64,000 bases of DNA from Tateyamaria sp. Alg231-49 (lineage in GTDB: Bacteria; Pseudomonadota; Alphaproteobacteria; Rhodobacterales; Rhodobacteraceae), in NCBI RefSeq assembly GCF_900143535.1, contig NZ_FRFA01000002.1, forward strand, positions 186,001 through 250,000. The letters are read 5' to 3'. Position 1 is the first letter of the stretch, and each line of letters opens with the position of its first letter. A model generated the notes under the pieces. That model saw nothing but the letters and a program-made list of their open reading frames with translations, was not told where the DNA came from and did not search any database. Position numbers and translations under genes: made by a program. Positions 1 through 64,000 of the stretch are shown here, in pieces.

Positions 1-1
1 G

Positions 2-1303
2 CGTTTGACCCCGACCCTTTTGGGGGGCGCGTATTTCGCATTGCCGATCTTTATCCTTGTTTGGAACCTGATGGTGCGCACGGACAGCCTTGAGAGGCTC
101 TCGCCGTCTTTATCGGCGTTCTGGGCGACCATATTCATGATCATCGTCGCGCTCACCCACCGCCCGCTCAAGGCGTTCTTTCGGGATGAGGGTTTTGGCG
201 GTGCGACCGTCCAAGGCTGGCGCGATTTCATCGAGGGGCTGATCCTTGGCGCGCGCAACATGATCGGGATTGGTGTCGCCACGGGTGCGGCTGGTATCAT
301 CGTCGGTACAATCAGTCTGACCGGCGCGCATCAGGTGATCGGCCAAGTGGTAGAAGTCATTGCGGGCGGCAATATCTGGATCCTGCTGATCCTTGTTGCG
401 ATCATGTCCTTGATCCTTGGCATGGGTTTGCCCACCACGGCCAACTACATCGTTGTATCGTCGCTGATGGCCCCTGTGATCCTGTCTGTAGGCGCGCAGG
501 CCGGGTACATCTTTCCGCTGATCGCGGTCCATCTGTTTGTCTTCTACTTTGGGATTCTGGCGGATGATACGCCGCCTGTGGGCCTTGCGGCCTATGCGGC
601 TGCTGCCATATCGCGGGGTGATCCGATCAAGACCGGTGTCCAAGGCTTTGCTTATGACATCAGAACGGCGCTTCTTCCGTTCCTGTTCATCTTCAACACG
701 GATCTGCTGTTGATCGATGTCGGACTGGCCAAGGCGGTGCTTGTCTTCTTCATATCATTGATCGCGATGCTGCTCTTTGCCGCCGCGACCCAAGGCTATT
801 TCATAGCCAAGAGCAAAGTGTGGGAAACCGTTGTGCTGTTGTTTATCGCGTTCATGCTGTTCCGACCGGATTTCTTCCTTGATCAGGTAAGCGAGAAATA
901 CACCACAGCCACGGGCCCTGCTGTCATGGAATTGATGGAGCAAACGCCTGAGGGACAGGATATCCGCATCACCGTGGAAGGCCCGGATTTTGACACGGCC
1001 AAGGTCAGGCCTGTCACCATCGTGCTGCCCTCTGCCGGGGCGGGGACGCTGGATGCCGAGGGGCTGTTGGTTATGGAAGAAGATGGCCAGTTGCGCATCG
1101 ATGAACCGTTTGGTGGCAGTGAAACGATCCAGCCCATCAGCGGTCAGGAGTTCGACTATTACCTCGATGATCCGGTCGTGATCGCCAAGATTGAAGTCGA
1201 AAATGATCGTATGCCCAAGGAGCTTTTCTTCATACCGGCGCTGTTCCTTCTGTTTGGCATCGTGCTCATCCAGCGCCGTCGCGCTACTCAACCAGCATTC
1301 TAG
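2..1303 (+). CDS. TRAP transporter fused permease (4TM/12TM), 3' part, with C-terminal DUF3394-like domain
   Basis: The reading frame is open at the left edge, so this is the C-terminal part of a longer protein; the first TTG in frame (position 5) is not the true start. It shows many hydrophobic segments and the DctM-type stretch MGLPTTANYIVVSSLMAP, followed by DDTPPVGLAAYAAAAISRGDP, typical of the large permease of fused TRAP transporters. The last ~130 residues form a soluble beta-rich segment and a final membrane helix, as in the DUF3394 tail of these fusions. TRAP permeases use ion gradients to import solute delivered by a periplasmic DctP/TAXI protein, which must lie left of the window. 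A UspA gene follows 10 bp downstream. Confidence 0.9.
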   Translation, partial: RLTPTLLGGAYFALPIFILVWNLMVRTDSLERLSPSLSAFWATIFMIIVALTHRPLKAFFRDEGFGGATVQGWRDFIEGLILGARNMIGIGVATGAAGIIVGTISLTGAHQVIGQVVEVIAGGNIWILLILVAIMSLILGMGLPTTANYIVVSSLMAPVILSVGAQAGYIFPLIAVHLFVFYFGILADDTPPVGLAAYAAAAISRGDPIKTGVQGFAYDIRTALLPFLFIFNTDLLLIDVGLAKAVLVFFISLIAMLLFAAATQGYFIAKSKVWETVVLLFIAFMLFRPDFFLDQVSEKYTTATGPAVMELMEQTPEGQDIRITVEGPDFDTAKVRPVTIVLPSAGAGTLDAEGLLVMEEDGQLRIDEPFGGSETIQPISGQEFDYYLDDPVVIAKIEVENDRMPKELFFIPALFLLFGIVLIQRRRATQPAF

Positions 1304-1313
1304 GGCTCAAAAC

Positions 1314-1742
1314 ATGTTCAAAAAACTCCTACTGGCAGTCGACATCAATGACCCCGAAGGAACGCTGGCCAGCGCTGAAGCCGCTGTTGGACTGGCACGC
1401 CATGAGGCTGCGACATTGCACGTCGTGAACGTTGTCCCTGACCAAGGGATGGCCATTGTTGGTGCGTCGCTGGCGCCTGATCACAACGAGACGGTGGAGG
1501 CAGCGGCGAAAAGGGGGCTCGAAAACTGGGCCCAAAGCCACATCCCCGACGATGTTTCAGCCGTTCTTCATGTTGCGCGCGGTACAATCTACGATCAGAT
1601 CATTCACTCTGCTGAAAAGCTTGCTGTCGATTGCATTGTCGTTGGTGCGCATAGTCCAACTTTGAAGGATTACCTTATCGGGCCCAACGCTGCGCGTGTC
1701 GCGCGTCATGCATCGCAGTCGGTGTTTGTTGTTCGCCAATGA
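1314..1742 (+). CDS. Universal stress protein (UspA family), TRAP-associated
   Basis: A 142-residue single-domain UspA protein. The ATG at 1314 begins MFKKLLLAVD, the standard first beta strand; the frame is open further upstream but that sequence overlaps the permease and is not family-like. The C-terminal VVGAHSPTLKDYLIGPNAAR and SVFVVR segments match the ATP-binding edge of Usp proteins. It starts 10 bp after the TRAP permease and is surely co-transcribed. Known precedent: Usp proteins such as TeaD are encoded with TRAP transporters (TeaABC) and modulate transport. Its role here as a regulator of the upstream transporter is inferred. Confidence 0.92.
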   Translation: MFKKLLLAVDINDPEGTLASAEAAVGLARHEAATLHVVNVVPDQGMAIVGASLAPDHNETVEAAAKRGLENWAQSHIPDDVSAVLHVARGTIYDQIIHSAEKLAVDCIVVGAHSPTLKDYLIGPNAARVARHASQSVFVVRQ

Positions 1743-2070
1743 ATGCAGCATCGTTGATGCGCCGTTCGTTTGCGACCTGGCACTGTTTTCAGTGCGACGC
1801 CCTGCGTGATGTGACCGCTTAGACCGTCAAAGAAGTGAATGACTGCCGCGGGGCCGTTTGTCGCCGCTGTTCGCTCAGGTTGCAGCAACAGTCACATTCG
1901 GCTTACGGCAGCCTATGCCTGCGCGATCTTTTGGTGGCGGGCGTGGCAGGAAAGGCCGGAGTGGTCAGAGCGCACATCGCGTACAGCTGGCCGTGTACCC
2001 GATGTGCAAGACAAACCGGCCCATCGTCCATAAAAGGCCGAAGGACCGGTTCTGCTCGCAAGATCGCGGG
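1743..2070. other. Intergenic region, no gene seen
   Basis: Lies between the plus-strand UspA gene and the minus-strand monooxygenase remnant, so it is a convergent 3' region. A small dyad (GCATC-GTT-GATGC, about 1748-1760) sits just after the UspA stop but lacks a T tract, so it is not called a terminator. Short open frames here show no family resemblance. Confidence 0.5.
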
Positions 2071-2169
2071 TTAGGCGAGATGATGAACCTCTTGCAACCC
2101 GTAAACCGGGGTGGGGATACCTTCCATCCTTGCCTTTATCTGCAAGGCTAGAAATTGCGAATAGTGCCG
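2071..2169 (-). pseudogene. Detached C-terminal 32 codons of the flavin monooxygenase, beyond an in-frame TAA
   Basis: Reading the minus strand past the TAA at 2172-2170 in the same frame gives RHYSQFLALQIKARMEG, then IPTPVYGLQEVHHLA, and a second stop (TAA) at 2073-2071. This is the expected family ending: CzcO-type monooxygenases normally read NLHQSRHYSQ near the C terminus. A single C-to-A change (TCA Ser to TAA) would explain the stop. The frame is otherwise intact, so the lesion is recent, is a sequencing error, or is read through. Confidence 0.8.
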
Positions 2170-3870
2170 TTACTGGTGCAAGTTGCCGCCATGCATCCAC
2201 AGGTTTGGCACCTGCGTCGGCTTCCACATATTGCGTTGTTCACCTTCCCATGGACCGGGGTCTTTGGTGGTGTCGGAACCGAGGCCCCAGCACTTACCAA
2301 GTTGGTCAGCCATGTCCTGCCCCATCAGGTCAGCAACCCAGCCATTCATCGAATTGTACCCTGTCGCATAAACCACAAGGTCCGCGTCCAGATGGGTGCC
2401 GTCATCAAGGACAACGCCCGTTTCATCAAGTTCCACGACCTGACCGCGTTTGAGTTTGATTTCGCCGTCGATGATCAGCTGACTTGCTCCGATATCAATG
2501 TAGTAGCCTGATCCACGCCGCAGGTACTTCATGAACAGACCACTGTCGTCATCGCCCCAGTCGAGCCAGAACCCGGCCTTTTCGAGCCCGTCGTAGAAAT
2601 CCTTGTCCTGCTCTTTCATCGCCGCATAGGCGGGGATCTGGAATTCGTGCAGGATCCGATAGGGTAGGGACGCAAAGATCAGGTCAGCTTTCTCGGTTGT
2701 CACGCCCGCCTTAACGGCGCGTTCGGAATAGAGATCGCCCAAACCGAATTCCATCAAGGTATCGGAGCGCACGATATGGGTTGATGACCGCTGCACCATG
2801 GTCACATCTGCATCCGCCTCCCAAAGCGCTGCGCAAATGTCATGGGCCGAATTGTTTGACCCAACAACGACAACCTTCTTGCCTGTCCACTGATCGGGAC
2901 CGTCATGTTCAGATGAATGTTGTTGGACGCCTTTGAAGGTGTCCATGCCGGGGAACTCTGGCATCCGTTTCTTGCCTGACATGCCTGTCGCCATCACAAG
3001 TTGCTTGGGCTTTAGAACGACATCTTTGCCGTCCCGGTCGACCACAATGGTCCATTCACCCGAGGCTTCGTCGAATGTCGCGGACTTGGCTGAGGTCTTG
3101 GTCCAGTAGTTGAGCTCCATGACCTTGGTGTACATCTCAAGCCAGTCGCCGATCTTGTCCTTGGGGGAAAAGACGGGCCAGTTGTCCGGGAATTTTAGAT
3201 AGGGCAAATGATCGTACCAGACGGGATCGTGCAGGCACAGGGACTTGTACCGGTTGCGCCAACTGTCGCCGGGCCGTTCGTTCCGTTCGACGATGATCGT
3301 TGGCACGCCCAGCTGACGCAGGCGTGCGCCCATCGCGATGCCGCCCTGACCGCCACCGATAATGACGCAATACGGTTGCGTATCATAGCCAAGCTCAGCT
3401 TCTTCTCGTGCGCGTTCTTCGGCCCATGTGGTCCGGTTTTTTCCAGCGCCGTGCTTGGCCCCCAATGCCCGGAGTTCGCCGGCTGGTTCCTCATGCCCTT
3501 TCAGTTCGACCAGCGTGGTCAGAAGCGTCCAGATTTTGTCGCCCTTGAGGCGGACCAATCCGTATCCCCGGCCAACTTCGGTTTCGAATGTGATCCATGC
3601 AGTGGTCACGCCGCCGTCCTCCGCTGGCGCCTCTCCCTCTGCGATTTTCCAATCGCGAGGCTTTGTGGTGGCCAGTTGTTGGGATAGCATATCGCCGACC
3701 TGGTCTTTTCCCTTGACCGTCTTGATATTCCACGTGAAACTCACCAAATCACGCCAATAACAATCATCCTCGAACATGTCGCAGGCGCGTAAAATATCTC
3801 CCTTGGCGAGCGCGTCGCCAAAGCTGTCCAGGAACGCCTGAGTTTGATCTAAAACCGTGGTGTCTAACAT
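2170..3870 (-). CDS. FMO-type flavin monooxygenase with N-terminal NTF2-like domain, truncated by a premature stop
   Basis: 566 residues as written. Residues 1-130 look like a SnoaL/NTF2-like domain; residue 165 on is an FAD/NADPH monooxygenase of the CzcO/FMO type: FAD dinucleotide motif IIGGGQGGIAMG (about 170-180), RPGDSWRNRY, and a second nucleotide motif VVVGSNNSAHD; ATGYNS lies near the C terminus. The family hydroxylates or oxygenates small organic substrates using NADPH and O2; the substrate is unknown. The ATG at 3870 is preceded by a clear GGGAGGA ribosome site. The protein stops at HGGNLHQ, about 32 residues short of the expected end (see 2071-2169), so activity is uncertain. Monocistronic as far as can be seen. 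Confidence 0.88.
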   Translation of the reverse strand: MLDTTVLDQTQAFLDSFGDALAKGDILRACDMFEDDCYWRDLVSFTWNIKTVKGKDQVGDMLSQQLATTKPRDWKIAEGEAPAEDGGVTTAWITFETEVGRGYGLVRLKGDKIWTLLTTLVELKGHEEPAGELRALGAKHGAGKNRTTWAEERAREEAELGYDTQPYCVIIGGGQGGIAMGARLRQLGVPTIIVERNERPGDSWRNRYKSLCLHDPVWYDHLPYLKFPDNWPVFSPKDKIGDWLEMYTKVMELNYWTKTSAKSATFDEASGEWTIVVDRDGKDVVLKPKQLVMATGMSGKKRMPEFPGMDTFKGVQQHSSEHDGPDQWTGKKVVVVGSNNSAHDICAALWEADADVTMVQRSSTHIVRSDTLMEFGLGDLYSERAVKAGVTTEKADLIFASLPYRILHEFQIPAYAAMKEQDKDFYDGLEKAGFWLDWGDDDSGLFMKYLRRGSGYYIDIGASQLIIDGEIKLKRGQVVELDETGVVLDDGTHLDADLVVYATGYNSMNGWVADLMGQDMADQLGKCWGLGSDTTKDPGPWEGEQRNMWKPTQVPNLWMHGGNLHQ

Positions 3871-4189
3871 TGTGTCCTCCCATTAATCGCTGCAATGACA
3901 CTGAAAATTGCGCAGAGATTCTGCCGGTGTCCGGACGACCATACCCTTCAAACATTGCTGCTCCGAAGTTTTTTGGCTATGAGCGGAAGACTGTGCATGT
4001 CGCGTTTGGCGTTTAAAAACTGAAGGCACTGCTAAGCTAAATTGACGCGGAGCTGGCAGGAGGGCACGACAAAGGCTGGCAAGCCTGCAGACTCTGGTAG
4101 ATCTGTCCATTGCTCAGGGGTGTGACTGGCGCACCAAACGTCACTGTATTGGCACGAGGGAACAACTGTTTTTGCGTGCCACAGGCGAC
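3871..4189. other. Intergenic region upstream of the monooxygenase
   Basis: Carries the 5' region of the minus-strand monooxygenase and lies downstream of the minus-strand hydrolase. An imperfect inverted repeat (GCAAT-N10-ATTGC, about 3891-3910) is near the monooxygenase start and could be regulatory, but no convincing -35/-10 pair was identified and no gene is supported. Confidence 0.4.
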
Positions 4190-4837
4190 TTAACTGCCGA
4201 TCCTATCGGCCCACACCGCAACCGTTGCTGCCATCGATTTTAAGTGGTCCGCGTGGGTAAAACCTGAAACGCGTTTGCGTGGTTTCAGATCGTGATCGCC
4301 GTCTTCAAACCAACTCATCTGGATTGCCGAGGACAGATCATATGCGGCGACTTCATCTGTAGAACCAAACGGGTCGCGCGTTCCCTGACAGATCAGAGTT
4401 GGTGTTTGCAGCCCCATCAGATGCTCAGTGCGCAGCTTTTCCGGTTTGCCAATAGGGTGGAACGGGTAACCCACACAGAGCAATCCCGCGATGCGATCGG
4501 CGTTGAACAGTTCGTCCGCAATCATACTTGCGACACGGCCGCCCATCGACTTGCCACCGATGATCATAGGCCCGTCGATCTGAAGCGCGTCGACTGCTGC
4601 CAAGTACTCGTGGTTCAACTTGTCTGCGCGGGGAGGGGGCCTCTTGGTGCCATCCGTCCGGCGGTTTGCCATGTAAGCAAACTCAAAGCGAACAACCCTG
4701 AGGTCTTGCGCGGCAAGCGCTTGGGAAATGGCTGTCATTGCTGGGGAATCCATCGGGGCACCCGCGCCGTGTGCCAGAAGCACGGTAGCTTTTGAGGTAT
4801 TGGGGCCAAGCTCCAGAAAGTCGATTGCCATTGTCAC
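4190..4837 (-). CDS. Alpha/beta hydrolase (KANL3/Tex30-type, dienelactone-hydrolase-like)
   Basis: 215 residues. LLAHGAGAPMDSP gives the oxyanion-hole region, GGKSMGGRVAS is the nucleophile elbow (Gly-x-Ser-x-Gly), and GDHDLKPRKR supplies the C-terminal catalytic His. This matches the KANL3/Tex30 alpha/beta hydrolase family found widely in bacteria, whose substrates are mostly unknown. The start is a GTG at 4837; an in-frame ATG at 4831 is equally possible. It lies 30 bp downstream of the thiamine-diphosphate enzyme gene on the same strand, so the two are probably one operon. Confidence 0.88.
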   Translation of the reverse strand: MTMAIDFLELGPNTSKATVLLAHGAGAPMDSPAMTAISQALAAQDLRVVRFEFAYMANRRTDGTKRPPPRADKLNHEYLAAVDALQIDGPMIIGGKSMGGRVASMIADELFNADRIAGLLCVGYPFHPIGKPEKLRTEHLMGLQTPTLICQGTRDPFGSTDEVAAYDLSSAIQMSWFEDGDHDLKPRKRVSGFTHADHLKSMAATVAVWADRIGS

Positions 4838-4867
4838 CTTGGTTCCATTGGTTTTGCGTTGGCATAT

Positions 4868-6430
4868 TCATGCAGGCAGGGGGCACACAACTTCGATCAG
4901 AGATGGTCCGCTGCTGGACAGTGCGGTGGAAAGTGCTGTTGCAAAACCGTCGGCATCCTCTGCGCGCGTGCCTGGTACGCCGTGACCTTTGGCCAAAGAC
5001 ACCCAGTCCAGCATTGGATTTTCGACGTCAAACATGGCCTGAGCATTCTGTCCAAAACTCTCGACCCCCACGTTCGTGAGTTCATCGCGCAGAATTTGAT
5101 AACCACGATTTGCAAACACGATCACGGTGATGTCCAGATTTTCGCGTGCCATGGTCCATAGGGATTGCAGCGTATACATAGCGGATCCATCCCCGGTCAG
5201 GGCAATCACCTTTCGGTCCGGGCAAGCGATTGCGGCACCCGTGGCACAAGGTAGACACAGCCCGATTGCTCCGCCTGTACCTGCAAGCAGATCGTGCGGG
5301 CGCGCGGTGGCTGTTGGCGGTATGACATGAAATCCTGAGGTCACGGATTCATTGCAGACAATGGCGTTTTCTGGGATCAGCGCAGCGAGCGTCAAACCAA
5401 CTTTTTCGAGGCTCAGTTGACCGCTGGGAATTGCAGGAAGATCAAGCGGAACGGCTTGTGTTTCGGTTTTGTTGGTTACTCCGACCGCATCGGCCAGCGA
5501 TTGGATCGTCCATTCAATGTCATCTGTTGGCGCGCATAGATCCATAACCGGACAATGCGAAGGTTCGGGAACGCTCGGTTTTCCGGGATAGGCAAAGAAG
5601 GCGACGGGCCGGTCTGTTCCAAGCAGGGTAATCGAAGACGTATCTTTAAGCTGAGCGATTTTGGGCGTTACGGGATACACCAGTTGGTCCAACCGAGTTG
5701 TCCCTGCACCTTTGGAAATGCGCGGTATCAGAGTGTCGGCCAACAGGCGACACCCCGTCGCGGACGCAATTTTTCCGGCCAGTTCACGCAGTGGCCCGAA
5801 CAGGGCTGACCCGCCGATCATCAGCGCGGCATGTGGCGTCGTCAGTCGCACCGCTGCGGCCTCGATATCCTCGGGTGATGGCCGGTGAAGGATTTCTTGG
5901 GCGCCCAACCGTTCTGCGGCGGCGCTGGCCGGGTTCCATGCGGTATCGGCTGGCAGGACAAGTGTTGAAATCTGGCCGTTTTGCGAGCGGGCCGCCTGAA
6001 CCGCGGCGGATCCATCCAAAGCGACATCAGCGGCACTGGACGACACCCGTGTCCAGTGGCTGACGGCATGGCTGATACCAAGTATGTCTCCCTTCAAGGG
6101 GCTTTCATATCGCTGGTGATGTGTTGCGTGATCCCCGACGACATTAACGATTCCGGATCCTGCCTTGCGGGCGTTGTGCAGATTGGCGAATGCATTGCCA
6201 AAACCCGGCGCGAGATGCAGGAGCGTGCCTGCAACATCCCGTTTCATCCGAAAATACCCGTCTGCCGCGCCTGTTGTGCCACCTTCGAACAGGCAAAGAA
6301 CGCAATTCATGTCGGTGTGCTGATCCAAGGCGGCCACGAAATGCATTTCTGAGGTGCCGGGATTTGCAAAGACTGTGTCCACGCCATTGTTCAAAAGCGT
6401 TTTTACGAGCGATTGGGCGCCGTTCATCAT
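4868..6430 (-). CDS. Thiamine-diphosphate enzyme, acetolactate synthase large subunit-like
   Basis: About 520 residues. NPGTSEMHFVAALD and LFEGGTTGAADGYFRM form the PYR domain with the catalytic Glu; TGDGSAMYTLQSLWTMAR followed by VIVFANRGY is the ThDP/Mg motif (GDG...N) of the PP domain. The open frame runs to 6499, but paired ATGs at 6430/6427 follow AGGGGA, the best ribosome site. The sequence is closest to the ilvB-like/benzoylformate-decarboxylase-like branch, which performs 2-keto acid decarboxylation or carboligation. No small regulatory subunit (IlvN/H) is adjacent, arguing against a true branched-chain amino acid role. Likely co-transcribed with the downstream hydrolase. Confidence 0.87.
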   Translation of the reverse strand: MMNGAQSLVKTLLNNGVDTVFANPGTSEMHFVAALDQHTDMNCVLCLFEGGTTGAADGYFRMKRDVAGTLLHLAPGFGNAFANLHNARKAGSGIVNVVGDHATHHQRYESPLKGDILGISHAVSHWTRVSSSAADVALDGSAAVQAARSQNGQISTLVLPADTAWNPASAAAERLGAQEILHRPSPEDIEAAAVRLTTPHAALMIGGSALFGPLRELAGKIASATGCRLLADTLIPRISKGAGTTRLDQLVYPVTPKIAQLKDTSSITLLGTDRPVAFFAYPGKPSVPEPSHCPVMDLCAPTDDIEWTIQSLADAVGVTNKTETQAVPLDLPAIPSGQLSLEKVGLTLAALIPENAIVCNESVTSGFHVIPPTATARPHDLLAGTGGAIGLCLPCATGAAIACPDRKVIALTGDGSAMYTLQSLWTMARENLDITVIVFANRGYQILRDELTNVGVESFGQNAQAMFDVENPMLDWVSLAKGHGVPGTRAEDADGFATALSTALSSSGPSLIEVVCPLPA

Positions 6431-6956
6431 GTTTCCCCTAACCTCAGTGAGTGCAGTCAATTGCTGCGAATGCTCGCACGAAAACTGTTTCACACACACA
6501 CCTAATCTGTCGGGCGGAGTGTTTGGAAGGGTGTCTTGGCCTGACTATGGCCTGACTTTGGGGTTGTCTCGTTTGTTTAAGTTTGGTGTCAGAGCACTGC
6601 TTCGAGCGAACAAGGAAGTGTTGCTGAGGGCGCCAACATACCGCTCAGAGCCCAAAGCAGTTGGATTGAAAACGCGGTCTTTGCGGACGTTCATATGCGC
6701 ATTCCGTAATGACGCATCTTATGTCGTCACTGCGGCTATTCAAACTGACCTTTCGAGGGGGGGGCAGTTTGCAAAACTCTGCGAGGTCGAAGAGCCTTGC
6801 AAGGATGCGACGGGCCATCACGCACTGTTTGATTGGACTGATCCGAGTATTGGCAATGGCACGTGAGAGTGCGACCTTCATTCGTTTTGAAATCGTCGCC
6901 TACATGCGTTTTTTGCCATCGCGTTCTGCGCCAAAAACACGATCCTTGCCAGGTTC
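6431..6956. other. Intergenic region, 526 bp, no gene supported
   Basis: Between the start of the thiamine-diphosphate enzyme and the stop of the HlyD gene, both on the minus strand. It must hold the promoter of the thiamine-diphosphate gene. A short tandem repeat (TGGCCTGACT twice, near 6538-6558) and an eight-G run near 6757-6766 are visible. Open frames across it do not resemble known proteins and lack ribosome sites. Confidence 0.4.
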
Positions 6957-8270
6957 CTAGCTTTCGCGGAAGGCCCGGGCAAAGTAGTCGGTCAAAGGTT
7001 TGGCGAGATAGTTGAGCGGTGAGCGTTCTGCGGTTTTTATGAACGCCTCGACCGGCATGCCGGGCAGGAGAGTCTGGCCACCCAGTTTTTCCATCTCGCC
7101 CTCAGAAGGAATAAGCTCAACCTGATAATAGGACACACCAGACGCTTGGTCGGTAAACACGTCGGCGGATAGTTTGGTGACACGGCCAAACACTTCGGGC
7201 GTCATGCGCTGATCAAAGGCGGCAAAGCGCAGTGACGCCTCTTGCCCGACATGCACCTGATCCACATGGATCGGGTCAATCCGAGCGGAGACAATCATCG
7301 GTTGATCCTGCGGGATGATAAACATGATCGGTTCTGCGGGTGAGACCACGGATTGCAATGCAAAGACCCGGGAGTCGTAAATCACGCCGCCGACAGGTGC
7401 GCGCAGTTCGGTGCGGGACAGTGTTTCGAGCGTGCTCAGGCGGCGTTGCACCAATTCGATTTCCTGAAACTGTAAGTCGCGCAAGGTCGAGATAGCCTCT
7501 TCGCGCAGCCGCGTTGTCAGAGCGATCCGCTCAATATTCAGAGCTGCGATCTGGCCACGCAGTTGCGCAACATTGGCGGTCAGGCTGCCGATTTCACCCA
7601 GCAGGCGCGCCTGCTCGCGCTGCAATGCCGAAACGCGCGCGGCAGGCGTCAGACCTTTTTCAAACAAGCTTTGGGCGTCGACCAACTCGGTTTCGATCAA
7701 CCCCCGTTGCGTCGCAAGTGCTGCAAGCTGCGCGCTGGCCCCATCGATCTGGTTTTCGGCCTGTGCAATTTGCTCGGCAATCTGTTCTTCGCTTTGGCGC
7801 AACGTGTCTGCGCGCGCCTCAAACAGGCGTTGCTGTCCGTCAATCAGACCTTGCACCGCAGGGTCTGTGACTGCTTCTGCCAAAAGTCCATCTGGGGCGG
7901 GCAACGCATTCAGCCCGTCGCGCTCTGCTTGCAACCGCGCCTTACGTGCCAACAACTCAAAGAGTTGCCCTTCGAGAATAGCCAGCTCTGAGCGTAACTG
8001 TCTGTCATCAAAGCGCAGCACCACGTCGCCGGATGCGACGAAGTCGCCATCCTTGACCAAGAGTTCGCCGACCACCCCCCCCTGAGGATGTTGCAGGACC
8101 TGCCGGTTGGATTCGACTTGGATCATTCCCGATGCGATCACGGCGCCCGCAATGCGAGCGTTTACACTCCAATAGCCAAGAACACCCACAAGGACGATCA
8201 GGGCGCCTGCGCCGACCAAGAGAGGTCCAGTGGCCTTCCACTTACGTTCGTCTTTTTTCTCGGCGCTCAT
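6957..8270 (-). CDS. HlyD-family type I secretion membrane fusion protein
   Basis: 437 residues. A single N-terminal membrane helix (about 16-36) follows a charged cytoplasmic tail; next come a biotinyl-lipoyl-like segment (GVVGELLVKDGDFVASGDVV), a long alpha-helical hairpin rich in Ala, Gln, Leu and Glu (about 95-280), and the conserved distal region LRAPVGGVIYDSRVFALQSVV and LLPGMPVEAFIKT. It links the inner-membrane ABC exporter to an outer-membrane TolC channel. Its start overlaps the stop of the ABC gene by 4 bp (ATGA), so the two are translationally coupled. Confidence 0.94.
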   Translation of the reverse strand: MSAEKKDERKWKATGPLLVGAGALIVLVGVLGYWSVNARIAGAVIASGMIQVESNRQVLQHPQGGVVGELLVKDGDFVASGDVVLRFDDRQLRSELAILEGQLFELLARKARLQAERDGLNALPAPDGLLAEAVTDPAVQGLIDGQQRLFEARADTLRQSEEQIAEQIAQAENQIDGASAQLAALATQRGLIETELVDAQSLFEKGLTPAARVSALQREQARLLGEIGSLTANVAQLRGQIAALNIERIALTTRLREEAISTLRDLQFQEIELVQRRLSTLETLSRTELRAPVGGVIYDSRVFALQSVVSPAEPIMFIIPQDQPMIVSARIDPIHVDQVHVGQEASLRFAAFDQRMTPEVFGRVTKLSADVFTDQASGVSYYQVELIPSEGEMEKLGGQTLLPGMPVEAFIKTAERSPLNYLAKPLTDYFARAFRES

Positions 8271-10000
8271 GACTGCGATACCTTTGTGAGCGTGCGCTGA
8301 ATGTCACGCACGTTGCTCACCGTCGATTTCAACACTTCGTCGCGCGGTCCATCGGCCTTGATGCGTCCGTCTTCGATGACCAGCAATCGGTCACATTCGG
8401 TGATGGCAGTTGGACGATGGGTCAGAATAATGACAGATCGGTTGCTCGCCTTGAACTCTCGCACTGCAATGTTGAGCGCGACGGACCCTTCATGGTCGAG
8501 TGCCGAGTTCGGTTCATCCAGCACCAACAAAACAGGATCGCCGTAGAACGCCCGCGCCAGCGCGATCCGTTGTTTCTGACCGCCTGACAACTGGCTATCT
8601 TCGCTTAGGACAACCGTTTTGTATCCATCCGGCAGAGACAATATCATTTCGTGGGCATTGGCCCGTTTCGCGGCCTCGACGATCTTTGCGTCATCGGGAG
8701 CGGTGCTCATGCGTGCAATGTTTTCGGCAATTGTGCCGTTAAACAGGACCACATTCTGGGGCAGGTAACCGATGTAGGCCCCCAAGGCATCGGCACCGTA
8801 TTGATCTACGGTTGCCCCGCCAAACCGGACCTCGCCTGCCACCACACGGGTCAGGCCCATAATGGATTTTGCCAGCGTAGATTTACCTGATCCACTTTTG
8901 CCGATGACACCCAGGACTTCGCCCTCGGACAGATAAAAGTTTATGGCCGATAGGGTCGGGGCCTTTGCACCTTGCGACATCACAGTAACGCCAGTGAACA
9001 TTACGTTAGGCGCCGGTGTGGGCAGGGCATGAGTTTGCACTTCGGGCGGTGTGGTTTTCAGCAACTCCGCCAATGCAGCCCATGCCGCGCGTGCGCGTTG
9101 GACCATCGGCCACTGACCGATGGATTGTTCGATCGGCGCCAGCGCGCGGCCCAACAGAATTGAGCCCGCAATCATCGCCCCGGCCGTCATTTCGCTTTGC
9201 AACACCAGATAAGCGCCGACGCCCAGCATCGCCGATTGCAAAAACAGCCGGAATGTTTTGGTCATCGCTGTGAACAGACCTGTCCAGTCGCTTGATTTGA
9301 TCGTGTCGCTTAGCGCCTTGTCACGCATCAAATGCCAGCGCGCAGAAACCGCTGTTCCCATCCCCTGTGAGCGCACAACCTCGGCCGAGCGTCGCACCTG
9401 TTCGGCAAAGGCGTTGGCCTGACCTGATGCTATTTGGGCGTCCAGCGTCTTGTTCCGCGTCAGAAGGGCGTTCAGCAAGGTGATGACGATGAGCAACGCC
9501 CCACCAAAAACGGCCAACCACCCCAGCACAGGATGAAAAATGAAAATTGCAGCAATGAAGAAAGGCGTCCACGGCACGTCAAACAACGCCAGCATGACAG
9601 GTGAAGTGAAGAGGGTTTGAACTGACTCGAGATCGCGCAAACCGCTTGCTGGCGCGCCACGTTCTTTGGGTAAGAGGGCACGCTGAAGCACAGCATCAAA
9701 CACCCGGTCATCCAGACTGGATTGAAAACGAGCGCCGAAGCGCGCCAGAACCCGACCGCGCGCATAATCCAGACAGCCCATCAAAGCATAAAGCGCCGCA
9801 ACGAGAATAAACAACGCGACCAGCGTTTCTTCGGATCGTGATCCCAGCACCCGGTCATAGACTTGCAACATGAACAAGGGACCGGTCAGCGTCAGAATGT
9901 TCACAAAAACGCTGAACAGAAAAACGGACCACAAAAGCCACAAGCCTTGGGCGCGCGCAGCCCGCAACTCGGGCAGGCCAATTGGTGTTTCAATCGTCAC
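8267..10000 (-). CDS. Type I secretion ABC transporter (permease fused to ATPase, PrtD-like)
   Basis: 577 residues: about 150 residues of two membrane helix pairs, further helices to ~300, then an ATP-binding domain with Walker A GKSGSGKST (about 367-375), signature LSGGQKQR and Walker B LVLDEP. There is no N-terminal C39 peptidase domain, so the cargo should carry an uncleaved C-terminal signal (RTX or S-layer type). The start is a GTG at 10000 with only a weak ribosome site. No RTX or other secreted protein and no TolC gene is visible nearby, so the cargo is encoded elsewhere. Confidence 0.93.
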   Translation of the reverse strand: MTIETPIGLPELRAARAQGLWLLWSVFLFSVFVNILTLTGPLFMLQVYDRVLGSRSEETLVALFILVAALYALMGCLDYARGRVLARFGARFQSSLDDRVFDAVLQRALLPKERGAPASGLRDLESVQTLFTSPVMLALFDVPWTPFFIAAIFIFHPVLGWLAVFGGALLIVITLLNALLTRNKTLDAQIASGQANAFAEQVRRSAEVVRSQGMGTAVSARWHLMRDKALSDTIKSSDWTGLFTAMTKTFRLFLQSAMLGVGAYLVLQSEMTAGAMIAGSILLGRALAPIEQSIGQWPMVQRARAAWAALAELLKTTPPEVQTHALPTPAPNVMFTGVTVMSQGAKAPTLSAINFYLSEGEVLGVIGKSGSGKSTLAKSIMGLTRVVAGEVRFGGATVDQYGADALGAYIGYLPQNVVLFNGTIAENIARMSTAPDDAKIVEAAKRANAHEMILSLPDGYKTVVLSEDSQLSGGQKQRIALARAFYGDPVLLVLDEPNSALDHEGSVALNIAVREFKASNRSVIILTHRPTAITECDRLLVIEDGRIKADGPRDEVLKSTVSNVRDIQRTLTKVSQS

Positions 10001-10531
10001 TGTGAAATACCGATCTTTGGTTCAATTTCCATCACAGCGGGCAGTACTCCCCAAATCGCTAATTGTATTTCTCAGGCACAGTTGCCCAATGTTACACACT
10101 GTCTGTGGTGAAGTAAGGGCATCATCGGCATTTTCCATCCCAAACCACGCGTCTTGGGCAAGGCTAGCGGATCTATTGGTGCGCAGAGCAAAAACCATCG
10201 TTGATGGTCCGCCCGGCGTGTTCGCTGCGAGCAGGTGCAAAGCGGCGACAGGAAGTGGGGTTTCCCCGCAGTCCATACCCAAAGACGCTTTGGTCGAAAA
10301 ATCCCGTCGCTCATGCGTTCTGTCAAGAATTGGAAACTTGTAGAAACAAACGACGTGATGGCGATGGTGTGCAAGGAATTTACCTAATTTTAATAGTGTT
10401 TTAGCCAAAGGGCGCGCCTGTTCCAGCGGCCTTTATCTGACAACAGGTTTACAGAATCTGACCCCCTCGAAATCCTCGAAACATTTCTTTGGCGAATTTT
10501 CGATTGTTTGGTCTGGGCTGAGGCCGTCGTT
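10001..10531. other. Intergenic region, 531 bp, no gene supported
   Basis: Separates the start of the secretion ABC gene from the stop of the sensor kinase, both minus strand. It should contain the exporter promoter and the kinase terminator, but neither is convincing. A 128-codon minus-strand open frame (10022-10408) has no recognisable domain and no ribosome site and is not called. Confidence 0.4.
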
Positions 10532-12508
10532 TTAGGTGGCGGCCACAGGGATTGCCTTGGTCTGTTCCGGCACGTGGACCGGTAGCCAGATTTCGAAACA
10601 CGCGCCGCCTTCGGGCATGTTGCGTGCCCGGATCAAACCGCCCGCCCTTTGGATCAGCGTCTGCGAGATGGACAAGCCAAGGCCAGTCCCTTCGGCCTGT
10701 TTGGTGCTGTAGAACGGGGCAAAAACCTGATCGATCAGCGCGGGATCAATGCCCGGCCCGGTGTCTTGAACCGACACCGCGACACCCGCGATGCTGTCGC
10801 GATCTGATGGTTCTACCCGCAACGTCAGGGTCCCATGCCCGCCCATTGCCTGCACCGCGTTCATGATCAGATTGATCAGAACCTGCTGCAATTCGCCGGG
10901 ATCGATGCGCACCTGCAGGGTCGTGTCCGTTTGCGTCTTTACCTCAATATTGCCCTGCGACAACACATGGTTGACCAGCACCAGACAATCCTTGACCACT
11001 GGGGCCACAGGCACCGCCTGTTCTAGGTCGGCAAACTCGCCGGGGCGGGCAAATTGCAGCAACTTGCCAACAATGGTCTGAATCCGCGACACTTGACGGT
11101 CAACGAGGCCCAGTTCCGTCTGGATCGCGGCGCTGCCCTCGCCAAGACTTTCGCGGATCACGTCCACATTGCCCTGAATGACGGCAACCGGGTTGTTGAT
11201 TTCGTGTGCGACGCCCGCCGTAATCTCGCCGATCGAAGCAAGTTTTTCGCTCATCACCAATTGGCGAAACGTTTCTTCGAGCTTTTCATTGGTGCGTTTG
11301 AGTTCGGCCGTGCGCTTGTCCACCCGGTCGTTGAGGTCCTGATTAAGCGTGCGCAGTTCGCGGTCGCGCTGTTGCACCTGATCCAGAAGGTCATCAAGGT
11401 GGCCCGCCACCTGTCCCACCTCGTCGTTCGCTTCACCGAGGTCGATCCTCGCAGACAGGTTACCGCCTTGGACCAGTGACATGGTGTGTGTCATCCGCTC
11501 AAGCGGGGCAAAAATGCCTTTGGCCAGCCGTAGGAACAGCGGCGCAGACAGCAAGAGGACAGCTGCAAAGGCACCAAGGATCCACAGGAACGCATTGCGC
11601 TTGGCGGCGGTAAACGGTTCTTCGAGAAAGCCGACGTATAGCATACCAACATAGGTGCCAAAGCTATCGGTGAGCGGCAGATACCCTGAAATGTACCAGT
11701 CATTCACCACAAACGCCCGGTCCAGCCACGTCCGTCCGTTGCCGAGCACCTCGCCCCGTACCGCGGCCGAGACGCGGGTGCCAAGGGCACGCACATCTTC
11801 GAACATGCGCACATTGGTCGACACGCGCACATCGTCCAGAAACAAGGTGGCCGTGCCCTGACGCAGCGCGCCTGTTTCTTCTTCGAGATAAACCAGCGCG
11901 TTGATCGTATCGATGAACGCCAGATTGCGGTTCAGCAAGACGCCGCCCACCAACACTCCGGCCCTGTCTGGTAAAGCCACGGGCGTGGCCGAATGGATCA
12001 CCATGCCGCGATCCTCGACCGTGCGGTCAGTCGGGACAGCGGCCTCGGTTTCGATCAGCGACAGGCGCGCGCGGGCGGCAAGTTCGGGCGATATCGCCTC
12101 GAGGTCCGGGCCCGAAAAAATGTCGATCTCGGTTCGGCTGGTGCCAGTTGCGGCCATGTCGATCACAGGCCAACTGGCTTGAACATCGCCCACGTCTTGC
12201 ATCGATAAGTAGTAGAGAAAATCCAAGCCAAGTTCGCCACGCTTGGCATCAAAGAAGGCGTCGAAATCTTCTGGTGAGGCTTGCGCGAACTCCACAGACC
12301 CGGCCACGGCCTGCAACTCTTCGCCTGTCCCAACCATCAGGCGGGACAGATACTGTTCGGCAATCCGTAAATCGCTTTCTACATTGGCAATCAGCACCTG
12401 ATCGTAATCCGCAGTCCAACGCGTCATGCCCAGAAAAAGCATCAGCGGCATCAGCAGCACCATGGGTGCCAGAGCAAGGATCATCAGGCGAAAGCGGACA
12501 GAGTTCAT
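10532..12508 (-). CDS. Membrane sensor histidine kinase (double-Cache/HAMP/HisKA/HATPase)
   Basis: 658 residues. Membrane helix at about 8-28, a periplasmic Cache-like domain to ~300 (FGTYVGMLYVGF is its typical end), second helix at about 306-326, HAMP to ~380, coiled coil DLNDRVDKRTAELKRTNEKL, H-box GVAHEINNPVAVIQGN with phospho-accepting His435, N-box LINLIMNAVQAM, and G boxes DTGPGID and GTGLGLSIS. This is the NtrB/DctB-like architecture whose usual partner is an NtrC-type regulator. No regulator is adjacent; the best candidate is the response regulator at 28988. Lying beside the tungstate transporter, it plausibly senses a small ligand relevant to formate metabolism (inference). Confidence 0.92.
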   Translation of the reverse strand: MNSVRFRLMILALAPMVLLMPLMLFLGMTRWTADYDQVLIANVESDLRIAEQYLSRLMVGTGEELQAVAGSVEFAQASPEDFDAFFDAKRGELGLDFLYYLSMQDVGDVQASWPVIDMAATGTSRTEIDIFSGPDLEAISPELAARARLSLIETEAAVPTDRTVEDRGMVIHSATPVALPDRAGVLVGGVLLNRNLAFIDTINALVYLEEETGALRQGTATLFLDDVRVSTNVRMFEDVRALGTRVSAAVRGEVLGNGRTWLDRAFVVNDWYISGYLPLTDSFGTYVGMLYVGFLEEPFTAAKRNAFLWILGAFAAVLLLSAPLFLRLAKGIFAPLERMTHTMSLVQGGNLSARIDLGEANDEVGQVAGHLDDLLDQVQQRDRELRTLNQDLNDRVDKRTAELKRTNEKLEETFRQLVMSEKLASIGEITAGVAHEINNPVAVIQGNVDVIRESLGEGSAAIQTELGLVDRQVSRIQTIVGKLLQFARPGEFADLEQAVPVAPVVKDCLVLVNHVLSQGNIEVKTQTDTTLQVRIDPGELQQVLINLIMNAVQAMGGHGTLTLRVEPSDRDSIAGVAVSVQDTGPGIDPALIDQVFAPFYSTKQAEGTGLGLSISQTLIQRAGGLIRARNMPEGGACFEIWLPVHVPEQTKAIPVAAT

Positions 12509-12811
12509 GAGATCACGCTATCAAAGCGGGCTGGTTTCCGCAAAGCTGCGCAGAAAGGTCAGATAAACAGGGCCGGGGTCGTGCGGTGGGCTTGGTGCTC
12601 TAGGCATAGCCGCGCCGCTCTTTTTCGATCTGGTATGGATCATGGCGGTGATGCCCCGCTCGCCAACGCAAATGCCCGCCGTGAATTTTGCAGCCTTTGG
12701 ACAAAAGGGCCCGCTGCCTGCGCGCTTATGGCGCCCCTTGGGACAAGCTGGGGAAACCCGCAAACAGGGCTGGTAACACCCCGCAAAAACGGTCAAATTT
12801 GGCGTCGAAAA
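12509..12811. other. Divergent promoter region between the sensor kinase and the tungstate transporter
   Basis: About 300 bp separate the minus-strand kinase start from the plus-strand tupB. Both transcripts must begin here. No clear -35/-10 pair or molybdate/tungstate operator was identified by eye. Open frames that run through here upstream of tupB are not transporter-like. Confidence 0.4.
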
Positions 12812-13534
12812 GTGCAGGGAGGATCGGCCATCGTCGATCTATGGGAAGGGTTGTACCAAGCCTTTTGGCTGGTCGTCACATTCGATGCAGAGTTGGCAGA
12901 GATCGCGCTCCGCTCGCTTCGCGTCACCCTGACCGCGTTGGTTATCGCCTGCCTGATCGCCCTCCCGTTATCTGCACTTCTGGCGGTCCGCCGGTTTCGT
13001 TGGCGACGCACCGTGATTGCCATTTTGAACGCGCTTATGGGGTTGCCGCCCGTGGTCGTGGGATTGATCGTCTATATTTTTCTGTCCCGTTCAGGACCAT
13101 TGGGCGCGCTTGGGTTGCTGTTCACCCCAACCGCAATGATCGTGGCGCAGGTGATCATCATTGTGCCTCTCATCGCCTCAATCGCGCACCAGTCATTGCG
13201 CGACCTCTGGGCGGAATATCACGACCTGCTCATTTCACTTAACGTTTCGCAGTTTCAAAAAATCCGCACGCTTTTGTGGGATGCACGGCGTGCGCTGTTG
13301 ACGGCCGCCTTGGCTGGGTTTGGCCGTGGGACCGGCGAGGTTGGAGCCATCATGATCGTGGGCGGCAACATCGACCACGCGACCCGCGTTTTGACCACCG
13401 CCATCGCACTGGAAACCGGCAAGGGTCAGTTTGCGCTCGCGCTTGCTTTGGGATTTGTCCTGATCGCTTTGGCACTGAGCGTAAATCTGGCGATCCACTG
13501 GGTGGGCCAAACGGAACGGGACAGCCGATGGTGA
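12812..13534 (+). CDS. tupB: Tungstate ABC transporter permease TupB
   Basis: About 235 residues with five or six membrane helices and the permease-ATPase coupling loop ISLNVSQFQKIRTLLWDARRA, ending in GFGRGTGEVGAIMIVGGNI, a hallmark of TupB permeases. It precedes tupC (7 bp overlap) and tupA. The start is unusual: the only strong ribosome site, GGGAGGA at 12817-12823, is correctly spaced for an ATC codon at 12830 in frame, whereas the in-frame GTG at 12812 lacks a ribosome site. The GTG is used here as a conservative boundary; the true start may be ATC at 12830 or TTG at 12851. Confidence 0.88.
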   Translation: MQGGSAIVDLWEGLYQAFWLVVTFDAELAEIALRSLRVTLTALVIACLIALPLSALLAVRRFRWRRTVIAILNALMGLPPVVVGLIVYIFLSRSGPLGALGLLFTPTAMIVAQVIIIVPLIASIAHQSLRDLWAEYHDLLISLNVSQFQKIRTLLWDARRALLTAALAGFGRGTGEVGAIMIVGGNIDHATRVLTTAIALETGKGQFALALALGFVLIALALSVNLAIHWVGQTERDSRW

Positions 13535-14244
13535 CCGAACTGTTTCCCTTGACCCTTGAGGGCGCCGAGACCTCGCGTCGTGGCAAGCGCCTTGTCGGGC
13601 CGGTTGATCTGCGGCTTGACGGTGAGGGGTTGTGCGTGGTGATTGGGCCGAACGGGGCGGGCAAGACCACGCTTTTGCGGTTGATGCACGGTACTGCGCG
13701 GCTGACCGGCGGGCGTATCAATTGGGCTTGTGCGACGGATCAGGCGCGGCACCATCAGGCCTTTGTCTTTCAGCGACCCATCGTCTTGCGTCGTACGGTC
13801 GAAGAAAACCTGACCTACCCGTTGCGTTTGCGGCGTGTGGCCAAAGCGGAGGCGCGCACGGCGGCGCGGGAGTGGGCAGAGCGGGTTGGCCTTTCGCAAT
13901 TGCTGGGCCATCGGGCAGGGGTTTTGTCAGGTGGTGAACAACAAAAGCTGGCCATCGCCCGGGCCTTGATCACAAACCCCGCATTGGTGTTTCTGGACGA
14001 ACCAACCGCCTCGCTTGACGGGCGGGCCACGCGCGAGATTGAGGGCATTCTGCAGCAAGCCAAGGCGGATGGAACGCGCCTGATCCTGTCGACGCATGAC
14101 ATGGGTCAGGCCCGGCGCATCGGCGATCTGGTTGTGTTCATGTTGGGCGGCAAAGTGCACGAAACCGCACCCGCATCTGCATTCTTTGACACCGCAACGA
14201 CGCCCGAGGCGCGGGCATTTATCAATGGAGACATTGTCGAATGA
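13528..14244 (+). CDS. tupC: Tungstate ABC transporter ATP-binding protein TupC
   Basis: 238 residues. Walker A GPNGAGKTT (about 40-48), Q-loop region FQRPIVLRRTVEENL, signature LSGGEQQKLAIARAL, Walker B ALVFLDEPTASLD and the switch His in LSTHDMGQA. The ATG at 13528 overlaps the tupB stop by 7 bp, and the gene's stop overlaps the tupA start by 4 bp. It powers uptake through TupB. The assignment to tungstate rather than another substrate rests mainly on the TupA sequence next door. Confidence 0.93.
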   Translation: MVTELFPLTLEGAETSRRGKRLVGPVDLRLDGEGLCVVIGPNGAGKTTLLRLMHGTARLTGGRINWACATDQARHHQAFVFQRPIVLRRTVEENLTYPLRLRRVAKAEARTAAREWAERVGLSQLLGHRAGVLSGGEQQKLAIARALITNPALVFLDEPTASLDGRATREIEGILQQAKADGTRLILSTHDMGQARRIGDLVVFMLGGKVHETAPASAFFDTATTPEARAFINGDIVE

Positions 14245-15041
14245 AACAGACACTGGGATTGGCCATTCTTGCCATTTTTGCAACTGGCATCGCCCATGCC
14301 GATGCGCTGCGCATGGCGGTCACAACGTCCTTTCACAACTCCGGTCTGGCCGAAGTTCTGTTGCCCGAAATCAAGGATGACTTGGGTTTGGAGGTGCAGT
14401 TGTTGGTGGTTGGCACGGGGCAGGCGCTCAAGCTTGGTCAGGCGGGGGATGTCGATGCGATCCTTGTCCATTCCCGGGCGTCTGAAGAGGCGTTTGTTGC
14501 TGACGGATACGGCACGCACCGACGCGAGATCATGTACAATGACTTTGTCCTGATAGGCCCTGCTGCGGACCCTGCGCGCATTCAGGGCGCGGCTGAGGTC
14601 ACGGATGCGCTGTCTGCCATAGCGGCGGGAGAGGCCAGTTTTGTCAGCCGTGGCGACGACAGCGGGACTCATAAGAAAGAAGTGAGTTTGTGGACTGGCG
14701 CGGGTCTTGACCCGGACAGTTTTGGGCCGTGGTATCGCGCGGTTGGCTCAGGAATGGGCGCTGCACTGAACACCGCGTCGGGCCTTGACGCCTACATCAT
14801 ATCGGACCGGGCCAGTTGGCTGAATTTCGGAAATAAGGGTGATCTGGCGCTGTTGTTTGCAGGCGACCCGGTGTTGTTCAACCAATATGCCTTTTTGCCT
14901 GTAGATCCCGCCCGGCATCCGCACGTCAAAGCCGAACTGGTGAACAAGCTGGAAGGGTGGCTCACGTCACCGCGCGCTGCTGCTTTGATCGATGGCTATA
15001 TGATTGATGGCGAAACACTTTTTGTGTTCAACGCGAAATAA
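14241..15041 (+). CDS. tupA: Tungstate-binding periplasmic protein TupA
   Basis: 266 residues with a Sec signal peptide (cleavage near AHA-DALRM). Family motifs: TTSFHNSGL (about 28-36, oxyanion-binding), GTGQALKLGQAGDVDAILVH (about 58-77) and SRGDDSGTHKKE. These match TupA rather than ModA. It captures tungstate (possibly also molybdate) in the periplasm for TupBC. Tungstate supply fits the adjacent formate dehydrogenase, whose bis-MGD cofactor can carry W. The C-terminal segment from W240 to F261 (GWLTSPRAAALID...DGETLFVF) recurs with identical spacing in the cytochrome fusion at 17552. Confidence 0.94.
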   Translation: MKQTLGLAILAIFATGIAHADALRMAVTTSFHNSGLAEVLLPEIKDDLGLEVQLLVVGTGQALKLGQAGDVDAILVHSRASEEAFVADGYGTHRREIMYNDFVLIGPAADPARIQGAAEVTDALSAIAAGEASFVSRGDDSGTHKKEVSLWTGAGLDPDSFGPWYRAVGSGMGAALNTASGLDAYIISDRASWLNFGNKGDLALLFAGDPVLFNQYAFLPVDPARHPHVKAELVNKLEGWLTSPRAAALIDGYMIDGETLFVFNAK

Positions 15042-15055
15042 GCCGTGTCCGATAG

Positions 15056-15538
15056 TCAGTGATCCATATCACCATGAATGGCGAACTGATCCAGCCCCGC
15101 ATCCTGCGGCTGGATCGAGCGGAACGCTTCGCGGACCCCCGACTCTGTCAACTCTCGGGCGACGGTCAGCAGAGTGTTGGGGCCATGATCTTCGCAAAGC
15201 TCGACCATGTGGGCCAACTCTTCGGACGCCACAGGCGTGGCCGCCTCAACCGAAGGTGCCCCGTAATAGGTAACGAAGTGTTGGGCCAAAAGCGCGGTTA
15301 GCGTTTCCAACTCGGGCTGTTCCAGCTGTGTCACAGCAACGAATGTCACGCGCCCGCCGGTTTCCAGACCAAGCCACCCGTTTGCAAAGGCTTGTCGCGC
15401 TTTGCCGGTCAGATCGCCTTCGCCCCAGTCGGAGAACTCAAAGCCGCCGGAAATGCACCATTCGCCGGTGCGGGCCGGGCTGGCAAAGACGTTCATGTCG
15501 CTTTCGTCAAAGTGGATCGCGCGGGCGAGTTTCATCAC
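15056..15538 (-). CDS. Uncharacterised protein, DUF6505-like, of the formate dehydrogenase accessory operon
   Basis: 160 residues, acidic, soluble, no signal peptide. Starts MMKLARAIHFDESDMNVF and has a mixed alpha/beta composition with EWCISGGFEF near residue 26. It resembles from memory the uncharacterised DUF6505 family seen beside formate dehydrogenase genes in alphaproteobacteria; the function is unknown. Its start overlaps the stop of the ligase-like gene by 4 bp, making it the last gene of a four-gene minus-strand operon (DUF6494, Mrp, ligase-like, this gene). It converges on tupA with a 14-bp gap. Confidence 0.75.
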   Translation of the reverse strand: MMKLARAIHFDESDMNVFASPARTGEWCISGGFEFSDWGEGDLTGKARQAFANGWLGLETGGRVTFVAVTQLEQPELETLTALLAQHFVTYYGAPSVEAATPVASEELAHMVELCEDHGPNTLLTVARELTESGVREAFRSIQPQDAGLDQFAIHGDMDH

Positions 15539-16242
15539 GTGGTCTCCAGGACGGTGGTGAGAGGGATCAGATGGGTTGAGTCTGCGTCACGCAAGAGCAT
15601 GCCAAACTCTTCGTCGATGCCAAGAAATGTGCCGGTCAGAGACTGGTTAGTCGCCTCTTCGCCAATGCCATGCGCAATGCCGCGCCACTCGGAATGCAGA
15701 CTGGCGCTGCCGTCTGTTTCCCATCGGTTCAGCCAATTCAAGGTATGGCGCGCCCAAGCCTCGAGCAGGTGAGGCGGTGAGACATCGGCGCACCCCTCGG
15801 CAAACAGCGCGGTTTCATCCGGGGTCAGGCCGGTGTCTTCAAAGGGGGGGACAAGCGGCAGAGTAAAGCCCACCACCAGCCAATCAGGTACGGCCTTTGG
15901 ATCAGTGTCTGACGCCATCGCTCGAAATGCGCCGCAGCGCGCGCCGTTCACGCGAATGCCGCCGTACCAGTCGAGATGCACGGCAACTTCGGGCGGAGCC
16001 AACGCGCCCAACGCGTTTTGCAGACCCACACCGCACAGAGGCAGCATGGCCATGGCCGTCTGCAATGGCACCTCGGGTGCGAAAACCAAGGCTGCTTCCA
16101 GCGCATCGGCCCGCAATTTGTAAGCGATAAGACCGGCGTCACACCCCAGCGTCGCCTTCATCACCGCATGGTCAAAAGCGTGGTCGGGTGCGGCTTCGCC
16201 CCACATCAGTGGTGGAAAGGTGACCTCTGGTGCGTCACTCAT
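15535..16242 (-). CDS. Biotin/lipoate-protein-ligase-like protein with DUF4444-type C terminus
   Basis: 235 residues. The N-terminal part (about 1-150) resembles the BirA/LplA fold with DWYGGIRVNGARCGAFRAM in place of the classical GRGRxG/K-binding loop; the C-terminal ~70 residues (SLTGTFLGIDEEFGMLLRD...) form a BirA-C-like small beta domain of the DUF4444 type. Canonical ligases attach biotin or lipoate to lysine; whether this protein does so is unknown. It is coupled by 4-bp overlaps to the Mrp ATPase upstream and the DUF6505-like gene downstream, which argues for a role in formate dehydrogenase maturation (inference). Confidence 0.82.
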   Translation of the reverse strand: MSDAPEVTFPPLMWGEAAPDHAFDHAVMKATLGCDAGLIAYKLRADALEAALVFAPEVPLQTAMAMLPLCGVGLQNALGALAPPEVAVHLDWYGGIRVNGARCGAFRAMASDTDPKAVPDWLVVGFTLPLVPPFEDTGLTPDETALFAEGCADVSPPHLLEAWARHTLNWLNRWETDGSASLHSEWRGIAHGIGEEATNQSLTGTFLGIDEEFGMLLRDADSTHLIPLTTVLETT

Positions 16243-17300
16243 GCGACACCCTTTGCAATGAGGGCCGCCGCGACGTCCTGAAACGCCTTGGCTTGTGGTC
16301 CGTCTGGCTGACTGACAGTGATCGGTGCGCCCCCGTCAGAGGCAAGGCGGATTTGCAGATCCAGCGGCACCTCGGCCAAAAGAGGGATGTCCAGTTTTGC
16401 GGCTTCTGCCGCGACGCCGCCGTGGCCAAACACATGCTCTTCATGGCCGCAGTTTGAACAGATATGCGTGCTCATATTCTCGATCATGCCGACGATGGGC
16501 ACATTTAACTGGTTGAACATGTCGATGCCTTTGCGGGCGTCAATCATGGCCACATCCTGCGGTGTGGATACTATGATCGCACCATCCACCGGGGCTTTTT
16601 GTGCCAGCGTCATCTGCACGTCGCCGGTGCCCGGCGGCAGATCCACGATCAGCACATCGAGTGCACCCCATTGGACCTGCGTCATCATCTGTTGCAACGC
16701 GCCCATCAGCATGGGGCCACGCCAGACCACCGCCTGATCCTCGTTCGTCATCAGGCCGATAGACATCATCGTCACGCCATGGTTGCGCATCGGCAGGATC
16801 GTCTTGCCATCGGGTGAAGCGGGGCGCCCGGACACGCCGAGCATGCGTGGCTGCGACGGGCCGTAAACATCAGCGTCCAAAAGACCAACGCGCCGCCCCT
16901 GTTGCGCAAGCGCGCAGGCGATATTGGCGGACACGGTCGATTTGCCCACGCCGCCCTTGCCCGATGCAATCGCCAGAATGCGGTCGATACCGGGGATTTT
17001 CTGCGGGCCTTTCGGCTCTGCCGCTTTGGACGGGCGCAGGTCAGGTGGGGGGGCCTTTTCGGTGTGGCCGGTCAGCACGATGGACACCTGATTGATGCCC
17101 TCCATCGCGCCCAAAGCGGCCTCGGCCTTGCTTTTGATGTCTTCATAGATCGCGGCGTCTGCCGGGTTGATTTCCATCACAAAGCGCACAGCGCCGTCCG
17201 CCACATTCAACGCCCGCATCACACCGCTGGACACGATGTCGCCGCCCGGTGCCTCGAGGCCCTTGAGAACGTCGAGTACTTGTTCCCTGCTTGTGCTCAC
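16239..17300 (-). CDS. Mrp/NBP35-type P-loop ATPase (iron-sulfur carrier, ApbC-like)
   Basis: 353 residues. An N-terminal MIP18/DUF59-like domain (about 5-80) is followed by the deviant Walker A ASGKGGVGKST (about 112-122), VGLLDADVYGPSQPRML, LIVDLPPGTGD and a C-terminal CxxC (HICSNCGHEE) that bridges a shared [4Fe-4S] cluster in the dimer. The start is a GTG at 17300 with AGGA upstream. The family delivers Fe-S clusters to apoproteins. Its place between DUF6494 and the ligase-like gene, beside three multi-cluster proteins (18280, FdhA, FdhB), suggests Fe-S loading of the formate dehydrogenase system; it may equally be the general cellular copy. Confidence 0.92.
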   Translation of the reverse strand: MSTSREQVLDVLKGLEAPGGDIVSSGVMRALNVADGAVRFVMEINPADAAIYEDIKSKAEAALGAMEGINQVSIVLTGHTEKAPPPDLRPSKAAEPKGPQKIPGIDRILAIASGKGGVGKSTVSANIACALAQQGRRVGLLDADVYGPSQPRMLGVSGRPASPDGKTILPMRNHGVTMMSIGLMTNEDQAVVWRGPMLMGALQQMMTQVQWGALDVLIVDLPPGTGDVQMTLAQKAPVDGAIIVSTPQDVAMIDARKGIDMFNQLNVPIVGMIENMSTHICSNCGHEEHVFGHGGVAAEAAKLDIPLLAEVPLDLQIRLASDGGAPITVSQPDGPQAKAFQDVAAALIAKGVA

Positions 17301-17303
17301 GCG

Positions 17304-17495
17304 TCAGTCCTGCCCGGAAATTGTGCCGGAGACCTCGTGGGTCATCCCCAGCTCTTCGATGGTGATCACAGCCTTGACCGCGTAGCTTTTGCCACTGGCG
17401 CCGCCCGTGCGCACCGCCTCTTCGATCGCCTGCTGCGAGGTCACGCCGACCTGTTTCAGGAATTTGCGCATGGACATGTTGAAGTCGTCGCTCAT
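17304..17495 (-). CDS. Small DUF6494-family protein
   Basis: 63 residues beginning MSDDFNMSMRKFLKQVGVTS, with no signal peptide, membrane helix or Cys. An excellent ribosome site (AAGGAG) precedes the ATG. It resembles the short DUF6494 family that accompanies formate dehydrogenase loci. It is the first gene of the minus-strand accessory operon and sits 3 bp ahead of the Mrp ATPase gene. Function unknown; its constant linkage suggests an adaptor or maturation partner. Confidence 0.8.
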   Translation of the reverse strand: MSDDFNMSMRKFLKQVGVTSQQAIEEAVRTGGASGKSYAVKAVITIEELGMTHEVSGTISGQD

Positions 17496-17551
17496 GGGTT
17501 TTGCTCTCCTTGTCGTTGACGGAATGCGGGTGGGGTGCCTAATCTGGCCTC

Positions 17552-18286
17552 ATGCGCATCCTTGTTGTTTTGATAGTGATGTTGTTGCCCGGCCTTGCAA
17601 GGGCAGATGACCGACAAGTCTCGCTTTACGCGCCGCCGGCGCTGATCGAAAGCGGGCTGGTTCAGCACATCAAGCCGCGATTTTCCCTGAAAACGCAGGT
17701 TAAGGTCGATATTGTGGGCAGCGTCGATGCGGCTGATATTGTTCTGGGTGCCGAGGGTAGACCCCTGTTTTCCGGCCTTGATGCGGTGTGGCATCTGGAT
17801 CAGCGGCGCGACACCAAAGGTGCGGACCGTTTTGCCGAGTGGCTGGTATCTGAGATCGGGACGCGCACAATTCTGTCGTTCGCCCCTGACGGTACGCCGG
17901 TTTTTGCACCGCCGCCAGAAGAGACCGCCGCCACCGTCGCGGTTGAAATATCGCGCGAAGCGATTGCTGGAAAAGAGGTGTCGTATGTCAAATGCAGCCG
18001 CTGTCACGTGACCGAGCGGGGCAGAGGCATCTTTGGCATCGGCTCGACCCCCAGCTTTGCAGTGATGCGGGGTTTTGAGGATTGGGAGGCACGCTTTGCT
18101 GCCTTTTTCGTGTTGAACCCGCACGAGGCGTTTACCCAGATTGAGGGCGTAACCGAGCCTTTCCCGTTGGATCGCCCGTCGCCGATTTCGCCCATTGTTA
18201 TGACGCTGGACGACCTCGACGCCATTCTGGCCTATGTGGCCATCGTCGAACCTGCCGATTTGGGTAAACCGCTCGAACATCAGTGA
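17552..18286 (+). CDS. Secreted cytochrome c fused to a TupA-like single lobe
   Basis: 244 residues. Signal peptide 1-18 (cleavage after ARA). Residues 21-70 (VSLYAPPALIESGLVQHI...VDAADIVLGAEG) resemble the first part of TupA (residues 23-77), and residues 94-118 (FAEWLVS...APDGTPVF) match the end of TupA (residues 237-261): the Trp-to-Asp-Gly and Trp-to-Phe spacings (16 and 21 residues) are identical. TupA's middle lobe is absent. Residues 145-160 carry a c-type heme site C148-S-R-C151-H152, and the rest looks like a class I cytochrome. Divergent from the DUF6494 operon. Plausible roles: electron acceptor for formate dehydrogenase or redox/oxyanion sensor; both are inference. Confidence 0.85.
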   Translation: MRILVVLIVMLLPGLARADDRQVSLYAPPALIESGLVQHIKPRFSLKTQVKVDIVGSVDAADIVLGAEGRPLFSGLDAVWHLDQRRDTKGADRFAEWLVSEIGTRTILSFAPDGTPVFAPPPEETAATVAVEISREAIAGKEVSYVKCSRCHVTERGRGIFGIGSTPSFAVMRGFEDWEARFAAFFVLNPHEAFTQIEGVTEPFPLDRPSPISPIVMTLDDLDAILAYVAIVEPADLGKPLEHQ

Positions 18287-20226
18287 TCGCGCCGTTTTGA
18301 CAGATAGTCTTCGGTGGTGCGCACGCGGGGCTTTTCGCCGCCCTGAAACGGGTTGTCGGTCGAATGGAATTGGGCCGTCACCCGACAGTTGTCGCACATC
18401 TGGATCATCCGCAATTTGTCGCCTGCAAACATTGCGTGATCCTTGAGCTTGTCAGTGATCCTGTCGATTGCGGATTTTGAGCCAAAGAGGGACCCGCACT
18501 CGATGCAGGGAAAGGGCTCTTCTTCGTTTAAGACTTCCTGAGACAGGGCCGCGTCTGTCAGGTCGAGGCGCGGTTCGTAGGTGATAGCGTCTTCGGGGCA
18601 GATATTGGCGCAAAGGCCGCATTGCAGGCATGCGTCTTCCTGAAACCTGAGCTGCGGTTTGTCGGAGTTGTCGCCAAGCGCGCCGGACGGGCAGAGCGAC
18701 ACGCAGCTAAGGCAGAGCGTGCAGGCGTCAGTATCGACCAGAACCGCACCATAGGGCGCGCCGTCGGGCAGCGGCACCTGATCGGTGTCAGGGTGCAGGG
18801 CCCTCGCGGCCTGACGCGTGATCTGGCGGCGTGTGCCCATTGGACGGACCGGTTGTTCGATGGGGGCGGGGGCTGTTTGGTCATAGAGCGCGGCGCTCAT
18901 TGCATCGGGGTCTGTCGTGTCCAGCAGCGTGCCCTTGCCTGCGCCAGCAATTGCGTTTGCCAAGGCAATCTGTGTTTCCAACGCTGGCAGATCAGCGTTA
19001 GGGCCGGGCAACAGCGTGACTGTGGCAAACCCCGCGGCAAGGCCCGCGACCGCCTCGGCATGACCGAAGGCTCCGATGGCCGACATCTCCATCGGGATCA
19101 CATCGGCGGGCAGTCCGCGTCCATGGCGGGCCGACAAACGGATCATCTCGGCCCCATGGGCGTCGTGCACAAGCAGGCGCGGTGCGTGGCCGCCAGCGGC
19201 GAGATAGGCCTTGGCCAGCGTCTGAACCCGCTGCATCGTGTGATCGACTGGTGGCGCATCATAGGTGATTGCACCGGACGGGCAGGCGGCAGAACAGGCG
19301 CCGCAGCCAGCGCAGATCATAGGGTCAATTGCCACGTGGTCGCCAGCCGATGTGATCGCTCCGGTGGGGCATAGATCAAGGCAATTGGTGCACCCGGTTT
19401 GCTCGGCCCGGCTGTGCGCACAGAGCAGGGGGGCTGTTTGGACGTAGAGCGTTTTTTCGAAGGTGCCCGTCATGTGCGAGGCGGCCATCACGGCGGCGGC
19501 AACGCCCAGCGCATGCGTGGGATCGGCGCGCAAGTATCCATCCCGCTTTTCCGGTGCGGGGAACAAGGGCGTTTGCCCGCGCAAGTCCAGAATAATGTCG
19601 CATTGCGAAATGGCGCCATCGCGAGGATCGGTCAAAGAAAAAGCACCGCGCCCGCCCGGGTCCACTTGTTGCAATGCGTCAATGACAACCTCAAAGGCCG
19701 CAAAAGAACCCGATGCGCGGCGCAATTTGCCCAGCACAACGTCAAAGGCGCGGGTGTCAGGCACTTCGCTGGGCTCGTCGATCAATACGGTAACGCCCAG
19801 ATGATCCTTGAGCTGGTCCGCGGCCGCCAGAGCCACATCAGCGGGGCCAAGGATCAGGCAGAGCCCCTCGCTGATCACATCAACGGTCTTTTCTTGGGCT
19901 TCTGGCAGCATCGCCTCGGCAATCAGTGCGGACATTTTGGGCAGTTTTGGGGTGTCATCCGCGCTCCAACCGGCGCGGTCGCGCAGGTCGAGCGTATGGG
20001 GGGCAGGGCGATCAAGACCCTCTGCCAGCTCTTCGAAAACGCGGGCCTCCTGGGTGCAACAAAAAACCGCGTCACCCCCCTCTAGGGCGGCTTGGGCGCG
20101 TTCAAGTTGCGTGGTGCACAGGGCAGAACAGGGGGGGCGGACGTCTAGGCCGGTGGCCTCGGACAAGGCCGTTGCATCGATGGTTTGAGTGCCCAAACAA
20201 TCGCATGTTATCAATGATTTGACCAC
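18280..20226 (-). CDS. Multi-[4Fe-4S] ferredoxin-domain protein of the formate dehydrogenase locus
   Basis: About 648 residues, cytoplasmic. Four classical 4Fe-4S motifs are visible in two pairs: CTNCLDLCP and CAGCGACSAACP in the middle, CTLCLSCVSLCP and CLQCGLCANICP near the C terminus. Extra Cys groups occur at the N terminus (TCDCLGTQT, PPCSALCTTQ, FCCTQEA) and near the end (CIECGSLFGS, CDNCR). The frame is open to 20331, but the GTG at 20226 preceded by GGGGGAGA is the better start and yields VKSLITCDCLG, the expected N terminus. Probably an electron-transfer or maturation partner of formate dehydrogenase. Its last codons overlap the 3' end of the convergent cytochrome fusion by 7 bp. Confidence 0.87.
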   Translation of the reverse strand: MVKSLITCDCLGTQTIDATALSEATGLDVRPPCSALCTTQLERAQAALEGGDAVFCCTQEARVFEELAEGLDRPAPHTLDLRDRAGWSADDTPKLPKMSALIAEAMLPEAQEKTVDVISEGLCLILGPADVALAAADQLKDHLGVTVLIDEPSEVPDTRAFDVVLGKLRRASGSFAAFEVVIDALQQVDPGGRGAFSLTDPRDGAISQCDIILDLRGQTPLFPAPEKRDGYLRADPTHALGVAAAVMAASHMTGTFEKTLYVQTAPLLCAHSRAEQTGCTNCLDLCPTGAITSAGDHVAIDPMICAGCGACSAACPSGAITYDAPPVDHTMQRVQTLAKAYLAAGGHAPRLLVHDAHGAEMIRLSARHGRGLPADVIPMEMSAIGAFGHAEAVAGLAAGFATVTLLPGPNADLPALETQIALANAIAGAGKGTLLDTTDPDAMSAALYDQTAPAPIEQPVRPMGTRRQITRQAARALHPDTDQVPLPDGAPYGAVLVDTDACTLCLSCVSLCPSGALGDNSDKPQLRFQEDACLQCGLCANICPEDAITYEPRLDLTDAALSQEVLNEEEPFPCIECGSLFGSKSAIDRITDKLKDHAMFAGDKLRMIQMCDNCRVTAQFHSTDNPFQGGEKPRVRTTEDYLSKRRDH

Positions 20227-20557
20227 GTAATTCTCCCCCTCGGCAAGGGCATTTTTTGCCCCGTTTTTGCCTGCCTGTTGTCGCCAGCCTAGACATGATT
20301 CGCGTGACTTCACAAACCGAATTCGTCGCATGGCACGCAGCGATTCAATGCCAGAAGGCTGTAGTGATTCGCGAATTCGTATGCGGCGGCATTCCCGACT
20401 TAATCAGTCGAGTTAGACATTTCGTCCTTTGGTGGGTCACGACCTTGGACAGGCTGGCCAAATTGCAAAAACATGCCCTCGGGGCGCTTCGGGAGACAGA
20501 AAGCTCTTCTCTGATGAAAAATCCGGCAGTTTAATAAGATTAACGGGAGGACGTAGG
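20227..20557. promoter_or_regulatory. Divergent control region between the Fe-S protein and the formate dehydrogenase operon
   Basis: 331 bp without a gene, feeding both the minus-strand Fe-S protein and the plus-strand DUF3305-to-FdhC operon. It contains GATTCGCG twice (20297-20304, 20366-20373), CGAATTCGT twice (20318-20326, 20372-20380), a perfect palindrome ATTCGCGAAT (20367-20376), and a dyad CGACT-N5-AGTCG (20396-20410). These are candidate operators, perhaps for the linked response regulator; no convincing sigma-54 or sigma-70 promoter was found. Confidence 0.45.
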
Positions 20558-21127
20558 GTGATCCGAAACCCAGACCAGCATCGGTCCATGACTTTGGGCG
20601 TCGTATTACGGCGCCTTCCTGGCGTGACACGCTGGGCCTCCTACAGCTGGAAAGCGGTTGCGGTGCTGCCCGGTGCGGGCATTGCCCACTGGCAAGAACT
20701 GCGCCGCGAAGGCGAAGCGATTGAGTACCACGCCGCCACCTTGTCCCTTGATCTGCACGGCGCCGAAACCGAAGCCTACCTGCATGGCCTCTCGGCCGAG
20801 GTGCCATCGATCTATGTGGTGATGCGCGAAAGCGAGGATGAGGGCGCCGAACCGCTTGACGTGCTCTTGGTCACGGCCTCGCCCTATGAAGCGCAGGACT
20901 ATACCGACAGCGGCGAAGAGATCGTGGAGAAGGTTCCAATGCCCGAAGGGCTGATGGCGTGGGTGCAGGATTTTGTCACCGCGTTTCATCAGGACGAGGT
21001 GTTCATCAAGCGCAAGCGCGACAAGAAGCGCATTGATCTGACGCAGGATGGCATTGGCGATCCGCGTATTCAGTCGGTGGCCGACATCTATGCCTCGCCC
21101 GCCCGTCAGCGGAGGCGGATCCATTGA
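20558..21127 (+). CDS. DUF3305 protein of the formate dehydrogenase operon
   Basis: 189 residues. The start is a GTG at 20558, 8 nt after GGGAGG; the open frame extends upstream without family resemblance. Begins after an arginine-rich stretch with MTLGVVLRRLPGVTRWASYSWKAVAVLPGAG, typical of DUF3305. Soluble, no signal peptide. DUF3305 proteins are encoded directly upstream of DUF3306 and TorD-like genes in formate dehydrogenase loci of alpha- and betaproteobacteria; the biochemical function is unknown. Its stop overlaps the TTG start of the DUF3306 gene. Confidence 0.88.
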   Translation: MIRNPDQHRSMTLGVVLRRLPGVTRWASYSWKAVAVLPGAGIAHWQELRREGEAIEYHAATLSLDLHGAETEAYLHGLSAEVPSIYVVMRESEDEGAEPLDVLLVTASPYEAQDYTDSGEEIVEKVPMPEGLMAWVQDFVTAFHQDEVFIKRKRDKKRIDLTQDGIGDPRIQSVADIYASPARQRRRIH

Positions 21128-21723
21128 GCGGCGCACATGAAAAACCCCGCGATTTCTGGTCTCGCCGCCGGGCTGATGTTGAGGCTGAGGCGCAGGTTGA
21201 AGACGCTTTGGATCATGCGCGTGTGGCCGAGGTAGAGGACGCGAAGCTGGCCGAACGGTCGGACGAAGAGATTTTGGCAGAGCTGGACCTGCTGGAGCCT
21301 GAGGCGTTGGAAAGTCCTGATCAGGTGCGCGAGTTTTTGAATTCCGCGGTGCCGCAGCGTTTGAAGACCCGTGCTTTGCGCAGGCTTTGGCGGCTGAACC
21401 CGATATTCGCAAACCTCGACGGGTTGGTGGATTACGGCGAGGATTTCACGGATGCGGCCATGGTCATCGAGAATATGCAGACCGTGTATCAGGTAGGCAA
21501 AGGTATGCTAACCGCCTTTGTCGATGACGAAGAAGAAGACGAAGAGATCACGGACGAGACGTCCGAGGATGAAGACGAAAAGACACAAGCCCCAACCCTG
21601 ACCGACGAAGAGGAGGAGGCCCCTATGATCGTGGCGGCCGCCCCTGACTCTTTGCCAGAACCCGAACCCGCGCCAGTGGCCATGCCCCAGCGCCGGATGC
21701 GGTTTGCTTTTGACACTGCCTGA
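21124..21723 (+). CDS. DUF3306 protein of the formate dehydrogenase operon
   Basis: 199 residues with a TTG start that overlaps the upstream stop by 4 bp. The N-terminal RDFWSRRRADVEAEA and central LKTRALRRLWRLNPIFANLDGLVDYGEDFTD are the conserved DUF3306 core. The C-terminal ~65 residues are low-complexity and very acidic (DDEEEDEEITDE...), ending in QRRMRFAFDTA, so the protein likely has a disordered tail. Function unknown; strictly linked to the operon's DUF3305 and TorD-like genes, which suggests a maturation role. Confidence 0.88.
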   Translation: MSGAHEKPRDFWSRRRADVEAEAQVEDALDHARVAEVEDAKLAERSDEEILAELDLLEPEALESPDQVREFLNSAVPQRLKTRALRRLWRLNPIFANLDGLVDYGEDFTDAAMVIENMQTVYQVGKGMLTAFVDDEEEDEEITDETSEDEDEKTQAPTLTDEEEEAPMIVAAAPDSLPEPEPAPVAMPQRRMRFAFDTA

Positions 21724-21725
21724 GG

Positions 21726-22349
21726 ATGGATGAGACCAATATGACAGCCGCCCCCGATACCACGATCAGCGATATGGATCGCGCCCGTGCGGACCTTTAC
21801 AACTTTCTCGGCGCCCTTTTGGCCAATCCGCCAGAAGAGATGTTGTTGACCCAGACTGCCGGTCTGTCTGGCGATGATACCGAATTGGGTCAGGCCATCG
21901 GCACGCTGGCGAAGCTGGCAAAGGTGACCAAGCCCAAGGCCGCTGAATCCGAGTTCAACAAGCTGTTCATTGGTTTGGGTCGGGGCGAATTGTTGCCTTT
22001 CGCCAGCTACTACCTGACCGGTTTCCTGAACGAAAAACCGCTGGCCGCCCTGCGTCAGGCGATGACAGCCAAGGGCATGCAGCGATCCGAAACCGTGTTT
22101 GAACCCGAAGATAGCATTGCCAGCCTGATGGAAATGATGGGCGCGATGATTGTGGGCCGCTTTGACAAGCCGGCGGATATCACCACGCAAAAGCAGTTCT
22201 TTAATACCCATGTGGCCCCTTGGGCCTCACATTTCTTTACCGATCTGGAAGAGGCCAAAAATTCGGTCTTTTACAGCCCCGTGGGCACGGTCGGTAAAAT
22301 TTTCATGTCTGTAGAGGCGGAAGCCTTTCGGATGAGCGGGGCGGAGTGA
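21726..22349 (+). CDS. TorD/DmsD-like chaperone for the formate dehydrogenase catalytic subunit
   Basis: 207 residues, all-alpha. RADLYNFLGALLANPPEE, ESEFNKLFIGLGRGELLPFASYYLTGFL and EDSIASLMEMMGAMI are typical of the TorD family of redox-enzyme maturation proteins, which bind the TAT signal peptide and apo-enzyme until the cofactor is inserted. Two starts are possible, ATG 21726 or ATG 21741; the latter has the better upstream purine stretch. Placed just ahead of the TAT-bearing mini-protein and FdhA, so FdhA is the likely client. Confidence 0.9.
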   Translation: MDETNMTAAPDTTISDMDRARADLYNFLGALLANPPEEMLLTQTAGLSGDDTELGQAIGTLAKLAKVTKPKAAESEFNKLFIGLGRGELLPFASYYLTGFLNEKPLAALRQAMTAKGMQRSETVFEPEDSIASLMEMMGAMIVGRFDKPADITTQKQFFNTHVAPWASHFFTDLEEAKNSVFYSPVGTVGKIFMSVEAEAFRMSGAE

Positions 22350-22404
22350 TCCGCGTCAAATGGGGCGGGCAACCGTCCTCAAACAGCGAAAGGAGACTTT
22401 TCGC

Positions 22405-22593
22405 ATGAGCAAGAAAGAAGAGGGTGCATCGCGCCGCGACTTTCTGAAGCTGGCCACGACCACGGCGCCCATAGCGGCGGCGGCGGTAGTAGCCGGGACC
22501 ACAGGGGCAGAGGCGGCTGAGCCGGATCTGAGCCTGGAAAAAATGCAGGATACCGCGCACACGCGTGCGTATTTTGACAGCGCTCGGTTCTAA
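22405..22593 (+). CDS. Formate dehydrogenase region TAT-signal mini-protein
   Basis: 62 residues starting at ATG 22405 after AAAGGAGA; the open frame begins earlier at 22360 without a ribosome site. It is essentially a twin-arginine signal (SRRDFLKLATTTAPIAAAAVVAG) followed by about 30 residues ending ARAYFDSARF-like (TRAYFDSARF). This corresponds to the 'formate dehydrogenase region TAT target' small proteins. Function unknown; it may be a small exported subunit or assembly factor. FdhA follows after 144 bp with no gene between. Confidence 0.88.
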   Translation: MSKKEEGASRRDFLKLATTTAPIAAAAVVAGTTGAEAAEPDLSLEKMQDTAHTRAYFDSARF

Positions 22594-22737
22594 CGAGCCA
22601 ATAGGGAGGGCCGCGCCCGGGAATAAGCCCGGACATGGCAGGTGAACAGCGACTGGTTGCGTGACGCCCGACTGCTGGAAGCCGAATAAAGCCAAGCAAG
22701 CGAACCCGCCAAGGGGGAGCAAGCAAGGGAGAGAGAA

Positions 22738-25635
22738 ATGCTTAGGAAAAAGACCAACGGGGTTGCGAGACGCTCCCAGCGGACAAGTATCCTGTCTGAG
22801 GCCGCAGGTGCCTCGGTGGACCGCCGCGCGTTTTTGCGCGGATCGGGACTGGTGATTGGGGGTCTGTCAGCGATTGCTGCCACAGGCGGAACCGTCACAC
22901 AGGCCAGCGCTGCGACGGCTGTCGCGGGGCAGGTAGATCTTAAAAAGTCAGTGTGCACGCACTGCTCGGTCGGCTGTACGGTCATTGCCGAAGTGCAGAA
23001 CGGCGTCTGGACGGGGCAGGAACCCGGCTGGGATAGCCCGTTCAACTTGGGTGCCCACTGTGCCAAAGGTGCCGCTGTTCGCGAGCACGCCCACGGCGAG
23101 CGTCGTCTGAAGTACCCGATGAAAAAAGAAAACGGGGAATGGAAGCGCGTTTCATGGGAGCAGGCCATCGACGAGATCGGCGGCGGCATGATGAAAATCC
23201 GGGAAGAAAGCGGCCCGGACAGCGTTTATTGGCTGGGTTCGGCCAAGCACAACAACGAACAGGCCTATCTGTTCCGCAAGTTTGCTGCCTACTGGGGCAC
23301 CAACAACGTGGATCACCAGGCCCGGATTTGTCACTCAACCACAGTTGCCGGTGTTGCAAACACCTGGGGCTATGGTGCGATGACGAACTCGTACAACGAC
23401 ATCCACAATTCCAAGTCGATCTTTATCATCGGCGGCAACCCGGCCGAGGCGCACCCTGTGTCCTTGCTCCACTTGCTCCGTGCCAAAGAACAGAACAACG
23501 CCCCCGTCATCGTGTGTGACCCGCGCTTTACCCGCACGGCCGCCCATGCGGACGAGTACGTTCGTTTCCGTCCCGGATCGGACGTGGCTTTGGTTTGGGG
23601 TATCCTGTACCACATCTTTGAAAACGGCTGGGAAGACAAAGAGTTCATCCGCACCCGTGTCTGGGGTATGGACCAGATCAAGGAAGAGGTCGCCAAGTGG
23701 ACCCCTGAAGAAGTCGAACGTGTGACCGGCGCGCCCGGTTCGCAACTGCGTCGCGTGGCCCGGACACTGGCCAACAACCGCCCCGGCACCGTGATCTGGT
23801 GTATGGGTGGTACGCAGCACACCAACGGCAACAACAACACCCGTGCCTACTGCATCCTGCAACTGGCCCTTGGCAATATGGGCACCGCAGGCGGCGGCAC
23901 CAATATCTTCCGCGGCCACGACAACGTGCAAGGTGCCACGGACCTTGGTGTTTTGTCCCACACACTGCCAGGCTACTATGGTCTGAGCGCAGGCGCTTGG
24001 GCCCACTGGGGTCGCGTTTGGGGTGAAGACGCCGATTGGCTGGGTGGACAGTTTGCCACCACCACCGGTGTCGACGGCAAGGAAAAGTCACTTCAGAACC
24101 TGTCGGGTATTCCCGTCTCGCGCTGGATCGACGGTGTCCTTGAAGATCCCGACAACATGGACAACCCGAACAAAGTCCGGGCCATGGTGTTCTGGGGCCA
24201 CGCGCCGAACTCTCAGACCCGTATGGTCGAGATGAAGAAGGCCATGGAAGAGCTGGACATGCTGGTCGTCATCGACCCGTTCCCCACAGTCTCTGCCGTG
24301 CTGCATGATCGCACCGATGGTGTGTATCTGTTGCCTGCGTGTACCCAGTTCGAAACGCGTGGCTCTGTCACCGCGTCGAACCGGTCCATCCAGTGGCGCG
24401 AACAGGTCATTGATCCGTTGTTCGAATCCAAGCGGGACGAAGAGATCATTGCTCTGCTCGCCCAAAAGTTCGGGTTCCACGAGCGTCTCTTCCGCAACAT
24501 CAAGCTGGAAGAAGATGGCCTGACGCCCGAGCCTGAGGACACGCTGCGCGAGATCAATCGCGGCATGTGGACGGTCGGTTATACTGGTCAGTCGCCTGAG
24601 CGGATCAAGAAGCACATGGAGAACCAGCACACGTTTGATCGCACCACTTTGCAGGCCATTGGTGGCCCCGCAGATGGCGATTACTACGGTCTGCCATGGC
24701 CCAGCTGGGGCACGCCCGAGATGAACCACCCGGGCACGCCGAACCTTTACGACATGTCCAAGCCTGTTGCTGAGGGTGGTTTGACCTTCCGTGCGCGCTT
24801 TGGTGTCGAGCGGGATGGCGAAAACCTTTTGGCCGAAGGGGTCTATAGCGTTGGATCGGAAATTCAGGATGGATATCCCGAATTCACGATGCAGATGTTG
24901 ATGGATCTGGGTTGGGACGGTGATCTGACAGCGGATGAACGCGCTGCCATTGATGCCGTTGCAGGTGCCAAGACCAACTGGAAGACCGACCTGTCGGGCG
25001 GTATTCAGCGGGTCGCCATTGCACATGGCTGTGCGCCCTTTGGCAATGCCAAGGCCCGTACCGTCGTGTGGACGTTCCCTGATCCGGTGCCTATCCACCG
25101 CGAGCCTCTGTACACAAACCGCAGAGACCTTGTGGAGGATTACCCCACCTACGAGGACCGTCATGCCTACCGCCTGCCGACGCTGTATGCGTCGATCCAA
25201 AAGCAGGACTTTTCGAAGGACTATCCGATCATCCTCACGTCCGGCCGTCTGGTCGAATACGAGGGCGGCGGCGACGAGACACGGTCGAACCCGTGGCTGG
25301 CCGAGCTGCAGCAGGACATGTTCGTCGAGATCAACACGCGGGACGCCAATAACCTTGGTGTGCGTGATGGTCAGCAGGTCTGGGTCGAAGGGCCCGAAGG
25401 CGGCAAGGTCAAGGTTATGGCAATGGTCACCAACAGGGTCGGCGCGGGCGTAGCCTTTATGCCGTTCCACTTTGGTGGGCACTTCCAGGGCGAAGACCAG
25501 AGGTCCAAATACCCCGACGGGGCGGACCCCTATGTGCTTGGTGAATCCACCAACACGGCCCAAACCTATGGCTATGATTCAGTAACCCAGATGCAAGAGA
25601 CGAAAGCCACTCTTTGCAAAATCTGGACAGCGTAA
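22738..25635 (+). CDS. fdhA: Formate dehydrogenase catalytic subunit, Mo/W-bis-MGD, TAT-exported
   Basis: 965 residues. A long TAT leader has RRAFLRGSG at 29-37. The N-terminal [4Fe-4S] cluster is held by C73, C76, C80 and C108 (CTHCSVGC...HC). The active-site stretch DHQARICHSTTVAG places Cys198 (codon TGT) as the metal ligand where Sec occurs in E. coli FdnG, with His199 following as expected. Further markers: GGNPAEAHPV, NNNTRAYCILQLALGNMG and the C-terminal molybdopterin-dinucleotide domain. It oxidises formate to CO2 in the periplasm. The linked tungstate transporter suggests W rather than Mo. Start after AAGGGAGAGAGAA; followed by fdhB after 12 bp. Confidence 0.96.
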   Translation: MLRKKTNGVARRSQRTSILSEAAGASVDRRAFLRGSGLVIGGLSAIAATGGTVTQASAATAVAGQVDLKKSVCTHCSVGCTVIAEVQNGVWTGQEPGWDSPFNLGAHCAKGAAVREHAHGERRLKYPMKKENGEWKRVSWEQAIDEIGGGMMKIREESGPDSVYWLGSAKHNNEQAYLFRKFAAYWGTNNVDHQARICHSTTVAGVANTWGYGAMTNSYNDIHNSKSIFIIGGNPAEAHPVSLLHLLRAKEQNNAPVIVCDPRFTRTAAHADEYVRFRPGSDVALVWGILYHIFENGWEDKEFIRTRVWGMDQIKEEVAKWTPEEVERVTGAPGSQLRRVARTLANNRPGTVIWCMGGTQHTNGNNNTRAYCILQLALGNMGTAGGGTNIFRGHDNVQGATDLGVLSHTLPGYYGLSAGAWAHWGRVWGEDADWLGGQFATTTGVDGKEKSLQNLSGIPVSRWIDGVLEDPDNMDNPNKVRAMVFWGHAPNSQTRMVEMKKAMEELDMLVVIDPFPTVSAVLHDRTDGVYLLPACTQFETRGSVTASNRSIQWREQVIDPLFESKRDEEIIALLAQKFGFHERLFRNIKLEEDGLTPEPEDTLREINRGMWTVGYTGQSPERIKKHMENQHTFDRTTLQAIGGPADGDYYGLPWPSWGTPEMNHPGTPNLYDMSKPVAEGGLTFRARFGVERDGENLLAEGVYSVGSEIQDGYPEFTMQMLMDLGWDGDLTADERAAIDAVAGAKTNWKTDLSGGIQRVAIAHGCAPFGNAKARTVVWTFPDPVPIHREPLYTNRRDLVEDYPTYEDRHAYRLPTLYASIQKQDFSKDYPIILTSGRLVEYEGGGDETRSNPWLAELQQDMFVEINTRDANNLGVRDGQQVWVEGPEGGKVKVMAMVTNRVGAGVAFMPFHFGGHFQGEDQRSKYPDGADPYVLGESTNTAQTYGYDSVTQMQETKATLCKIWTA

Positions 25636-25647
25636 GGAGGATACGAC

Positions 25648-26256
25648 ATGGCATTAGGAGGACAGGCTCGCGCCAAGTTCCTGTGCGACGCCGAGCGCTG
25701 CATTGAATGCAACGCCTGTGTGACCGCATGCAAAAACGAGCATGAGGTGCCATGGGGCATCAACCGCCGCCGCGTGGTGACCATCAACGATGGTGACCCC
25801 GGTGAACGGTCGATCTCTGTGGCATGCATGCACTGTTCGGACGCGCCTTGTATGGCCGTTTGCCCGGTAGACTGCTTTTACCAAAACGAGGAAGGGGTGG
25901 TTCTCCACTCCAAAGACCTCTGCATTGGTTGCGGTTATTGCTTTTACGCGTGCCCGTTTGGTGCGCCGCAATTCCCACAAGCAGGCAACTTTGGCAGCCG
26001 GGGCAAAATGGACAAGTGTACATTCTGCGCCGGTGGTCCGGAGGAAACCCACTCGACCGCCGAATTCGCCAAGTACGGGCGCAACCGGATCGCCGAGGGC
26101 AAGCTGCCCATCTGCGCCGAGATGTGTTCGACCAAGGCGTTGCTGGCGGGGGATGGCGACGTTGTGTCAGGCATCTACCGCGAACGCGTCGTGGCCCGTG
26201 GCTTTGGCTCGGGCGCTTGGGGCTGGGGTTCTGCCTACGGCAACCAAGGCGGCTGA
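25648..26256 (+). CDS. fdhB: Formate dehydrogenase iron-sulfur subunit (FDH3 beta type)
   Basis: 202 residues with four 4Fe-4S motifs of the dicluster type: CIECNACVTAC, CMHCSDAPCMAVCP, CIGCGYCFYACP and CTFC...CAEMC. It passes electrons from FdhA to the cytochrome b subunit. No signal peptide, as expected for a subunit exported by hitch-hiking with TAT-bearing FdhA. Unlike FdnH of E. coli, it lacks a C-terminal membrane helix and ends GSGAWGWGSAYGNQGG. Preceded by GGAGG with good spacing. Confidence 0.95.
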   Translation: MALGGQARAKFLCDAERCIECNACVTACKNEHEVPWGINRRRVVTINDGDPGERSISVACMHCSDAPCMAVCPVDCFYQNEEGVVLHSKDLCIGCGYCFYACPFGAPQFPQAGNFGSRGKMDKCTFCAGGPEETHSTAEFAKYGRNRIAEGKLPICAEMCSTKALLAGDGDVVSGIYRERVVARGFGSGAWGWGSAYGNQGG

Positions 26257-26272
26257 TCCGCAAAAGCAAAGC

Positions 26273-26376
26273 CAAAGGCGCGATACCATATTGCGCCTTT
26301 GAACACCGGGAACAGGTTTTGAAATCTGTTCCCGGGACCTTTGACAGTTTCCGACCGGCTTTCTTTCAAAGAAAGC
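26273..26376 (+). promoter_or_regulatory. Three tandem hairpins between fdhB and fdhC
   Basis: Three separate inverted repeats fill the 147-bp gap. Hairpin 1: CAAAGGCGC / GCGCCTTTG (26273-26281 / 26293-26301). Hairpin 2: CCGGGAACAG / CTGTTCCCGG (26306-26315 / 26326-26335). Hairpin 3: GCTTTC / GAAAGC with an A-T extendable loop (26358-26363 / 26371-26376). None is followed by a run of T, so they look like mRNA-stability or processing elements that set subunit ratios rather than a full terminator. Confidence 0.75.
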
Positions 26377-26403
26377 GGTCTCTGCATCTAATCGAGGACA
26401 ATC

Positions 26404-27600
26404 ATGCGAATTCTTCTGAGTGTGATAACAGCGCTGTTTCTGGCCCTCCCGGCCATGGCACAGGACACTGCAACAGCACCCGACCGGTCCGCCACTGGCG
26501 GTGCCACAACGCTCGAAGACATCATGGCCCGACAGCGGGGAGAACAGGTTGACCAATCCTATCGCCGTGAAAATACAGGCGACCCGGACAGTGCGGCCGG
26601 CATGGCCTCTCAATTGGGCACGCTTGGCGGTGCTTCTGACCCCGAGCTGTGGCGCGCGTTGCGTTTTGGATCGGCCGACATCACCGTGTCGTCAGGGGGC
26701 GAAGTCGCCTCTGTCCTGATCCAGGATGGCGGCATGTCGTGGTTACAGTTTCGCCAAGGGCCGCTGGCCAAATACGGCGGCTATCTGCTTTTGGGCACCA
26801 TTGCGCTTCTGCTCGTGTTCTTTGTCCTGCGCGGGCGGGTCAAACTGGATTACGAAAAGACTGGGCGCACTGTAACCCGGTTCAAAACATTTGAGCGGGC
26901 CTCGCACTGGCTGCTGGCCGGATCGTTTATCCTGCTTGGGATCACCGGCCTTTTGACCTTGTTCGGGCGCATGTTCATCGCGCCCTACATCTCCAAAGAG
27001 TTCAATGCGACGCTGCTTTTGGCCTCAAAGTTCATCCACAACAACGTGGCGTGGGCCTTCATTGTGGCGTTGATTGCGGTGTTCTTCCTTTGGGTCTGGC
27101 ACAACATTCCGAACCGCACAGACATCACTTGGTTTGCTCAGGCGGGCGGTATCATCGGCTCGAAACACCCGCCGGCTAAAAAGTTCAACGGCGGGCAAAA
27201 GATTATCTTCTGGAGCGTCATTCTATTGGGGAGTTCTATCTCGCTCTCTGGCGTGTCGCTACTCTTTCCTTTCGAGCTGCCGATGTTCATGAAGACCTTT
27301 GATCTGATGCGTAGTGTGGGCATTGAAACGCTCCCCATCTACGGGCCGTTGCCCATTGGTCTCGCCCCACATGAAGAAATGCAATACGCCCAAGCGTGGC
27401 ACGCCATCGTCGCTTTTGTCCTGATGGCGATCATCATTGCCCACATTTATATCGGGTCGATTGGCATGGAAGGTGCCTATGACGCGATGGGATCGGGCGA
27501 GGTGGACGAGGCCTGGGCTCGTCAACACCATTCGCTCTGGCTCGAAGAGTTGGAGGCAAAAGGCAAGGTTGCGCCCAAAGATGCGACACCTGCTGAGTAG
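26404..27600 (+). CDS. fdhC: Formate dehydrogenase cytochrome b556 subunit (gamma)
   Basis: 398 residues. Sec signal peptide (cleavage after AMA), a ~100-residue periplasmic N-terminal extension, a first membrane helix at about 125-142, then four heme-b helices with candidate ligands in FERASHWLL, SKFIHNNVAW, VWHNIPN and AQAWHAIVAF/IIAHIYIG. It anchors FdhAB and hands electrons to the quinone pool. The long N-terminal extension is common in alphaproteobacterial members. Its 3' end overlaps the WD40-cytochrome start by 20 bp, implying translational coupling. Confidence 0.94.
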   Translation: MRILLSVITALFLALPAMAQDTATAPDRSATGGATTLEDIMARQRGEQVDQSYRRENTGDPDSAAGMASQLGTLGGASDPELWRALRFGSADITVSSGGEVASVLIQDGGMSWLQFRQGPLAKYGGYLLLGTIALLLVFFVLRGRVKLDYEKTGRTVTRFKTFERASHWLLAGSFILLGITGLLTLFGRMFIAPYISKEFNATLLLASKFIHNNVAWAFIVALIAVFFLWVWHNIPNRTDITWFAQAGGIIGSKHPPAKKFNGGQKIIFWSVILLGSSISLSGVSLLFPFELPMFMKTFDLMRSVGIETLPIYGPLPIGLAPHEEMQYAQAWHAIVAFVLMAIIIAHIYIGSIGMEGAYDAMGSGEVDEAWARQHHSLWLEELEAKGKVAPKDATPAE

Positions 27601-28855
27601 TCTGATGTTGTGTCTGGCGCTGCCCGCTGCGGCGCAGGACTTCAACACCTATAAGGGCCATGGTGGGCCCGTTATGGGGCTGGTTGTGACAGAGGATGGC
27701 ACACTGGCCTCAGCCAGTTTTGACAACTCTGTCGGCGTTTGGGATGGGCCCGAACCCCGCTGGCTGGAAGGCCATGATGCGGCCGTGACTGCGATCGCGC
27801 AGGGCACAGATGGGACGTTGATCTCAGGCGGTGATGACTTTGCTGTTTGGCATTGGGGCGACACCCCGCGCAAGATTGGCCAGCACAAGGGCAAGGTCAC
27901 CTCATTGGCGGCCTCACCTGATGGAACGTTCATTGCGAGCGGGTCGTGGGATGGAGATATTGTCCTGTGGCCCATGGCACAGGGACAGGCCGTGACCCTG
28001 CCTTATGCCGGAGCAGGGGTGAACGCAGTGGCGTACACACCTGATGGTAAGGCCCTGTTTGCTGCTACGTCCAAAGGTGATCTGCTGCGCTATGACGTGC
28101 AAACTATGGATACACCGCGTCCGGTGGTTCGGCATGGGTTCGGGATCAACAGGTTACATGTCGGGGACGGCTGGGTGGCTTATGGCGCGGTAGACGGCGG
28201 CACAAGGGTGGTGGACGCCGACACCGGCGCGCAGATTGCCGACTTCACGCTTGATCGGCGTCCGATCCTCGCCTTGACGCATCACGCAGCTACGGGTCAG
28301 CTGGCCATTGGGGACGGCGAAGGCCACATCATGATGGTGGATACAAACAGCTGGCGGATCAGCCGCGATTTTCGTGCCATGCGGGCGGGGCCGGTCTGGG
28401 CGCTGGCCTTTTCGCAGGACGGCACAATTATCCATGCCGGTGGCATCGACGATGTGATCTATGCTTGGCCTGTGGCACTGCTTGACACATATGATCCGGC
28501 GGGTGGCGAAGGGCGCAGTTTTCTGCGGGACGCCGCCACAATGAGCAATGGAGAAAGGCAGTTCATGCGCAAATGCTCCATCTGTCACAGCCTTGACGCG
28601 GGGCCTTCGCGCAAGGCCGGGCCGACCCTGCACGGGATATTTGGCCGCAGGGCAGGGACATTGCCGGACTATCGATTTTCACCCATTCTGGACGGGTCGA
28701 CGATTGTCTGGGACGAAACGACCATCGACGCCCTGTTTGACGAGGGCCCCGATCACTATATTCCAGGCTCAAAGATGCCGATGCAGGTGATCGCGCAACC
28801 CCAAGACCGGGCCGACCTGATCGCATTTCTGCGCACGGCCACCAATAAGGAGTGA
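27581..28855 (+). CDS. Secreted WD40-repeat protein fused to a C-terminal cytochrome c
   Basis: 424 residues. Signal peptide MRHLLSSLMLCLALPAAAQ, then about seven WD40-like repeats (GHGGPVMGLVVTEDGTLASASFDNSV..., HKGKVTSLAASPDGTFIASGSWDGDI...) to ~residue 300, then a class I cytochrome c with C332-S-I-C335-H336 and a probable distal Met in GSKMPMQ. The ATG at 27581 is inside the end of fdhC; the frame is open further upstream but overlaps fdhC. Probably a periplasmic electron carrier or scaffold docking on formate dehydrogenase; this is inference from coupling with fdhC and co-location with another cytochrome fusion. Confidence 0.9.
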   Translation: MRHLLSSLMLCLALPAAAQDFNTYKGHGGPVMGLVVTEDGTLASASFDNSVGVWDGPEPRWLEGHDAAVTAIAQGTDGTLISGGDDFAVWHWGDTPRKIGQHKGKVTSLAASPDGTFIASGSWDGDIVLWPMAQGQAVTLPYAGAGVNAVAYTPDGKALFAATSKGDLLRYDVQTMDTPRPVVRHGFGINRLHVGDGWVAYGAVDGGTRVVDADTGAQIADFTLDRRPILALTHHAATGQLAIGDGEGHIMMVDTNSWRISRDFRAMRAGPVWALAFSQDGTIIHAGGIDDVIYAWPVALLDTYDPAGGEGRSFLRDAATMSNGERQFMRKCSICHSLDAGPSRKAGPTLHGIFGRRAGTLPDYRFSPILDGSTIVWDETTIDALFDEGPDHYIPGSKMPMQVIAQPQDRADLIAFLRTATNKE

Positions 28856-28858
28856 ACC

Positions 28859-28984
28859 ATGAGAGCCATGTTAATGGGCTTTGCCGCGATAATTGTGATT
28901 TCGATTGGATCGTATTTCGTGCTGCAAGAGATGGGTTTCTCGGTTGAAGCCCGCAACTCGGGTGACGCGGTCAGGCTGGACTAG
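28859..28984 (+). CDS. 41-residue single-pass membrane peptide
   Basis: A short frame between the WD40-cytochrome stop and the response regulator start. ATG at 28859 follows AAGGAG with ideal spacing. The peptide reads MRAMLMGFAAIIVISIGSYF, then VLQEMGFSVEARNSGDAVRLD, giving one membrane helix (about 5-24) and a short polar tail. The stop is TAG at 28982 and the regulator starts 3 bp later. It may be a small stabilising subunit of the formate dehydrogenase membrane complex or an assembly peptide; no family is recognised. Confidence 0.72.
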   Translation: MRAMLMGFAAIIVISIGSYFVLQEMGFSVEARNSGDAVRLD

Positions 28985-28987
28985 GCG

Positions 28988-30337
28988 ATGAACGAGACGG
29001 CCCGGGCCACGCCCGACATGTACGGCACATCGCTTGCCGGCGCTTCGATATTGGTGATCGATGATGAAGTGGGCATGCGCCACTTTCTGACCAAGACGTT
29101 TGAGGCGCGGGTCAAGCGGGTGCATGCTGTCGGATCGCCTGCGCAAGCGTCCAAGGCGCTGGACGAGGCGCAATATGATTTGGTGATTATCGACAACCTG
29201 ATGCCCGGTGGCACTGGCCTTGATTGGCTGAACGAGCAGCAGCGCAAAGGGTTCTTTGCTGATGTGATCATGATCACCGCTTATGCGGATTTGGAAACCG
29301 CCATTGCCGCCTTGCGAGCGGGGGTCAGTGATTTTGTTCTCAAACCCTTCCGCGCCAACCAGATTCTGAGCGCTGTGGCCCGGACACTGGACCGCAAATA
29401 CCTGCAACGGGACAACACACTGCTGCGCCGTGAACTGTCGACTGGCGCGCAGCGGGGCAAATTGCTGGGCAACTCCGATCCGATGGAAACGGTACGCACT
29501 ATGCTTAACCGTCTTGCCCCTTTGCCGACGCCGGTGCTGTTCACCGGGGCCAGCGGCACGGGTAAGGAACTGGCCGCCCGTCATTTGCATGATGCATCCA
29601 ACCGGGCCGAGGCCCCCTTTGTGCCGATCAACTGCGCAACGCTGCAACCTGACCGCTTTGCCCAAGAACTCTTTGGTTCGGTCGAAGGAGAGGACCATCT
29701 GAAACCCGGTTTGCTGCTGCTGGCCGATGGCGGGACACTGTTTCTGGACGAGGTCGCGCAGATGCCTGAAACGGTTCAGGCGGCCCTGCTGCGCGTGTTA
29801 GAGGAGAAAAAAGTGCGCCCCGTAGGGGCCGAGCGTGAGATCCCGTTGAACCTGCGGTTTCTGTTCGCCACCAACGACGACATCGAAGCGGCCGTGGCTG
29901 CGGGCCGGTTCCGCGAAGACCTTTATCACCGCATTCACGTGGTCAAGATCGACATGCCCCATCTGCGCGACCGCATGGAGGATATCGTTGAACTGGCTGC
30001 ACATTTTATGGCACATTTTTCGGAAAGCCTTGGAATGCCTTCGCTTGAACTGGATGCCGAGACGTTGCTGAAACTGCGCCGATACGACTGGCCCGGCAAT
30101 GTACGCGAACTGCGTAATTTGATCGAGAGGTCGGTGATCCTGGGCGCATTTCCGGATGCGTTTTCGGGCGATGGCAGTGTGACGGGCGCGCAAGCCATTG
30201 AGAACCTTGATCTGGTGACCCAACGCCACATCCTACGCATGCTGGACCGCTGTGACGGCAACCGCGCCGAAGCTGCACGTCGGCTGGGCGTGTCGCGGAA
30301 GACCATCGACCGTAAACTGGCGGTCTGGTCGGAGTAG
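28988..30337 (+). CDS. NtrC-family response regulator lacking the GAFTGA motif
   Basis: 449 residues: receiver domain with D25/D26, phospho-acceptor D69 (LVIIDNLMP) and K119; AAA+ domain with Walker A GASGTGKE (187-194) and Walker B GGTLFLDEV (about 248-256); C-terminal Fis-type HTH (GNRAEAARRLGVSRKTIDRKL). The sigma-54-contacting GAFTGA loop normally following ELFG is replaced by SVEGEDHLKP (231-240). Known parallel: Rhodobacter capsulatus NtrC lacks GAFTGA and works with sigma-70. Probably the partner of the kinase at 10532. Last gene of the formate dehydrogenase operon, so likely autoregulatory. Confidence 0.92.
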   Translation: MNETARATPDMYGTSLAGASILVIDDEVGMRHFLTKTFEARVKRVHAVGSPAQASKALDEAQYDLVIIDNLMPGGTGLDWLNEQQRKGFFADVIMITAYADLETAIAALRAGVSDFVLKPFRANQILSAVARTLDRKYLQRDNTLLRRELSTGAQRGKLLGNSDPMETVRTMLNRLAPLPTPVLFTGASGTGKELAARHLHDASNRAEAPFVPINCATLQPDRFAQELFGSVEGEDHLKPGLLLLADGGTLFLDEVAQMPETVQAALLRVLEEKKVRPVGAEREIPLNLRFLFATNDDIEAAVAAGRFREDLYHRIHVVKIDMPHLRDRMEDIVELAAHFMAHFSESLGMPSLELDAETLLKLRRYDWPGNVRELRNLIERSVILGAFPDAFSGDGSVTGAQAIENLDLVTQRHILRMLDRCDGNRAEAARRLGVSRKTIDRKLAVWSE

Positions 30338-30749
30338 CGGCTGAGACTGGATGGTTGTTGCGGTGAGGTCGTAGCTCTCTCTACCATTTGTCAAAGAGAT
30401 GAAGAGCTTTTGCTCATCTGGCAGGAAGTTGCGGCCGTCTGGCGCGCTAGGATCGCATGCGCCGCAATGTTGGCTTTTCCGTTTCAAATCGCCGGATCTG
30501 GTCTCTGAGGCTCCGTCGCTTTGAACAAGGGACCAGGAGGCAATGCCGGGCCTGACCTATATGGCGTGGTGGCAGGGATGCCAGAATTTCCCAAAACCGC
30601 CTCCTGAGCTGTATGTAGCGAAGGGCCAGTTCGAACCCAAAGGAAACGGCTCATCAAATCTATCGAAGGTGCGCTTTGACTGCGGACAATATGGCATCTG
30701 CACACCCATAACTAAGGACCCAGAAAAAGCGCCGCAGAAGCCAAACTTC
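30338..30749. other. Intergenic region, 412 bp, no gene supported
   Basis: Convergent space between the response regulator and the minus-strand DUF1868 gene. A bulged inverted repeat around 30401-30423 (AGATGA...GAGC-TTTT-GCTC) lies after the regulator but has no T tract. Open frames here (for example 30543-30836) lack ribosome sites and family resemblance, and their ends overlap the DUF1868 gene. Confidence 0.4.
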
Positions 30750-31457
30750 TTAATCGGCAAGAATGAGCAGCTCGTCGAACCGGTTCATATTTGCGAACTG
30801 ACAGAAGGCTGGTGCCGTGAGCGGGATAACGGGTGAGGCGTTGGCGAGGTCGGCGAGTATTGATGAGAGTTCGGCCTCCCAATGAGATTGGGCGGAATCG
30901 GGAAGCCACCCAACCGGATAGGCGAACGTCATGTGGTATTGGTAGCTGTCGTGGTCATCGTGACGGTATCCGAAAGGCGTCGTGAGCGCCTCGCGCAAAG
31001 CGCGCAGATTGATTTCGTCTTTTTCGGTTGCCCCTTCGAGGATTAATCCAGTCGGCCGCAATCCAGCTACGCGCACGGCAAAACCGGGTGGTGGTGAAAA
31101 CTCAGTTAGGCGGGCAAGGATTGATTTCGTAGCACTTTCGACCGAAGCCGTCGCGCAATCGAAATCTGCTGGCCATGAATTCTGTGTTCGACGTGACTCG
31201 ATCACACCTTCAAATACGGTCATGTGAAGACTGTTCATTGGTGTGAAGAGCAACCGATCTGCATCCGGTAAAGCCAGCATTCGACGACGTGCCTTCAGTA
31301 CAGCACGATGTGTCGGGTTGTCGAAATCAAGATGACAAACAACAGTATTGCCCGCTTCTGGCAGGAATTGTTTGGCGTCATATCGCTGGCCGAGGCTTGG
31401 CGGAGGGGTGGTTTGGTTGCTCGCCAAAAACTGGGCGATTTCGATGCTGATCGACAT
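30750..31457 (-). CDS. DUF1868 protein of the 2H phosphoesterase superfamily
   Basis: 235 residues. Two His-x-Thr motifs define the 2H fold: LHMTVFEG (His78) and YHMTFAYP (His175). The ATG at 31457 follows GGGGG; the open frame extends to 31526 but without a ribosome site. 2H enzymes cleave 2',3'-cyclic phosphates and related RNA or nucleotide substrates; DUF1868 members are uncharacterised. It stands alone, convergent with the formate dehydrogenase operon and divergent from a TRAP operon. Confidence 0.85.
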   Translation of the reverse strand: MSISIEIAQFLASNQTTPPPSLGQRYDAKQFLPEAGNTVVCHLDFDNPTHRAVLKARRRMLALPDADRLLFTPMNSLHMTVFEGVIESRRTQNSWPADFDCATASVESATKSILARLTEFSPPPGFAVRVAGLRPTGLILEGATEKDEINLRALREALTTPFGYRHDDHDSYQYHMTFAYPVGWLPDSAQSHWEAELSSILADLANASPVIPLTAPAFCQFANMNRFDELLILAD

Positions 31458-31744
31458 GGTTGGCCCCCTGCTAACGCAATCTCGTTGATGGAATTTACAG
31501 CAGGTGAGTGACTGAGACCAGAACACTGGCGTTCAATGACTTTAAGTCTTGGATCGCTGTTTGAATGCACTGGGATGCGGGCCACCAACATGCGCTTCGA
31601 TTGCAGTTTAGTCCTTTGCATTCAGTGTGTTTGCGCGCGGCGGCTTACTGGTCCGGGGCTAAGCTACGAAGACATTCGTCGGCACGATTTCTTCGGCCTG
31701 CAAGGCGTTAGGGCGTGCATCTGAGACAAAAAGTGACCTCTGCG

Positions 31745-31777
31745 TTGACAGTCAAAAAAACATACTAGTATACTAGT
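31745..31777 (+). promoter_or_regulatory. TRAP operon promoter overlapped by a GntR/FadR-type operator
   Basis: TTGACA (31745-31750) and TATACT (31769-31774) form a strong sigma-70 promoter with an 18-bp spacer. A perfect 14-bp palindrome ACTAGTATACTAGT (31764-31777) covers the -10 element and contains TAGT-AT-ACTA, the FadR-family consensus TNGT..ACNA. Binding would block transcription, so the downstream TRAP genes are probably induced by ligand release of a GntR repressor. The rest of the 31458-31819 gap shows no gene. Confidence 0.78.
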
Positions 31778-31819
31778 CTGACAGATAGATCCGCGAGTTA
31801 CACTTTCTGGGAGGAAAAC

Positions 31820-32815
31820 ATGTTAAACTTGAAAAACTTCGCGCGTTTGAGCGCGACTGCTATTACGATCACGGCCCTTTCTTCACTTTCAGCTTCGGCG
31901 CAATCCGTTGATTTGCGCGGTGCTAGCTTGTTTGATGAAGAGCACGCCTACACCAAGACACTTCGTAAGCTGGAAGAGCTTGTTGGTGCTGGATACGACG
32001 GCGAAGTCTCGTTCGAGCTTAGCCTGAACGGAGAATTGGGTGATGAAAGCGACTTCGTCACATTCCTGCAGCAAGGCGTTGCGATCGATTATGCGATCAT
32101 GGCTCCGTCTAACATGGCCGTCTTTGCACCATCGATCCCGTTGATGGATATGCCGTTCCTGTTCCGCGATCTGGAGCATTGGGATACAGCATTGGCAAGC
32201 GGCGTCATGTCCCCACTCGAAGCTGAACTGCTTGAAAAGGCGAGTATCCGGGTCATTGGATATGCAGGCGGCGGCGTTCGCAACTTGGCATCAGCAGAGC
32301 CAATTGGAAATATCGAAGAACTGACCGGCCACAAGATGCGTGTGATGGGTGCGCCAATCCAAGCGCAGATTTTCAATGCACTTCAAGCAGCGCCTTCTGC
32401 GATTGCCTATAACGAAGTCTATAACGCGATCCAAACTGGCGTTATCGCGGGCTTTGAAAACGAAGCGGCGTCCATCCAGAACCTCAAGTTCTACGAAGTT
32501 GCCCCACATATCACTTTGACAAAGCACGCAATCACTGTGCGTCCAATTGTGATGGCGGAAAAGACGTTCAGCAAACTACCAGCGGACTTGCAGACTGCCA
32601 TTCTTGCGGCAGGCAAAGAGGCCGGTGCTTTTGGTCGCGCGCTTGAGAGCAGCCAAGATGGCGAAAAGATGCAGGAAATGATCGATGCCGGTCAGGTCCA
32701 AGTGCAGGAGTTCGCAGGTCGCGAAAAATTGCTTGAGATGGTTATTCCAGTTCAAGACGCCTACGCAGCCGAACTTGGTGCATCCGATCTTTTGGAAGCG
32801 ATCCGTTCAAAATAA
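31820..32815 (+). CDS. dctP: TRAP transporter solute-binding protein (DctP family)
   Basis: 331 residues with a Sec signal peptide (cleavage after ASA). VAIDYAIMAPSNMAVFAPSIPLMDMPFLFRDLEHW and GHKMRVMGAPIQAQIFNALQAAPSAIAYNEVYNAIQTGVIAGFENEAASI carry the conserved DctP carboxylate-binding region with the Arg in KMRVMG. It begins the operon behind the GntR-type promoter; GGGAGG gives a strong ribosome site. The ligand is probably an organic acid or sulfonate, judged by the downstream dehydrogenase. Confidence 0.93.
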   Translation: MLNLKNFARLSATAITITALSSLSASAQSVDLRGASLFDEEHAYTKTLRKLEELVGAGYDGEVSFELSLNGELGDESDFVTFLQQGVAIDYAIMAPSNMAVFAPSIPLMDMPFLFRDLEHWDTALASGVMSPLEAELLEKASIRVIGYAGGGVRNLASAEPIGNIEELTGHKMRVMGAPIQAQIFNALQAAPSAIAYNEVYNAIQTGVIAGFENEAASIQNLKFYEVAPHITLTKHAITVRPIVMAEKTFSKLPADLQTAILAAGKEAGAFGRALESSQDGEKMQEMIDAGQVQVQEFAGREKLLEMVIPVQDAYAAELGASDLLEAIRSK

Positions 32816-32837
32816 GCGGAGAATATCCAGGAACAGC

Positions 32838-32863
32838 CCATCGGTGCGACCCCGTGCCGATGG
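32838..32863 (+). promoter_or_regulatory. Intercistronic hairpin after dctP
   Basis: CCATCGG (32838-32844) pairs with CCGATGG (32857-32863) around a 12-nt loop, in the 74-bp gap between the binding protein and the small permease. There is no T tract. Such hairpins usually protect the upstream message and raise binding-protein levels over permeases. Confidence 0.6.
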
Positions 32864-32889
32864 ACACTCATGCTGAATAGGCTCTTGTC

Positions 32890-33384
32890 ATGGTAGAACG
32901 CATTCTTGAGAACTTCTGCAACGTCCTGCGCCTGCTCTTGGGGGTTCTGATTGCAGTGCTGGCCATCCCGGTGGGGATGCAGGTCTTGGCCCGATACACA
33001 GGGATCATACCGGTCTATCTTTGGACCGAAGAACTGGCGACCTTCATCTTTGTCTGGGCCGTCATGATCGGGTCCACGATCGCAGTTTGGGAAGGCACGC
33101 ATTTTGATGTGCGGGTGATGCCAGACGCTAAACGACCGTTTTCCAAACTTCTGCAAGATGGGTTTGTCTTGGTGATGGTCACCGGCTTTGCAATTCTGTT
33201 TGCGGTTTATGGGATTGAGTACGCCAAGTTTGGCAGTATCCAAAACTCTCCCATGATGCGTGCGAATATGTTGATAACCCACATTTCGGTTCCAATTGCG
33301 GGTGCTGTTTGGACCCTGTTTGCGGGATTTCGATTGTTCCAAGCCTTTGCGGCATACCGCCATGGGCCGAAAGAAACATCATGA
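32890..33384 (+). CDS. dctQ: TRAP transporter small permease (DctQ family)
   Basis: 164 residues with four membrane helices and the DctQ signature PVYLWTEELATFIFVWAVMIGSTIAVWEGTHF. Its stop overlaps the large permease start by 4 bp (ATGA). It works as the membrane partner of DctM in solute uptake. Confidence 0.93.
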   Translation: MVERILENFCNVLRLLLGVLIAVLAIPVGMQVLARYTGIIPVYLWTEELATFIFVWAVMIGSTIAVWEGTHFDVRVMPDAKRPFSKLLQDGFVLVMVTGFAILFAVYGIEYAKFGSIQNSPMMRANMLITHISVPIAGAVWTLFAGFRLFQAFAAYRHGPKETS

Positions 33385-34691
33385 TCATTTCAACTGGTTT
33401 AGCCTGTACCATTCTTGTTGGTGGCTTCATCGCGCTCGTCATTTTGCGCATACCCGTGGCTTTTGCCCTTGGCCTTGCGACGATCCCTATCGTGGTGATG
33501 GACATTCGGCTGACCCCGTTCATTTTGTTGGATCGGATGTTCCAATCCTACGGCTCTTTCATTCTGCTGGCGGTTCCGTTCTTTTTACTTGCGGCCAACT
33601 TGATGAACTCAGGCAAGATCACTGACAAGCTCATTGATCTGTCGCGTGTCTTAACAGGTTGGATGCCCGGCGGATTGGGCCATGTAAACGTTGCGGTCTC
33701 GATGTTATTTGCTGGCATCTCGGGGTCATCGACGGCTGACGCTGCGGGCTGCGGAAAGATCCTTATCCCTGCGATGGTGAAGGAAGGTTACGATGCAAGG
33801 TTTGCCGTTGCGCTGACCGCGTGTTCTTCCGTCATGGGGGTCATCATCCCACCGTCAATTCTGATGATTGTCTGGGGCGGAGTCATGCAAACCTCGGTCG
33901 GTGCGCTATTCCTTGCAGGGGCCACGCCCGGCATCATGATCGGTCTTACCTTGATGGCGACAGTCTACGGCTATGCAAAGGTGTATGGCTACCCGACAAT
34001 AGGCACGCCTTCGCTATGCGATATCTGGCATGCGTTTCGAAGCGCGTTTCTTGCATTGCTCACGCCGGTGTTGGTGGTGGGTGGTATCGTTGGCGGAATT
34101 GTCACCCCAACTGAAAGCGCAATCATCGCAGCTGGATATTCTTTGTTCCTTGGCATGTTCGTTTACCGCACTGTGAACGTTAAAGACTTGGGGCACATCT
34201 TTTACGACACAGGTCGGTTTGCGTCGATTTCATTGTTTGCAATTGGAACGGCGTCAGCGTTTGGCTGGCTCCTCGCGTTCTACAAAGTCCCTGCGCTGAT
34301 TGTTGGTCTTATCGTCGAGCTGCATTTAGGCGCATTTGGCACGGCACTCATTATTGCAGCGTTGTTCCTGTTCTTTGGACTGTTCATTGATGCGATCCCG
34401 ACGATCATCATCTTGGGCACGGTCCTGTTGCCCGTGGCCCAGGCCGCTGACATCCACCCGACCGTTTTTGCAATCATTGGGATCATCTCGCTCGCCTTTG
34501 GGCTTGTGACCCCTCCTTATGGGCTGTGCTTGCTGATCTCTGCCTCTATTGGCGGGCTGAACGTCGTACAGGTCATGCGAGACGTTGTGATCATTTTGCT
34601 GCCGATGTTGATGATCCTGTTGCTCGTGATCCTGTTCCCCGAAATCGCTCTATGGCTTCCCAGATTGTTGATGCCGAAGACGTTTAACTAA
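33381..34691 (+). CDS. dctM: TRAP transporter large permease (DctM family)
   Basis: 436 residues, about 12 membrane helices. GGLGHVNVAVSMLFAGISGSSTADAAGCG and MGVIIPPSILMIVWGGVMQTSVGALFLAG are the classical DctM motifs; GLVTPPYGLCLLISASIGG lies near the end. The ATG at 33381 overlaps the dctQ stop; a longer frame back to 33309 runs through dctQ and is ignored. It forms the ion-coupled channel of the transporter. Confidence 0.94.
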   Translation: MIISTGLACTILVGGFIALVILRIPVAFALGLATIPIVVMDIRLTPFILLDRMFQSYGSFILLAVPFFLLAANLMNSGKITDKLIDLSRVLTGWMPGGLGHVNVAVSMLFAGISGSSTADAAGCGKILIPAMVKEGYDARFAVALTACSSVMGVIIPPSILMIVWGGVMQTSVGALFLAGATPGIMIGLTLMATVYGYAKVYGYPTIGTPSLCDIWHAFRSAFLALLTPVLVVGGIVGGIVTPTESAIIAAGYSLFLGMFVYRTVNVKDLGHIFYDTGRFASISLFAIGTASAFGWLLAFYKVPALIVGLIVELHLGAFGTALIIAALFLFFGLFIDAIPTIIILGTVLLPVAQAADIHPTVFAIIGIISLAFGLVTPPYGLCLLISASIGGLNVVQVMRDVVIILLPMLMILLLVILFPEIALWLPRLLMPKTFN

Positions 34692-34732
34692 ATCGCGAGT
34701 CAGAAGCTCGCCAGAACCAAGACGGAGTTACC

Positions 34733-35185
34733 ATGTTGACCATAAAACGTCTTAGCATCGTGGACGCGCAAGTGTTGCTTGCGGGCGCACGGGCCAAAGC
34801 CAATGAGATCGATGTCCCCATGTGCATCGCAATTACGGACGAAAGCGGCAATTTGATCGCGTTCGAGCGTATGGACGGGGGCAAGACACCAAGCATCAAC
34901 ATCGCGATCGACAAGAGCTACACCGCGGCCGGTATCCGAAAGGGGACCCATAACTTGGCGGAAGCCAGTCAACCAGGCATGCCCGTGCATGGGATATTCT
35001 CAGCCTTGGGTGGCCGGATGGTGGCGATTGGCGGTGGCCTGCCGGTGGTATCGGACGGGCAGGTTGTCGGAGGCATCGGCGTGAGCTCGGGAACACCGGC
35101 ACAAGATCTCGAAGTTGCCGAAGCAGGCATTCAAGCGTTCGCCGACAAAACAAATGCAGACCAGATTTCTAGGAACAAGATATGA
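34733..35185 (+). CDS. GlcG/HbpS-family small protein
   Basis: 150 residues. NEIDVPMCIAITDESGNLIAFERMDGGKTPSINIAIDKSYTA and GGRMVAIGGGLPVVSDGQVVGGIGVSSG are characteristic of the GlcG/HbpS (heme-degrading-like, PF03928) fold. These small proteins often accompany hydroxyacid oxidation genes; in some members heme or corrinoid binding is reported, in most the function is unknown. It starts 41 bp after dctM and overlaps the dehydrogenase start by 4 bp. Confidence 0.9.
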   Translation: MLTIKRLSIVDAQVLLAGARAKANEIDVPMCIAITDESGNLIAFERMDGGKTPSINIAIDKSYTAAGIRKGTHNLAEASQPGMPVHGIFSALGGRMVAIGGGLPVVSDGQVVGGIGVSSGTPAQDLEVAEAGIQAFADKTNADQISRNKI

Positions 35186-36060
35186 CTAAACCAGTAGTGG
35201 GATTCATTGGCCTTGGCCTGATGGGTGGCAATATGGCGGAATGCCTGCAAAACAATGGCTTCGAGCTTGTCGTGATGGGGCGAAACAAAGACGCGGTTGC
35301 CAAGGTCGTTGGACGCGGAGCGAAAGAGGTCAATTCGCCCAAAGAACTCGCCGAGGCGAGCGACATTGTGATGCTGTGCGTGACAACCTCTGAAGTTGTC
35401 GAAAGCCTGATCTATGGCGAGCAGGGAATTTTAGCCGGCATCAAACAAGGCGCAGTGGTGATCGACTATGGAACCTCGATCCCGGCCTCTACCCAAAAGA
35501 TAGGTGCCGATTTGGCCGCGAAAGGCGCCGGGATGATCGACGCCCCGCTTGGCCGCACACCTGCCCATGCCAAGGACGGTCTTCTGAATATCATGGCTGC
35601 TGGTGACCAAGACACTTTCAAAAAGGTGAAACCTGTTCTCGATGTTCAAGGCGAAAACGTTTTCTATGTCGGCGCGCTTGGGGCAGGACATACGACCAAG
35701 TTAATCAACAACTTCATGGGTATGACAACCGTATGCGCGATGAGCCAGGCATTCGCCGTTGCACAGCGTGCGGGCGTTGATCGCCAGCAGCTCTTTGACA
35801 TCATGTCCGCCGGGCCATCCAATTCTCCGTTCATGCAATTTTGCAAAAACTACGCTGTGGATGGTGTGAGTGATCTGGGTTTTTCGATTGCGAATGCAAA
35901 TAAGGACGTCGGCTACTTTGTAAAAATGGTCGAAGATATGGGAACAGTCGCACCGATTGCAGAGGCGACATCTTCTAACCTTCAAGCGGCAGTGGACGCG
36001 GGTTTAGGAGACGGAACTGTCCCTGAGATTTTTGACGTGTTCCTTAAGCTCGGACGGTGA
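35182..36060 (+). CDS. 3-hydroxyacid dehydrogenase (HIBADH/GarR superfamily) with a sulfolactaldehyde-reductase-like motif
   Basis: 292 residues. Rossmann motif GFIGLGLMGGNMA (7-19) and catalytic region GAGHTTKLINNF with Lys173 and Asn177. In most relatives residues after the central strand read DAPVSGG; here it is DAPLGRTPAHA (120-130), closer to the GRTSA segment of YihU, where the Arg is thought to bind the sulfonate of sulfolactaldehyde. The protein may therefore reduce or oxidise a C3 acid bearing a strong anionic group. Co-transcribed with the TRAP transporter, which would supply the substrate. Confidence 0.87.
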   Translation: MTKPVVGFIGLGLMGGNMAECLQNNGFELVVMGRNKDAVAKVVGRGAKEVNSPKELAEASDIVMLCVTTSEVVESLIYGEQGILAGIKQGAVVIDYGTSIPASTQKIGADLAAKGAGMIDAPLGRTPAHAKDGLLNIMAAGDQDTFKKVKPVLDVQGENVFYVGALGAGHTTKLINNFMGMTTVCAMSQAFAVAQRAGVDRQQLFDIMSAGPSNSPFMQFCKNYAVDGVSDLGFSIANANKDVGYFVKMVEDMGTVAPIAEATSSNLQAAVDAGLGDGTVPEIFDVFLKLGR

Positions 36061-36176
36061 TCGGTCAGAGGGGCCTGTAAGTCTGGCTGAGCCTGCCTTT
36101 TTCATATGGCGATCAGAAAGTTTGGTACCCTCGCGCAACCATCGTTTTATGAAGTCGCGCCTTCAGCAAGGCCGCA

Positions 36177-36809
36177 TCAAAACATCTCGGCCAATTTGAT
36201 GGCGGCATGAACGCCATCGATCAACTTGCCCGGTATGTCTTCGCAGTTGTCGACCATGTGCACCATTCCCGCGCACCCCAAGACAACGCTGTCGATATCA
36301 TCTTCGCGAAATGCCATTCGGATTTCTTCTTGTACCTGTCGTGTGGCATTTTCGCGATCGTATTCGAGCGCGAGGACCGGCACACCGCTTGCCCTGACGC
36401 GTCCCAGGTTCTGTGCCAGGCCGTAGCTGCTGATGTTCGCCACAAGAACAGGAACTGAAACGTCCAACGTTGTGACAACGGAAAACCGCTTCCCGAAAAG
36501 CGACGCCGCGTGGTAGGCCGCTTGACCAATGCCGATGACAGGACAGGATGCGAGATCACGTGCTGCGTCTAGTCCGGTGTCATCAAAGCAGCCGATGATA
36601 ACTGCCTTGGCGCCCGCCTCATCCGCCTTTTTTACCAGTTCCAAAAGGGGAGGGATTGCTGCATTCCCGTCTTGCTCACCTTGAATGGCCGGCGGCCCCT
36701 TAGTGGATGTCCATCCGACAACGGTCGTGCCGGGTGCTGCATTCAGAGCGGTTTCAACCATCGCTTCCGTCATCGATGCGGTCGAGTTGGGATTGATAAT
36801 GACGATCAT
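36177..36809 (-). CDS. Asp/Glu/hydantoin racemase family protein
   Basis: 210 residues. IINPNSTASMTEAM at the N terminus, VIIGCFDDTGLDAAR (first catalytic Cys region), SVVLGCAGMVHM (second catalytic Cys) match the hydantoin/allantoin racemase branch of the two-cysteine racemases. It is the last gene of the ABC transporter operon, overlapping the upstream permease stop by 4 bp, so the imported solute is probably a chiral amide or amino acid derivative. Confidence 0.88.
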   Translation of the reverse strand: MIVIINPNSTASMTEAMVETALNAAPGTTVVGWTSTKGPPAIQGEQDGNAAIPPLLELVKKADEAGAKAVIIGCFDDTGLDAARDLASCPVIGIGQAAYHAASLFGKRFSVVTTLDVSVPVLVANISSYGLAQNLGRVRASGVPVLALEYDRENATRQVQEEIRMAFREDDIDSVVLGCAGMVHMVDNCEDIPGKLIDGVHAAIKLAEMF

Positions 36810-37645
36810 ATCTCACCCTTTCCGGCGTCCGACCCCTGTCGCGCGCGGCGGCGATTGGCGATCAACGCGACACACAAAAAGACACCGATGATCATGAGCG
36901 AGAAAACAGTGGTAAGTGTGCCCAATGCATAGAGGACGGGAGAGGTTACATTTGTTGTCATCCCATAAATCTCGAGCGGGAGCGTATTGTAGCTGCCCGA
37001 GGTTAAAAGCGTGCGGGCAAACTCGTCATAGCTGAGGGTAAAGCCGAACAATGCGACACCAATGAGCGACGGCGCGATGATCGGCAGCACCACATGGCGC
37101 AGGGTTTGCCAAGGTGTAGCGCCCAGATCACGGGCGGCTTCTTCGTAGCTTTTGTCGAAACGGTTGAAGACAGCGAACATGATCAAAAGACCAAAAGGCA
37201 GTGTCCACGTCAGTTGCGATCCGAACCCCGAGGTAGACCAATGCACGTTCAACCCTGATTGCGAAAACAGCAGCCCTACACCCAGTGAAATCAGGATCGA
37301 TGGGATCACCAGTGACGTGATGATAAGGTAGAATAAAATGCTTGATCCAGGAAACTTGCGCCGAAACGCCAGCCCGCCCATGACGGACACCACGACGGTA
37401 ACCACCATGACCATTAACCCAAGAACAAAGCTGCGCCGGAAACTGCCCCAAATATCGCCCACAGCTTGTTGTTCAAACAGGTCATAAAACCAATAGAGCG
37501 ACACCCCGCGCATAGGGAATGTCAGCCCACCGCCTTCACCTTGGAACGACAGGATGCCGATGGTGATGGTCGGCCCATAAAGGAACAGGATGAACAGTGC
37601 GAAAAAGCAGCTGAGGATGTAGAAAGACCGCGGGCGGGGTTCCAT
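36806..37645 (-). CDS. ABC transporter permease (PotC-like)
   Basis: About 279 residues, six membrane helices, with the EAA loop YEEAARDLGATPWQTLRHVVLPIIAPSLIG. The start chosen is the ATG at 37645, 7 nt after AGGAG; a longer frame to 37672 would overlap the preceding gene. Belongs to the spermidine/putrescine-type permease family. One nucleotide separates it from the upstream permease stop. Confidence 0.92.
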   Translation of the reverse strand: MEPRPRSFYILSCFFALFILFLYGPTITIGILSFQGEGGGLTFPMRGVSLYWFYDLFEQQAVGDIWGSFRRSFVLGLMVMVVTVVVSVMGGLAFRRKFPGSSILFYLIITSLVIPSILISLGVGLLFSQSGLNVHWSTSGFGSQLTWTLPFGLLIMFAVFNRFDKSYEEAARDLGATPWQTLRHVVLPIIAPSLIGVALFGFTLSYDEFARTLLTSGSYNTLPLEIYGMTTNVTSPVLYALGTLTTVFSLMIIGVFLCVALIANRRRARQGSDAGKGEI

Positions 37646-37646
37646 C

Positions 37647-38510
37647 CTAAAGCTCCTTTCTGATGTCGACAAAGCGCAGCAGGATGGCGATTGTGATCAG
37701 CACTGTCAGCAGCAGAACGATCGCCGTGGCCGAGGCGCTGGGATATTGCAGTAAAGCGATGTCGTTTGAGATGAGACGCCCGACATTGGCCGATTGGCTA
37801 CCGGACATGAACCGCACGGTGATGAAATCGCCCATGACCAGTGTGACCACAAAGATCGTGCCGATCATTATCCCCGGTTTGGTCAATGGGATGATCACGT
37901 TCCACAAGATTTGCGCTCCATTGGCACCTGCATCACGGGCGGCCTCAATCAGGGATTTGTCGATCCGCATCATCGTGTTGAAGATCGGGACGACCATGAA
38001 CAGGGTGTAAAGATGCACGAATGCAAGGATTACGGCAAAGTCCGAAAACAACAGCCACTCAATCGGCTCATCAATCACACCCCAGGACTTCAGCGTCGAA
38101 TTTGCGATCCCGTTACGCCCTAGGAAAGGGATCCACGAGATCATACGGATGATGTTGCTGGTCCAAAAAGGGATTGTGCACAGCAAGAACAACGCGATCT
38201 GCCAAGTGAGGGTTCGGATGTGGAAAGCGAGGTAATAGGCAACGGTGAACCCGATGACCAACGTACAGGCCCATGTGATCAATGCGTATTTGAACGTGTT
38301 GAAGAACACCGTGTAGGTGACGGGTGATCCGAACAGAAAGGCATAATTGTCAAACTCAAAGGCCGGAATAATCGAAAATTCAGTCGCGCGCCAAAAGCTG
38401 ACGATCACGATCAGCGCAATCGGAAGCACCAGAAAGATCAGCAAAACGGTGGCCAGCGGCGACACCATCAACAGGCTGGATATAACTGGATTGCCGCGCA
38501 GTTTTTTCAT
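37647..38510 (-). CDS. ABC transporter permease (PotB-like)
   Basis: 287 residues with six membrane helices and the EAA loop LIEAARDAGANGAQILWNVIIPLTKPGIMIG, followed by FVVTLVMGDFITVRFMSG, typical of PotB. It pairs with the downstream PotC-like permease. An intercistronic hairpin separates it from the binding protein gene upstream. Confidence 0.93.
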   Translation of the reverse strand: MKKLRGNPVISSLLMVSPLATVLLIFLVLPIALIVIVSFWRATEFSIIPAFEFDNYAFLFGSPVTYTVFFNTFKYALITWACTLVIGFTVAYYLAFHIRTLTWQIALFLLCTIPFWTSNIIRMISWIPFLGRNGIANSTLKSWGVIDEPIEWLLFSDFAVILAFVHLYTLFMVVPIFNTMMRIDKSLIEAARDAGANGAQILWNVIIPLTKPGIMIGTIFVVTLVMGDFITVRFMSGSQSANVGRLISNDIALLQYPSASATAIVLLLTVLITIAILLRFVDIRKEL

Positions 38511-38534
38511 TGGGAATTCTTATGATTTTGGGGG

Positions 38535-38559
38535 GGGTGCGCCACATCGCGGCGCACCC
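38535..38559 (-). promoter_or_regulatory. Intercistronic hairpin after the Pot-type binding protein gene
   Basis: A perfect 9-bp stem, GGGTGCGCC (38535-38543) with GGCGCACCC (38551-38559) and a 7-nt loop, lies 11 bp beyond the stop of the binding-protein gene. The minus-strand RNA continues with C and A runs, not U, so it is not a full terminator. It probably stabilises the binding-protein message or attenuates the permease genes. Confidence 0.72.
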
Positions 38560-38569
38560 GGTATAAGCC

Positions 38570-39856
38570 TTAAGCGGCGATAAACTCGTTCCACTTGCGG
38601 ACCATATATTGGTTCTCATCCATGACAGAGTTCCAACACACGACTGATCCCATGCGCTCGAGGAACGCACCGCCATCGCGGACTTCGCCAGCACCGGCCA
38701 GCTTGTCGCCTGTGGGGGACAGGATATCGCCTGTGGCGGCCTTGCCTTCGTACCAGAAGCCCCATTCGTCTTCGGACATGAACGCTTTGGAGGTTTCGGG
38801 GACGGCAGAATAATAACCCTGACGCATCAAATAGCCGCCGACCCAGCCAGAGAGGTACCAGTTGATGTATTCGTACGCCGCATCCAGTTCGATGCCAGAC
38901 AGAGCAGCCGAAATACCCAAGCCGCCGCCCCAAGACCGATAGCCTTCTTCCAGTGGCTGGTAGACGCATGGAATGCCTTGGGATTTCACCGCTGTGATGG
39001 CGGGCGACCACATAGACTGGATCACAACTTCGCCGGACGCCATCAGGTTGACGCTTTCGTCGAAGGACTTCCAGAACGCGCGGAACTGGCCGTTCTTCTT
39101 GGCCTCGGTGAAGATGCCGATGGTCAGGTCGATCTCTTCTTTGGTCATGTTGCCTTTGTCTGGGTAAGTGTATTCACCCATGGATTCCACAACCATCGCC
39201 ATGTCCATGATCCCGATCGACGAAATATCCAGGATAGAAGCTTTGCCCTTGAATTCTGGGTTCAACAGTTCGGACCAGTTGCTGATCGGACGCCCGATCA
39301 GGTCAGGGCGGATGCCCAAAGTGTCGGCATTGTAGATCGTCGGTATCAGGGTCATCCACCCGGATTCTTCCTGAACGAAATCCGTGCCATTGGCGCCCGA
39401 GGTAAAGCCAACCGTATGCGGTGCCGTACCCTGAGCAATTGTGCTTTCAGGTGTCAAAAGACCACTGCGGAACGTGCCGGCGATCTTATCGTAGTTGTCG
39501 ATCTTGGAGGTATCCATTGCCTGCAAGTTGCCGGCGGCCCAAACCTTTTTGCAGATGAAATACTCGATATCGGCAATATCAAAACTGTTGGGCTGTGTGG
39601 CGGCGCGTTGAGTAACGCTGTCGGTATCAAGAGCGGTCATCTCCAGTGTAAAGCCTAGGTCTTCTTTCACCTTGTCGGCCACATCATTGAGGTTAGACAC
39701 GCCAGTTCCGAATTGGCGCAAGGTCACGTCTTTGATGTTTTGCGCCCACACCATCGGTGCGCCCAGTGTCGTAGAACCTGCGGCAATGGCGGTTGAGGCA
39801 GCACCTTTGAGCAAAGTGCGGCGGCTGAGGCCATTTCGGCTGGTGAATTTAGTCAT
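38570..39856 (-). CDS. ABC transporter substrate-binding protein (PotD-like), TAT-exported
   Basis: 428 residues. A TAT-type leader SRRTLLKGAASTAIAAGSTT precedes a periplasmic protein of the spermidine/putrescine-binding superfamily (ASILDISSIGIMDMAMVVESMGEY, INWYLSGWVGGYLMRQGYYSAVPE). The ligand is not predictable; family members bind polyamines, opines, or amino acid amides. Transcribed after the ATPase gene and before the permeases. Confidence 0.9.
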   Translation of the reverse strand: MTKFTSRNGLSRRTLLKGAASTAIAAGSTTLGAPMVWAQNIKDVTLRQFGTGVSNLNDVADKVKEDLGFTLEMTALDTDSVTQRAATQPNSFDIADIEYFICKKVWAAGNLQAMDTSKIDNYDKIAGTFRSGLLTPESTIAQGTAPHTVGFTSGANGTDFVQEESGWMTLIPTIYNADTLGIRPDLIGRPISNWSELLNPEFKGKASILDISSIGIMDMAMVVESMGEYTYPDKGNMTKEEIDLTIGIFTEAKKNGQFRAFWKSFDESVNLMASGEVVIQSMWSPAITAVKSQGIPCVYQPLEEGYRSWGGGLGISAALSGIELDAAYEYINWYLSGWVGGYLMRQGYYSAVPETSKAFMSEDEWGFWYEGKAATGDILSPTGDKLAGAGEVRDGGAFLERMGSVVCWNSVMDENQYMVRKWNEFIAA

Positions 39857-39907
39857 GGTGTTTCTCCTTGTTAGACGAGTCTTGGGTTTAGGTAGAAGCG
39901 CCGCAGT

Positions 39908-40888
39908 TCATGCGGTCAGTTTGTGTTGATCTTTAGAGTCCCAGTGCAGACCGATGCGGTCGCCGGGTGTGTGTGGGTTCGCGAAAAAGGTGGAGTCCGG
40001 GATCAGGGCGAGGATTTCTTGGTCGCCTGTGATCATTGCGGACAGCGATACATGGGTGCCCTGATATTCGATGGCGGTCACATTGCCCTCGACTGCGCCA
40101 TCTGTCGGCGCGCTGATCGAAACCGCATCCGTGCGGATTGCAAAATGTCCGTCTGGCAGGGCCACGACGTTATGCCCGCCCATGAACTGCGCGACGAACT
40201 GGGTCTGTGGCGCGTTAAAGACGTCGCGTGCGGGCCCTGCCTGTTCAATCACCGCGTTGTTCATCACGATAATGTCGTCTGCCAACGCCAACGCTTCGTC
40301 TTGGCCGTGTGTCACGTGGATAAAGCTGATCCCGAGTTCCTTTTGCAGCTTACGCAGCTCGCCGCGCATGCGAATGCGCAAGAATGGATCAAGGGCAGAG
40401 AGGGGTTCGTCGAGCAGTAAAACCTGCGGGCGGGTGATCAGCGCGCGCGCGAGGGCGACGCGCTGTTGTTGCCCGCCAGAAAGTTGATCGGGCAAGCGGG
40501 CTGCAAGGTCTGTCAGGTCCACCAGCTCCAGCATTTCGCGCGCTTCGGCGTGCCGTTTGGCCGTGTCCACGCCCTTCATTTTGAGGCTGAAGGCCACGTT
40601 ATCGAGAACACTCAGATGCGGAAACAAAGCATAGTTCTGAAACATCATCGCCGTGCCACGTTGTGCGGGCGGCAAGTGCGAAACATCGCGACCATCCAGC
40701 ACGATCGACCCGTCGCTGACGCTTTCGTGGCCTGCGATCATGCGCAGGGTGGAGGATTTCCCACAGCCGGACGGACCCAAAAGACAGGTGTAACTATCTG
40801 ATTTGAAACAGTAGTTGATCGCATCCACAGCAACTGTCGCACCATAGCGCTTGGTCACCGACACCAATTCTAAGTCTTGATTGCTCAC
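39908..40888 (-). CDS. ABC transporter ATP-binding protein (PotA-like)
   Basis: 326 residues. Walker A GPSGCGKSS (38-46), signature LSGGQQQRVALARAL, Walker B VLLLDEPLSALD, switch HVTHGQDEAL, and a C-terminal TOBE domain (about 235-320). First gene of the minus-strand operon ATPase, binding protein, permease, permease, racemase, divergent from a GntR regulator. Confidence 0.94.
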   Translation of the reverse strand: MSNQDLELVSVTKRYGATVAVDAINYCFKSDSYTCLLGPSGCGKSSTLRMIAGHESVSDGSIVLDGRDVSHLPPAQRGTAMMFQNYALFPHLSVLDNVAFSLKMKGVDTAKRHAEAREMLELVDLTDLAARLPDQLSGGQQQRVALARALITRPQVLLLDEPLSALDPFLRIRMRGELRKLQKELGISFIHVTHGQDEALALADDIIVMNNAVIEQAGPARDVFNAPQTQFVAQFMGGHNVVALPDGHFAIRTDAVSISAPTDGAVEGNVTAIEYQGTHVSLSAMITGDQEILALIPDSTFFANPHTPGDRIGLHWDSKDQHKLTA

Positions 40889-41030
40889 ATTGCCCCCGGC
40901 TTAAAGTTGGGGCCAGCAGTGCTTTTGGATGCGGATGACACAATGATTTTGGGACTTGGCGGGCAGTATTTTAGAGCGAAAGCCTGTTTTTTGAGCGCGC
41001 ATTAGTCCCTACGATGAAGGATTGCGCACA

Positions 41031-41046
41031 ATATTGTATGCAATAT
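41031..41046. promoter_or_regulatory. GntR-type operator in the divergent ABC/gntR control region
   Basis: A perfect inverted repeat ATATTG-TATG-CAATAT lies 78 bp before the gntR start and about 140 bp before the ABC operon start. The core TTGT-AT-GCAA is close to the FadR-family consensus TNGT..ACNA. It is the obvious site for autoregulation and control of the transporter by the neighbouring GntR protein. The whole gap 40889-41123 holds no gene. Confidence 0.68.
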
Positions 41047-41123
41047 GCGGATGCATTGTTGGATATTCTAAATGGGTTGTGTCTCGAATCTTGCTCTGGC
41101 ATCCCGTCTTTCAGGAGACCGTC

Positions 41124-41834
41124 ATGACCCTGACCACCGCGAAATCCGTTGCCGCCAACGCCACTGCAAATACTATTGCCCAAGCATTGTCACGGGCCAT
41201 TCACGAACACCGTTTGGCCCCCGGCACCAAGTTGGGCGAGGATGAGTTGTCTGATATTTATGGGGTCTCGCGGACAATCGTGCGCACAGCTCTGCAATCG
41301 CTTGCGCATCAACAGATTGTCGAAATCAAACGCAACCGTGGAGCGTTTGTCGCGCAGCCCAGTCTGGCCAAGGCCCAGGAGGTCTTTGAGGTCCGCGAAT
41401 TGCTGGAGCCGCGCACTGCAAGGGCTGCTGCGTTGCATGCCACACCGGCCGATATTGCGCTGCTTAAAGATCACATCACCCAAGAACACGCCGCAATGGA
41501 CGCCGGTGAAAGTGGCCGTGCATTGTACCTGTCTGGGAAGTTCCATTTGGAAATAGCTCGGATGGCGAAACAGCAGACCATTGCGGACATTATTAATGTC
41601 CTGATCGCGCGTTCATCGCTGATCATCGCGCTTTATTGGCGGCGCGAAAGTGCTTTGTGCGAGAGCCAAGCGCACCACGCCTTGATCAATGCCATCGGGG
41701 ACAACAATGGCGCACTTTCAGAAGAACTGATGCAAAGCCATCTCGTCGACCTGCATTCTGCGCTTAATCTGAAGGAATTACCGGCAGTCGAGCAGGACTT
41801 GCGGGCCATGCTTTTGGGGGATGCCAAGCCCTGA
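41124..41834 (+). CDS. GntR-family transcriptional regulator (FCD effector domain)
   Basis: 236 residues. N-terminal winged HTH (GTKLGEDELSDIYGVSRTIVRTALQSLAHQQIVEIKRNRGAFVAQPS) and all-helical FCD domain with EVRELLEPRTARAAA, FHLEIARMA and AHHALINAIGD, whose Asp/His residues usually bind a metal and a carboxylate effector. The ATG at 41124 follows CAGGAGA; the frame extends to 41022 through the operator and is not used. Divergent from the Pot-type ABC operon, its likely target. Confidence 0.93.
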   Translation: MTLTTAKSVAANATANTIAQALSRAIHEHRLAPGTKLGEDELSDIYGVSRTIVRTALQSLAHQQIVEIKRNRGAFVAQPSLAKAQEVFEVRELLEPRTARAAALHATPADIALLKDHITQEHAAMDAGESGRALYLSGKFHLEIARMAKQQTIADIINVLIARSSLIIALYWRRESALCESQAHHALINAIGDNNGALSEELMQSHLVDLHSALNLKELPAVEQDLRAMLLGDAKP

Positions 41835-42142
41835 AGTGACTTTGTGGTATTCAAATCCAGTACACCAGAAGGCGCAACGATCTATCCTCAAAACCAAGTT
41901 GCGAGACACTCGGTAAGTGGACGTTATTGTAAAAGCAGGCGATGGTGGCTTTGTCCCTCAGCTCGGTCATTACTGCAGGCCTCAGTGTTCGGCTTTTGTG
42001 TCTAAACGAGCCACTCACCCGCGATCATAATGCGTATGAGTTGCGGTATTGAACTCCGCCGCCCATTGCCAAAAACTGCCGTTCTTGTGGCGGGCAGGAT
42101 GTCGCCATCCAAATTCCACTCTGGGCAAACACCGTCCGCTGG
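41835..42142. other. Intergenic region, 308 bp, no gene supported
   Basis: Convergent space between gntR and the D-aminoacylase gene. No open frame, repeat or clear terminator could be supported here. Confidence 0.4.
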
Positions 42143-43750
42143 CTAGTTCTTGAATTCCCTCAGAACTTGGCCCGCATTTATCGATGTGCGCTCGCCGTTT
42201 CGCATCGAGAGCTTTCCGTTCACCAGCACGTGCGCGATGCCTGACGCGTAGCGTCTTGGATGTTTCGCCGTAGCATTGTTCGCAATCACTGACTTGTCGA
42301 ACACGCAGATATCCGCGTGATAGCCGGGTCTTAAGCGGCCGCGTTCTTTGATCCCAAGTCGGTCAGCGGGGATCGAGCTGATTTTGGCGATGGCTTGCGC
42401 CAGCGTCAGAACCCGCCTGTCTCGCACGTAATATTGTAAGAACCGCGCCGCCCATCCATAGCCTGACAATGAGCCGATATGGTCCTTCAAGATGCCGTCA
42501 TTGGCGATCGCCACAGTGTCCGAGATCACCGCGCATTCGTCCTGTTCAAGGCACAGGTCCACGTCGGAATTTCGGAAAGACTTGGATGACCACATGCACG
42601 CCATCATGTTCTCACCTTCCTCAAGAAGGATATCAAGCACTGCATCATAAGGGTGGCAGTTCCGCATACGCCCTATCTCGGCGAAATCCATGCCAACGAT
42701 GTCTTTGTTCTCGGTGGCGTTCAGCAAAATTATGTCAGACCATTTCTCGGCCTTCACGATCAGCCACATGGGCTGTGGGTTTGCCTTGATCTTCTCGCGC
42801 GCCTCTGGATCGGCAAGCCGTTTCATCACCTCGTCGATGCCCCCCGCTTGTGCCCACGAGGGCAGAATGGCGGCCATCAGAGTGTGGTTCCAATCGTGCG
42901 GGATGACATCAAAAGCGATGTCGCAGTCATAGCGGCGCGCAAGGTCGATCATCTCGAGTGTGTGTTCCATGGCGTAATCGGGCGCGCCGAACTTGGGTTG
43001 GATATGGCTGATCTGCAGTTTTGCACCTGATTGCCGCGCCGTGGCGATGGCTTCGCCGAAACCGAGGTCGTAATGTGTGTCGCGGTTGCGTACGTGGGTG
43101 GCATAGAGCCGCCCGCGTTTGGCTGCCACTTCACACATGGGCACAAGATGCTCGGGTGCCGCGAGGATGCCGGGGAAATACTCGAGCCCCGAGGAAAACC
43201 CGCCTGCGCCCTCATCCATGCATTGATCGACCAGCCGGGCCATCTGAGCGACCTCATCGGCCTCACCTGCGCGCAGGTCACCGCCGAGGATTGCGCGGTG
43301 GATCGTGCCGTGACCAACAAAGGCCATGACGTTCACACCTAAATCCGTTTCGTTCAGCACGTCGAGGTATTCGCCAAAACCGTGCCAGTTTTTGTGTTTG
43401 GCATCATTCGTGTGCCAGGGCGCGACGCGCTTGATCTGGTCATAGCTGACGACCGGTGCGCAGGAGATGCCGCATTGCCCGATCACCTCTGTCGTTACGC
43501 CTTGATGCACCTGACTTTCGGCGCGACCATCGGCGATCAGGGTGAAATCCGAATGGGTGTGCATGTCCACGAACCCGGGAGAGACGCTGAGCCCTCCGAC
43601 CTCTATAACCTCCGCCGCGTTTGCATGGTTGATCTCACCCTCAGGCGCGATCTCAGCAATGCGGCCGCCCTTGACTGCAACGTCACCAACAAACCCCTGA
43701 GCCCCGGTGCCGTCGAACACTTCACCACCCTTGAGAATAAGATCGAACAT
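42143..43750 (-). CDS. N-acyl-D-amino-acid deacylase family amidohydrolase
   Basis: 535 residues. Metal-site motif GFVDMHTHSDF (His64, His66), the conserved Cys in VIGQCGISCAP (Cys93), later ligands in LYATHVRNR and LQISHIQPK, and the end ISSIPADRLGIKERGRLRPGYHADICVFD are typical of D-aminoacylase/N-acyl-D-glutamate deacylase amidohydrolases. These Zn enzymes hydrolyse N-acyl or N-carbamoyl D-amino acids. GGGAGG precedes the ATG. It is the last gene of a TRAP operon (12 bp from dctM), which likely imports the substrate. Confidence 0.92.
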   Translation of the reverse strand: MFDLILKGGEVFDGTGAQGFVGDVAVKGGRIAEIAPEGEINHANAAEVIEVGGLSVSPGFVDMHTHSDFTLIADGRAESQVHQGVTTEVIGQCGISCAPVVSYDQIKRVAPWHTNDAKHKNWHGFGEYLDVLNETDLGVNVMAFVGHGTIHRAILGGDLRAGEADEVAQMARLVDQCMDEGAGGFSSGLEYFPGILAAPEHLVPMCEVAAKRGRLYATHVRNRDTHYDLGFGEAIATARQSGAKLQISHIQPKFGAPDYAMEHTLEMIDLARRYDCDIAFDVIPHDWNHTLMAAILPSWAQAGGIDEVMKRLADPEAREKIKANPQPMWLIVKAEKWSDIILLNATENKDIVGMDFAEIGRMRNCHPYDAVLDILLEEGENMMACMWSSKSFRNSDVDLCLEQDECAVISDTVAIANDGILKDHIGSLSGYGWAARFLQYYVRDRRVLTLAQAIAKISSIPADRLGIKERGRLRPGYHADICVFDKSVIANNATAKHPRRYASGIAHVLVNGKLSMRNGERTSINAGQVLREFKN

Positions 43751-43762
43751 GCCTTTGCCTCC

Positions 43763-45052
43763 CTAAAGTGCAGGCCCGTAGAGCCAATTGGGCAAGATTG
43801 TCGCGATGTCCGGGAACGCAATCAGGATCAGCATCCCCACAATGTAGGCCGCGATAAAGGGCAGCACGGCAACCGATATACGCTCGATGGAGATGCCCGA
43901 AATCCGCGCCGCAACGGTCAGGTTGGCACCCAAGGGTGGCGTTAGAAACCCAATCTCGCAGGTGATCACCGTGAAGATACCGAACATCACCGGGTCAACA
44001 CCCAAAGAAAGCGCGAGAGGCAGGAAGACTGCTGTGAAAAGAACGATCTGCGCAAGGCTTTCCATAAAGGTACCGATGAAGATGTAGAAAATCCCAATCA
44101 GCAGCAAAACAAGGTACTTGTTGGTAGTGAGCGCCGTGATGCCTTCTTGCACCGCGCTGGGCACATCATAAAACGCAGTCAGTTGTCCAAAGGCCAGCGT
44201 CGGCGTCAGCAGGATGAGAATCCCGGTTAGCAGTGCCGTGAACCGCAGCGCGTCGATGATCTTTTTCAGCGTCAGTTCGCGGTAAATAAATAGGCCGACG
44301 AAGAGAGAGTAGAACACCGCCACGCCTGCCGCCTCTGTCGGGGTGAATGCTCCGCCGTAGATACCGCCTAGAATGATGACTGGTGCGCCGATGGACCATT
44401 TCCCCTCCCATGCGGCCCTCAGGAACGGCCCCCATGAGAACGGGTCGCCATCTCCGCCGTAACCACGCCGTCTCGCGATGATGTAGGTGGTGATCATCAG
44501 GAGGACAGTCACCATGAATCCCGGCAAAATCCCTGCAAGAAACAGGCGGGGGATCGAGGTCTCTGAGACCAGCCCGTAGATGATCAGTAGGTTCGAAGGG
44601 GGGATGAGACTGCCCAATGCGCCCGCGCTGGCGGTTATTGAAGCGGCGAATGGCACGTCATAGCCTTCGCGTTTCATCGCGGGCACAGTGACGGAGCCGA
44701 TGGCGGCGGTCGTTGCTGGACCTGAGCCTGAAAGGGCTGCGAAGAGCATACAGGCAAAGACTGTGACCAGCCCCATGGACCCGCGATAGGCCCCGACGAG
44801 GTTTGTCGCGATTCCGATCATGCGCGTGGCCATGCCGCCCACTTCCATCAATCTTCCTGCCAGAACGAAGAGCGGAATGGTGAGCAGTGGAAATGGAGTG
44901 AGAGACCCGTAGCCCGTCTGCGCCAGCAGGGTGTAGGGAATGTCGATGATGTAGATCGCCACCGCCGTCGTGAGTCCGACTGCGACGAACAACGGGATGC
45001 CCATGATGGTGAGCACGACAAAACAGATGGCGATGATTGCAAGAGGACTCAT
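43763..45052 (-). CDS. dctM: TRAP transporter large permease (DctM family)
   Basis: 429 residues, about 12 membrane helices. YRGSMGLVTVFACMLFAALSGSGPATTAAIG and SLIPPSNLLIIYGLVSETSIPRLFLAGILPG are DctM hallmarks. Its start overlaps the dctQ stop by 4 bp. Second complete TRAP system of the window, associated with amidohydrolases. Confidence 0.94.
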   Translation of the reverse strand: MSPLAIIAICFVVLTIMGIPLFVAVGLTTAVAIYIIDIPYTLLAQTGYGSLTPFPLLTIPLFVLAGRLMEVGGMATRMIGIATNLVGAYRGSMGLVTVFACMLFAALSGSGPATTAAIGSVTVPAMKREGYDVPFAASITASAGALGSLIPPSNLLIIYGLVSETSIPRLFLAGILPGFMVTVLLMITTYIIARRRGYGGDGDPFSWGPFLRAAWEGKWSIGAPVIILGGIYGGAFTPTEAAGVAVFYSLFVGLFIYRELTLKKIIDALRFTALLTGILILLTPTLAFGQLTAFYDVPSAVQEGITALTTNKYLVLLLIGIFYIFIGTFMESLAQIVLFTAVFLPLALSLGVDPVMFGIFTVITCEIGFLTPPLGANLTVAARISGISIERISVAVLPFIAAYIVGMLILIAFPDIATILPNWLYGPAL

Positions 45053-45588
45053 ATGTGTGCTTCGTCCTCTGGCACGCCGTCGTCGCCGTTTTCGTGCAGC
45101 ATGCCTGGCAGACCATGCATCCCGTCATGCCACCAGGCCACGTAGGTTTGAGCCAGTCGCAGCAGCATCAAAGCATAACCAATCACCAGGATTGTTTGCG
45201 GGTAGAACTGGTTGATGCCGAGGCTTGGTGAGGTTTCTGGGAAACGCCAGAAAATGTAGAGGTAGTCGTAGCTGACCTTCAACATGAAGACGCAGAACAA
45301 GGCCCACAAAATATCAGCGATCACGATGACGACTTTGCCAAAGCGCTCGGGCAGTGACTGAACAGCCACCATGATACGGATGTGGAAACGCTCACGAACG
45401 CACAGTGAGGCGCCGGTGTATACCGCCCAGACCATCGCCATTGAGGCGGTTTCTTCCGTCCAGTGCAATGCCACTTCAAAGATGTAGCGTGCGACGACCT
45501 GCGCGAATACGGCCACCGCTATGATCACGAGGCAAGTACAACAGATCAACTCTTCGATGTGCCGTTCGAGCCATCTTAGGGCTTGCAT
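45049..45588 (-). CDS. dctQ: TRAP transporter small permease (DctQ family)
   Basis: 179 residues with four membrane helices and the signature ALHWTEETASMAMVWAVYTGASLCVRERFHIRI. The C-terminal tail is acidic and His-rich (WWHDGMHGLPG...DDGVPEDEAHI). It pairs with the downstream DctM. Confidence 0.92.
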   Translation of the reverse strand: MQALRWLERHIEELICCTCLVIIAVAVFAQVVARYIFEVALHWTEETASMAMVWAVYTGASLCVRERFHIRIMVAVQSLPERFGKVVIVIADILWALFCVFMLKVSYDYLYIFWRFPETSPSLGINQFYPQTILVIGYALMLLRLAQTYVAWWHDGMHGLPGMLHENGDDGVPEDEAHI

Positions 45589-45610
45589 TGTGTGGGCTCC
45601 TTTGGCCTTG

Positions 45611-45660
45611 AGCAGGCACGGTAAAAGGGGGGCGATCCGCCCCCCCTTGAAATGCCTGCT
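45611..45660 (-). promoter_or_regulatory. Long intercistronic hairpin after the second dctP
   Basis: An outer stem AGCAGGCA (45611-45618) with TGCCTGCT (45653-45660) encloses an inner G/C-rich stem, GGGGGGCG-ATC-CGCCCCCC (about 45627-45646, one bulged C). It abuts the dctP stop and precedes dctQ. No U tract follows in the minus-strand RNA, so it is probably a stabiliser or partial attenuator. Confidence 0.7.
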
Positions 45661-46659
45661 TTATTCGGCTGCGGCCTGGATCATTTTGACCAACTCGACG
45701 AACTCGGCTCCGCGCTCTTCGGCAAACTTCGCCTGAACACCCTTGGCTGCTTCGACAAAGTCGGTCTTGTCTGGGTCCGTCCGTGCCATGCCGCCTTCGG
45801 TGGCCAGCCAGGTGCGGACTTCTTCAGTTTCGGACGCAACTTGCTGCGCAAATTCGGCGCCCGCGTCGTTGGCCGCACGTATGATCTGTTCGCGCTGCTC
45901 ATCGTTCAGCTTTTTCATAAAGTTGTCCGATGCAAAAAGCGGCGCAAAGGCAACAAAGTGCTCGAGAATGACCAGATGCGGTTCGAACTCGTAAAACTTC
46001 ATGTCGCGAATAAAGGAGGTGCCGTTGTCACCGCCATCTACTGTGCCGGTTTGCAGGGCCGTGGGCGTTTCTGACCAGGCCAGCGGTACCGGGTTTGCGC
46101 CAAAGGCTTCAAAGGTGGCGATCATGACTTCGTTCTTGGGAACGCGGATCTTCAGGCCGTCCATGTCCGCCATCGTATTGACCGGGCGAACGGAGTTGTA
46201 GAAGTCGCGGTAGAGTGCGGGGCCAAAGGCCAGCATGTGCACACTTGTGTCAGTCTGCAATTTGTCCTTCATCATCTGCCCGACTTCACCATCAAGCACT
46301 TTGGCCAGATGCTCTTTGTTCTGGAAAATGTAGGGCAGAACGGTGACGTCCATCAGCGGCCAATGTGGAGAAACATTATTGGCTGTGATGAAAAACCCAT
46401 CGACTGTGCCCAATTGCATGGCCTTAAATGCTTCGTCCTCAGAGCTGATCTGATTGCAGCAGCGCAGTTTTACGTCGATGGAGCCGTTGGTGTACTCCTC
46501 GGCCTTCGCTTCAAAAATCTTGCCAAAACGACCATAGAGCGACTCTTCCGGTGCGCCAAAGCCCACGTTCATAGTCAAATCCGCGGCTGCTGCAGGCAAT
46601 GCCATAACGCCCGCCAGCATCATGCCAGCCGTGGTTTTCAAAACAGTTCTTCTGATCAT
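45661..46659 (-). CDS. dctP: TRAP transporter solute-binding protein (DctP family)
   Basis: 332 residues from the ATG at 46659; the frame extends to 46731 without a signal-like sequence. MIRRTVLKTTAGMMLAGVMALPAAAA is a signal peptide with a basic pair. The DctP core includes KIRVPKNEVMIATFEAFGANPVPLAWSETPTALQTGTVDGGDNG, with the substrate-binding Arg in KIRVP. Unusually, it has a Cys pair (LRCCNQI, about residue 65). First gene of a minus-strand operon dctP-dctQ-dctM-deacylase. Confidence 0.92.
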   Translation of the reverse strand: MIRRTVLKTTAGMMLAGVMALPAAAADLTMNVGFGAPEESLYGRFGKIFEAKAEEYTNGSIDVKLRCCNQISSEDEAFKAMQLGTVDGFFITANNVSPHWPLMDVTVLPYIFQNKEHLAKVLDGEVGQMMKDKLQTDTSVHMLAFGPALYRDFYNSVRPVNTMADMDGLKIRVPKNEVMIATFEAFGANPVPLAWSETPTALQTGTVDGGDNGTSFIRDMKFYEFEPHLVILEHFVAFAPLFASDNFMKKLNDEQREQIIRAANDAGAEFAQQVASETEEVRTWLATEGGMARTDPDKTDFVEAAKGVQAKFAEERGAEFVELVKMIQAAAE

Positions 46660-46724
46660 TGAGGACCCCCTATTAGGATGCATTTTTTGGATTGTTGCGG
46701 CGCATGCCAACTTGAGCCGAGCAT

Positions 46725-46739
46725 GCAACAACGTGTTGC
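46725..46739. promoter_or_regulatory. Candidate operator in the divergent TRAP/amidohydrolase gap
   Basis: GCAACA-ACG-TGTTGC is a 15-bp dyad. A further arm TTGTTGC at 46692-46698 is complementary to GCAACAA at 46725-46731, so overlapping dyads exist. It lies between the divergently transcribed TRAP operon and YtcJ-type gene (46660-46815) and probably binds a repressor not encoded nearby. Confidence 0.5.
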
Positions 46740-46815
46740 GTCAAGGCTTTTGATGCAGACGGCCATGGACCCAGAAACGGTTTCAAGCCAGTGTAACTGA
46801 CGAAGGTGAGGGACT

Positions 46816-48441
46816 ATGACTGACATACATGTGATCAAAGCGCGCAAAATTCTGACCATGGATCGCGCGGTGCCAGAGGCAACGCATGTCGCAATCCGGG
46901 ATGGGCGCATACTGGCTGTGGGAGATGCCACTTGCGCGGAGCAGTGGGGAAACTTCACTGTCGACGAAAGTCTGTCAGATGCGGTTCTGCTACCTGGCTT
47001 TGTCGAGGGTCACGCACATCTCATGGCGGGCTCTATCTGGGAACATACATATGTCGGCTATCATGACCGGACTGATCCGGAAGGGACCTTTTGGCCGGGT
47101 GTTTCCTCGACCGACGAAATGGTCAAACGTCTGAAAGCGGTGGCGGATCATGCGCCTGAGGGGGCCCCTGTGTTTGGCTGGGGGTTTGACCCGATCTTTT
47201 TTTCCTCCGAACGCCTGAGCCGTAAACATCTCGACAAGGTTTCACCGGATCGACCTGTGGCAGTGTTGTTTTCCAACTTCCACCTTATGTGCGTGAACTC
47301 CGCCGCTTTGGAGCTGGCCGGGTATGACGCAGACACCCAAGCCGAAGGTGTGATCAAGGGAGAAGACGGTGCACCGACTGGTGAGTTGCAGGAGATGGCC
47401 GCAATGTTTCCGGTTTTACGCCGGATAAACATTGATTTCCGGTCTCTCTCTCAAAGCGAGGCGGCTTTGGAAAGTTATGCAAAAACCGCCGTGCGGGCCG
47501 GGGTCACGACGATAACAGACCTGCTCTCCATGATGGAAGACGAAGATCTTGACCAAATGCTGACTGTGACCGGGCGAGATGAGTATCCTCTACGATTGGT
47601 CCCGGCGATTGCGGCCAATGGAACCCCAACGCAGATCGCAGACAGGGCGTTGGACCTGAGGGGAAAATCGACCGACAAACTGCGTTTGGGCGCGGTAAAG
47701 GTAATGACCGATGGGTCGATACAGGGGTGGACCGCCCGCGTGCGTTGGCCGGGTTACGTTGGCGGCCAGCCGAATGGTTTATGGAACGCCGCACCTGACG
47801 AGATTTTTGCGATCGCTGCAGAGTTGCATGCCCGCGGCGTTCAAATGCACATCCATGTGAATGGCGATGAGGCAGCAGAAGTTTGTCTGGACGCGCTCGA
47901 AGCCGCGGCGCGGCAATCCCCATGGCCCAGTGCCCGCCATGTGCTGCAGCATTGCCAGATGATGGATCAAGCGCTTTTTCGGCGTGCGGCTGAAATGGGG
48001 GTGGCGTGCAATATCTTTGCAAATCACCTCTGGTATTTCGGCGATCAGCATGCGGCATTTACCATTGGGGCGGACCGGGCGCGCCGCATGGACGCGGTGC
48101 GTACGGCGCTTGCGGAGGGCGTATGCTGCGCAATTCATTCGGATGCACCGGTCACGCCGTTGGGGCCGCTGTTCACGGCGTGGTGTGCCGTTAATCGATT
48201 GACGATGAGTGGCGTGGTATTGGGAGAGGGCGAGTGCATCACCGTGGCAGAGGCTTTGGAACTGATCACACTTGGTGCTGCACGAACGCTGAAACTGGAC
48301 GGCGAGATTGGCAGTATTTCACCGGGCAAAAGGGCGGATTTTGCCATCGTCGGTGATGACCCGTTCGCTGTTGATAAAACACATCTCAAAGATGTTCCCG
48401 TATTGGGGACTGTGTTCGGTGGGCAGATAAACCTGGTATGA
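46816..48441 (+). CDS. YtcJ-like metal-dependent amidohydrolase
   Basis: 541 residues. LLPGFVEGHAHLMAG gives the first His-x-His pair (His66, His68); KVMTDGSIQGWTARV, MHIHVNGDEAAEVCLDALE, RHVLQHCQMM and CAIHSDAPVTPLGPLFTAW carry the remaining metal and catalytic residues of the COG1574/YtcJ family. The C terminus is the usual LDGEIGSISPGKRADFAIVGDDPF. Substrate unknown; relatives hydrolyse amides and formyl groups. Starts after GGTGAGG; coupled by ATGA to the COG0523 GTPase. Confidence 0.92.
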   Translation: MTDIHVIKARKILTMDRAVPEATHVAIRDGRILAVGDATCAEQWGNFTVDESLSDAVLLPGFVEGHAHLMAGSIWEHTYVGYHDRTDPEGTFWPGVSSTDEMVKRLKAVADHAPEGAPVFGWGFDPIFFSSERLSRKHLDKVSPDRPVAVLFSNFHLMCVNSAALELAGYDADTQAEGVIKGEDGAPTGELQEMAAMFPVLRRINIDFRSLSQSEAALESYAKTAVRAGVTTITDLLSMMEDEDLDQMLTVTGRDEYPLRLVPAIAANGTPTQIADRALDLRGKSTDKLRLGAVKVMTDGSIQGWTARVRWPGYVGGQPNGLWNAAPDEIFAIAAELHARGVQMHIHVNGDEAAEVCLDALEAAARQSPWPSARHVLQHCQMMDQALFRRAAEMGVACNIFANHLWYFGDQHAAFTIGADRARRMDAVRTALAEGVCCAIHSDAPVTPLGPLFTAWCAVNRLTMSGVVLGEGECITVAEALELITLGAARTLKLDGEIGSISPGKRADFAIVGDDPFAVDKTHLKDVPVLGTVFGGQINLV

Positions 48442-49319
48442 AACCGCTCCCGCTTTCCGTCATCGGTGGATACCTTGGAGCGGGCAAGACCACCCTTATC
48501 AACCGGCTTTTGGCGGGTGATCACGGGCTGCGCCTGACTATTCTGGTAAACGATTTTGGTGCGATCAGCATCGATGCGGCACTTTTGCAGTCGGTCAGTG
48601 AGGATACGATCGAACTGACCAACGGTTGCGTCTGCTGCACTCTCTCCGGAGATCTTTTTTACGCAGTGGGCGATATCCTCGAGCGGCAGGTTAAGCCCGA
48701 TCACCTGTTGATCGAAGCCAGTGGCATCGCGGACCCGTCAAAAATCGCGAGTGTGGCGTTGGCGGAAAAGGATCTGCGATACAGCGGCATTCTGACCGTG
48801 ATTGATGGCCTGAACTTTGCTCAGCACATGGCGGATTCCAGGATTGCCCCTCAACTGTCCGCGCAGGTCCAATGTGCCGACATGATCGCAGTCAGCAAGA
48901 CGGACCAGCTTGATACTGAATTGGCCAGAACGCTCAAGGATATTGGCGTCACCAATTGGCTCAACGCAGACGACATTGGTGCACTGTCGCGCATTCTGTT
49001 TGAACCTGAACTGCCGCGAGAATTGGCGGCTTCCTCTCAGGCCGCGCATCCGCGCTATGTGACGTGGTCTTCGAACATTTCCGCGCCTTTTACCGAACTG
49101 GAACTGCGCTCACTCATTGCCCGCATACCGCCGGAGATATTGCGACTGAAAGCAATCGTACCAAATACGGCAGGCGGTTTTTTTGAGGTGCATGTGGTCG
49201 GAACCGTCAGGAACTTCACCAGACGGTCAGATGCCTCGACGCTCGGTGTCATTGCGATCGGCCTTGAAAACACCCTGAGGCTTCAATCCGTTGAAGAGTG
49301 GTGGAGTTCAAGGGTGTAA
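48438..49319 (+). CDS. COG0523 G3E-family GTPase (CobW/YjiA-like metallochaperone)
   Basis: 293 residues. Walker A GGYLGAGKTTLINRLL (10-25), metal motif C64-V-C66-C67 in NGCVCCTLSGDL, a guanine-specificity motif SKTD (VSKTDQLD), and a C-terminal CobW_C domain. These GTPases deliver Zn, Co or Fe to client enzymes. Coupling to the YtcJ amidohydrolase suggests that enzyme, and perhaps the deacylase at 42143, as the client (inference). Confidence 0.92.
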   Translation: MKPLPLSVIGGYLGAGKTTLINRLLAGDHGLRLTILVNDFGAISIDAALLQSVSEDTIELTNGCVCCTLSGDLFYAVGDILERQVKPDHLLIEASGIADPSKIASVALAEKDLRYSGILTVIDGLNFAQHMADSRIAPQLSAQVQCADMIAVSKTDQLDTELARTLKDIGVTNWLNADDIGALSRILFEPELPRELAASSQAAHPRYVTWSSNISAPFTELELRSLIARIPPEILRLKAIVPNTAGGFFEVHVVGTVRNFTRRSDASTLGVIAIGLENTLRLQSVEEWWSSRV

Positions 49320-49349
49320 CCCGCGACTTTTAACCATGCGGTTTCTTTG

Positions 49350-49375
49350 GGCGCCCATTGGGGCGCCTTATTTTT
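49350..49375 (+). terminator. Rho-independent terminator after the COG0523 gene
   Basis: A 7-bp G/C stem GGCGCCC-ATTG-GGGCGCC (49350-49356, 49361-49367) is followed directly by TTATTTTT. It sits 30 bp after the stop and ends the amidohydrolase-GTPase transcript. Confidence 0.85.
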
Positions 49376-49519
49376 CGAGTGTTCGCGGCGTCTGAATGCA
49401 AAAACGCTCGAACCTCCTGCTCCACTGTATGGGCACAGCAGACATTCATCATTTTTTTGATCGAGAGCTTTGAGCCCGAAACTGTCGTTTCTTGAAATGC
49501 CTGGGGCCAACCTCTAGAC

Positions 49520-50281
49520 ATGATGGCAACGCGAGTTTCGACCGCCGTACAATCAGGTTTCGGTTGCCCTTTAGAAGTAGAATTGGCTTTGGATTATTGG
49601 ATAGATGCCGCATTTTCGACAGGCGGCTTGGTTGGGCACCTTTCGTATATCCTTCTCGTAGTATCAATGATGATGCGAGATATCTCGGCGCTGCGATTGC
49701 TGGTGATTGCTTCGGCACTTGCGGGAATTGCGTATGATCTGATTTGGCTGCGCAATCCGGTAGGCGTTTTTTGGGAGGGCTTGCTGCTTCTTGTCAACGT
49801 CGTGCAGCTTTACCTTCTGTGGCGAAAGAACCGAAGCGCACAGTTCACTCAAGAGGAAGCCCAGTTTGTTTTGACACGTCTAAAGGGATTGTCGGCAGGG
49901 CGATGTCGAGACTTTTTCGACATGGGGCGATGGGAATATCTGCCTACAGGTTCGGTTTTGACACGACAAAACGAACGGCCCGAGTTTTTGGTATACCTTT
50001 CAAAAGGAACTGCATCGATCATCGTCGATGATCAGGAGGTCGCATCTGTTCAAGAAGGCCACTACATTGGTGAGATGTCTCTTTTGGGTGATGGCAATGC
50101 CAGCGCGACTGTCATTGTAACGGAACCTGCGCGCGTGTGGCGGATTGAGGCGGAAAAGATTGAACGGTTAATGCAGGATAGACCGAATATTGCGAATGCA
50201 TTGCAGGCTGGGATTGCGGTCGACATGCGGCGAAAAATTGTTGCCCTAAACTCTGTAGTGACAACAGGCGAACGCCCTTAG
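49520..50281 (+). CDS. Popeye-like membrane protein with a cyclic-nucleotide-binding-type domain
   Basis: 253 residues. Three membrane helices (about 36-51, 57-77, 82-101), the last reading VFWEGLLLLVNVVQLYLLW as in the Popeye (POPDC) family, then a CRP-like beta-roll domain (about 125-245) with EYLPTGSVLTRQ and YIGEMSLLGDGNASATV. In canonical cAMP-binding proteins the phosphate cassette has Arg before SA; here position 194 is Ala, so ligand binding is uncertain. Two ATGs (49520, 49523) are possible. It stands alone after the terminator. Probably a membrane sensor or scaffold; function unknown in bacteria. Confidence 0.8.
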   Translation: MMATRVSTAVQSGFGCPLEVELALDYWIDAAFSTGGLVGHLSYILLVVSMMMRDISALRLLVIASALAGIAYDLIWLRNPVGVFWEGLLLLVNVVQLYLLWRKNRSAQFTQEEAQFVLTRLKGLSAGRCRDFFDMGRWEYLPTGSVLTRQNERPEFLVYLSKGTASIIVDDQEVASVQEGHYIGEMSLLGDGNASATVIVTEPARVWRIEAEKIERLMQDRPNIANALQAGIAVDMRRKIVALNSVVTTGERP

Positions 50282-50601
50282 CATTCAAAGATATCCGATG
50301 AGTAAGTGTTTGCTTGGTCAGCCCCGCAATTTTGGACACAGAGCGCGGGGAGTGCCTGCTTCGAGCTCAAGTTACAAGAAATTCAGAAGACTCAACAGGT
50401 GCTCGAAACCTCATCGAGACACGACTGTCAGTCTAGGCTTCGCACAGACCAATCTGATTGAGAATGTCGGATCGACATGATCCAAGTTCCAAGCGCCCAA
50501 ACTGTGGGGGCTAAGTCTGCATCCTGCGCAGAACTTGCATCGAAAAATAAGAAAAACGCGCGGCAAACAGATTAGAAATCAAAGTTAGGAAACAGCCGCA
50601 G
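50282..50601. other. Intergenic region, no gene supported
   Basis: The leading part of the 389-bp gap between the Popeye-like gene and the small cytochrome c. No open frame or repeat is supported here; the cytochrome's control element lies at its right end. Confidence 0.4.
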
Positions 50602-50615
50602 TTGATCAGGATCAA
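50602..50615. promoter_or_regulatory. Perfect FNR/FnrL-type box upstream of the cytochrome c
   Basis: TTGAT-CAGG-ATCAA matches the FNR consensus (TTGAT-N4-ATCAA) exactly. Its centre is about 62 bp before the start codon; if at -41.5, transcription would begin near 50650. It predicts activation of the cytochrome gene at low oxygen by an FnrL-type regulator (or a DNR/NnrR relative) encoded outside the window. Confidence 0.8.
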
Positions 50616-50670
50616 CGTATTCTTTTAACGTCGCACTAGGTTTTAGTAACGTCGTGGAAGAAGGCCAAAC

Positions 50671-51084
50671 GTGAAGCATCTCGTGTTTCTTATCCCCCTC
50701 ATTGTTCTGGGCTCTTCGTTGGAAGCCGATAGTGCAGGCGAAACCCTGTTCTTGGAGAATTGCGTTTCCTGCCATGGTGTCACTGGGCACGGCGACGGAA
50801 CTGATGCGAAGGGGCTGGGCACACCTCCGGCGGATTTGACCAAGATTTCTGCGCGTCGTGGCGGTGTTTGGCCGATGCTGGAGGTCATGTCGATCATAGA
50901 TGGCTATTCCCAAAACACACTTCCGCGCGAAGATATGCCAGTCTTTGAGAGTTTTTTGGACAATGAGATGGTCGAATTCGATACCGGAAACGGTGTGGAT
51001 ATTCTGGTGCCCAGCAAGTTGATGGAAATCGTGAACTTTCTTGAAACTTTACAAGACCCCGCACCGACGCGCTATGTGCCTTAA
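50671..51084 (+). CDS. Small secreted class I cytochrome c
   Basis: 137 residues. Signal peptide 1-22, heme site C31-V-S-C34-H35 (NCVSCHGVTGHGDG), and a later Met in LPREDMPVF as likely distal ligand. GTG start with AAGAAGG upstream. The arrangement is like small electron-carrier cytochromes used with terminal oxidases or reductases. The FNR-type box upstream suggests a microaerobic role. Confidence 0.9.
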   Translation: MKHLVFLIPLIVLGSSLEADSAGETLFLENCVSCHGVTGHGDGTDAKGLGTPPADLTKISARRGGVWPMLEVMSIIDGYSQNTLPREDMPVFESFLDNEMVEFDTGNGVDILVPSKLMEIVNFLETLQDPAPTRYVP

Positions 51085-51093
51085 AGGGTGTAT

Positions 51094-51110
51094 CAGAACG
51101 CAGCGTTCTG
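51094..51110 (+). other. Short perfect hairpin after the cytochrome c gene
   Basis: CAGAACGC-A-GCGTTCTG is an 8-bp stem 9 bp after the stop codon. No T run follows, so it may stop 3' decay or act as a weak terminator. The remaining gap to 51380 carries no gene. Confidence 0.55.
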
Positions 51111-51330
51111 GTTACAGCAGTGCGCTTCGTTCGCGGCGCCCAGAACCTCTCCGTCGCAAACCCATACTGCCGGAATCGTAAACAGGGACTGCGGTCCGAA
51201 ATCGATCGGGAATAGGCCTGCTAAGTGAATCCTGTTTGCTCCCGCTTCGAAAAATATTGAGTTGCTCGGAAATTCGATGTTAAGCGCCTAAGAAGTAAGC
51301 ATAGTAAGAACGCCCTGTTTGAAGTTGCTG

Positions 51331-51343
51331 ATAAACAGTTTAT
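51331..51343. promoter_or_regulatory. Dyad upstream of the NarL-type regulator
   Basis: ATAAAC-A-GTTTAT is a perfect 6-bp inverted repeat with a single central base, 38 bp ahead of the regulator start. It may be an operator; no promoter was securely located. Confidence 0.35.
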
Positions 51344-51380
51344 GTTTCGTCAACGAGTAGTGTTATGCGAGTTTTGTGAC

Positions 51381-51983
51381 ATGCGAATACTGATAGCAGA
51401 TGACCACGACCTCGTGCGCGAAGCCATCGGTGCATTCTTGATTGCAGAGGGCGATTGTGAAGTCGTAACGGTTGGAACGCTCACGGAAGCCATTAAAGTT
51501 GTCAAAGAGCAGGGTGCGTTTGATCTGGTGATGCTGGATTATAACATGCCGGGAATGAATGGCCTTGAAGGCTTGCAGAAAATGATTGCAGCCAACGAAG
51601 GCAATCCGGTGGCAATCTTATCCGGCACGACAACCAAAGCGCTTGCAGAAGAAGCGTTTTCGCTAGGTGCTGCCGGGTTCGTTCCTAAAACACTGGGTGC
51701 CAAGTCGATGATAAGTGCGGCGCGATTCATGGTGGCTGGTGAAATCTATGCTCCGTTCAATTTCATGCAAAAGAAGGACGACGCATCCGGCGATCTTTTT
51801 ACGAACCGTGAACTTGAAGTGCTGCACGGCATTTGCCGGGGGCAATCGAACAAGGAAATTGCAAGGGATCATAACCTGCAAGAAGCGACGGTGAAGCTGC
51901 ATGCCAAAACGTTAAGCCGGAAGCTGGGCGCAAAGAATCGAACCCATGCCGCGATGATCGCTCGCGACAGAAATCTGCTTTAA
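51381..51983 (+). CDS. NarL/LuxR-family response regulator
   Basis: 200 residues from ATG 51381; the frame extends to 51342 but MRILIADDHD is the standard receiver start. Acidic pocket D7/D8, phospho-acceptor D53 (VMLDYNMPGMNG), Lys in FVPKTLGAKS, and a C-terminal LuxR HTH (LFTNRELEVLHGICRGQSNKEIARDHNLQEATVKLHAKTLSRKLGAKNRTHA, about 148-197). No kinase is adjacent. It sits just before the exopolysaccharide genes and might control them (inference). Confidence 0.92.
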   Translation: MRILIADDHDLVREAIGAFLIAEGDCEVVTVGTLTEAIKVVKEQGAFDLVMLDYNMPGMNGLEGLQKMIAANEGNPVAILSGTTTKALAEEAFSLGAAGFVPKTLGAKSMISAARFMVAGEIYAPFNFMQKKDDASGDLFTNRELEVLHGICRGQSNKEIARDHNLQEATVKLHAKTLSRKLGAKNRTHAAMIARDRNLL

Positions 51984-52165
51984 TCCTCGAACCCCGCGCC
52001 TCTCGGCCGTTGGTGTGATCTGGCGGATTTCTGCGGCTTGCGCGCCTGCGACCTAGCCAAAAGGATAGGAGACACTAGCCGACTGGCCTTTCGCTTGCCC
52101 TGTTGCGCAGCGGACAAGTCTCTTCTCTCTCAAGTATGTGTGTGAACGTTAATTGGAGAGTTCAC

Positions 52166-53413
52166 ATGTTTACTTTGCTGAATGCGGCACCGGATACGGG
52201 AAACCAGGGGGTCAGCGCGCTATGCCACTCTGTCGTGTCGGGGTTGGTCGGGCGCGGCGCTGAACGTATTACTGTCGCCGATCATGGTCGCGGTCAGCGT
52301 CAGGCCGACTGGGGGTACACAACTGTTGACCTTGTCGGATTGACGCACAACCGCCGTTTCTGGCGCGGTGACAGTTTGCGTACGGCGCGTGCGATGGCGC
52401 GCATCGGCGGTGGGATTGGTGCCCCTGCACGCGTAATCAAGCGGTCCAAAGCCGTACTGGATATTTCTGGCGGCGACAGTTTTACAGACATATACGGGCG
52501 CAAACGTTTCGAAGCGATGGCACTGACAAAGCGCATGGCGCTGGATGCAGGCGTGCCGCTGATCCTTTTGCCGCAGAAGCTTGGCCCCTTCAAAGACAAC
52601 GCTGCAGCGACGGAGGCCGTAGATATACTGCGCAGGGCAGCTGCTGTTTGGGTGCGGGATGCACAGAGTTATGCGTTTCTTGCGGAAAAGTTGGGCCGCG
52701 ATTTCGATCCGCAACGCCATCGCCTTGCGGTCGATGTTGCAGTTGCCTTGCCGCAGGCCCGGCCTGCAAACTTGGACGCCAACCTCATGTCATGGTTGGC
52801 CGCAAACCGGGCGTTCCCGCTCGCGGGACTAAATGTGTCCGGATTGCTGTATAACGATGCTTCCGCTTCACGCCAAACCTTCGGTCTTGCAGACACACAT
52901 GATGCACAGATCGAGGCCGTTGCGCGGGGGCTTTTGACGGCTGACCCCAAACTACGGTTGGTGTTGGTGCCACATGTTCACAAGAACGAAGCCGAGCCAG
53001 AAAGCGACGTGGCCGCCGCTCGAGCTTTGGTGCGGCGCCTAGGTTCGCTTGCCGAGAACCGTGTTCGCATCGTCGAAGGTCAACCAAGTGCAATGGAGCT
53101 GAAGTGGATACTTGCCCGGCTTGATTGGTTTGCTGGCGCGCGTATGCATGCAACGATTGGGGCTTTTTCATCGGGCGTCCCTACACTTGGCTTGGGCTAC
53201 ACGGACAAGGCTCAGGGCGTTTTTGATGAGTGTGACATCGGCAAGGATGTGGCTGACCTGCGCAAACTGGATGCGCGCGCGCTTGCTGACCGCGCTGTTG
53301 CATCATTCTCGGCGCGGGAAATGGACCGGGCAGGGCTAAGGTCCCGGTTGGACGGCATTCGCGCACGCGCCGCTGGAGAAATGGATGATATCGCACGGCA
53401 GTGCGGGATTTAA
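52166..53413 (+). CDS. Polysaccharide pyruvyl transferase family protein
   Basis: 415 residues from ATG 52166 (TGGAGAG upstream). NAAPDTGNQGVSALCHSVVSGL at the N terminus, LDISGGDSFTDIYG, PLILLPQKLGPFKD, and the C-terminal WFAGARMHATIGAFSSGVPTLGLGYTDKAQG are the PF04230 motifs. These enzymes transfer pyruvate from PEP to sugar hydroxyls, making acidic ketals on exopolysaccharide. First gene of the exopolysaccharide operon. Confidence 0.92.
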   Translation: MFTLLNAAPDTGNQGVSALCHSVVSGLVGRGAERITVADHGRGQRQADWGYTTVDLVGLTHNRRFWRGDSLRTARAMARIGGGIGAPARVIKRSKAVLDISGGDSFTDIYGRKRFEAMALTKRMALDAGVPLILLPQKLGPFKDNAAATEAVDILRRAAAVWVRDAQSYAFLAEKLGRDFDPQRHRLAVDVAVALPQARPANLDANLMSWLAANRAFPLAGLNVSGLLYNDASASRQTFGLADTHDAQIEAVARGLLTADPKLRLVLVPHVHKNEAEPESDVAAARALVRRLGSLAENRVRIVEGQPSAMELKWILARLDWFAGARMHATIGAFSSGVPTLGLGYTDKAQGVFDECDIGKDVADLRKLDARALADRAVASFSAREMDRAGLRSRLDGIRARAAGEMDDIARQCGI

Positions 53414-53417
53414 TCTG

Positions 53418-54656
53418 ATGGTTAGGCTTAGGTCTTCTGGTCGCGCGCTTGCGTGGGCGACGCCTGTTTTCGCGGAAGCAGCAGCACTTGGACGGTCTAT
53501 TGCCTTCGCCTGGACTCTGGGACCCGACGAATTGGGCAAGGTGATGATGCTCGCGTTGACCGTCCGGCTGGTTGAAATGGCAAGCGATCTGGGCGTCGAC
53601 CGGCTGCTTGTGCAAGCGCCCGACGGGAATTCAGCGACACTTCAGTCAAGGCTGCAGGGTGTCTTGATTGTACGCGGCGTTTTGACCAGCCTGCTGATTG
53701 TCGCAATCGCGCCGGTTTTGGCGGGCAGTTTTGCGGATGGACCCAACACGGCGAGCTATGCGCTGCTGGCGCTTGTGCCGCTCGTGCGCGGTTTCGTACA
53801 TCTGGATTATCGGCGGGCTGAACGACAGCGCAGGTATGCCAAGATGGCGATGGTCGAAGCGGGAGCAACGTTCGCCATGACTGTGTGCGTCTTGCCTGCC
53901 GCATGGCTGACAAATGATCACCGCGCCATGTCCTTGGTTCTGGTCACGCATTCGGTGGCCTATACGGTGCTGTCGCACTTTGTTGCGCACCGCCAGTACC
54001 GACTGTGTTTTGATGCAGATACGATGGTGCGCTCATGGCGTTTTGGCGCGCCCTTATTGCTGAACGCAATCCTGTTGTTTTTTACCTTTTACGCTGATCG
54101 GTTGATCGTGGCAGGCGCTTATGATTGGGCAACACTTGCATTTTACGGTGTCGCGCTCCAGCTGGCGCTCATTCCTGCGCAGATCGTTGGACGGGCCGTA
54201 GCCTCCCTTGTGCTACCGCGCCTACGTCAAGCATTTCGTGACAACTGCTTGGCCGAGGTTTGGCAACCCATTGCAAGCTTTCATCTGATGTTGGCTTGCG
54301 CAATGATCGCAGGTTTCGCGGCGTTGGCGCCATCTGTCATCGGGGTCATTTATGGGGCTGAGTTCAAGCCAAGCGGCGTGTTGGCGCTGGCGCTTGGATG
54401 TGCGGCGGGGTTCCGAATTCTTCGAACGCCCTATTCGCAACTTGCCATCGCGAGCGGACGCACAGGCGATCCGGCTAGGGCAAATCTTTTTCGGGCGTTT
54501 GCTCTTTTGCCGGCAGGTGTCTTTGCGTTTCTTGGCGGGCCTCTAACGGCGATTGCAGCAGCCGCGGCGCTGGGCGAGGCGGGGGCCACGCTGCGCGCAA
54601 TACAATTAGCTAAAACTCATACTCAAAGACTTGACCTGCAGGAGGCCTTGGTATGA
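53418..54656 (+). CDS. Polysaccharide flippase (Wzx/MATE-like)
   Basis: 412 residues, 11-12 membrane helices, with a basic N terminus. ARTLGPDELG-like segment AFAWTLGPDELGKVMML and GLTAL-free polysaccharide transporter pattern (PLVRGFVHLDYRRAERQRRYAKMAMVEA) fit the Polysacc_synt/Wzx family that moves lipid-linked repeat units across the inner membrane. ATG at 53418 is 4 bp after the upstream stop. Overlaps the FrhB-family gene start by 4 bp. Confidence 0.88.
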   Translation: MVRLRSSGRALAWATPVFAEAAALGRSIAFAWTLGPDELGKVMMLALTVRLVEMASDLGVDRLLVQAPDGNSATLQSRLQGVLIVRGVLTSLLIVAIAPVLAGSFADGPNTASYALLALVPLVRGFVHLDYRRAERQRRYAKMAMVEAGATFAMTVCVLPAAWLTNDHRAMSLVLVTHSVAYTVLSHFVAHRQYRLCFDADTMVRSWRFGAPLLLNAILLFFTFYADRLIVAGAYDWATLAFYGVALQLALIPAQIVGRAVASLVLPRLRQAFRDNCLAEVWQPIASFHLMLACAMIAGFAALAPSVIGVIYGAEFKPSGVLALALGCAAGFRILRTPYSQLAIASGRTGDPARANLFRAFALLPAGVFAFLGGPLTAIAAAAALGEAGATLRAIQLAKTHTQRLDLQEALV

Positions 54657-55912
54657 CCACGGACCCGATTTCGAAAATTGTCGCATGCAATCTGTGCACC
54701 GGTTGTGGTGGCTGCGCCGGTGCCTTTCCTGAATTTATCAAGATGGTGGACGACGCTGAACATGGACGCCGTCCAGTGGTTGATGCATCCGCAGAAGGCC
54801 AGCGCGCGGCAGTTGCGGCCGCAAACTATTGTGCAGGTGGCGGCACGGACTGGAACAGCCTTTCCCTGCAAGACGAAATTGATCAGGCGTGGGGGCCAGT
54901 GCTTGCAACATGGGAAGGGTGGGCTAGCGATGCCGAGATTCGGCACCGCGGATCATCCGGTGGTGCGGTTACGGCCTTGTCGCAATTCGCGCTTATGAGC
55001 GGTATCGCATCCGGCGTCGCTCATGTGGCTGCCAAACCGCAGGACCCTCGCCTGAATGAAGCGGTCATCAGCCGAGATATGGATGGCCTGATGCGCGGAG
55101 CAGGGTCTCGCTACGCACAGGCAAGCCCTGCCGAAGCCATTGGTGAGATTAGACAAGGCAATGAGCAAATTGCCTTTGTCGGCAAACCTTGTGATGTCGC
55201 ATCGGTCAGTAAGGCCATGCAAACCGACCCCCAATTGGGAAGGAAAATCCCGCTTACGATAGCGATCTTCTGTGCCGGGGCGCCAAACCTTTCGGCAACT
55301 CAAAACCTTCTGGATCGTCTGGGTGTGCCAACAAACGCGCGCCTGACGGACTTGCGTTACCGCGGCAAGGGCTGGCCAGGGCTCATGCAGGCAGAATGGG
55401 AGGACAGCGCGGGCGTCCGTTCGATCAGCCAAGGCATCACCTATGCCGAAGGGTGGGGCAAAATCCTGCAATCAAGTCGCCGCTGGCGCTGCCGGGTTTG
55501 TGCTGATCACACTGGCGCTTTCGCGGATATCTCTGTGGGTGACCCGTGGCATGCACCGCCAGACGGCGATATGGATGCCGGACGCTCGCTGATCGTGGCA
55601 CGCACCGCACGCGGGGTGGCATTCGTCGAAGCGGCCATCGCCGCGGGTGTGCTGGTGGCCGATGCCCAATCGCGGGATGTCATTGCGCGGGCTCAGCCCA
55701 ATCTGAGTGCCACGCATGGGGCCGTTTGGGGGCGTCGTGTAGCTATGCGGGTGCTTGGGATGGTAGCCCCTGTGGATCGCGGTCAGCAGATTTTTGGGCT
55801 GTGGCTCAAGCTGTCGTTCAGGCAAAAAGTGCAATCGGTCCTCGGGACTTGGAAACGTGTTTTCCGCGAAAGACTCTGGCGGCCGGTTGACGTCGCGAGG
55901 CGTAGCCAATGA
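54653..55912 (+). CDS. FrhB/coenzyme F420 hydrogenase beta-subunit family protein of the polysaccharide locus
   Basis: 419 residues. N-terminal CNLCTGCGGCAGAFPEF resembles a ferredoxin motif, but the usual final Cys-Pro is Phe-Pro. RHRGSSGGAVTALSQFAL, FVGKPCDVASV, DLRYRGKGWPG and RRWRCRVCADHTGAFADISVGDPW are typical of the FrhB_N/FrhB_C flavoprotein family. F420 is not expected here; family members in polysaccharide loci often accompany pyruvyl transferases and may carry FAD, with unknown chemistry. Confidence 0.9.
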   Translation: MTTDPISKIVACNLCTGCGGCAGAFPEFIKMVDDAEHGRRPVVDASAEGQRAAVAAANYCAGGGTDWNSLSLQDEIDQAWGPVLATWEGWASDAEIRHRGSSGGAVTALSQFALMSGIASGVAHVAAKPQDPRLNEAVISRDMDGLMRGAGSRYAQASPAEAIGEIRQGNEQIAFVGKPCDVASVSKAMQTDPQLGRKIPLTIAIFCAGAPNLSATQNLLDRLGVPTNARLTDLRYRGKGWPGLMQAEWEDSAGVRSISQGITYAEGWGKILQSSRRWRCRVCADHTGAFADISVGDPWHAPPDGDMDAGRSLIVARTARGVAFVEAAIAAGVLVADAQSRDVIARAQPNLSATHGAVWGRRVAMRVLGMVAPVDRGQQIFGLWLKLSFRQKVQSVLGTWKRVFRERLWRPVDVARRSQ

Positions 55913-56886
55913 CGCTCGGGCAGGCATTGCGGTCCCAGTGCTCCAGCAATCTTGATGTGCTGCGGGTCGTTCTGGCTGTTTCGGTTATCATCAGCCATGC
56001 TTGGCCGCTTGCCTTGGGGCCTGGCACGCCTGAACCGCTAGAAGGGCTGACGGGGAGGTCGCTTGGCGGTTGGGCGGTTGGGCTCTTTTTCTTTATGTCC
56101 GGCATGCTGATTACGGGCAGTGCAACACGCAGTGGGAAGACACGTTTCTGGACAGCGCGGGCGCGCAGAATCCTGCCCGGCCTGAGTGTTGCCTTGCTCG
56201 TTACGCTTGCTATTGCGTTGGCAAGCGGTGCTGTGCCGCGGTTTTCCGAAATGGTGATTTGGTATCTCCGGGCGCTCTCTCTGGTGTCGATCGAACATCG
56301 CCTGCCCGGAGCCTTCGCCGGCAACCCTTTCCCCGAAGTGGTAAATGGCCCGCTCTGGAGTCTGTTCTATGAGGTCGCGGCATATTGCGTATGTGCTTGC
56401 TTTGTTTGGGCGGGCTGCGCGTACAACAGGTGGGCGGTTGCCGTCCTGCTGGCTGTCGCGGTCTCAGGGGCACTACTTCACGATCTCATCCCCGGACGCC
56501 TTGGTGTCTTTGCCCCACTCTTTGCGGCCTTCGCTTTCGGTATGGCAGCCTATCTCTTTCGTGAGCATATCCAGCTGACGCCCCGTGTTGTCATTGTCTG
56601 CTTGGGTCTTACGGCTCTGTTGCCATGGCAACTCGCCGTTGCTCCTGTCGCTTTGATCATGCTGACACTCATCATGCGCGCGCCGATCGTGACACTACGG
56701 GGCGATACGTCTTACGGGCTGTATATCTACGGTTGGCCGGTGTCTCAGGCGATTGTTCATTTGTCCCCCGGGGTCACACCAGTTGTGCTGGCCGTAGTGA
56801 CCGTTCTGTGCACCATTCCATTGGCGTACCTGAGTTGGCACCTTGTTGAACGGCCGAGCCTGAGCGCGCGCCGCGCGGTGTTGTAA
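55909..56886 (+). CDS. Acyltransferase 3 family (ExoZ/OafA-like)
   Basis: 325 residues, about ten membrane helices. SNLDVLRVVLAVSVIISHAWPL holds the conserved His, GGWAVGLFFFMSGMLITGS is the second family motif, and PLWSLFYEVAAYCVCA the third. These membrane enzymes O-acetylate or succinylate sugars of surface polysaccharides. ATGA overlap with the upstream gene. Confidence 0.92.
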   Translation: MTLGQALRSQCSSNLDVLRVVLAVSVIISHAWPLALGPGTPEPLEGLTGRSLGGWAVGLFFFMSGMLITGSATRSGKTRFWTARARRILPGLSVALLVTLAIALASGAVPRFSEMVIWYLRALSLVSIEHRLPGAFAGNPFPEVVNGPLWSLFYEVAAYCVCACFVWAGCAYNRWAVAVLLAVAVSGALLHDLIPGRLGVFAPLFAAFAFGMAAYLFREHIQLTPRVVIVCLGLTALLPWQLAVAPVALIMLTLIMRAPIVTLRGDTSYGLYIYGWPVSQAIVHLSPGVTPVVLAVVTVLCTIPLAYLSWHLVERPSLSARRAVL

Positions 56887-56889
56887 AAA

Positions 56890-58200
56890 ATGACCCAGAC
56901 CGGCACAGCATCAAAAACAGTCTTCGGCGTACCTGTCCCGGTTGCGCTCTTTTTCATCGCGATGATGTTGCCGACCGCCGTGTCGGTGAACCTTGGCGGG
57001 TTGAGGCTCTCTGCCTATCGTGTTGTTTTGCTTGTCATGATCCTGCCAATGCTTTTGGATCTTGTGTCCGGTCGGCGCGGGCGGGCGCATGTTTTCGATT
57101 TTCTTGTTTTAGCGCACTGCGGATGGGCCCTCTTGGCATTGATAAACTGGGGTGGCGTGGCACAGGGCATCGAATCTGGCGGCATCTATATCGTTGAATT
57201 TGCAGGTGCCTACCTCTTGGGCCGCCTGTACATCCAGTCATATGAGGATTTCGCGGCCATGGCGCGGGCCTATGTCGGATTGGTCCTCGCCACACTCGTG
57301 TTTACAGTACCCGAAGCGTTGACCGCTATTCACATCTTGCACGATGGCATTTCCGGAGCCGTAGGTGGACCCATGGCGCCCTATATTGAGCCACGCATGG
57401 GGATCGAGCGTACGTTTGGACCATTCGATCACCCGATCCTATACGGTGTGTTCTCGGCATCATCCTTTTCGCTGGCTTATTTTGTGATAGCCAAACGTCA
57501 ACTGATGAATTTCTCAGGGATGGCAAAAGTCGTCGGTGTGGTGCTCGCCACTTTTATGTCGGCGTCGGGCGGGCCTTACCTTGTGCTGATGATGCAAGGG
57601 TTCGTATGTGCCTGGCAACGCGTGCTTGGCGACGTGCAGGGCAGGTGGGCCGCTCTCTTTAGCTTGTTTGCATTGGCATACGTTGCGATTGACCTCTTTT
57701 CGACGAAATCGCCGTTGCATGTCTTTGTGAATAATTTCACCTTTTCACGAGAATCCGCCTACAACCGCATCCTGATTTTCGAATTTGGTAGCGCCGAAGT
57801 TGCGCGGTACCCGATATTTGGAATTGGGCTTGGCGACTGGGTGCGGCCTGTGTGGATGTCAGACAGCATGGACAACTTCTGGCTGGTTACGGCTGTGAGA
57901 TATGGTTTGCCTGCTCTCTTTTTGCTTTTGGCCTTGCTGCTTGGTCTGGTCTGGACGGTTGGACAGCGCAAGAACCTACCACCAGAATGGCGGCGCGCCC
58001 GTCACGCTTGGGCGTTCACTCTGTTCGGCATCACCGTAGCCGCGGCCACGGTTCATTTGTGGAATGCGCTTTTTGTGCTGTTTCTATTTTTGATTGGAGC
58101 GGGAGCTTGGCTTTTGGACGCAAAGCCCGACCCCAAAAAGGGTCGGATGACGCAGGCCAGCTTTAAACTGCCATTCAGGCCTGCCGCGCGCCTGTTCTGA
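56890..58200 (+). CDS. O-antigen polymerase/ligase-like membrane protein (Wzy-type)
   Basis: 436 residues, about 11 membrane helices with a large periplasmic loop (about 145-170, ...GGPMAPYIEPRMGIERTFGPFDHPILYGVF). This topology and the loop's Arg/His residues fit the Wzy_C/O-antigen ligase superfamily, likely the polymerase joining repeat units. Sequence identity in this family is low, so the call rests mainly on topology and context. Starts 3 bp after the acyltransferase. Confidence 0.82.
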   Translation: MTQTGTASKTVFGVPVPVALFFIAMMLPTAVSVNLGGLRLSAYRVVLLVMILPMLLDLVSGRRGRAHVFDFLVLAHCGWALLALINWGGVAQGIESGGIYIVEFAGAYLLGRLYIQSYEDFAAMARAYVGLVLATLVFTVPEALTAIHILHDGISGAVGGPMAPYIEPRMGIERTFGPFDHPILYGVFSASSFSLAYFVIAKRQLMNFSGMAKVVGVVLATFMSASGGPYLVLMMQGFVCAWQRVLGDVQGRWAALFSLFALAYVAIDLFSTKSPLHVFVNNFTFSRESAYNRILIFEFGSAEVARYPIFGIGLGDWVRPVWMSDSMDNFWLVTAVRYGLPALFLLLALLLGLVWTVGQRKNLPPEWRRARHAWAFTLFGITVAAATVHLWNALFVLFLFLIGAGAWLLDAKPDPKKGRMTQASFKLPFRPAARLF

Positions 58201-58223
58201 TTTTATTGAGTAAAGGAAATCCC

Positions 58224-59165
58224 ATGGATCTTTCGATCGTCATCGTCAATTGGAACACGCAGGATCTGCTGCGCGATTGTCTGCGTTCCGTGCACGCTGG
58301 TTTGGGAAACCTCAAAGCAGAGGTGCTTGTCGTTGATAATGCATCGACCGACGGCTCATGCGATATGGTCATCAGTGAATTCCGGGAAGTTAAGTTGATG
58401 AAAAGCAAATCCAATCTGGGGTTTGCGGGAGGGAACAATTTGGCGCTGCGACTTGCGCGTGGTCGCTATGTTCTGTTGCTGAATACTGACACGTTAGTGC
58501 ACGGGTCGGTGCTGCAGGATGCAGTCACGTGGCTGGACGAAAACCCGCTATGCGGCGTTATGGGGCCTAAGGTTTTGAACACGGACGGCACTGTGCAGCC
58601 CTCTTGTAGTGCCTTTCCTTCCTTGTGGTTTCTGGCAATGCAGACCCTCGGGTTGACTCGGTTCCGGCGCTTCGATGCTTACCGGATGACGGGATGGGAC
58701 CGGTCTTCGGAACGACAGGTCGATGTCATTTCTGGCGCGGCGATGTTTGTGCGTTCCGCCGCAATGGCGCAGGTCGGCCTTCTGGACGAGGCCTTCTTTT
58801 TCTATGGTGAGGAAACGGATTGGTGCCGACGGTTTGCCAGCGCAGGTTGGCAGATCTTGTTCGCGCCGATACCCGCGATAACGCATTTCGGCAATGGCTC
58901 AGCCAGTAAACTAAATCACAAACGGGATGTTCTGATGACGGAGGGCACAACCCGCCTTCATCTCAAACATGGTGGTCCGCTCGCAGGTGTCCTGTGTTAT
59001 CTCATCCTGACATCCCACAACATTTCAAGAGCCGCTTTCTGGTCGCTGTCTCGCCTGTTGAACCGTCCCGGAGCTGCCGCGCGGGCGCGCCATTTTTGTA
59101 AGGTATCTGCTAGTTTTCACAAAGCCTGGCCTGGCGGCGCGACCCGAAAGGCGAAACACTCGTGA
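58224..59165 (+). CDS. Glycosyltransferase family 2 (rhamnosyltransferase-like)
   Basis: 313 residues from ATG 58224 (AAAGGAA upstream). LSIVIVNWNTQDLLRDCL, VVDNASTDGSCDMV, NLGFAGGNNLALR, LLNTDTLVHGSVL (DxD-like) and FFFYGEETDWCRRF are those of GT2 enzymes of the WsaF/RfbN rhamnosyltransferase type. Cytoplasmic, membrane-associated via its hydrophobic C-terminal part. Its stop overlaps the GTG start of the next gene. Confidence 0.92.
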   Translation: MDLSIVIVNWNTQDLLRDCLRSVHAGLGNLKAEVLVVDNASTDGSCDMVISEFREVKLMKSKSNLGFAGGNNLALRLARGRYVLLLNTDTLVHGSVLQDAVTWLDENPLCGVMGPKVLNTDGTVQPSCSAFPSLWFLAMQTLGLTRFRRFDAYRMTGWDRSSERQVDVISGAAMFVRSAAMAQVGLLDEAFFFYGEETDWCRRFASAGWQILFAPIPAITHFGNGSASKLNHKRDVLMTEGTTRLHLKHGGPLAGVLCYLILTSHNISRAAFWSLSRLLNRPGAAARARHFCKVSASFHKAWPGGATRKAKHS

Positions 59166-60418
59166 AAGTTCTGATCATTGCACCCAATGTCGACGCTACG
59201 GATGTAGGTGAGGCATTTGTCGCGTTCAAATGGGTCGAGGCGCTCTCTCGGATTGCAAATGTGACCGTTTTGGCATTCCAGCGTGCGGGCAGACCTGATC
59301 TGGCTGGACAGCTGCCAAATGCCCGCGTCGTGACATGGCCGGAGCCATCTTGGGCACGTCGAAATGAGCGGTTGAATGCGATGCTGAAACCCGCGTGGCC
59401 GGTGTTTTCCACCCATGTACGCAAGTGGATGAAATCCGCAGTGCTTGCTGGCGAAGATTTCGACATTGCGCACCAACTGATGCCTCAGGCTGCGCGTTAT
59501 CCATCACCGCTTCGTCATTTTGAGGTTCCTTACATAATAGGCCCGTTGGGTGGTGCTATGGATACTCCGGAGACGTTTCGCGATGAGGCCGCAAATGCGC
59601 CTTTGTTCACGCGTCTTCGGGCGCTTGACCAATATCGGTTCCGCTATGATCCGTTGTTACGCAAATCTTATTCACGCGCCGCCTGCATCCTTGGCGTTGC
59701 ACCCTATGTCGAGGATATCCTGGCAGACATACCGTTGCGCCGGTTCGAACCCGTGCTTGAGCTTGGGGTCGATGATGTCGAGCAGGCAAGACCCCGGACA
59801 GGACAGAAAGATCAGCTCCGGGTGCTGCACGTCGGGCGTGGTGTTCGGACCAAGGGCTTGCGGGATACGGTCCGGGCAATGGCGGGCCTCAAAGACCTAC
59901 AGGGCGTGACCCTCACCAGCGCAGGCTCGGGGGAAGAAATCGAAATCTGTCGTGCAGAAGCAAAACGGTTGGGCGTTGCAGATCGGGTCACATTCAGAGG
60001 TAAGATTAGTCGCGAAGAGGTCGAGCAACTCTACTCGTCGCATGATGTGTTCTGCTTCCCATCTTTTCGCGAACCTGCCGGCGGAGTATTGTACGAGGCC
60101 ATGCGCCATGGCCTACCCGTCATCGCCGCTGACCGTGGCGGTCCTGCAAGTATCATTGATGCATCGTCTGGCGTTCGTATTCCGGTCACAGAGCCGGTCC
60201 AATTTGCACAGGATATCAGCGCAGCACTGCGCCAGTTTGCGCAGTCACCTGCGCTTAGAACACGGCTTGGCGAAGGCGCGCGGGCCAAGGTCTTGGACGA
60301 GGGGCTTTGGTCTGCGAAAGCAGATGGGTTGATTTCTCTCTACAAAGATATTCTTGAGTGCCCTTCGGTTCCGACTCCTACCCGAAAGGTTAGTTCCGCT
60401 ACTCCTATAGTGTGCTGA
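59162..60418 (+). CDS. Glycosyltransferase family 4
   Basis: 418 residues with a GTG start at 59162 overlapping the upstream stop by 4 bp. C-terminal GT-B features: LRVLHVGRGVRTKGLRDTVRAMAGL, VTFRGKISREEVEQLYSSHDVFCFPSFREPAGGVLYEAMRHGLPVIAADRGGPASII, including the E-x7-E motif. Likely adds a sugar to the exopolysaccharide repeat unit from a nucleotide-sugar donor. An 85-bp gap follows with no feature. Confidence 0.93.
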   Translation: MKVLIIAPNVDATDVGEAFVAFKWVEALSRIANVTVLAFQRAGRPDLAGQLPNARVVTWPEPSWARRNERLNAMLKPAWPVFSTHVRKWMKSAVLAGEDFDIAHQLMPQAARYPSPLRHFEVPYIIGPLGGAMDTPETFRDEAANAPLFTRLRALDQYRFRYDPLLRKSYSRAACILGVAPYVEDILADIPLRRFEPVLELGVDDVEQARPRTGQKDQLRVLHVGRGVRTKGLRDTVRAMAGLKDLQGVTLTSAGSGEEIEICRAEAKRLGVADRVTFRGKISREEVEQLYSSHDVFCFPSFREPAGGVLYEAMRHGLPVIAADRGGPASIIDASSGVRIPVTEPVQFAQDISAALRQFAQSPALRTRLGEGARAKVLDEGLWSAKADGLISLYKDILECPSVPTPTRKVSSATPIVC

Positions 60419-60503
60419 AGTTCTTCTTTTACGCAGTAACATCAATGGGTTGATCTGGGTTATCCAATGGTTGTCATGAAGAACAGTCAGTAGGATAACC
60501 GCA

Positions 60504-60971
60504 ATGCTTGGACAAAAAAAAACACGCCCTGTCGTACTCGCTGTTTCTTCGGGGGGCGGGCACTGGGTGCAAATGCAACGTCTTGCTCCGGCATTTTCTG
60601 GGGCGGAAGTGCACTTTGCAACCACCGACGCAACAGCAGTCGAGGGCGTCGGTGCGTCGCGCCTTCATGTCTATCCTGACGCCAACAAGGACACACCGCT
60701 TCGGCTTTTGTACTGCATTGTTCGTATCGCGTGGATCGTTTTCTGGCTGCGTCCAGACGTTGTCGTTTCCACAGGCGCGGCGGGCGGGTTTCTTGCGATC
60801 CGGCTGGCGCGGCTGACTGGCGCCCGCACGATGTTCATCGATTCGATTGCCAATGCGCGTGATTTGTCGATTTCAGCCCGCCTGTCGTTGGGCGTCGCTG
60901 ACCGTGTGCTGTCGCAGTGGCCCAGTGTGGCCGCATTGACCGGTGCCGAGTACCGCGGCGCAGTTATCTGA
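60504..60971 (+). CDS. pssD: PssD-like (Alg14-type) membrane anchor subunit of a glycosyltransferase
   Basis: 155 residues. LAVSSGGGHWVQMQRLAPAF (about 11-30) is the N-terminal glycine-rich loop of Alg14/PssD; a hydrophobic stretch RLLYCIVRIAWIVFWLRPDVVVSTGAAGGFLAIRLARL (about 72-109) anchors it. Together with the next gene it forms the two-chain GT-B enzyme (PssDE, EpsE/F-like), typically a glucuronosyl- or GlcNAc-transferase acting on lipid-linked sugar. Confidence 0.88.
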   Translation: MLGQKKTRPVVLAVSSGGGHWVQMQRLAPAFSGAEVHFATTDATAVEGVGASRLHVYPDANKDTPLRLLYCIVRIAWIVFWLRPDVVVSTGAAGGFLAIRLARLTGARTMFIDSIANARDLSISARLSLGVADRVLSQWPSVAALTGAEYRGAVI

Positions 60972-60999
60972 AACGTCGATTCAAGCCGAGGGTAACGAC

Positions 61000-61542
61000 A
61001 TGATTTTTACAACCATCGGCACACAATTGCCGTTTGATCGGTTGCTGCGCGGCATGGACAGTTGGGCGGCGCGCAACAAGGACATCAGGATCGTCGCGCA
61101 AGCAGGTGCGACCACCAGTCGTTTTCAAAACTTCCAAACCGTTGCGTACCTCAGCCAACCCGAATTTCGGGATCACATGAATTCTGCAAGCCTAGTAGTA
61201 GCTCACGCGGGCATGGGAACAATTCTGTCTGCCACAGAGCTGGGTTTGTCCGTCATTCTTATGCCCCGGTTGGGCAAATTCGGGGAACACCGAAATGACC
61301 ACCAGCTCGATACCGCCAAGGAAATGGCGCGTCTATCGAATGTCACAATCGTGGAGGACGGCGAGTCGCTGCATCACGCGCTAGACCTTGCGCGCGCGCG
61401 CAACTTCGAAGTGCCGCGCGCTCAATCTGCTGACGTTTCGGGCGAACTCGATCCTCTGCTCCGCGCCATCCAGGATTTCGTGTGGAAGGACGAGGCGCCC
61501 TTGCGTGCAGGTGCATTTTCCAACGGGAGGGAAATAGCATGA
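61000..61542 (+). CDS. pssE: PssE-like (Alg13-type) catalytic subunit of a glycosyltransferase
   Basis: 180 residues from ATG 61000 after GAGGGTAAC. MIFTTIGTQLPFDRLLRGMDSW, LVVAHAGMGTILSATELGLSVILMPRLGKFGEHRNDHQLDTAKEMA carry the donor-binding motifs of Alg13/PssE. Acts with the upstream PssD subunit, from which it is separated by 28 bp. Overlaps the next gene's start by 4 bp. Confidence 0.9.
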   Translation: MIFTTIGTQLPFDRLLRGMDSWAARNKDIRIVAQAGATTSRFQNFQTVAYLSQPEFRDHMNSASLVVAHAGMGTILSATELGLSVILMPRLGKFGEHRNDHQLDTAKEMARLSNVTIVEDGESLHHALDLARARNFEVPRAQSADVSGELDPLLRAIQDFVWKDEAPLRAGAFSNGREIA

Positions 61543-62381
61543 CTTTGGCGACCATACTCATTCCCGCATTCAACGAAGTCGCTGTGATCGAAAGAACGCT
61601 TCTGCATATGTCGCGGGGCATGTCGCTTGCTGATTTTCGGATCGTCGTCATTGCGAATGCCTGTACTGACGCAACAGCGGCCAAGGCGCGATCAATTATG
61701 CCACAGGCGGTTGTCATCGAAACCGGCAAGGCTGGGAAGTGCAACGCGCTGAACCTGGGATACAAAGAGGCGGACCCGGATAAACCCGTCATTTGTCTCG
61801 ACGCGGATCTGGATGTGACTGCAGAGTCTCTGACGTCACTCATCGTTCCGATCCTTGAGGGCACTGCGCTGGCTTCTTGCGGGCAGATGGATGTGCGCGC
61901 AAGCGAAGCGTCTCATTTGGTGCGGGCATATTATAAAGGTTGGCGCACAAACCCCTACTTTGATCGAGGGAAGTTTGGTGGCCTTTTTGCATTGTCGGCA
62001 GAGGCCGCAAAAACGGTTTTCCCGCTGCCGGAAATCACCGCAGACGATGAATACATCCGGCGCAGTTTTTCCATCGAGGAAACGGCATTTGTCAAAGAAT
62101 GCCGTTTCGTTGCGCGTGCTCCACTGAGCCTTTCGAGCCTGTTCAAAGTCAGATGTCGTAGTTTACGCGGGGCGCGCGAAGTTCAGGCCATGGGGCTGCG
62201 TAAATCGGAAGGCTCCAGCGTGAAGGCTGTCATTGGACGCGCCCTGCGTCAGCCGACCGGCGCATTTTCGATACTTGTTTACTTATCAGTCAACACTGCA
62301 GCTCGGTTCGTGTTGGCCCTTCGGCCGTCTGGAAAATCGGGCCATTGGGGTCGTGATCTGACCACGAGGGTGGCGTCCTGA
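61539..62381 (+). CDS. Glycosyltransferase family 2
   Basis: 280 residues from ATG 61539 (GGGAGG upstream; open frame begins earlier). ATILIPAFNEVAVIERTLLHM, VVIANACTDATAAKAR, GKAGKCNALNLGYKEA, VICLDADLDVTAESL (DxD) and a late DDEYIRRSF are GT2 hallmarks. Probably adds a sugar to the repeat unit. Followed after 1 bp by the Wzc-like gene. Confidence 0.92.
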   Translation: MTLATILIPAFNEVAVIERTLLHMSRGMSLADFRIVVIANACTDATAAKARSIMPQAVVIETGKAGKCNALNLGYKEADPDKPVICLDADLDVTAESLTSLIVPILEGTALASCGQMDVRASEASHLVRAYYKGWRTNPYFDRGKFGGLFALSAEAAKTVFPLPEITADDEYIRRSFSIEETAFVKECRFVARAPLSLSSLFKVRCRSLRGAREVQAMGLRKSEGSSVKAVIGRALRQPTGAFSILVYLSVNTAARFVLALRPSGKSGHWGRDLTTRVAS

Positions 62382-62382
62382 A

Positions 62383-64000
62383 ATGAATGTCGCAGCATCA
62401 ATCCCGGCAGAGGATTCGCAGGACACCTATGTCCCAGTCCCTCAAGATACGCCTCAACCCAATCCCATTGCAGCTTTGACACGCGCCATGCGCGGGCGTT
62501 GGCGCACAGCAGTGGCGGGGGCAATTCTATTGGCGCCGGCATTTGCAGCGGTGGGATATTTTTCGGGTGTCCAACTATATGAATCTCAAGCGATCCTGCG
62601 CGTCTATCCTCAGGAATCCAATATCCTTTATGCGACGGGTGAGGATTCGGTTCTCAAAACTTTCGACAGCTTTGTGAAGGCTGAAACCACCTATGTTGCG
62701 TCGCATCAGGTCATGGAACGCGCTGTGGAGCAGATCGCAGTTCAGCGGCCTGACCTTGCCGACGGCTTAAAGGCCAAAGACCTTGCGGGTTCCATCGAAA
62801 TAAAACGTTCCGACAGCCTGATCGTGCTTAAAACAAAAAGCAAGGAAGCCGCATTTGCGAGCCAGAAACTGGCCGCTTTGATCGATTCCTATCTGGCATT
62901 GAAAACAGAAGCGGAAGAGGCGCGGACCTCGGTGCGCTTGTCCGAACTGCGCTCACGGGAAACTCAACTGGCCGCCAGACTGTCAAATCTGAGATCAGAT
63001 CAGCTTGAGGTTGGCGGAGAGTTTGGCCTGAACGCACTGGCCAAGGCGCATATAGAAAAAATCGCTCAAATTGATGCGCTCGCGGGTCGTAAATCCGAGG
63101 TTGCAGCAACGCTGGCGACGCTTGAGACGAACAGCGCGCCGGCCTCTGCTGATACATCAAATCAGGAGATCATGCGGGCGACACTTCTGGATCGCGCCAT
63201 GGCCGATCTGAGCTTTGAACGTGCCAAACTGATGAGTGAACTGGCCGGATTACGCGCCGGTTACGAAAATCATTCCAACATGCGTTTTAAGCAAAAAGAA
63301 TTCGCCAAGGTCGAAGAGATAGCTGTGATCGAAAAGGCAATGTCCGATCGCCGCGAGCAGATCCGCGTCCTTGGCCAGACCGGGGCCCTAACCGATGTCA
63401 CCGCGGGCGGGGACGACACCACGACTGCCGAAATTCAAGCACTATACATTAAAGTCAAAAGCCAACTCGACTTCGCACGGAAAGAAGCGCGCGATCTCAA
63501 TCGCCGTCGCATCGAACTGGACCATATCGAAAACGAAATTGGTGAGGCCGAAGGGCTTTTGGAAGAAACCCGTCGGGCGCTTGAAGTCATCCGCCTTGAG
63601 TTTGGTCGGGCATTGCCGGGCTACGCGGTTGTAATGTCTCCACCGTCGACGCCGGTCGATCCCGCGGAAGACACCCGCAAAATGATGGTTGCTGGCGGCG
63701 GCATGGCGGGTGCCTTCCTTGCATTGGCGATGACGTTGGCGATGGCACTCCGCGAACGTCGTGTCAGATTTGCCGAAACGCTTGAGCCATTCGAGCACCG
63801 GTTGCCGGTCCGACAAGTTTCTGCTGCCGACGAAACAGACCCCCATGCATCCGATCTACTGCGCAATGAGCTGCAATTGCAGAACCTCAGAAAGCCAAGG
63901 TTGGTCGGTAAACCACCGGTCATCGCGATCACCCGTGCCAACGCCGGCGATACGACTGAAATTGCTCATGCGCTGGCTCAGAGCTTTGCTCGGGCGCGTA
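62383..64000 (+). CDS. Wzc-like polysaccharide co-polymerase/tyrosine-kinase-type protein, 5' part
   Basis: At least 539 residues, cut by the right edge. ATG at 62383 is 1 bp after the upstream stop (a second ATG at 62387 is out of frame). First membrane helix about 46-65 (TAVAGAILLAPAFAAVGYF), Wzz-type periplasmic domain (YESQAILRVYPQES), long coiled coil (about 150-400), second helix about 429-450 preceded by PSTPVDPAEDTRKM, then the cytoplasmic start of a BY-kinase-like ATPase domain. That domain begins VIAITRANAGDTTEIAHALAQSF, where the usual GEGKS/T Walker A Lys is missing. Controls chain length and export; kinase activity is doubtful. Confidence 0.88.
   Translation, partial: MNVAASIPAEDSQDTYVPVPQDTPQPNPIAALTRAMRGRWRTAVAGAILLAPAFAAVGYFSGVQLYESQAILRVYPQESNILYATGEDSVLKTFDSFVKAETTYVASHQVMERAVEQIAVQRPDLADGLKAKDLAGSIEIKRSDSLIVLKTKSKEAAFASQKLAALIDSYLALKTEAEEARTSVRLSELRSRETQLAARLSNLRSDQLEVGGEFGLNALAKAHIEKIAQIDALAGRKSEVAATLATLETNSAPASADTSNQEIMRATLLDRAMADLSFERAKLMSELAGLRAGYENHSNMRFKQKEFAKVEEIAVIEKAMSDRREQIRVLGQTGALTDVTAGGDDTTTAEIQALYIKVKSQLDFARKEARDLNRRRIELDHIENEIGEAEGLLEETRRALEVIRLEFGRALPGYAVVMSPPSTPVDPAEDTRKMMVAGGGMAGAFLALAMTLAMALRERRVRFAETLEPFEHRLPVRQVSAADETDPHASDLLRNELQLQNLRKPRLVGKPPVIAITRANAGDTTEIAHALAQSFARAR

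Follow-up and report, generated by a model that had tools for sequence, protein, structure and literature searches.

Binding-protein lobes usually act in pairs and hold the ligand between them. The tungstate receptor TupA (5my5, 3lr1; NF041772, PF12849) is such a two-lobed, cleft-forming protein. According to passages of PMC5517513, the TupA of D. alaskensis is made of lobe A (residues 2-76 and 201-251) and lobe B (residues 91-200), and tungstate is held by the TTTS motif in lobe A together with three residues from lobe B (R118, T124 and D170). A binding-protein-like component and a cytochrome that serve the same periplasmic dehydrogenase have also been described. In passages of PMC7391723, XoxF is accompanied by the binding-protein-like XoxJ and the cytochrome XoxG, and losing either XoxJ or XoxG is reported to be equivalent to losing XoxF in methanol-lanthanum medium.

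The stretch of Tateyamaria DNA analyzed here (64,000 nucleotides, hereafter the window) codes for a protein that joins one TupA-type lobe and a cytochrome c domain within a single chain. We refer to this 244-residue half-TupA/cytochrome c protein (17552..18286, + strand, defined by its open reading frame and translation) as CYT. It begins with a putative Sec signal peptide (residues 1-18; 17552..17605, +), recognized by eye from the ARA preceding DD, and the predicted structure has a helix over residues 2-15 of this region. The open reading frame is as described in the first-pass annotation, a reading of the letters made without database searches, and the Trp-to-Asp-Gly and Trp-to-Phe spacings noted there are exact in both CYT and TupA.

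The N-terminal half of CYT is homologous to lobe I of TupA and lacks lobe II. The domain spans residues 21-123 (17612..17920, +), a lobe of the periplasmic binding protein type is predicted for it, and the N-terminal regions of CYT homologs are related to TupA, so that the architecture proposed initially, half of a TupA followed by a cytochrome c domain, is supported. BLASTP between CYT and the TupA encoded in the window gives no significant match (E-value 0.63); residues 1-54 of the two proteins align index for index. Lobe II, which comprises about 150 residues in TupA, has no equivalent in the CYT family. At its place the predicted structure has two hinge strands (residues 70-75 and 78-84) linked by a short turn (residues 70-84 as a whole; 17759..17803, +).

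The binding residues of TupA have not been retained either. At the place of the oxyanion motif Thr-Thr-Ser, CYT has Pro-Pro-Ala (residues 28-30; 17633..17641, +). The comparison was made via the last three residues of the TTTS motif: in TupA, T28 and T29 are each present in 191 of 191 rows and S30 in 189, whereas none of the 244 rows of the CYT family has TTS, PPA being the most frequent triplet. (The rows are non-identical but related sequences, in part the same genes from two sources.) Across the same 244 rows we found no counterpart of the TupA GTG motif or of the invariant His77, Arg137 and Thr143. The lobe B ligands Arg118, Thr124 and Asp170, in the D. alaskensis numbering given in PMC5517513, are gone together with the lobe. 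Since the known oxyanion ligands have been lost, tungstate would not be expected to bind by the known site, and the tungstate-binding or oxyanion-sensing role put forward in the first-pass annotation is not supported. In contrast, the family has strictly conserved features of its own. The R-F-S-L-K segment (residues 43-47; 17678..17692, +) contains Arg43 and Lys47, both present in 244/244 rows; in TupA these positions are mostly acidic, and both are basic in only 2 of 192 rows. Several lobe residues (P42, R43, F44, K47, W97 and G103) are identical in every row. Thus, CYT differs from TupA in the absence of lobe II and of Thr-Thr-Ser, in the altered charge at positions 43 and 47 and in the added heme domain. 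It seems that a piece of a nutrient transporter has taken on a different task here.

Downstream of the lobe, residues 135-240 (17954..18271, +) form a cytochrome c domain, delineated by the predicted structure and by matches of relatives to Pfam Cytochrom_C (PF00034). At an E-value threshold of 0.1, the Pfam family is detected in 100 of 119 CYT family members (best E-value 2.5e-5), the protein of the window itself being without a match. Block means of the model in this domain range from 68 to 94 pLDDT; the fold-search lists, obtained with the full-length protein as the query, were filled by matches to the lobe and placed the cytochrome domain in no known structural family. The heme attachment site CSRCH (residues 148-152; 17993..18007, +), pointed out already on first reading, is invariant: C148, C151 and H152 are found in 244/244 rows. 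In class I cytochrome c the second heme ligand is usually Met. CYT has the CxxCH of class I-like cytochromes, and the Pfam similarity seen in its relatives is weak, but its family has no conserved Met C-terminal to the heme site (the most common Met column accounts for 110 of 244 rows) and instead has an invariant His191 (18122..18124, +; 244/244 rows). We therefore regard His191 as a candidate second ligand. Judging from this conservation pattern, the heme probably has either two His ligands (H152 and H191) or an open sixth site.

A phmmer search with CYT returned 433 proteins (E-value ≤1e-3), and a profile search with its family 1954. Among the matches listed (the best 120 of each search), the named relatives of CYT are annotated as hypothetical protein, cytochrome c domain-containing protein or c-type cytochrome. 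CYT itself has no match to Pfam or NCBIfam models at an E-value ≤1, including NF041772 and PF12849. We found no description of CYT, or of a fusion between a TupA lobe and a cytochrome, in the open-licence literature, and the fusion is not among the new molybdoprotein fusions in passages of PMC6147048. The domain combination is thus real, conserved and apparently undescribed in the open-licence literature.

The gene for CYT adjoins a formate dehydrogenase region. Tail to tail with it lies the gene for FeS4, a 683-residue protein with several 4Fe-4S sites (18280..20331, -). Head to head with it, 56 bp apart, is a gene for 63 residues (17304..17495, -), which we take to be DUF6494, and beyond that are Mrp-like, ligase-like and DUF6505 genes. 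No sigma-70-like promoter and no terminator were found within positions 17300-18500. On the other side of FeS4, a formate dehydrogenase cluster (20429..28855, +) codes for DUF3305, DUF3306, a TorD-like chaperone, three subunits that are presumably FdhA, FdhB and FdhC (named from the sequence), and a WD40-cytochrome c protein. The subunit names are backed by passages of PMC4464133, where DUF3305 and DUF3306 adjoining fdh operons have been described previously. The last protein of the cluster, a fusion of a WD40 beta-propeller and cytochrome c (CSICH, later KMPM; 27602-28855, +), is the second unusual cytochrome fusion within one cluster and is found in 58 of 80 loci. The tungstate transporter genes tupB, tupC and tupA (12581..15041, +) lie upstream of CYT. 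TupB and TupC were assigned by sequence and gene order, and TupA by NF041772 (E-value 2.5e-52, below the curated cut-off of the model) and PF12849. A sensor kinase containing a Cache-type domain (10532-12508, -) and a sigma-54 response regulator (28988-30337, +) flank the whole region and are probably its regulators.

The link to formate dehydrogenase is conserved. FeS4 directly neighbors CYT, in convergent orientation, in 79 of 80 named genome loci, and in the 80th the contig stops 79 bases past CYT. FdhA is present in 75 loci, and the remaining five have less than 5 kb of contig left. Among 20 loci retrieved with the matches of a 61-genome sample of the bacterial family, 19 have the order Mrp-CYT-FeS4, the exception being a gene for a cytochrome alone. 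The neighborhood of the tungstate transporter, to which the initial reading had drawn attention, is real in the window but varies among loci, in contrast to the formate dehydrogenase cluster, which is constantly nearby: 45 of the 80 retrieved loci contain TupA, and 26 of the other 35 had at least 9 kb upstream. One set of TupA matches is biased, as a match to the profile was itself the reason for retrieving many of the loci. In the same 61-genome sample, full-length CYT is present in 22 genomes, FeS4 in 30 and TupA in 42. Of the 30 genomes with FeS4, 21 have full-length CYT, compared with 1 of the 31 that lack FeS4 (Fisher p 2e-8, relatedness ignored), and that single genome is a draft with 82% completeness. 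TupA proteins of the family are of two types, 64-76% and 39-53% identical to that of the window, and some genomes have both.

Nine genomes with FeS4 have no full-length CYT. Two of them (G004 and G054) carry a cytochrome-only gene elsewhere, and in three others (G006, G038 and G013) CYT is cleanly missing from an FdhABC cluster that otherwise has the same order. Such intact clusters indicate that formate dehydrogenase does not need CYT everywhere. CYT is therefore an accessory gene with a conserved linkage to the formate dehydrogenase cluster.

Outside the bacterial family of the window, the two domains were not found together. Full-length CYT matches are restricted to that family (3 of 240 genomes in a class sample and 6 of 299 in a phylum sample, scoring being limited to the 9 to 11 top candidates per genome), and elsewhere in Alphaproteobacteria the search for the domain pair yields a cytochrome alone. 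FeS4, a good marker of the formate dehydrogenase cluster, occurs in 37 of 240 class-sample genomes. Cytochrome-only relatives (E-value ≤1e-8) were detected in seven of the 240, and all seven have FeS4. A weaker cytochrome-like match (E-value 4.6e-4) comes from a genome without FeS4 (G200). Stand-alone cytochromes in alphaproteobacterial formate dehydrogenase genomes are 125-152 residues long. They have the same cytochrome domain as CYT, with STPSF and PH motifs, and no TupA lobe. Among 12 non-redundant representatives, all keep the PH pair and 11 lack the Met of the usual PHPxM pattern. In one genome (G156, locus L109), a lobe-free gene for 144 residues lies between Mrp and FeS4, i.e. exactly at the position of CYT. 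In G167, G061 and G246 the cytochrome-only gene is within the same locus as the cluster, and in G139, G004, G054, G243 and G292 it is on a contig of its own, away from the cluster.

These relatives bear on the origin of the fusion. The first-pass annotation assumed that a TupA copy had lost lobe II and gained a cytochrome. The descent of lobe I is borne out, but the direction is not: because other Alphaproteobacteria that carry this formate dehydrogenase cluster have stand-alone relatives, the cytochrome probably existed first and acquired the lobe later. In the simplest scenario, this happened in a single bacterial family, where a TupA lobe was added to a cytochrome belonging to the formate dehydrogenase system. 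In a lobe I tree (22 CYT family rows and 56 TupA rows picked for diversity; only 63 columns, few and fast-evolving), the CYT family and TupA are separated by a branch with support of 99. The TupA of the window was considered as the donor of the lobe and rejected on weak grounds: it belongs to a distinct group of TupA sequences (support 100) at a distance of 3.3, compared with 1.6 for the nearest TupA.

As to function, we slightly favor the view that CYT works with formate dehydrogenase as an exported cytochrome c with a single heme, in which the lobe serves as a docking module and the heme as an accessory redox carrier or monitor. CYT would be exported to the periplasm and would belong to a membrane-bound formate dehydrogenase system that faces it. 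The TupA-type lobe I, now lacking both lobe II and the oxyanion motif, would act as a protein-docking module rather than as a tungstate receptor, and its family-specific Arg43/Lys47 patch may keep the heme beside a partner within this system. As for the partner and the direction of electron flow, we can only infer them. Of the three roles suggested at first reading, that of a docking cytochrome for formate dehydrogenase survives in this conditional form. Several observations count against CYT as a redox partner: three FdhABC clusters do without it, the WD40-cytochrome c protein and the cytochrome b subunit of the cluster could carry the electrons, the invariant residues may be structural, and the cytochrome-only relatives are frequently encoded away from the cluster. 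Regardless of the exact role, a large bacterial family has retained one lobe of a binding protein as a folded module that is attached to a heme domain and encoded inside a tungsten-type formate dehydrogenase cluster. This makes CYT a concrete candidate for a periplasmic partner of formate dehydrogenases. As relatives without the lobe and clusters without the gene exist, its role is open to genetic testing.

The best surviving alternative, though an unlikely one, is that CYT helps in maturation or activation, the half binding protein chaperoning formate dehydrogenase in the periplasm and the heme serving as an acceptor during activation. A role of this kind has been suggested for XoxJ with respect to the lanthanide methanol dehydrogenase, CYT combines the same two kinds of folds as XoxJ and XoxG, and its gene is located among maturation genes (Mrp-like and TorD-like). 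However, the likeness is an analogy only. XoxJ and XoxG are two separate proteins that serve a different enzyme, and the clusters without CYT speak against this alternative.

We give distinctly less weight to a brake or gauge on tungstate import, with the lobe docking on TupB in competition with TupA and linking uptake to the redox state of the heme. The lobe does descend from a TupA-type protein, and TupA is present in all 22 family-sample genomes with full-length CYT. Yet all 30 genomes with FeS4 have it, whether or not they also carry CYT, and formate dehydrogenase therefore accounts for the co-occurrence of CYT and TupA. In addition, TupA is missing from many CYT loci even where enough upstream sequence was available, and the invariant residues of the CYT family differ from those of TupA. 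No more probable, in our estimate, is a broader version, in which CYT docks on either the tungstate permease or formate dehydrogenase and switches this partner according to the redox state of the heme; if true, it would couple formate electron flow and tungsten supply in the periplasm. Still less convincing is the idea that only the cytochrome matters and the lobe is a relic or an inert spacer. Cytochrome-only relatives do exist, one of them between Mrp and FeS4, but an inert spacer would not need several invariant residues. Finally, a redox-linked sensor of tungstate or another oxyanion, for which only fold and descent speak, is highly improbable, given that Thr-Thr-Ser and the GTG motif are gone, as are the invariant His of TupA and the Arg and Thr of its lobe II.

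Two further observations concern the cluster as a whole. In G013, where CYT is also missing, FeS4 is split into two frames (locus L211, 9272-11289, -), possibly because the cluster is decaying or because of an error in sequencing. Relatives of CYT from Tateyamaria, Sulfitobacter and Sagittula are encoded on five plasmid records (NZ_CP019316.1, NZ_CP081121.1, NZ_CP126148.1, NZ_CP021914.1 and NZ_CP155732.1), and the cluster may therefore move on plasmids.
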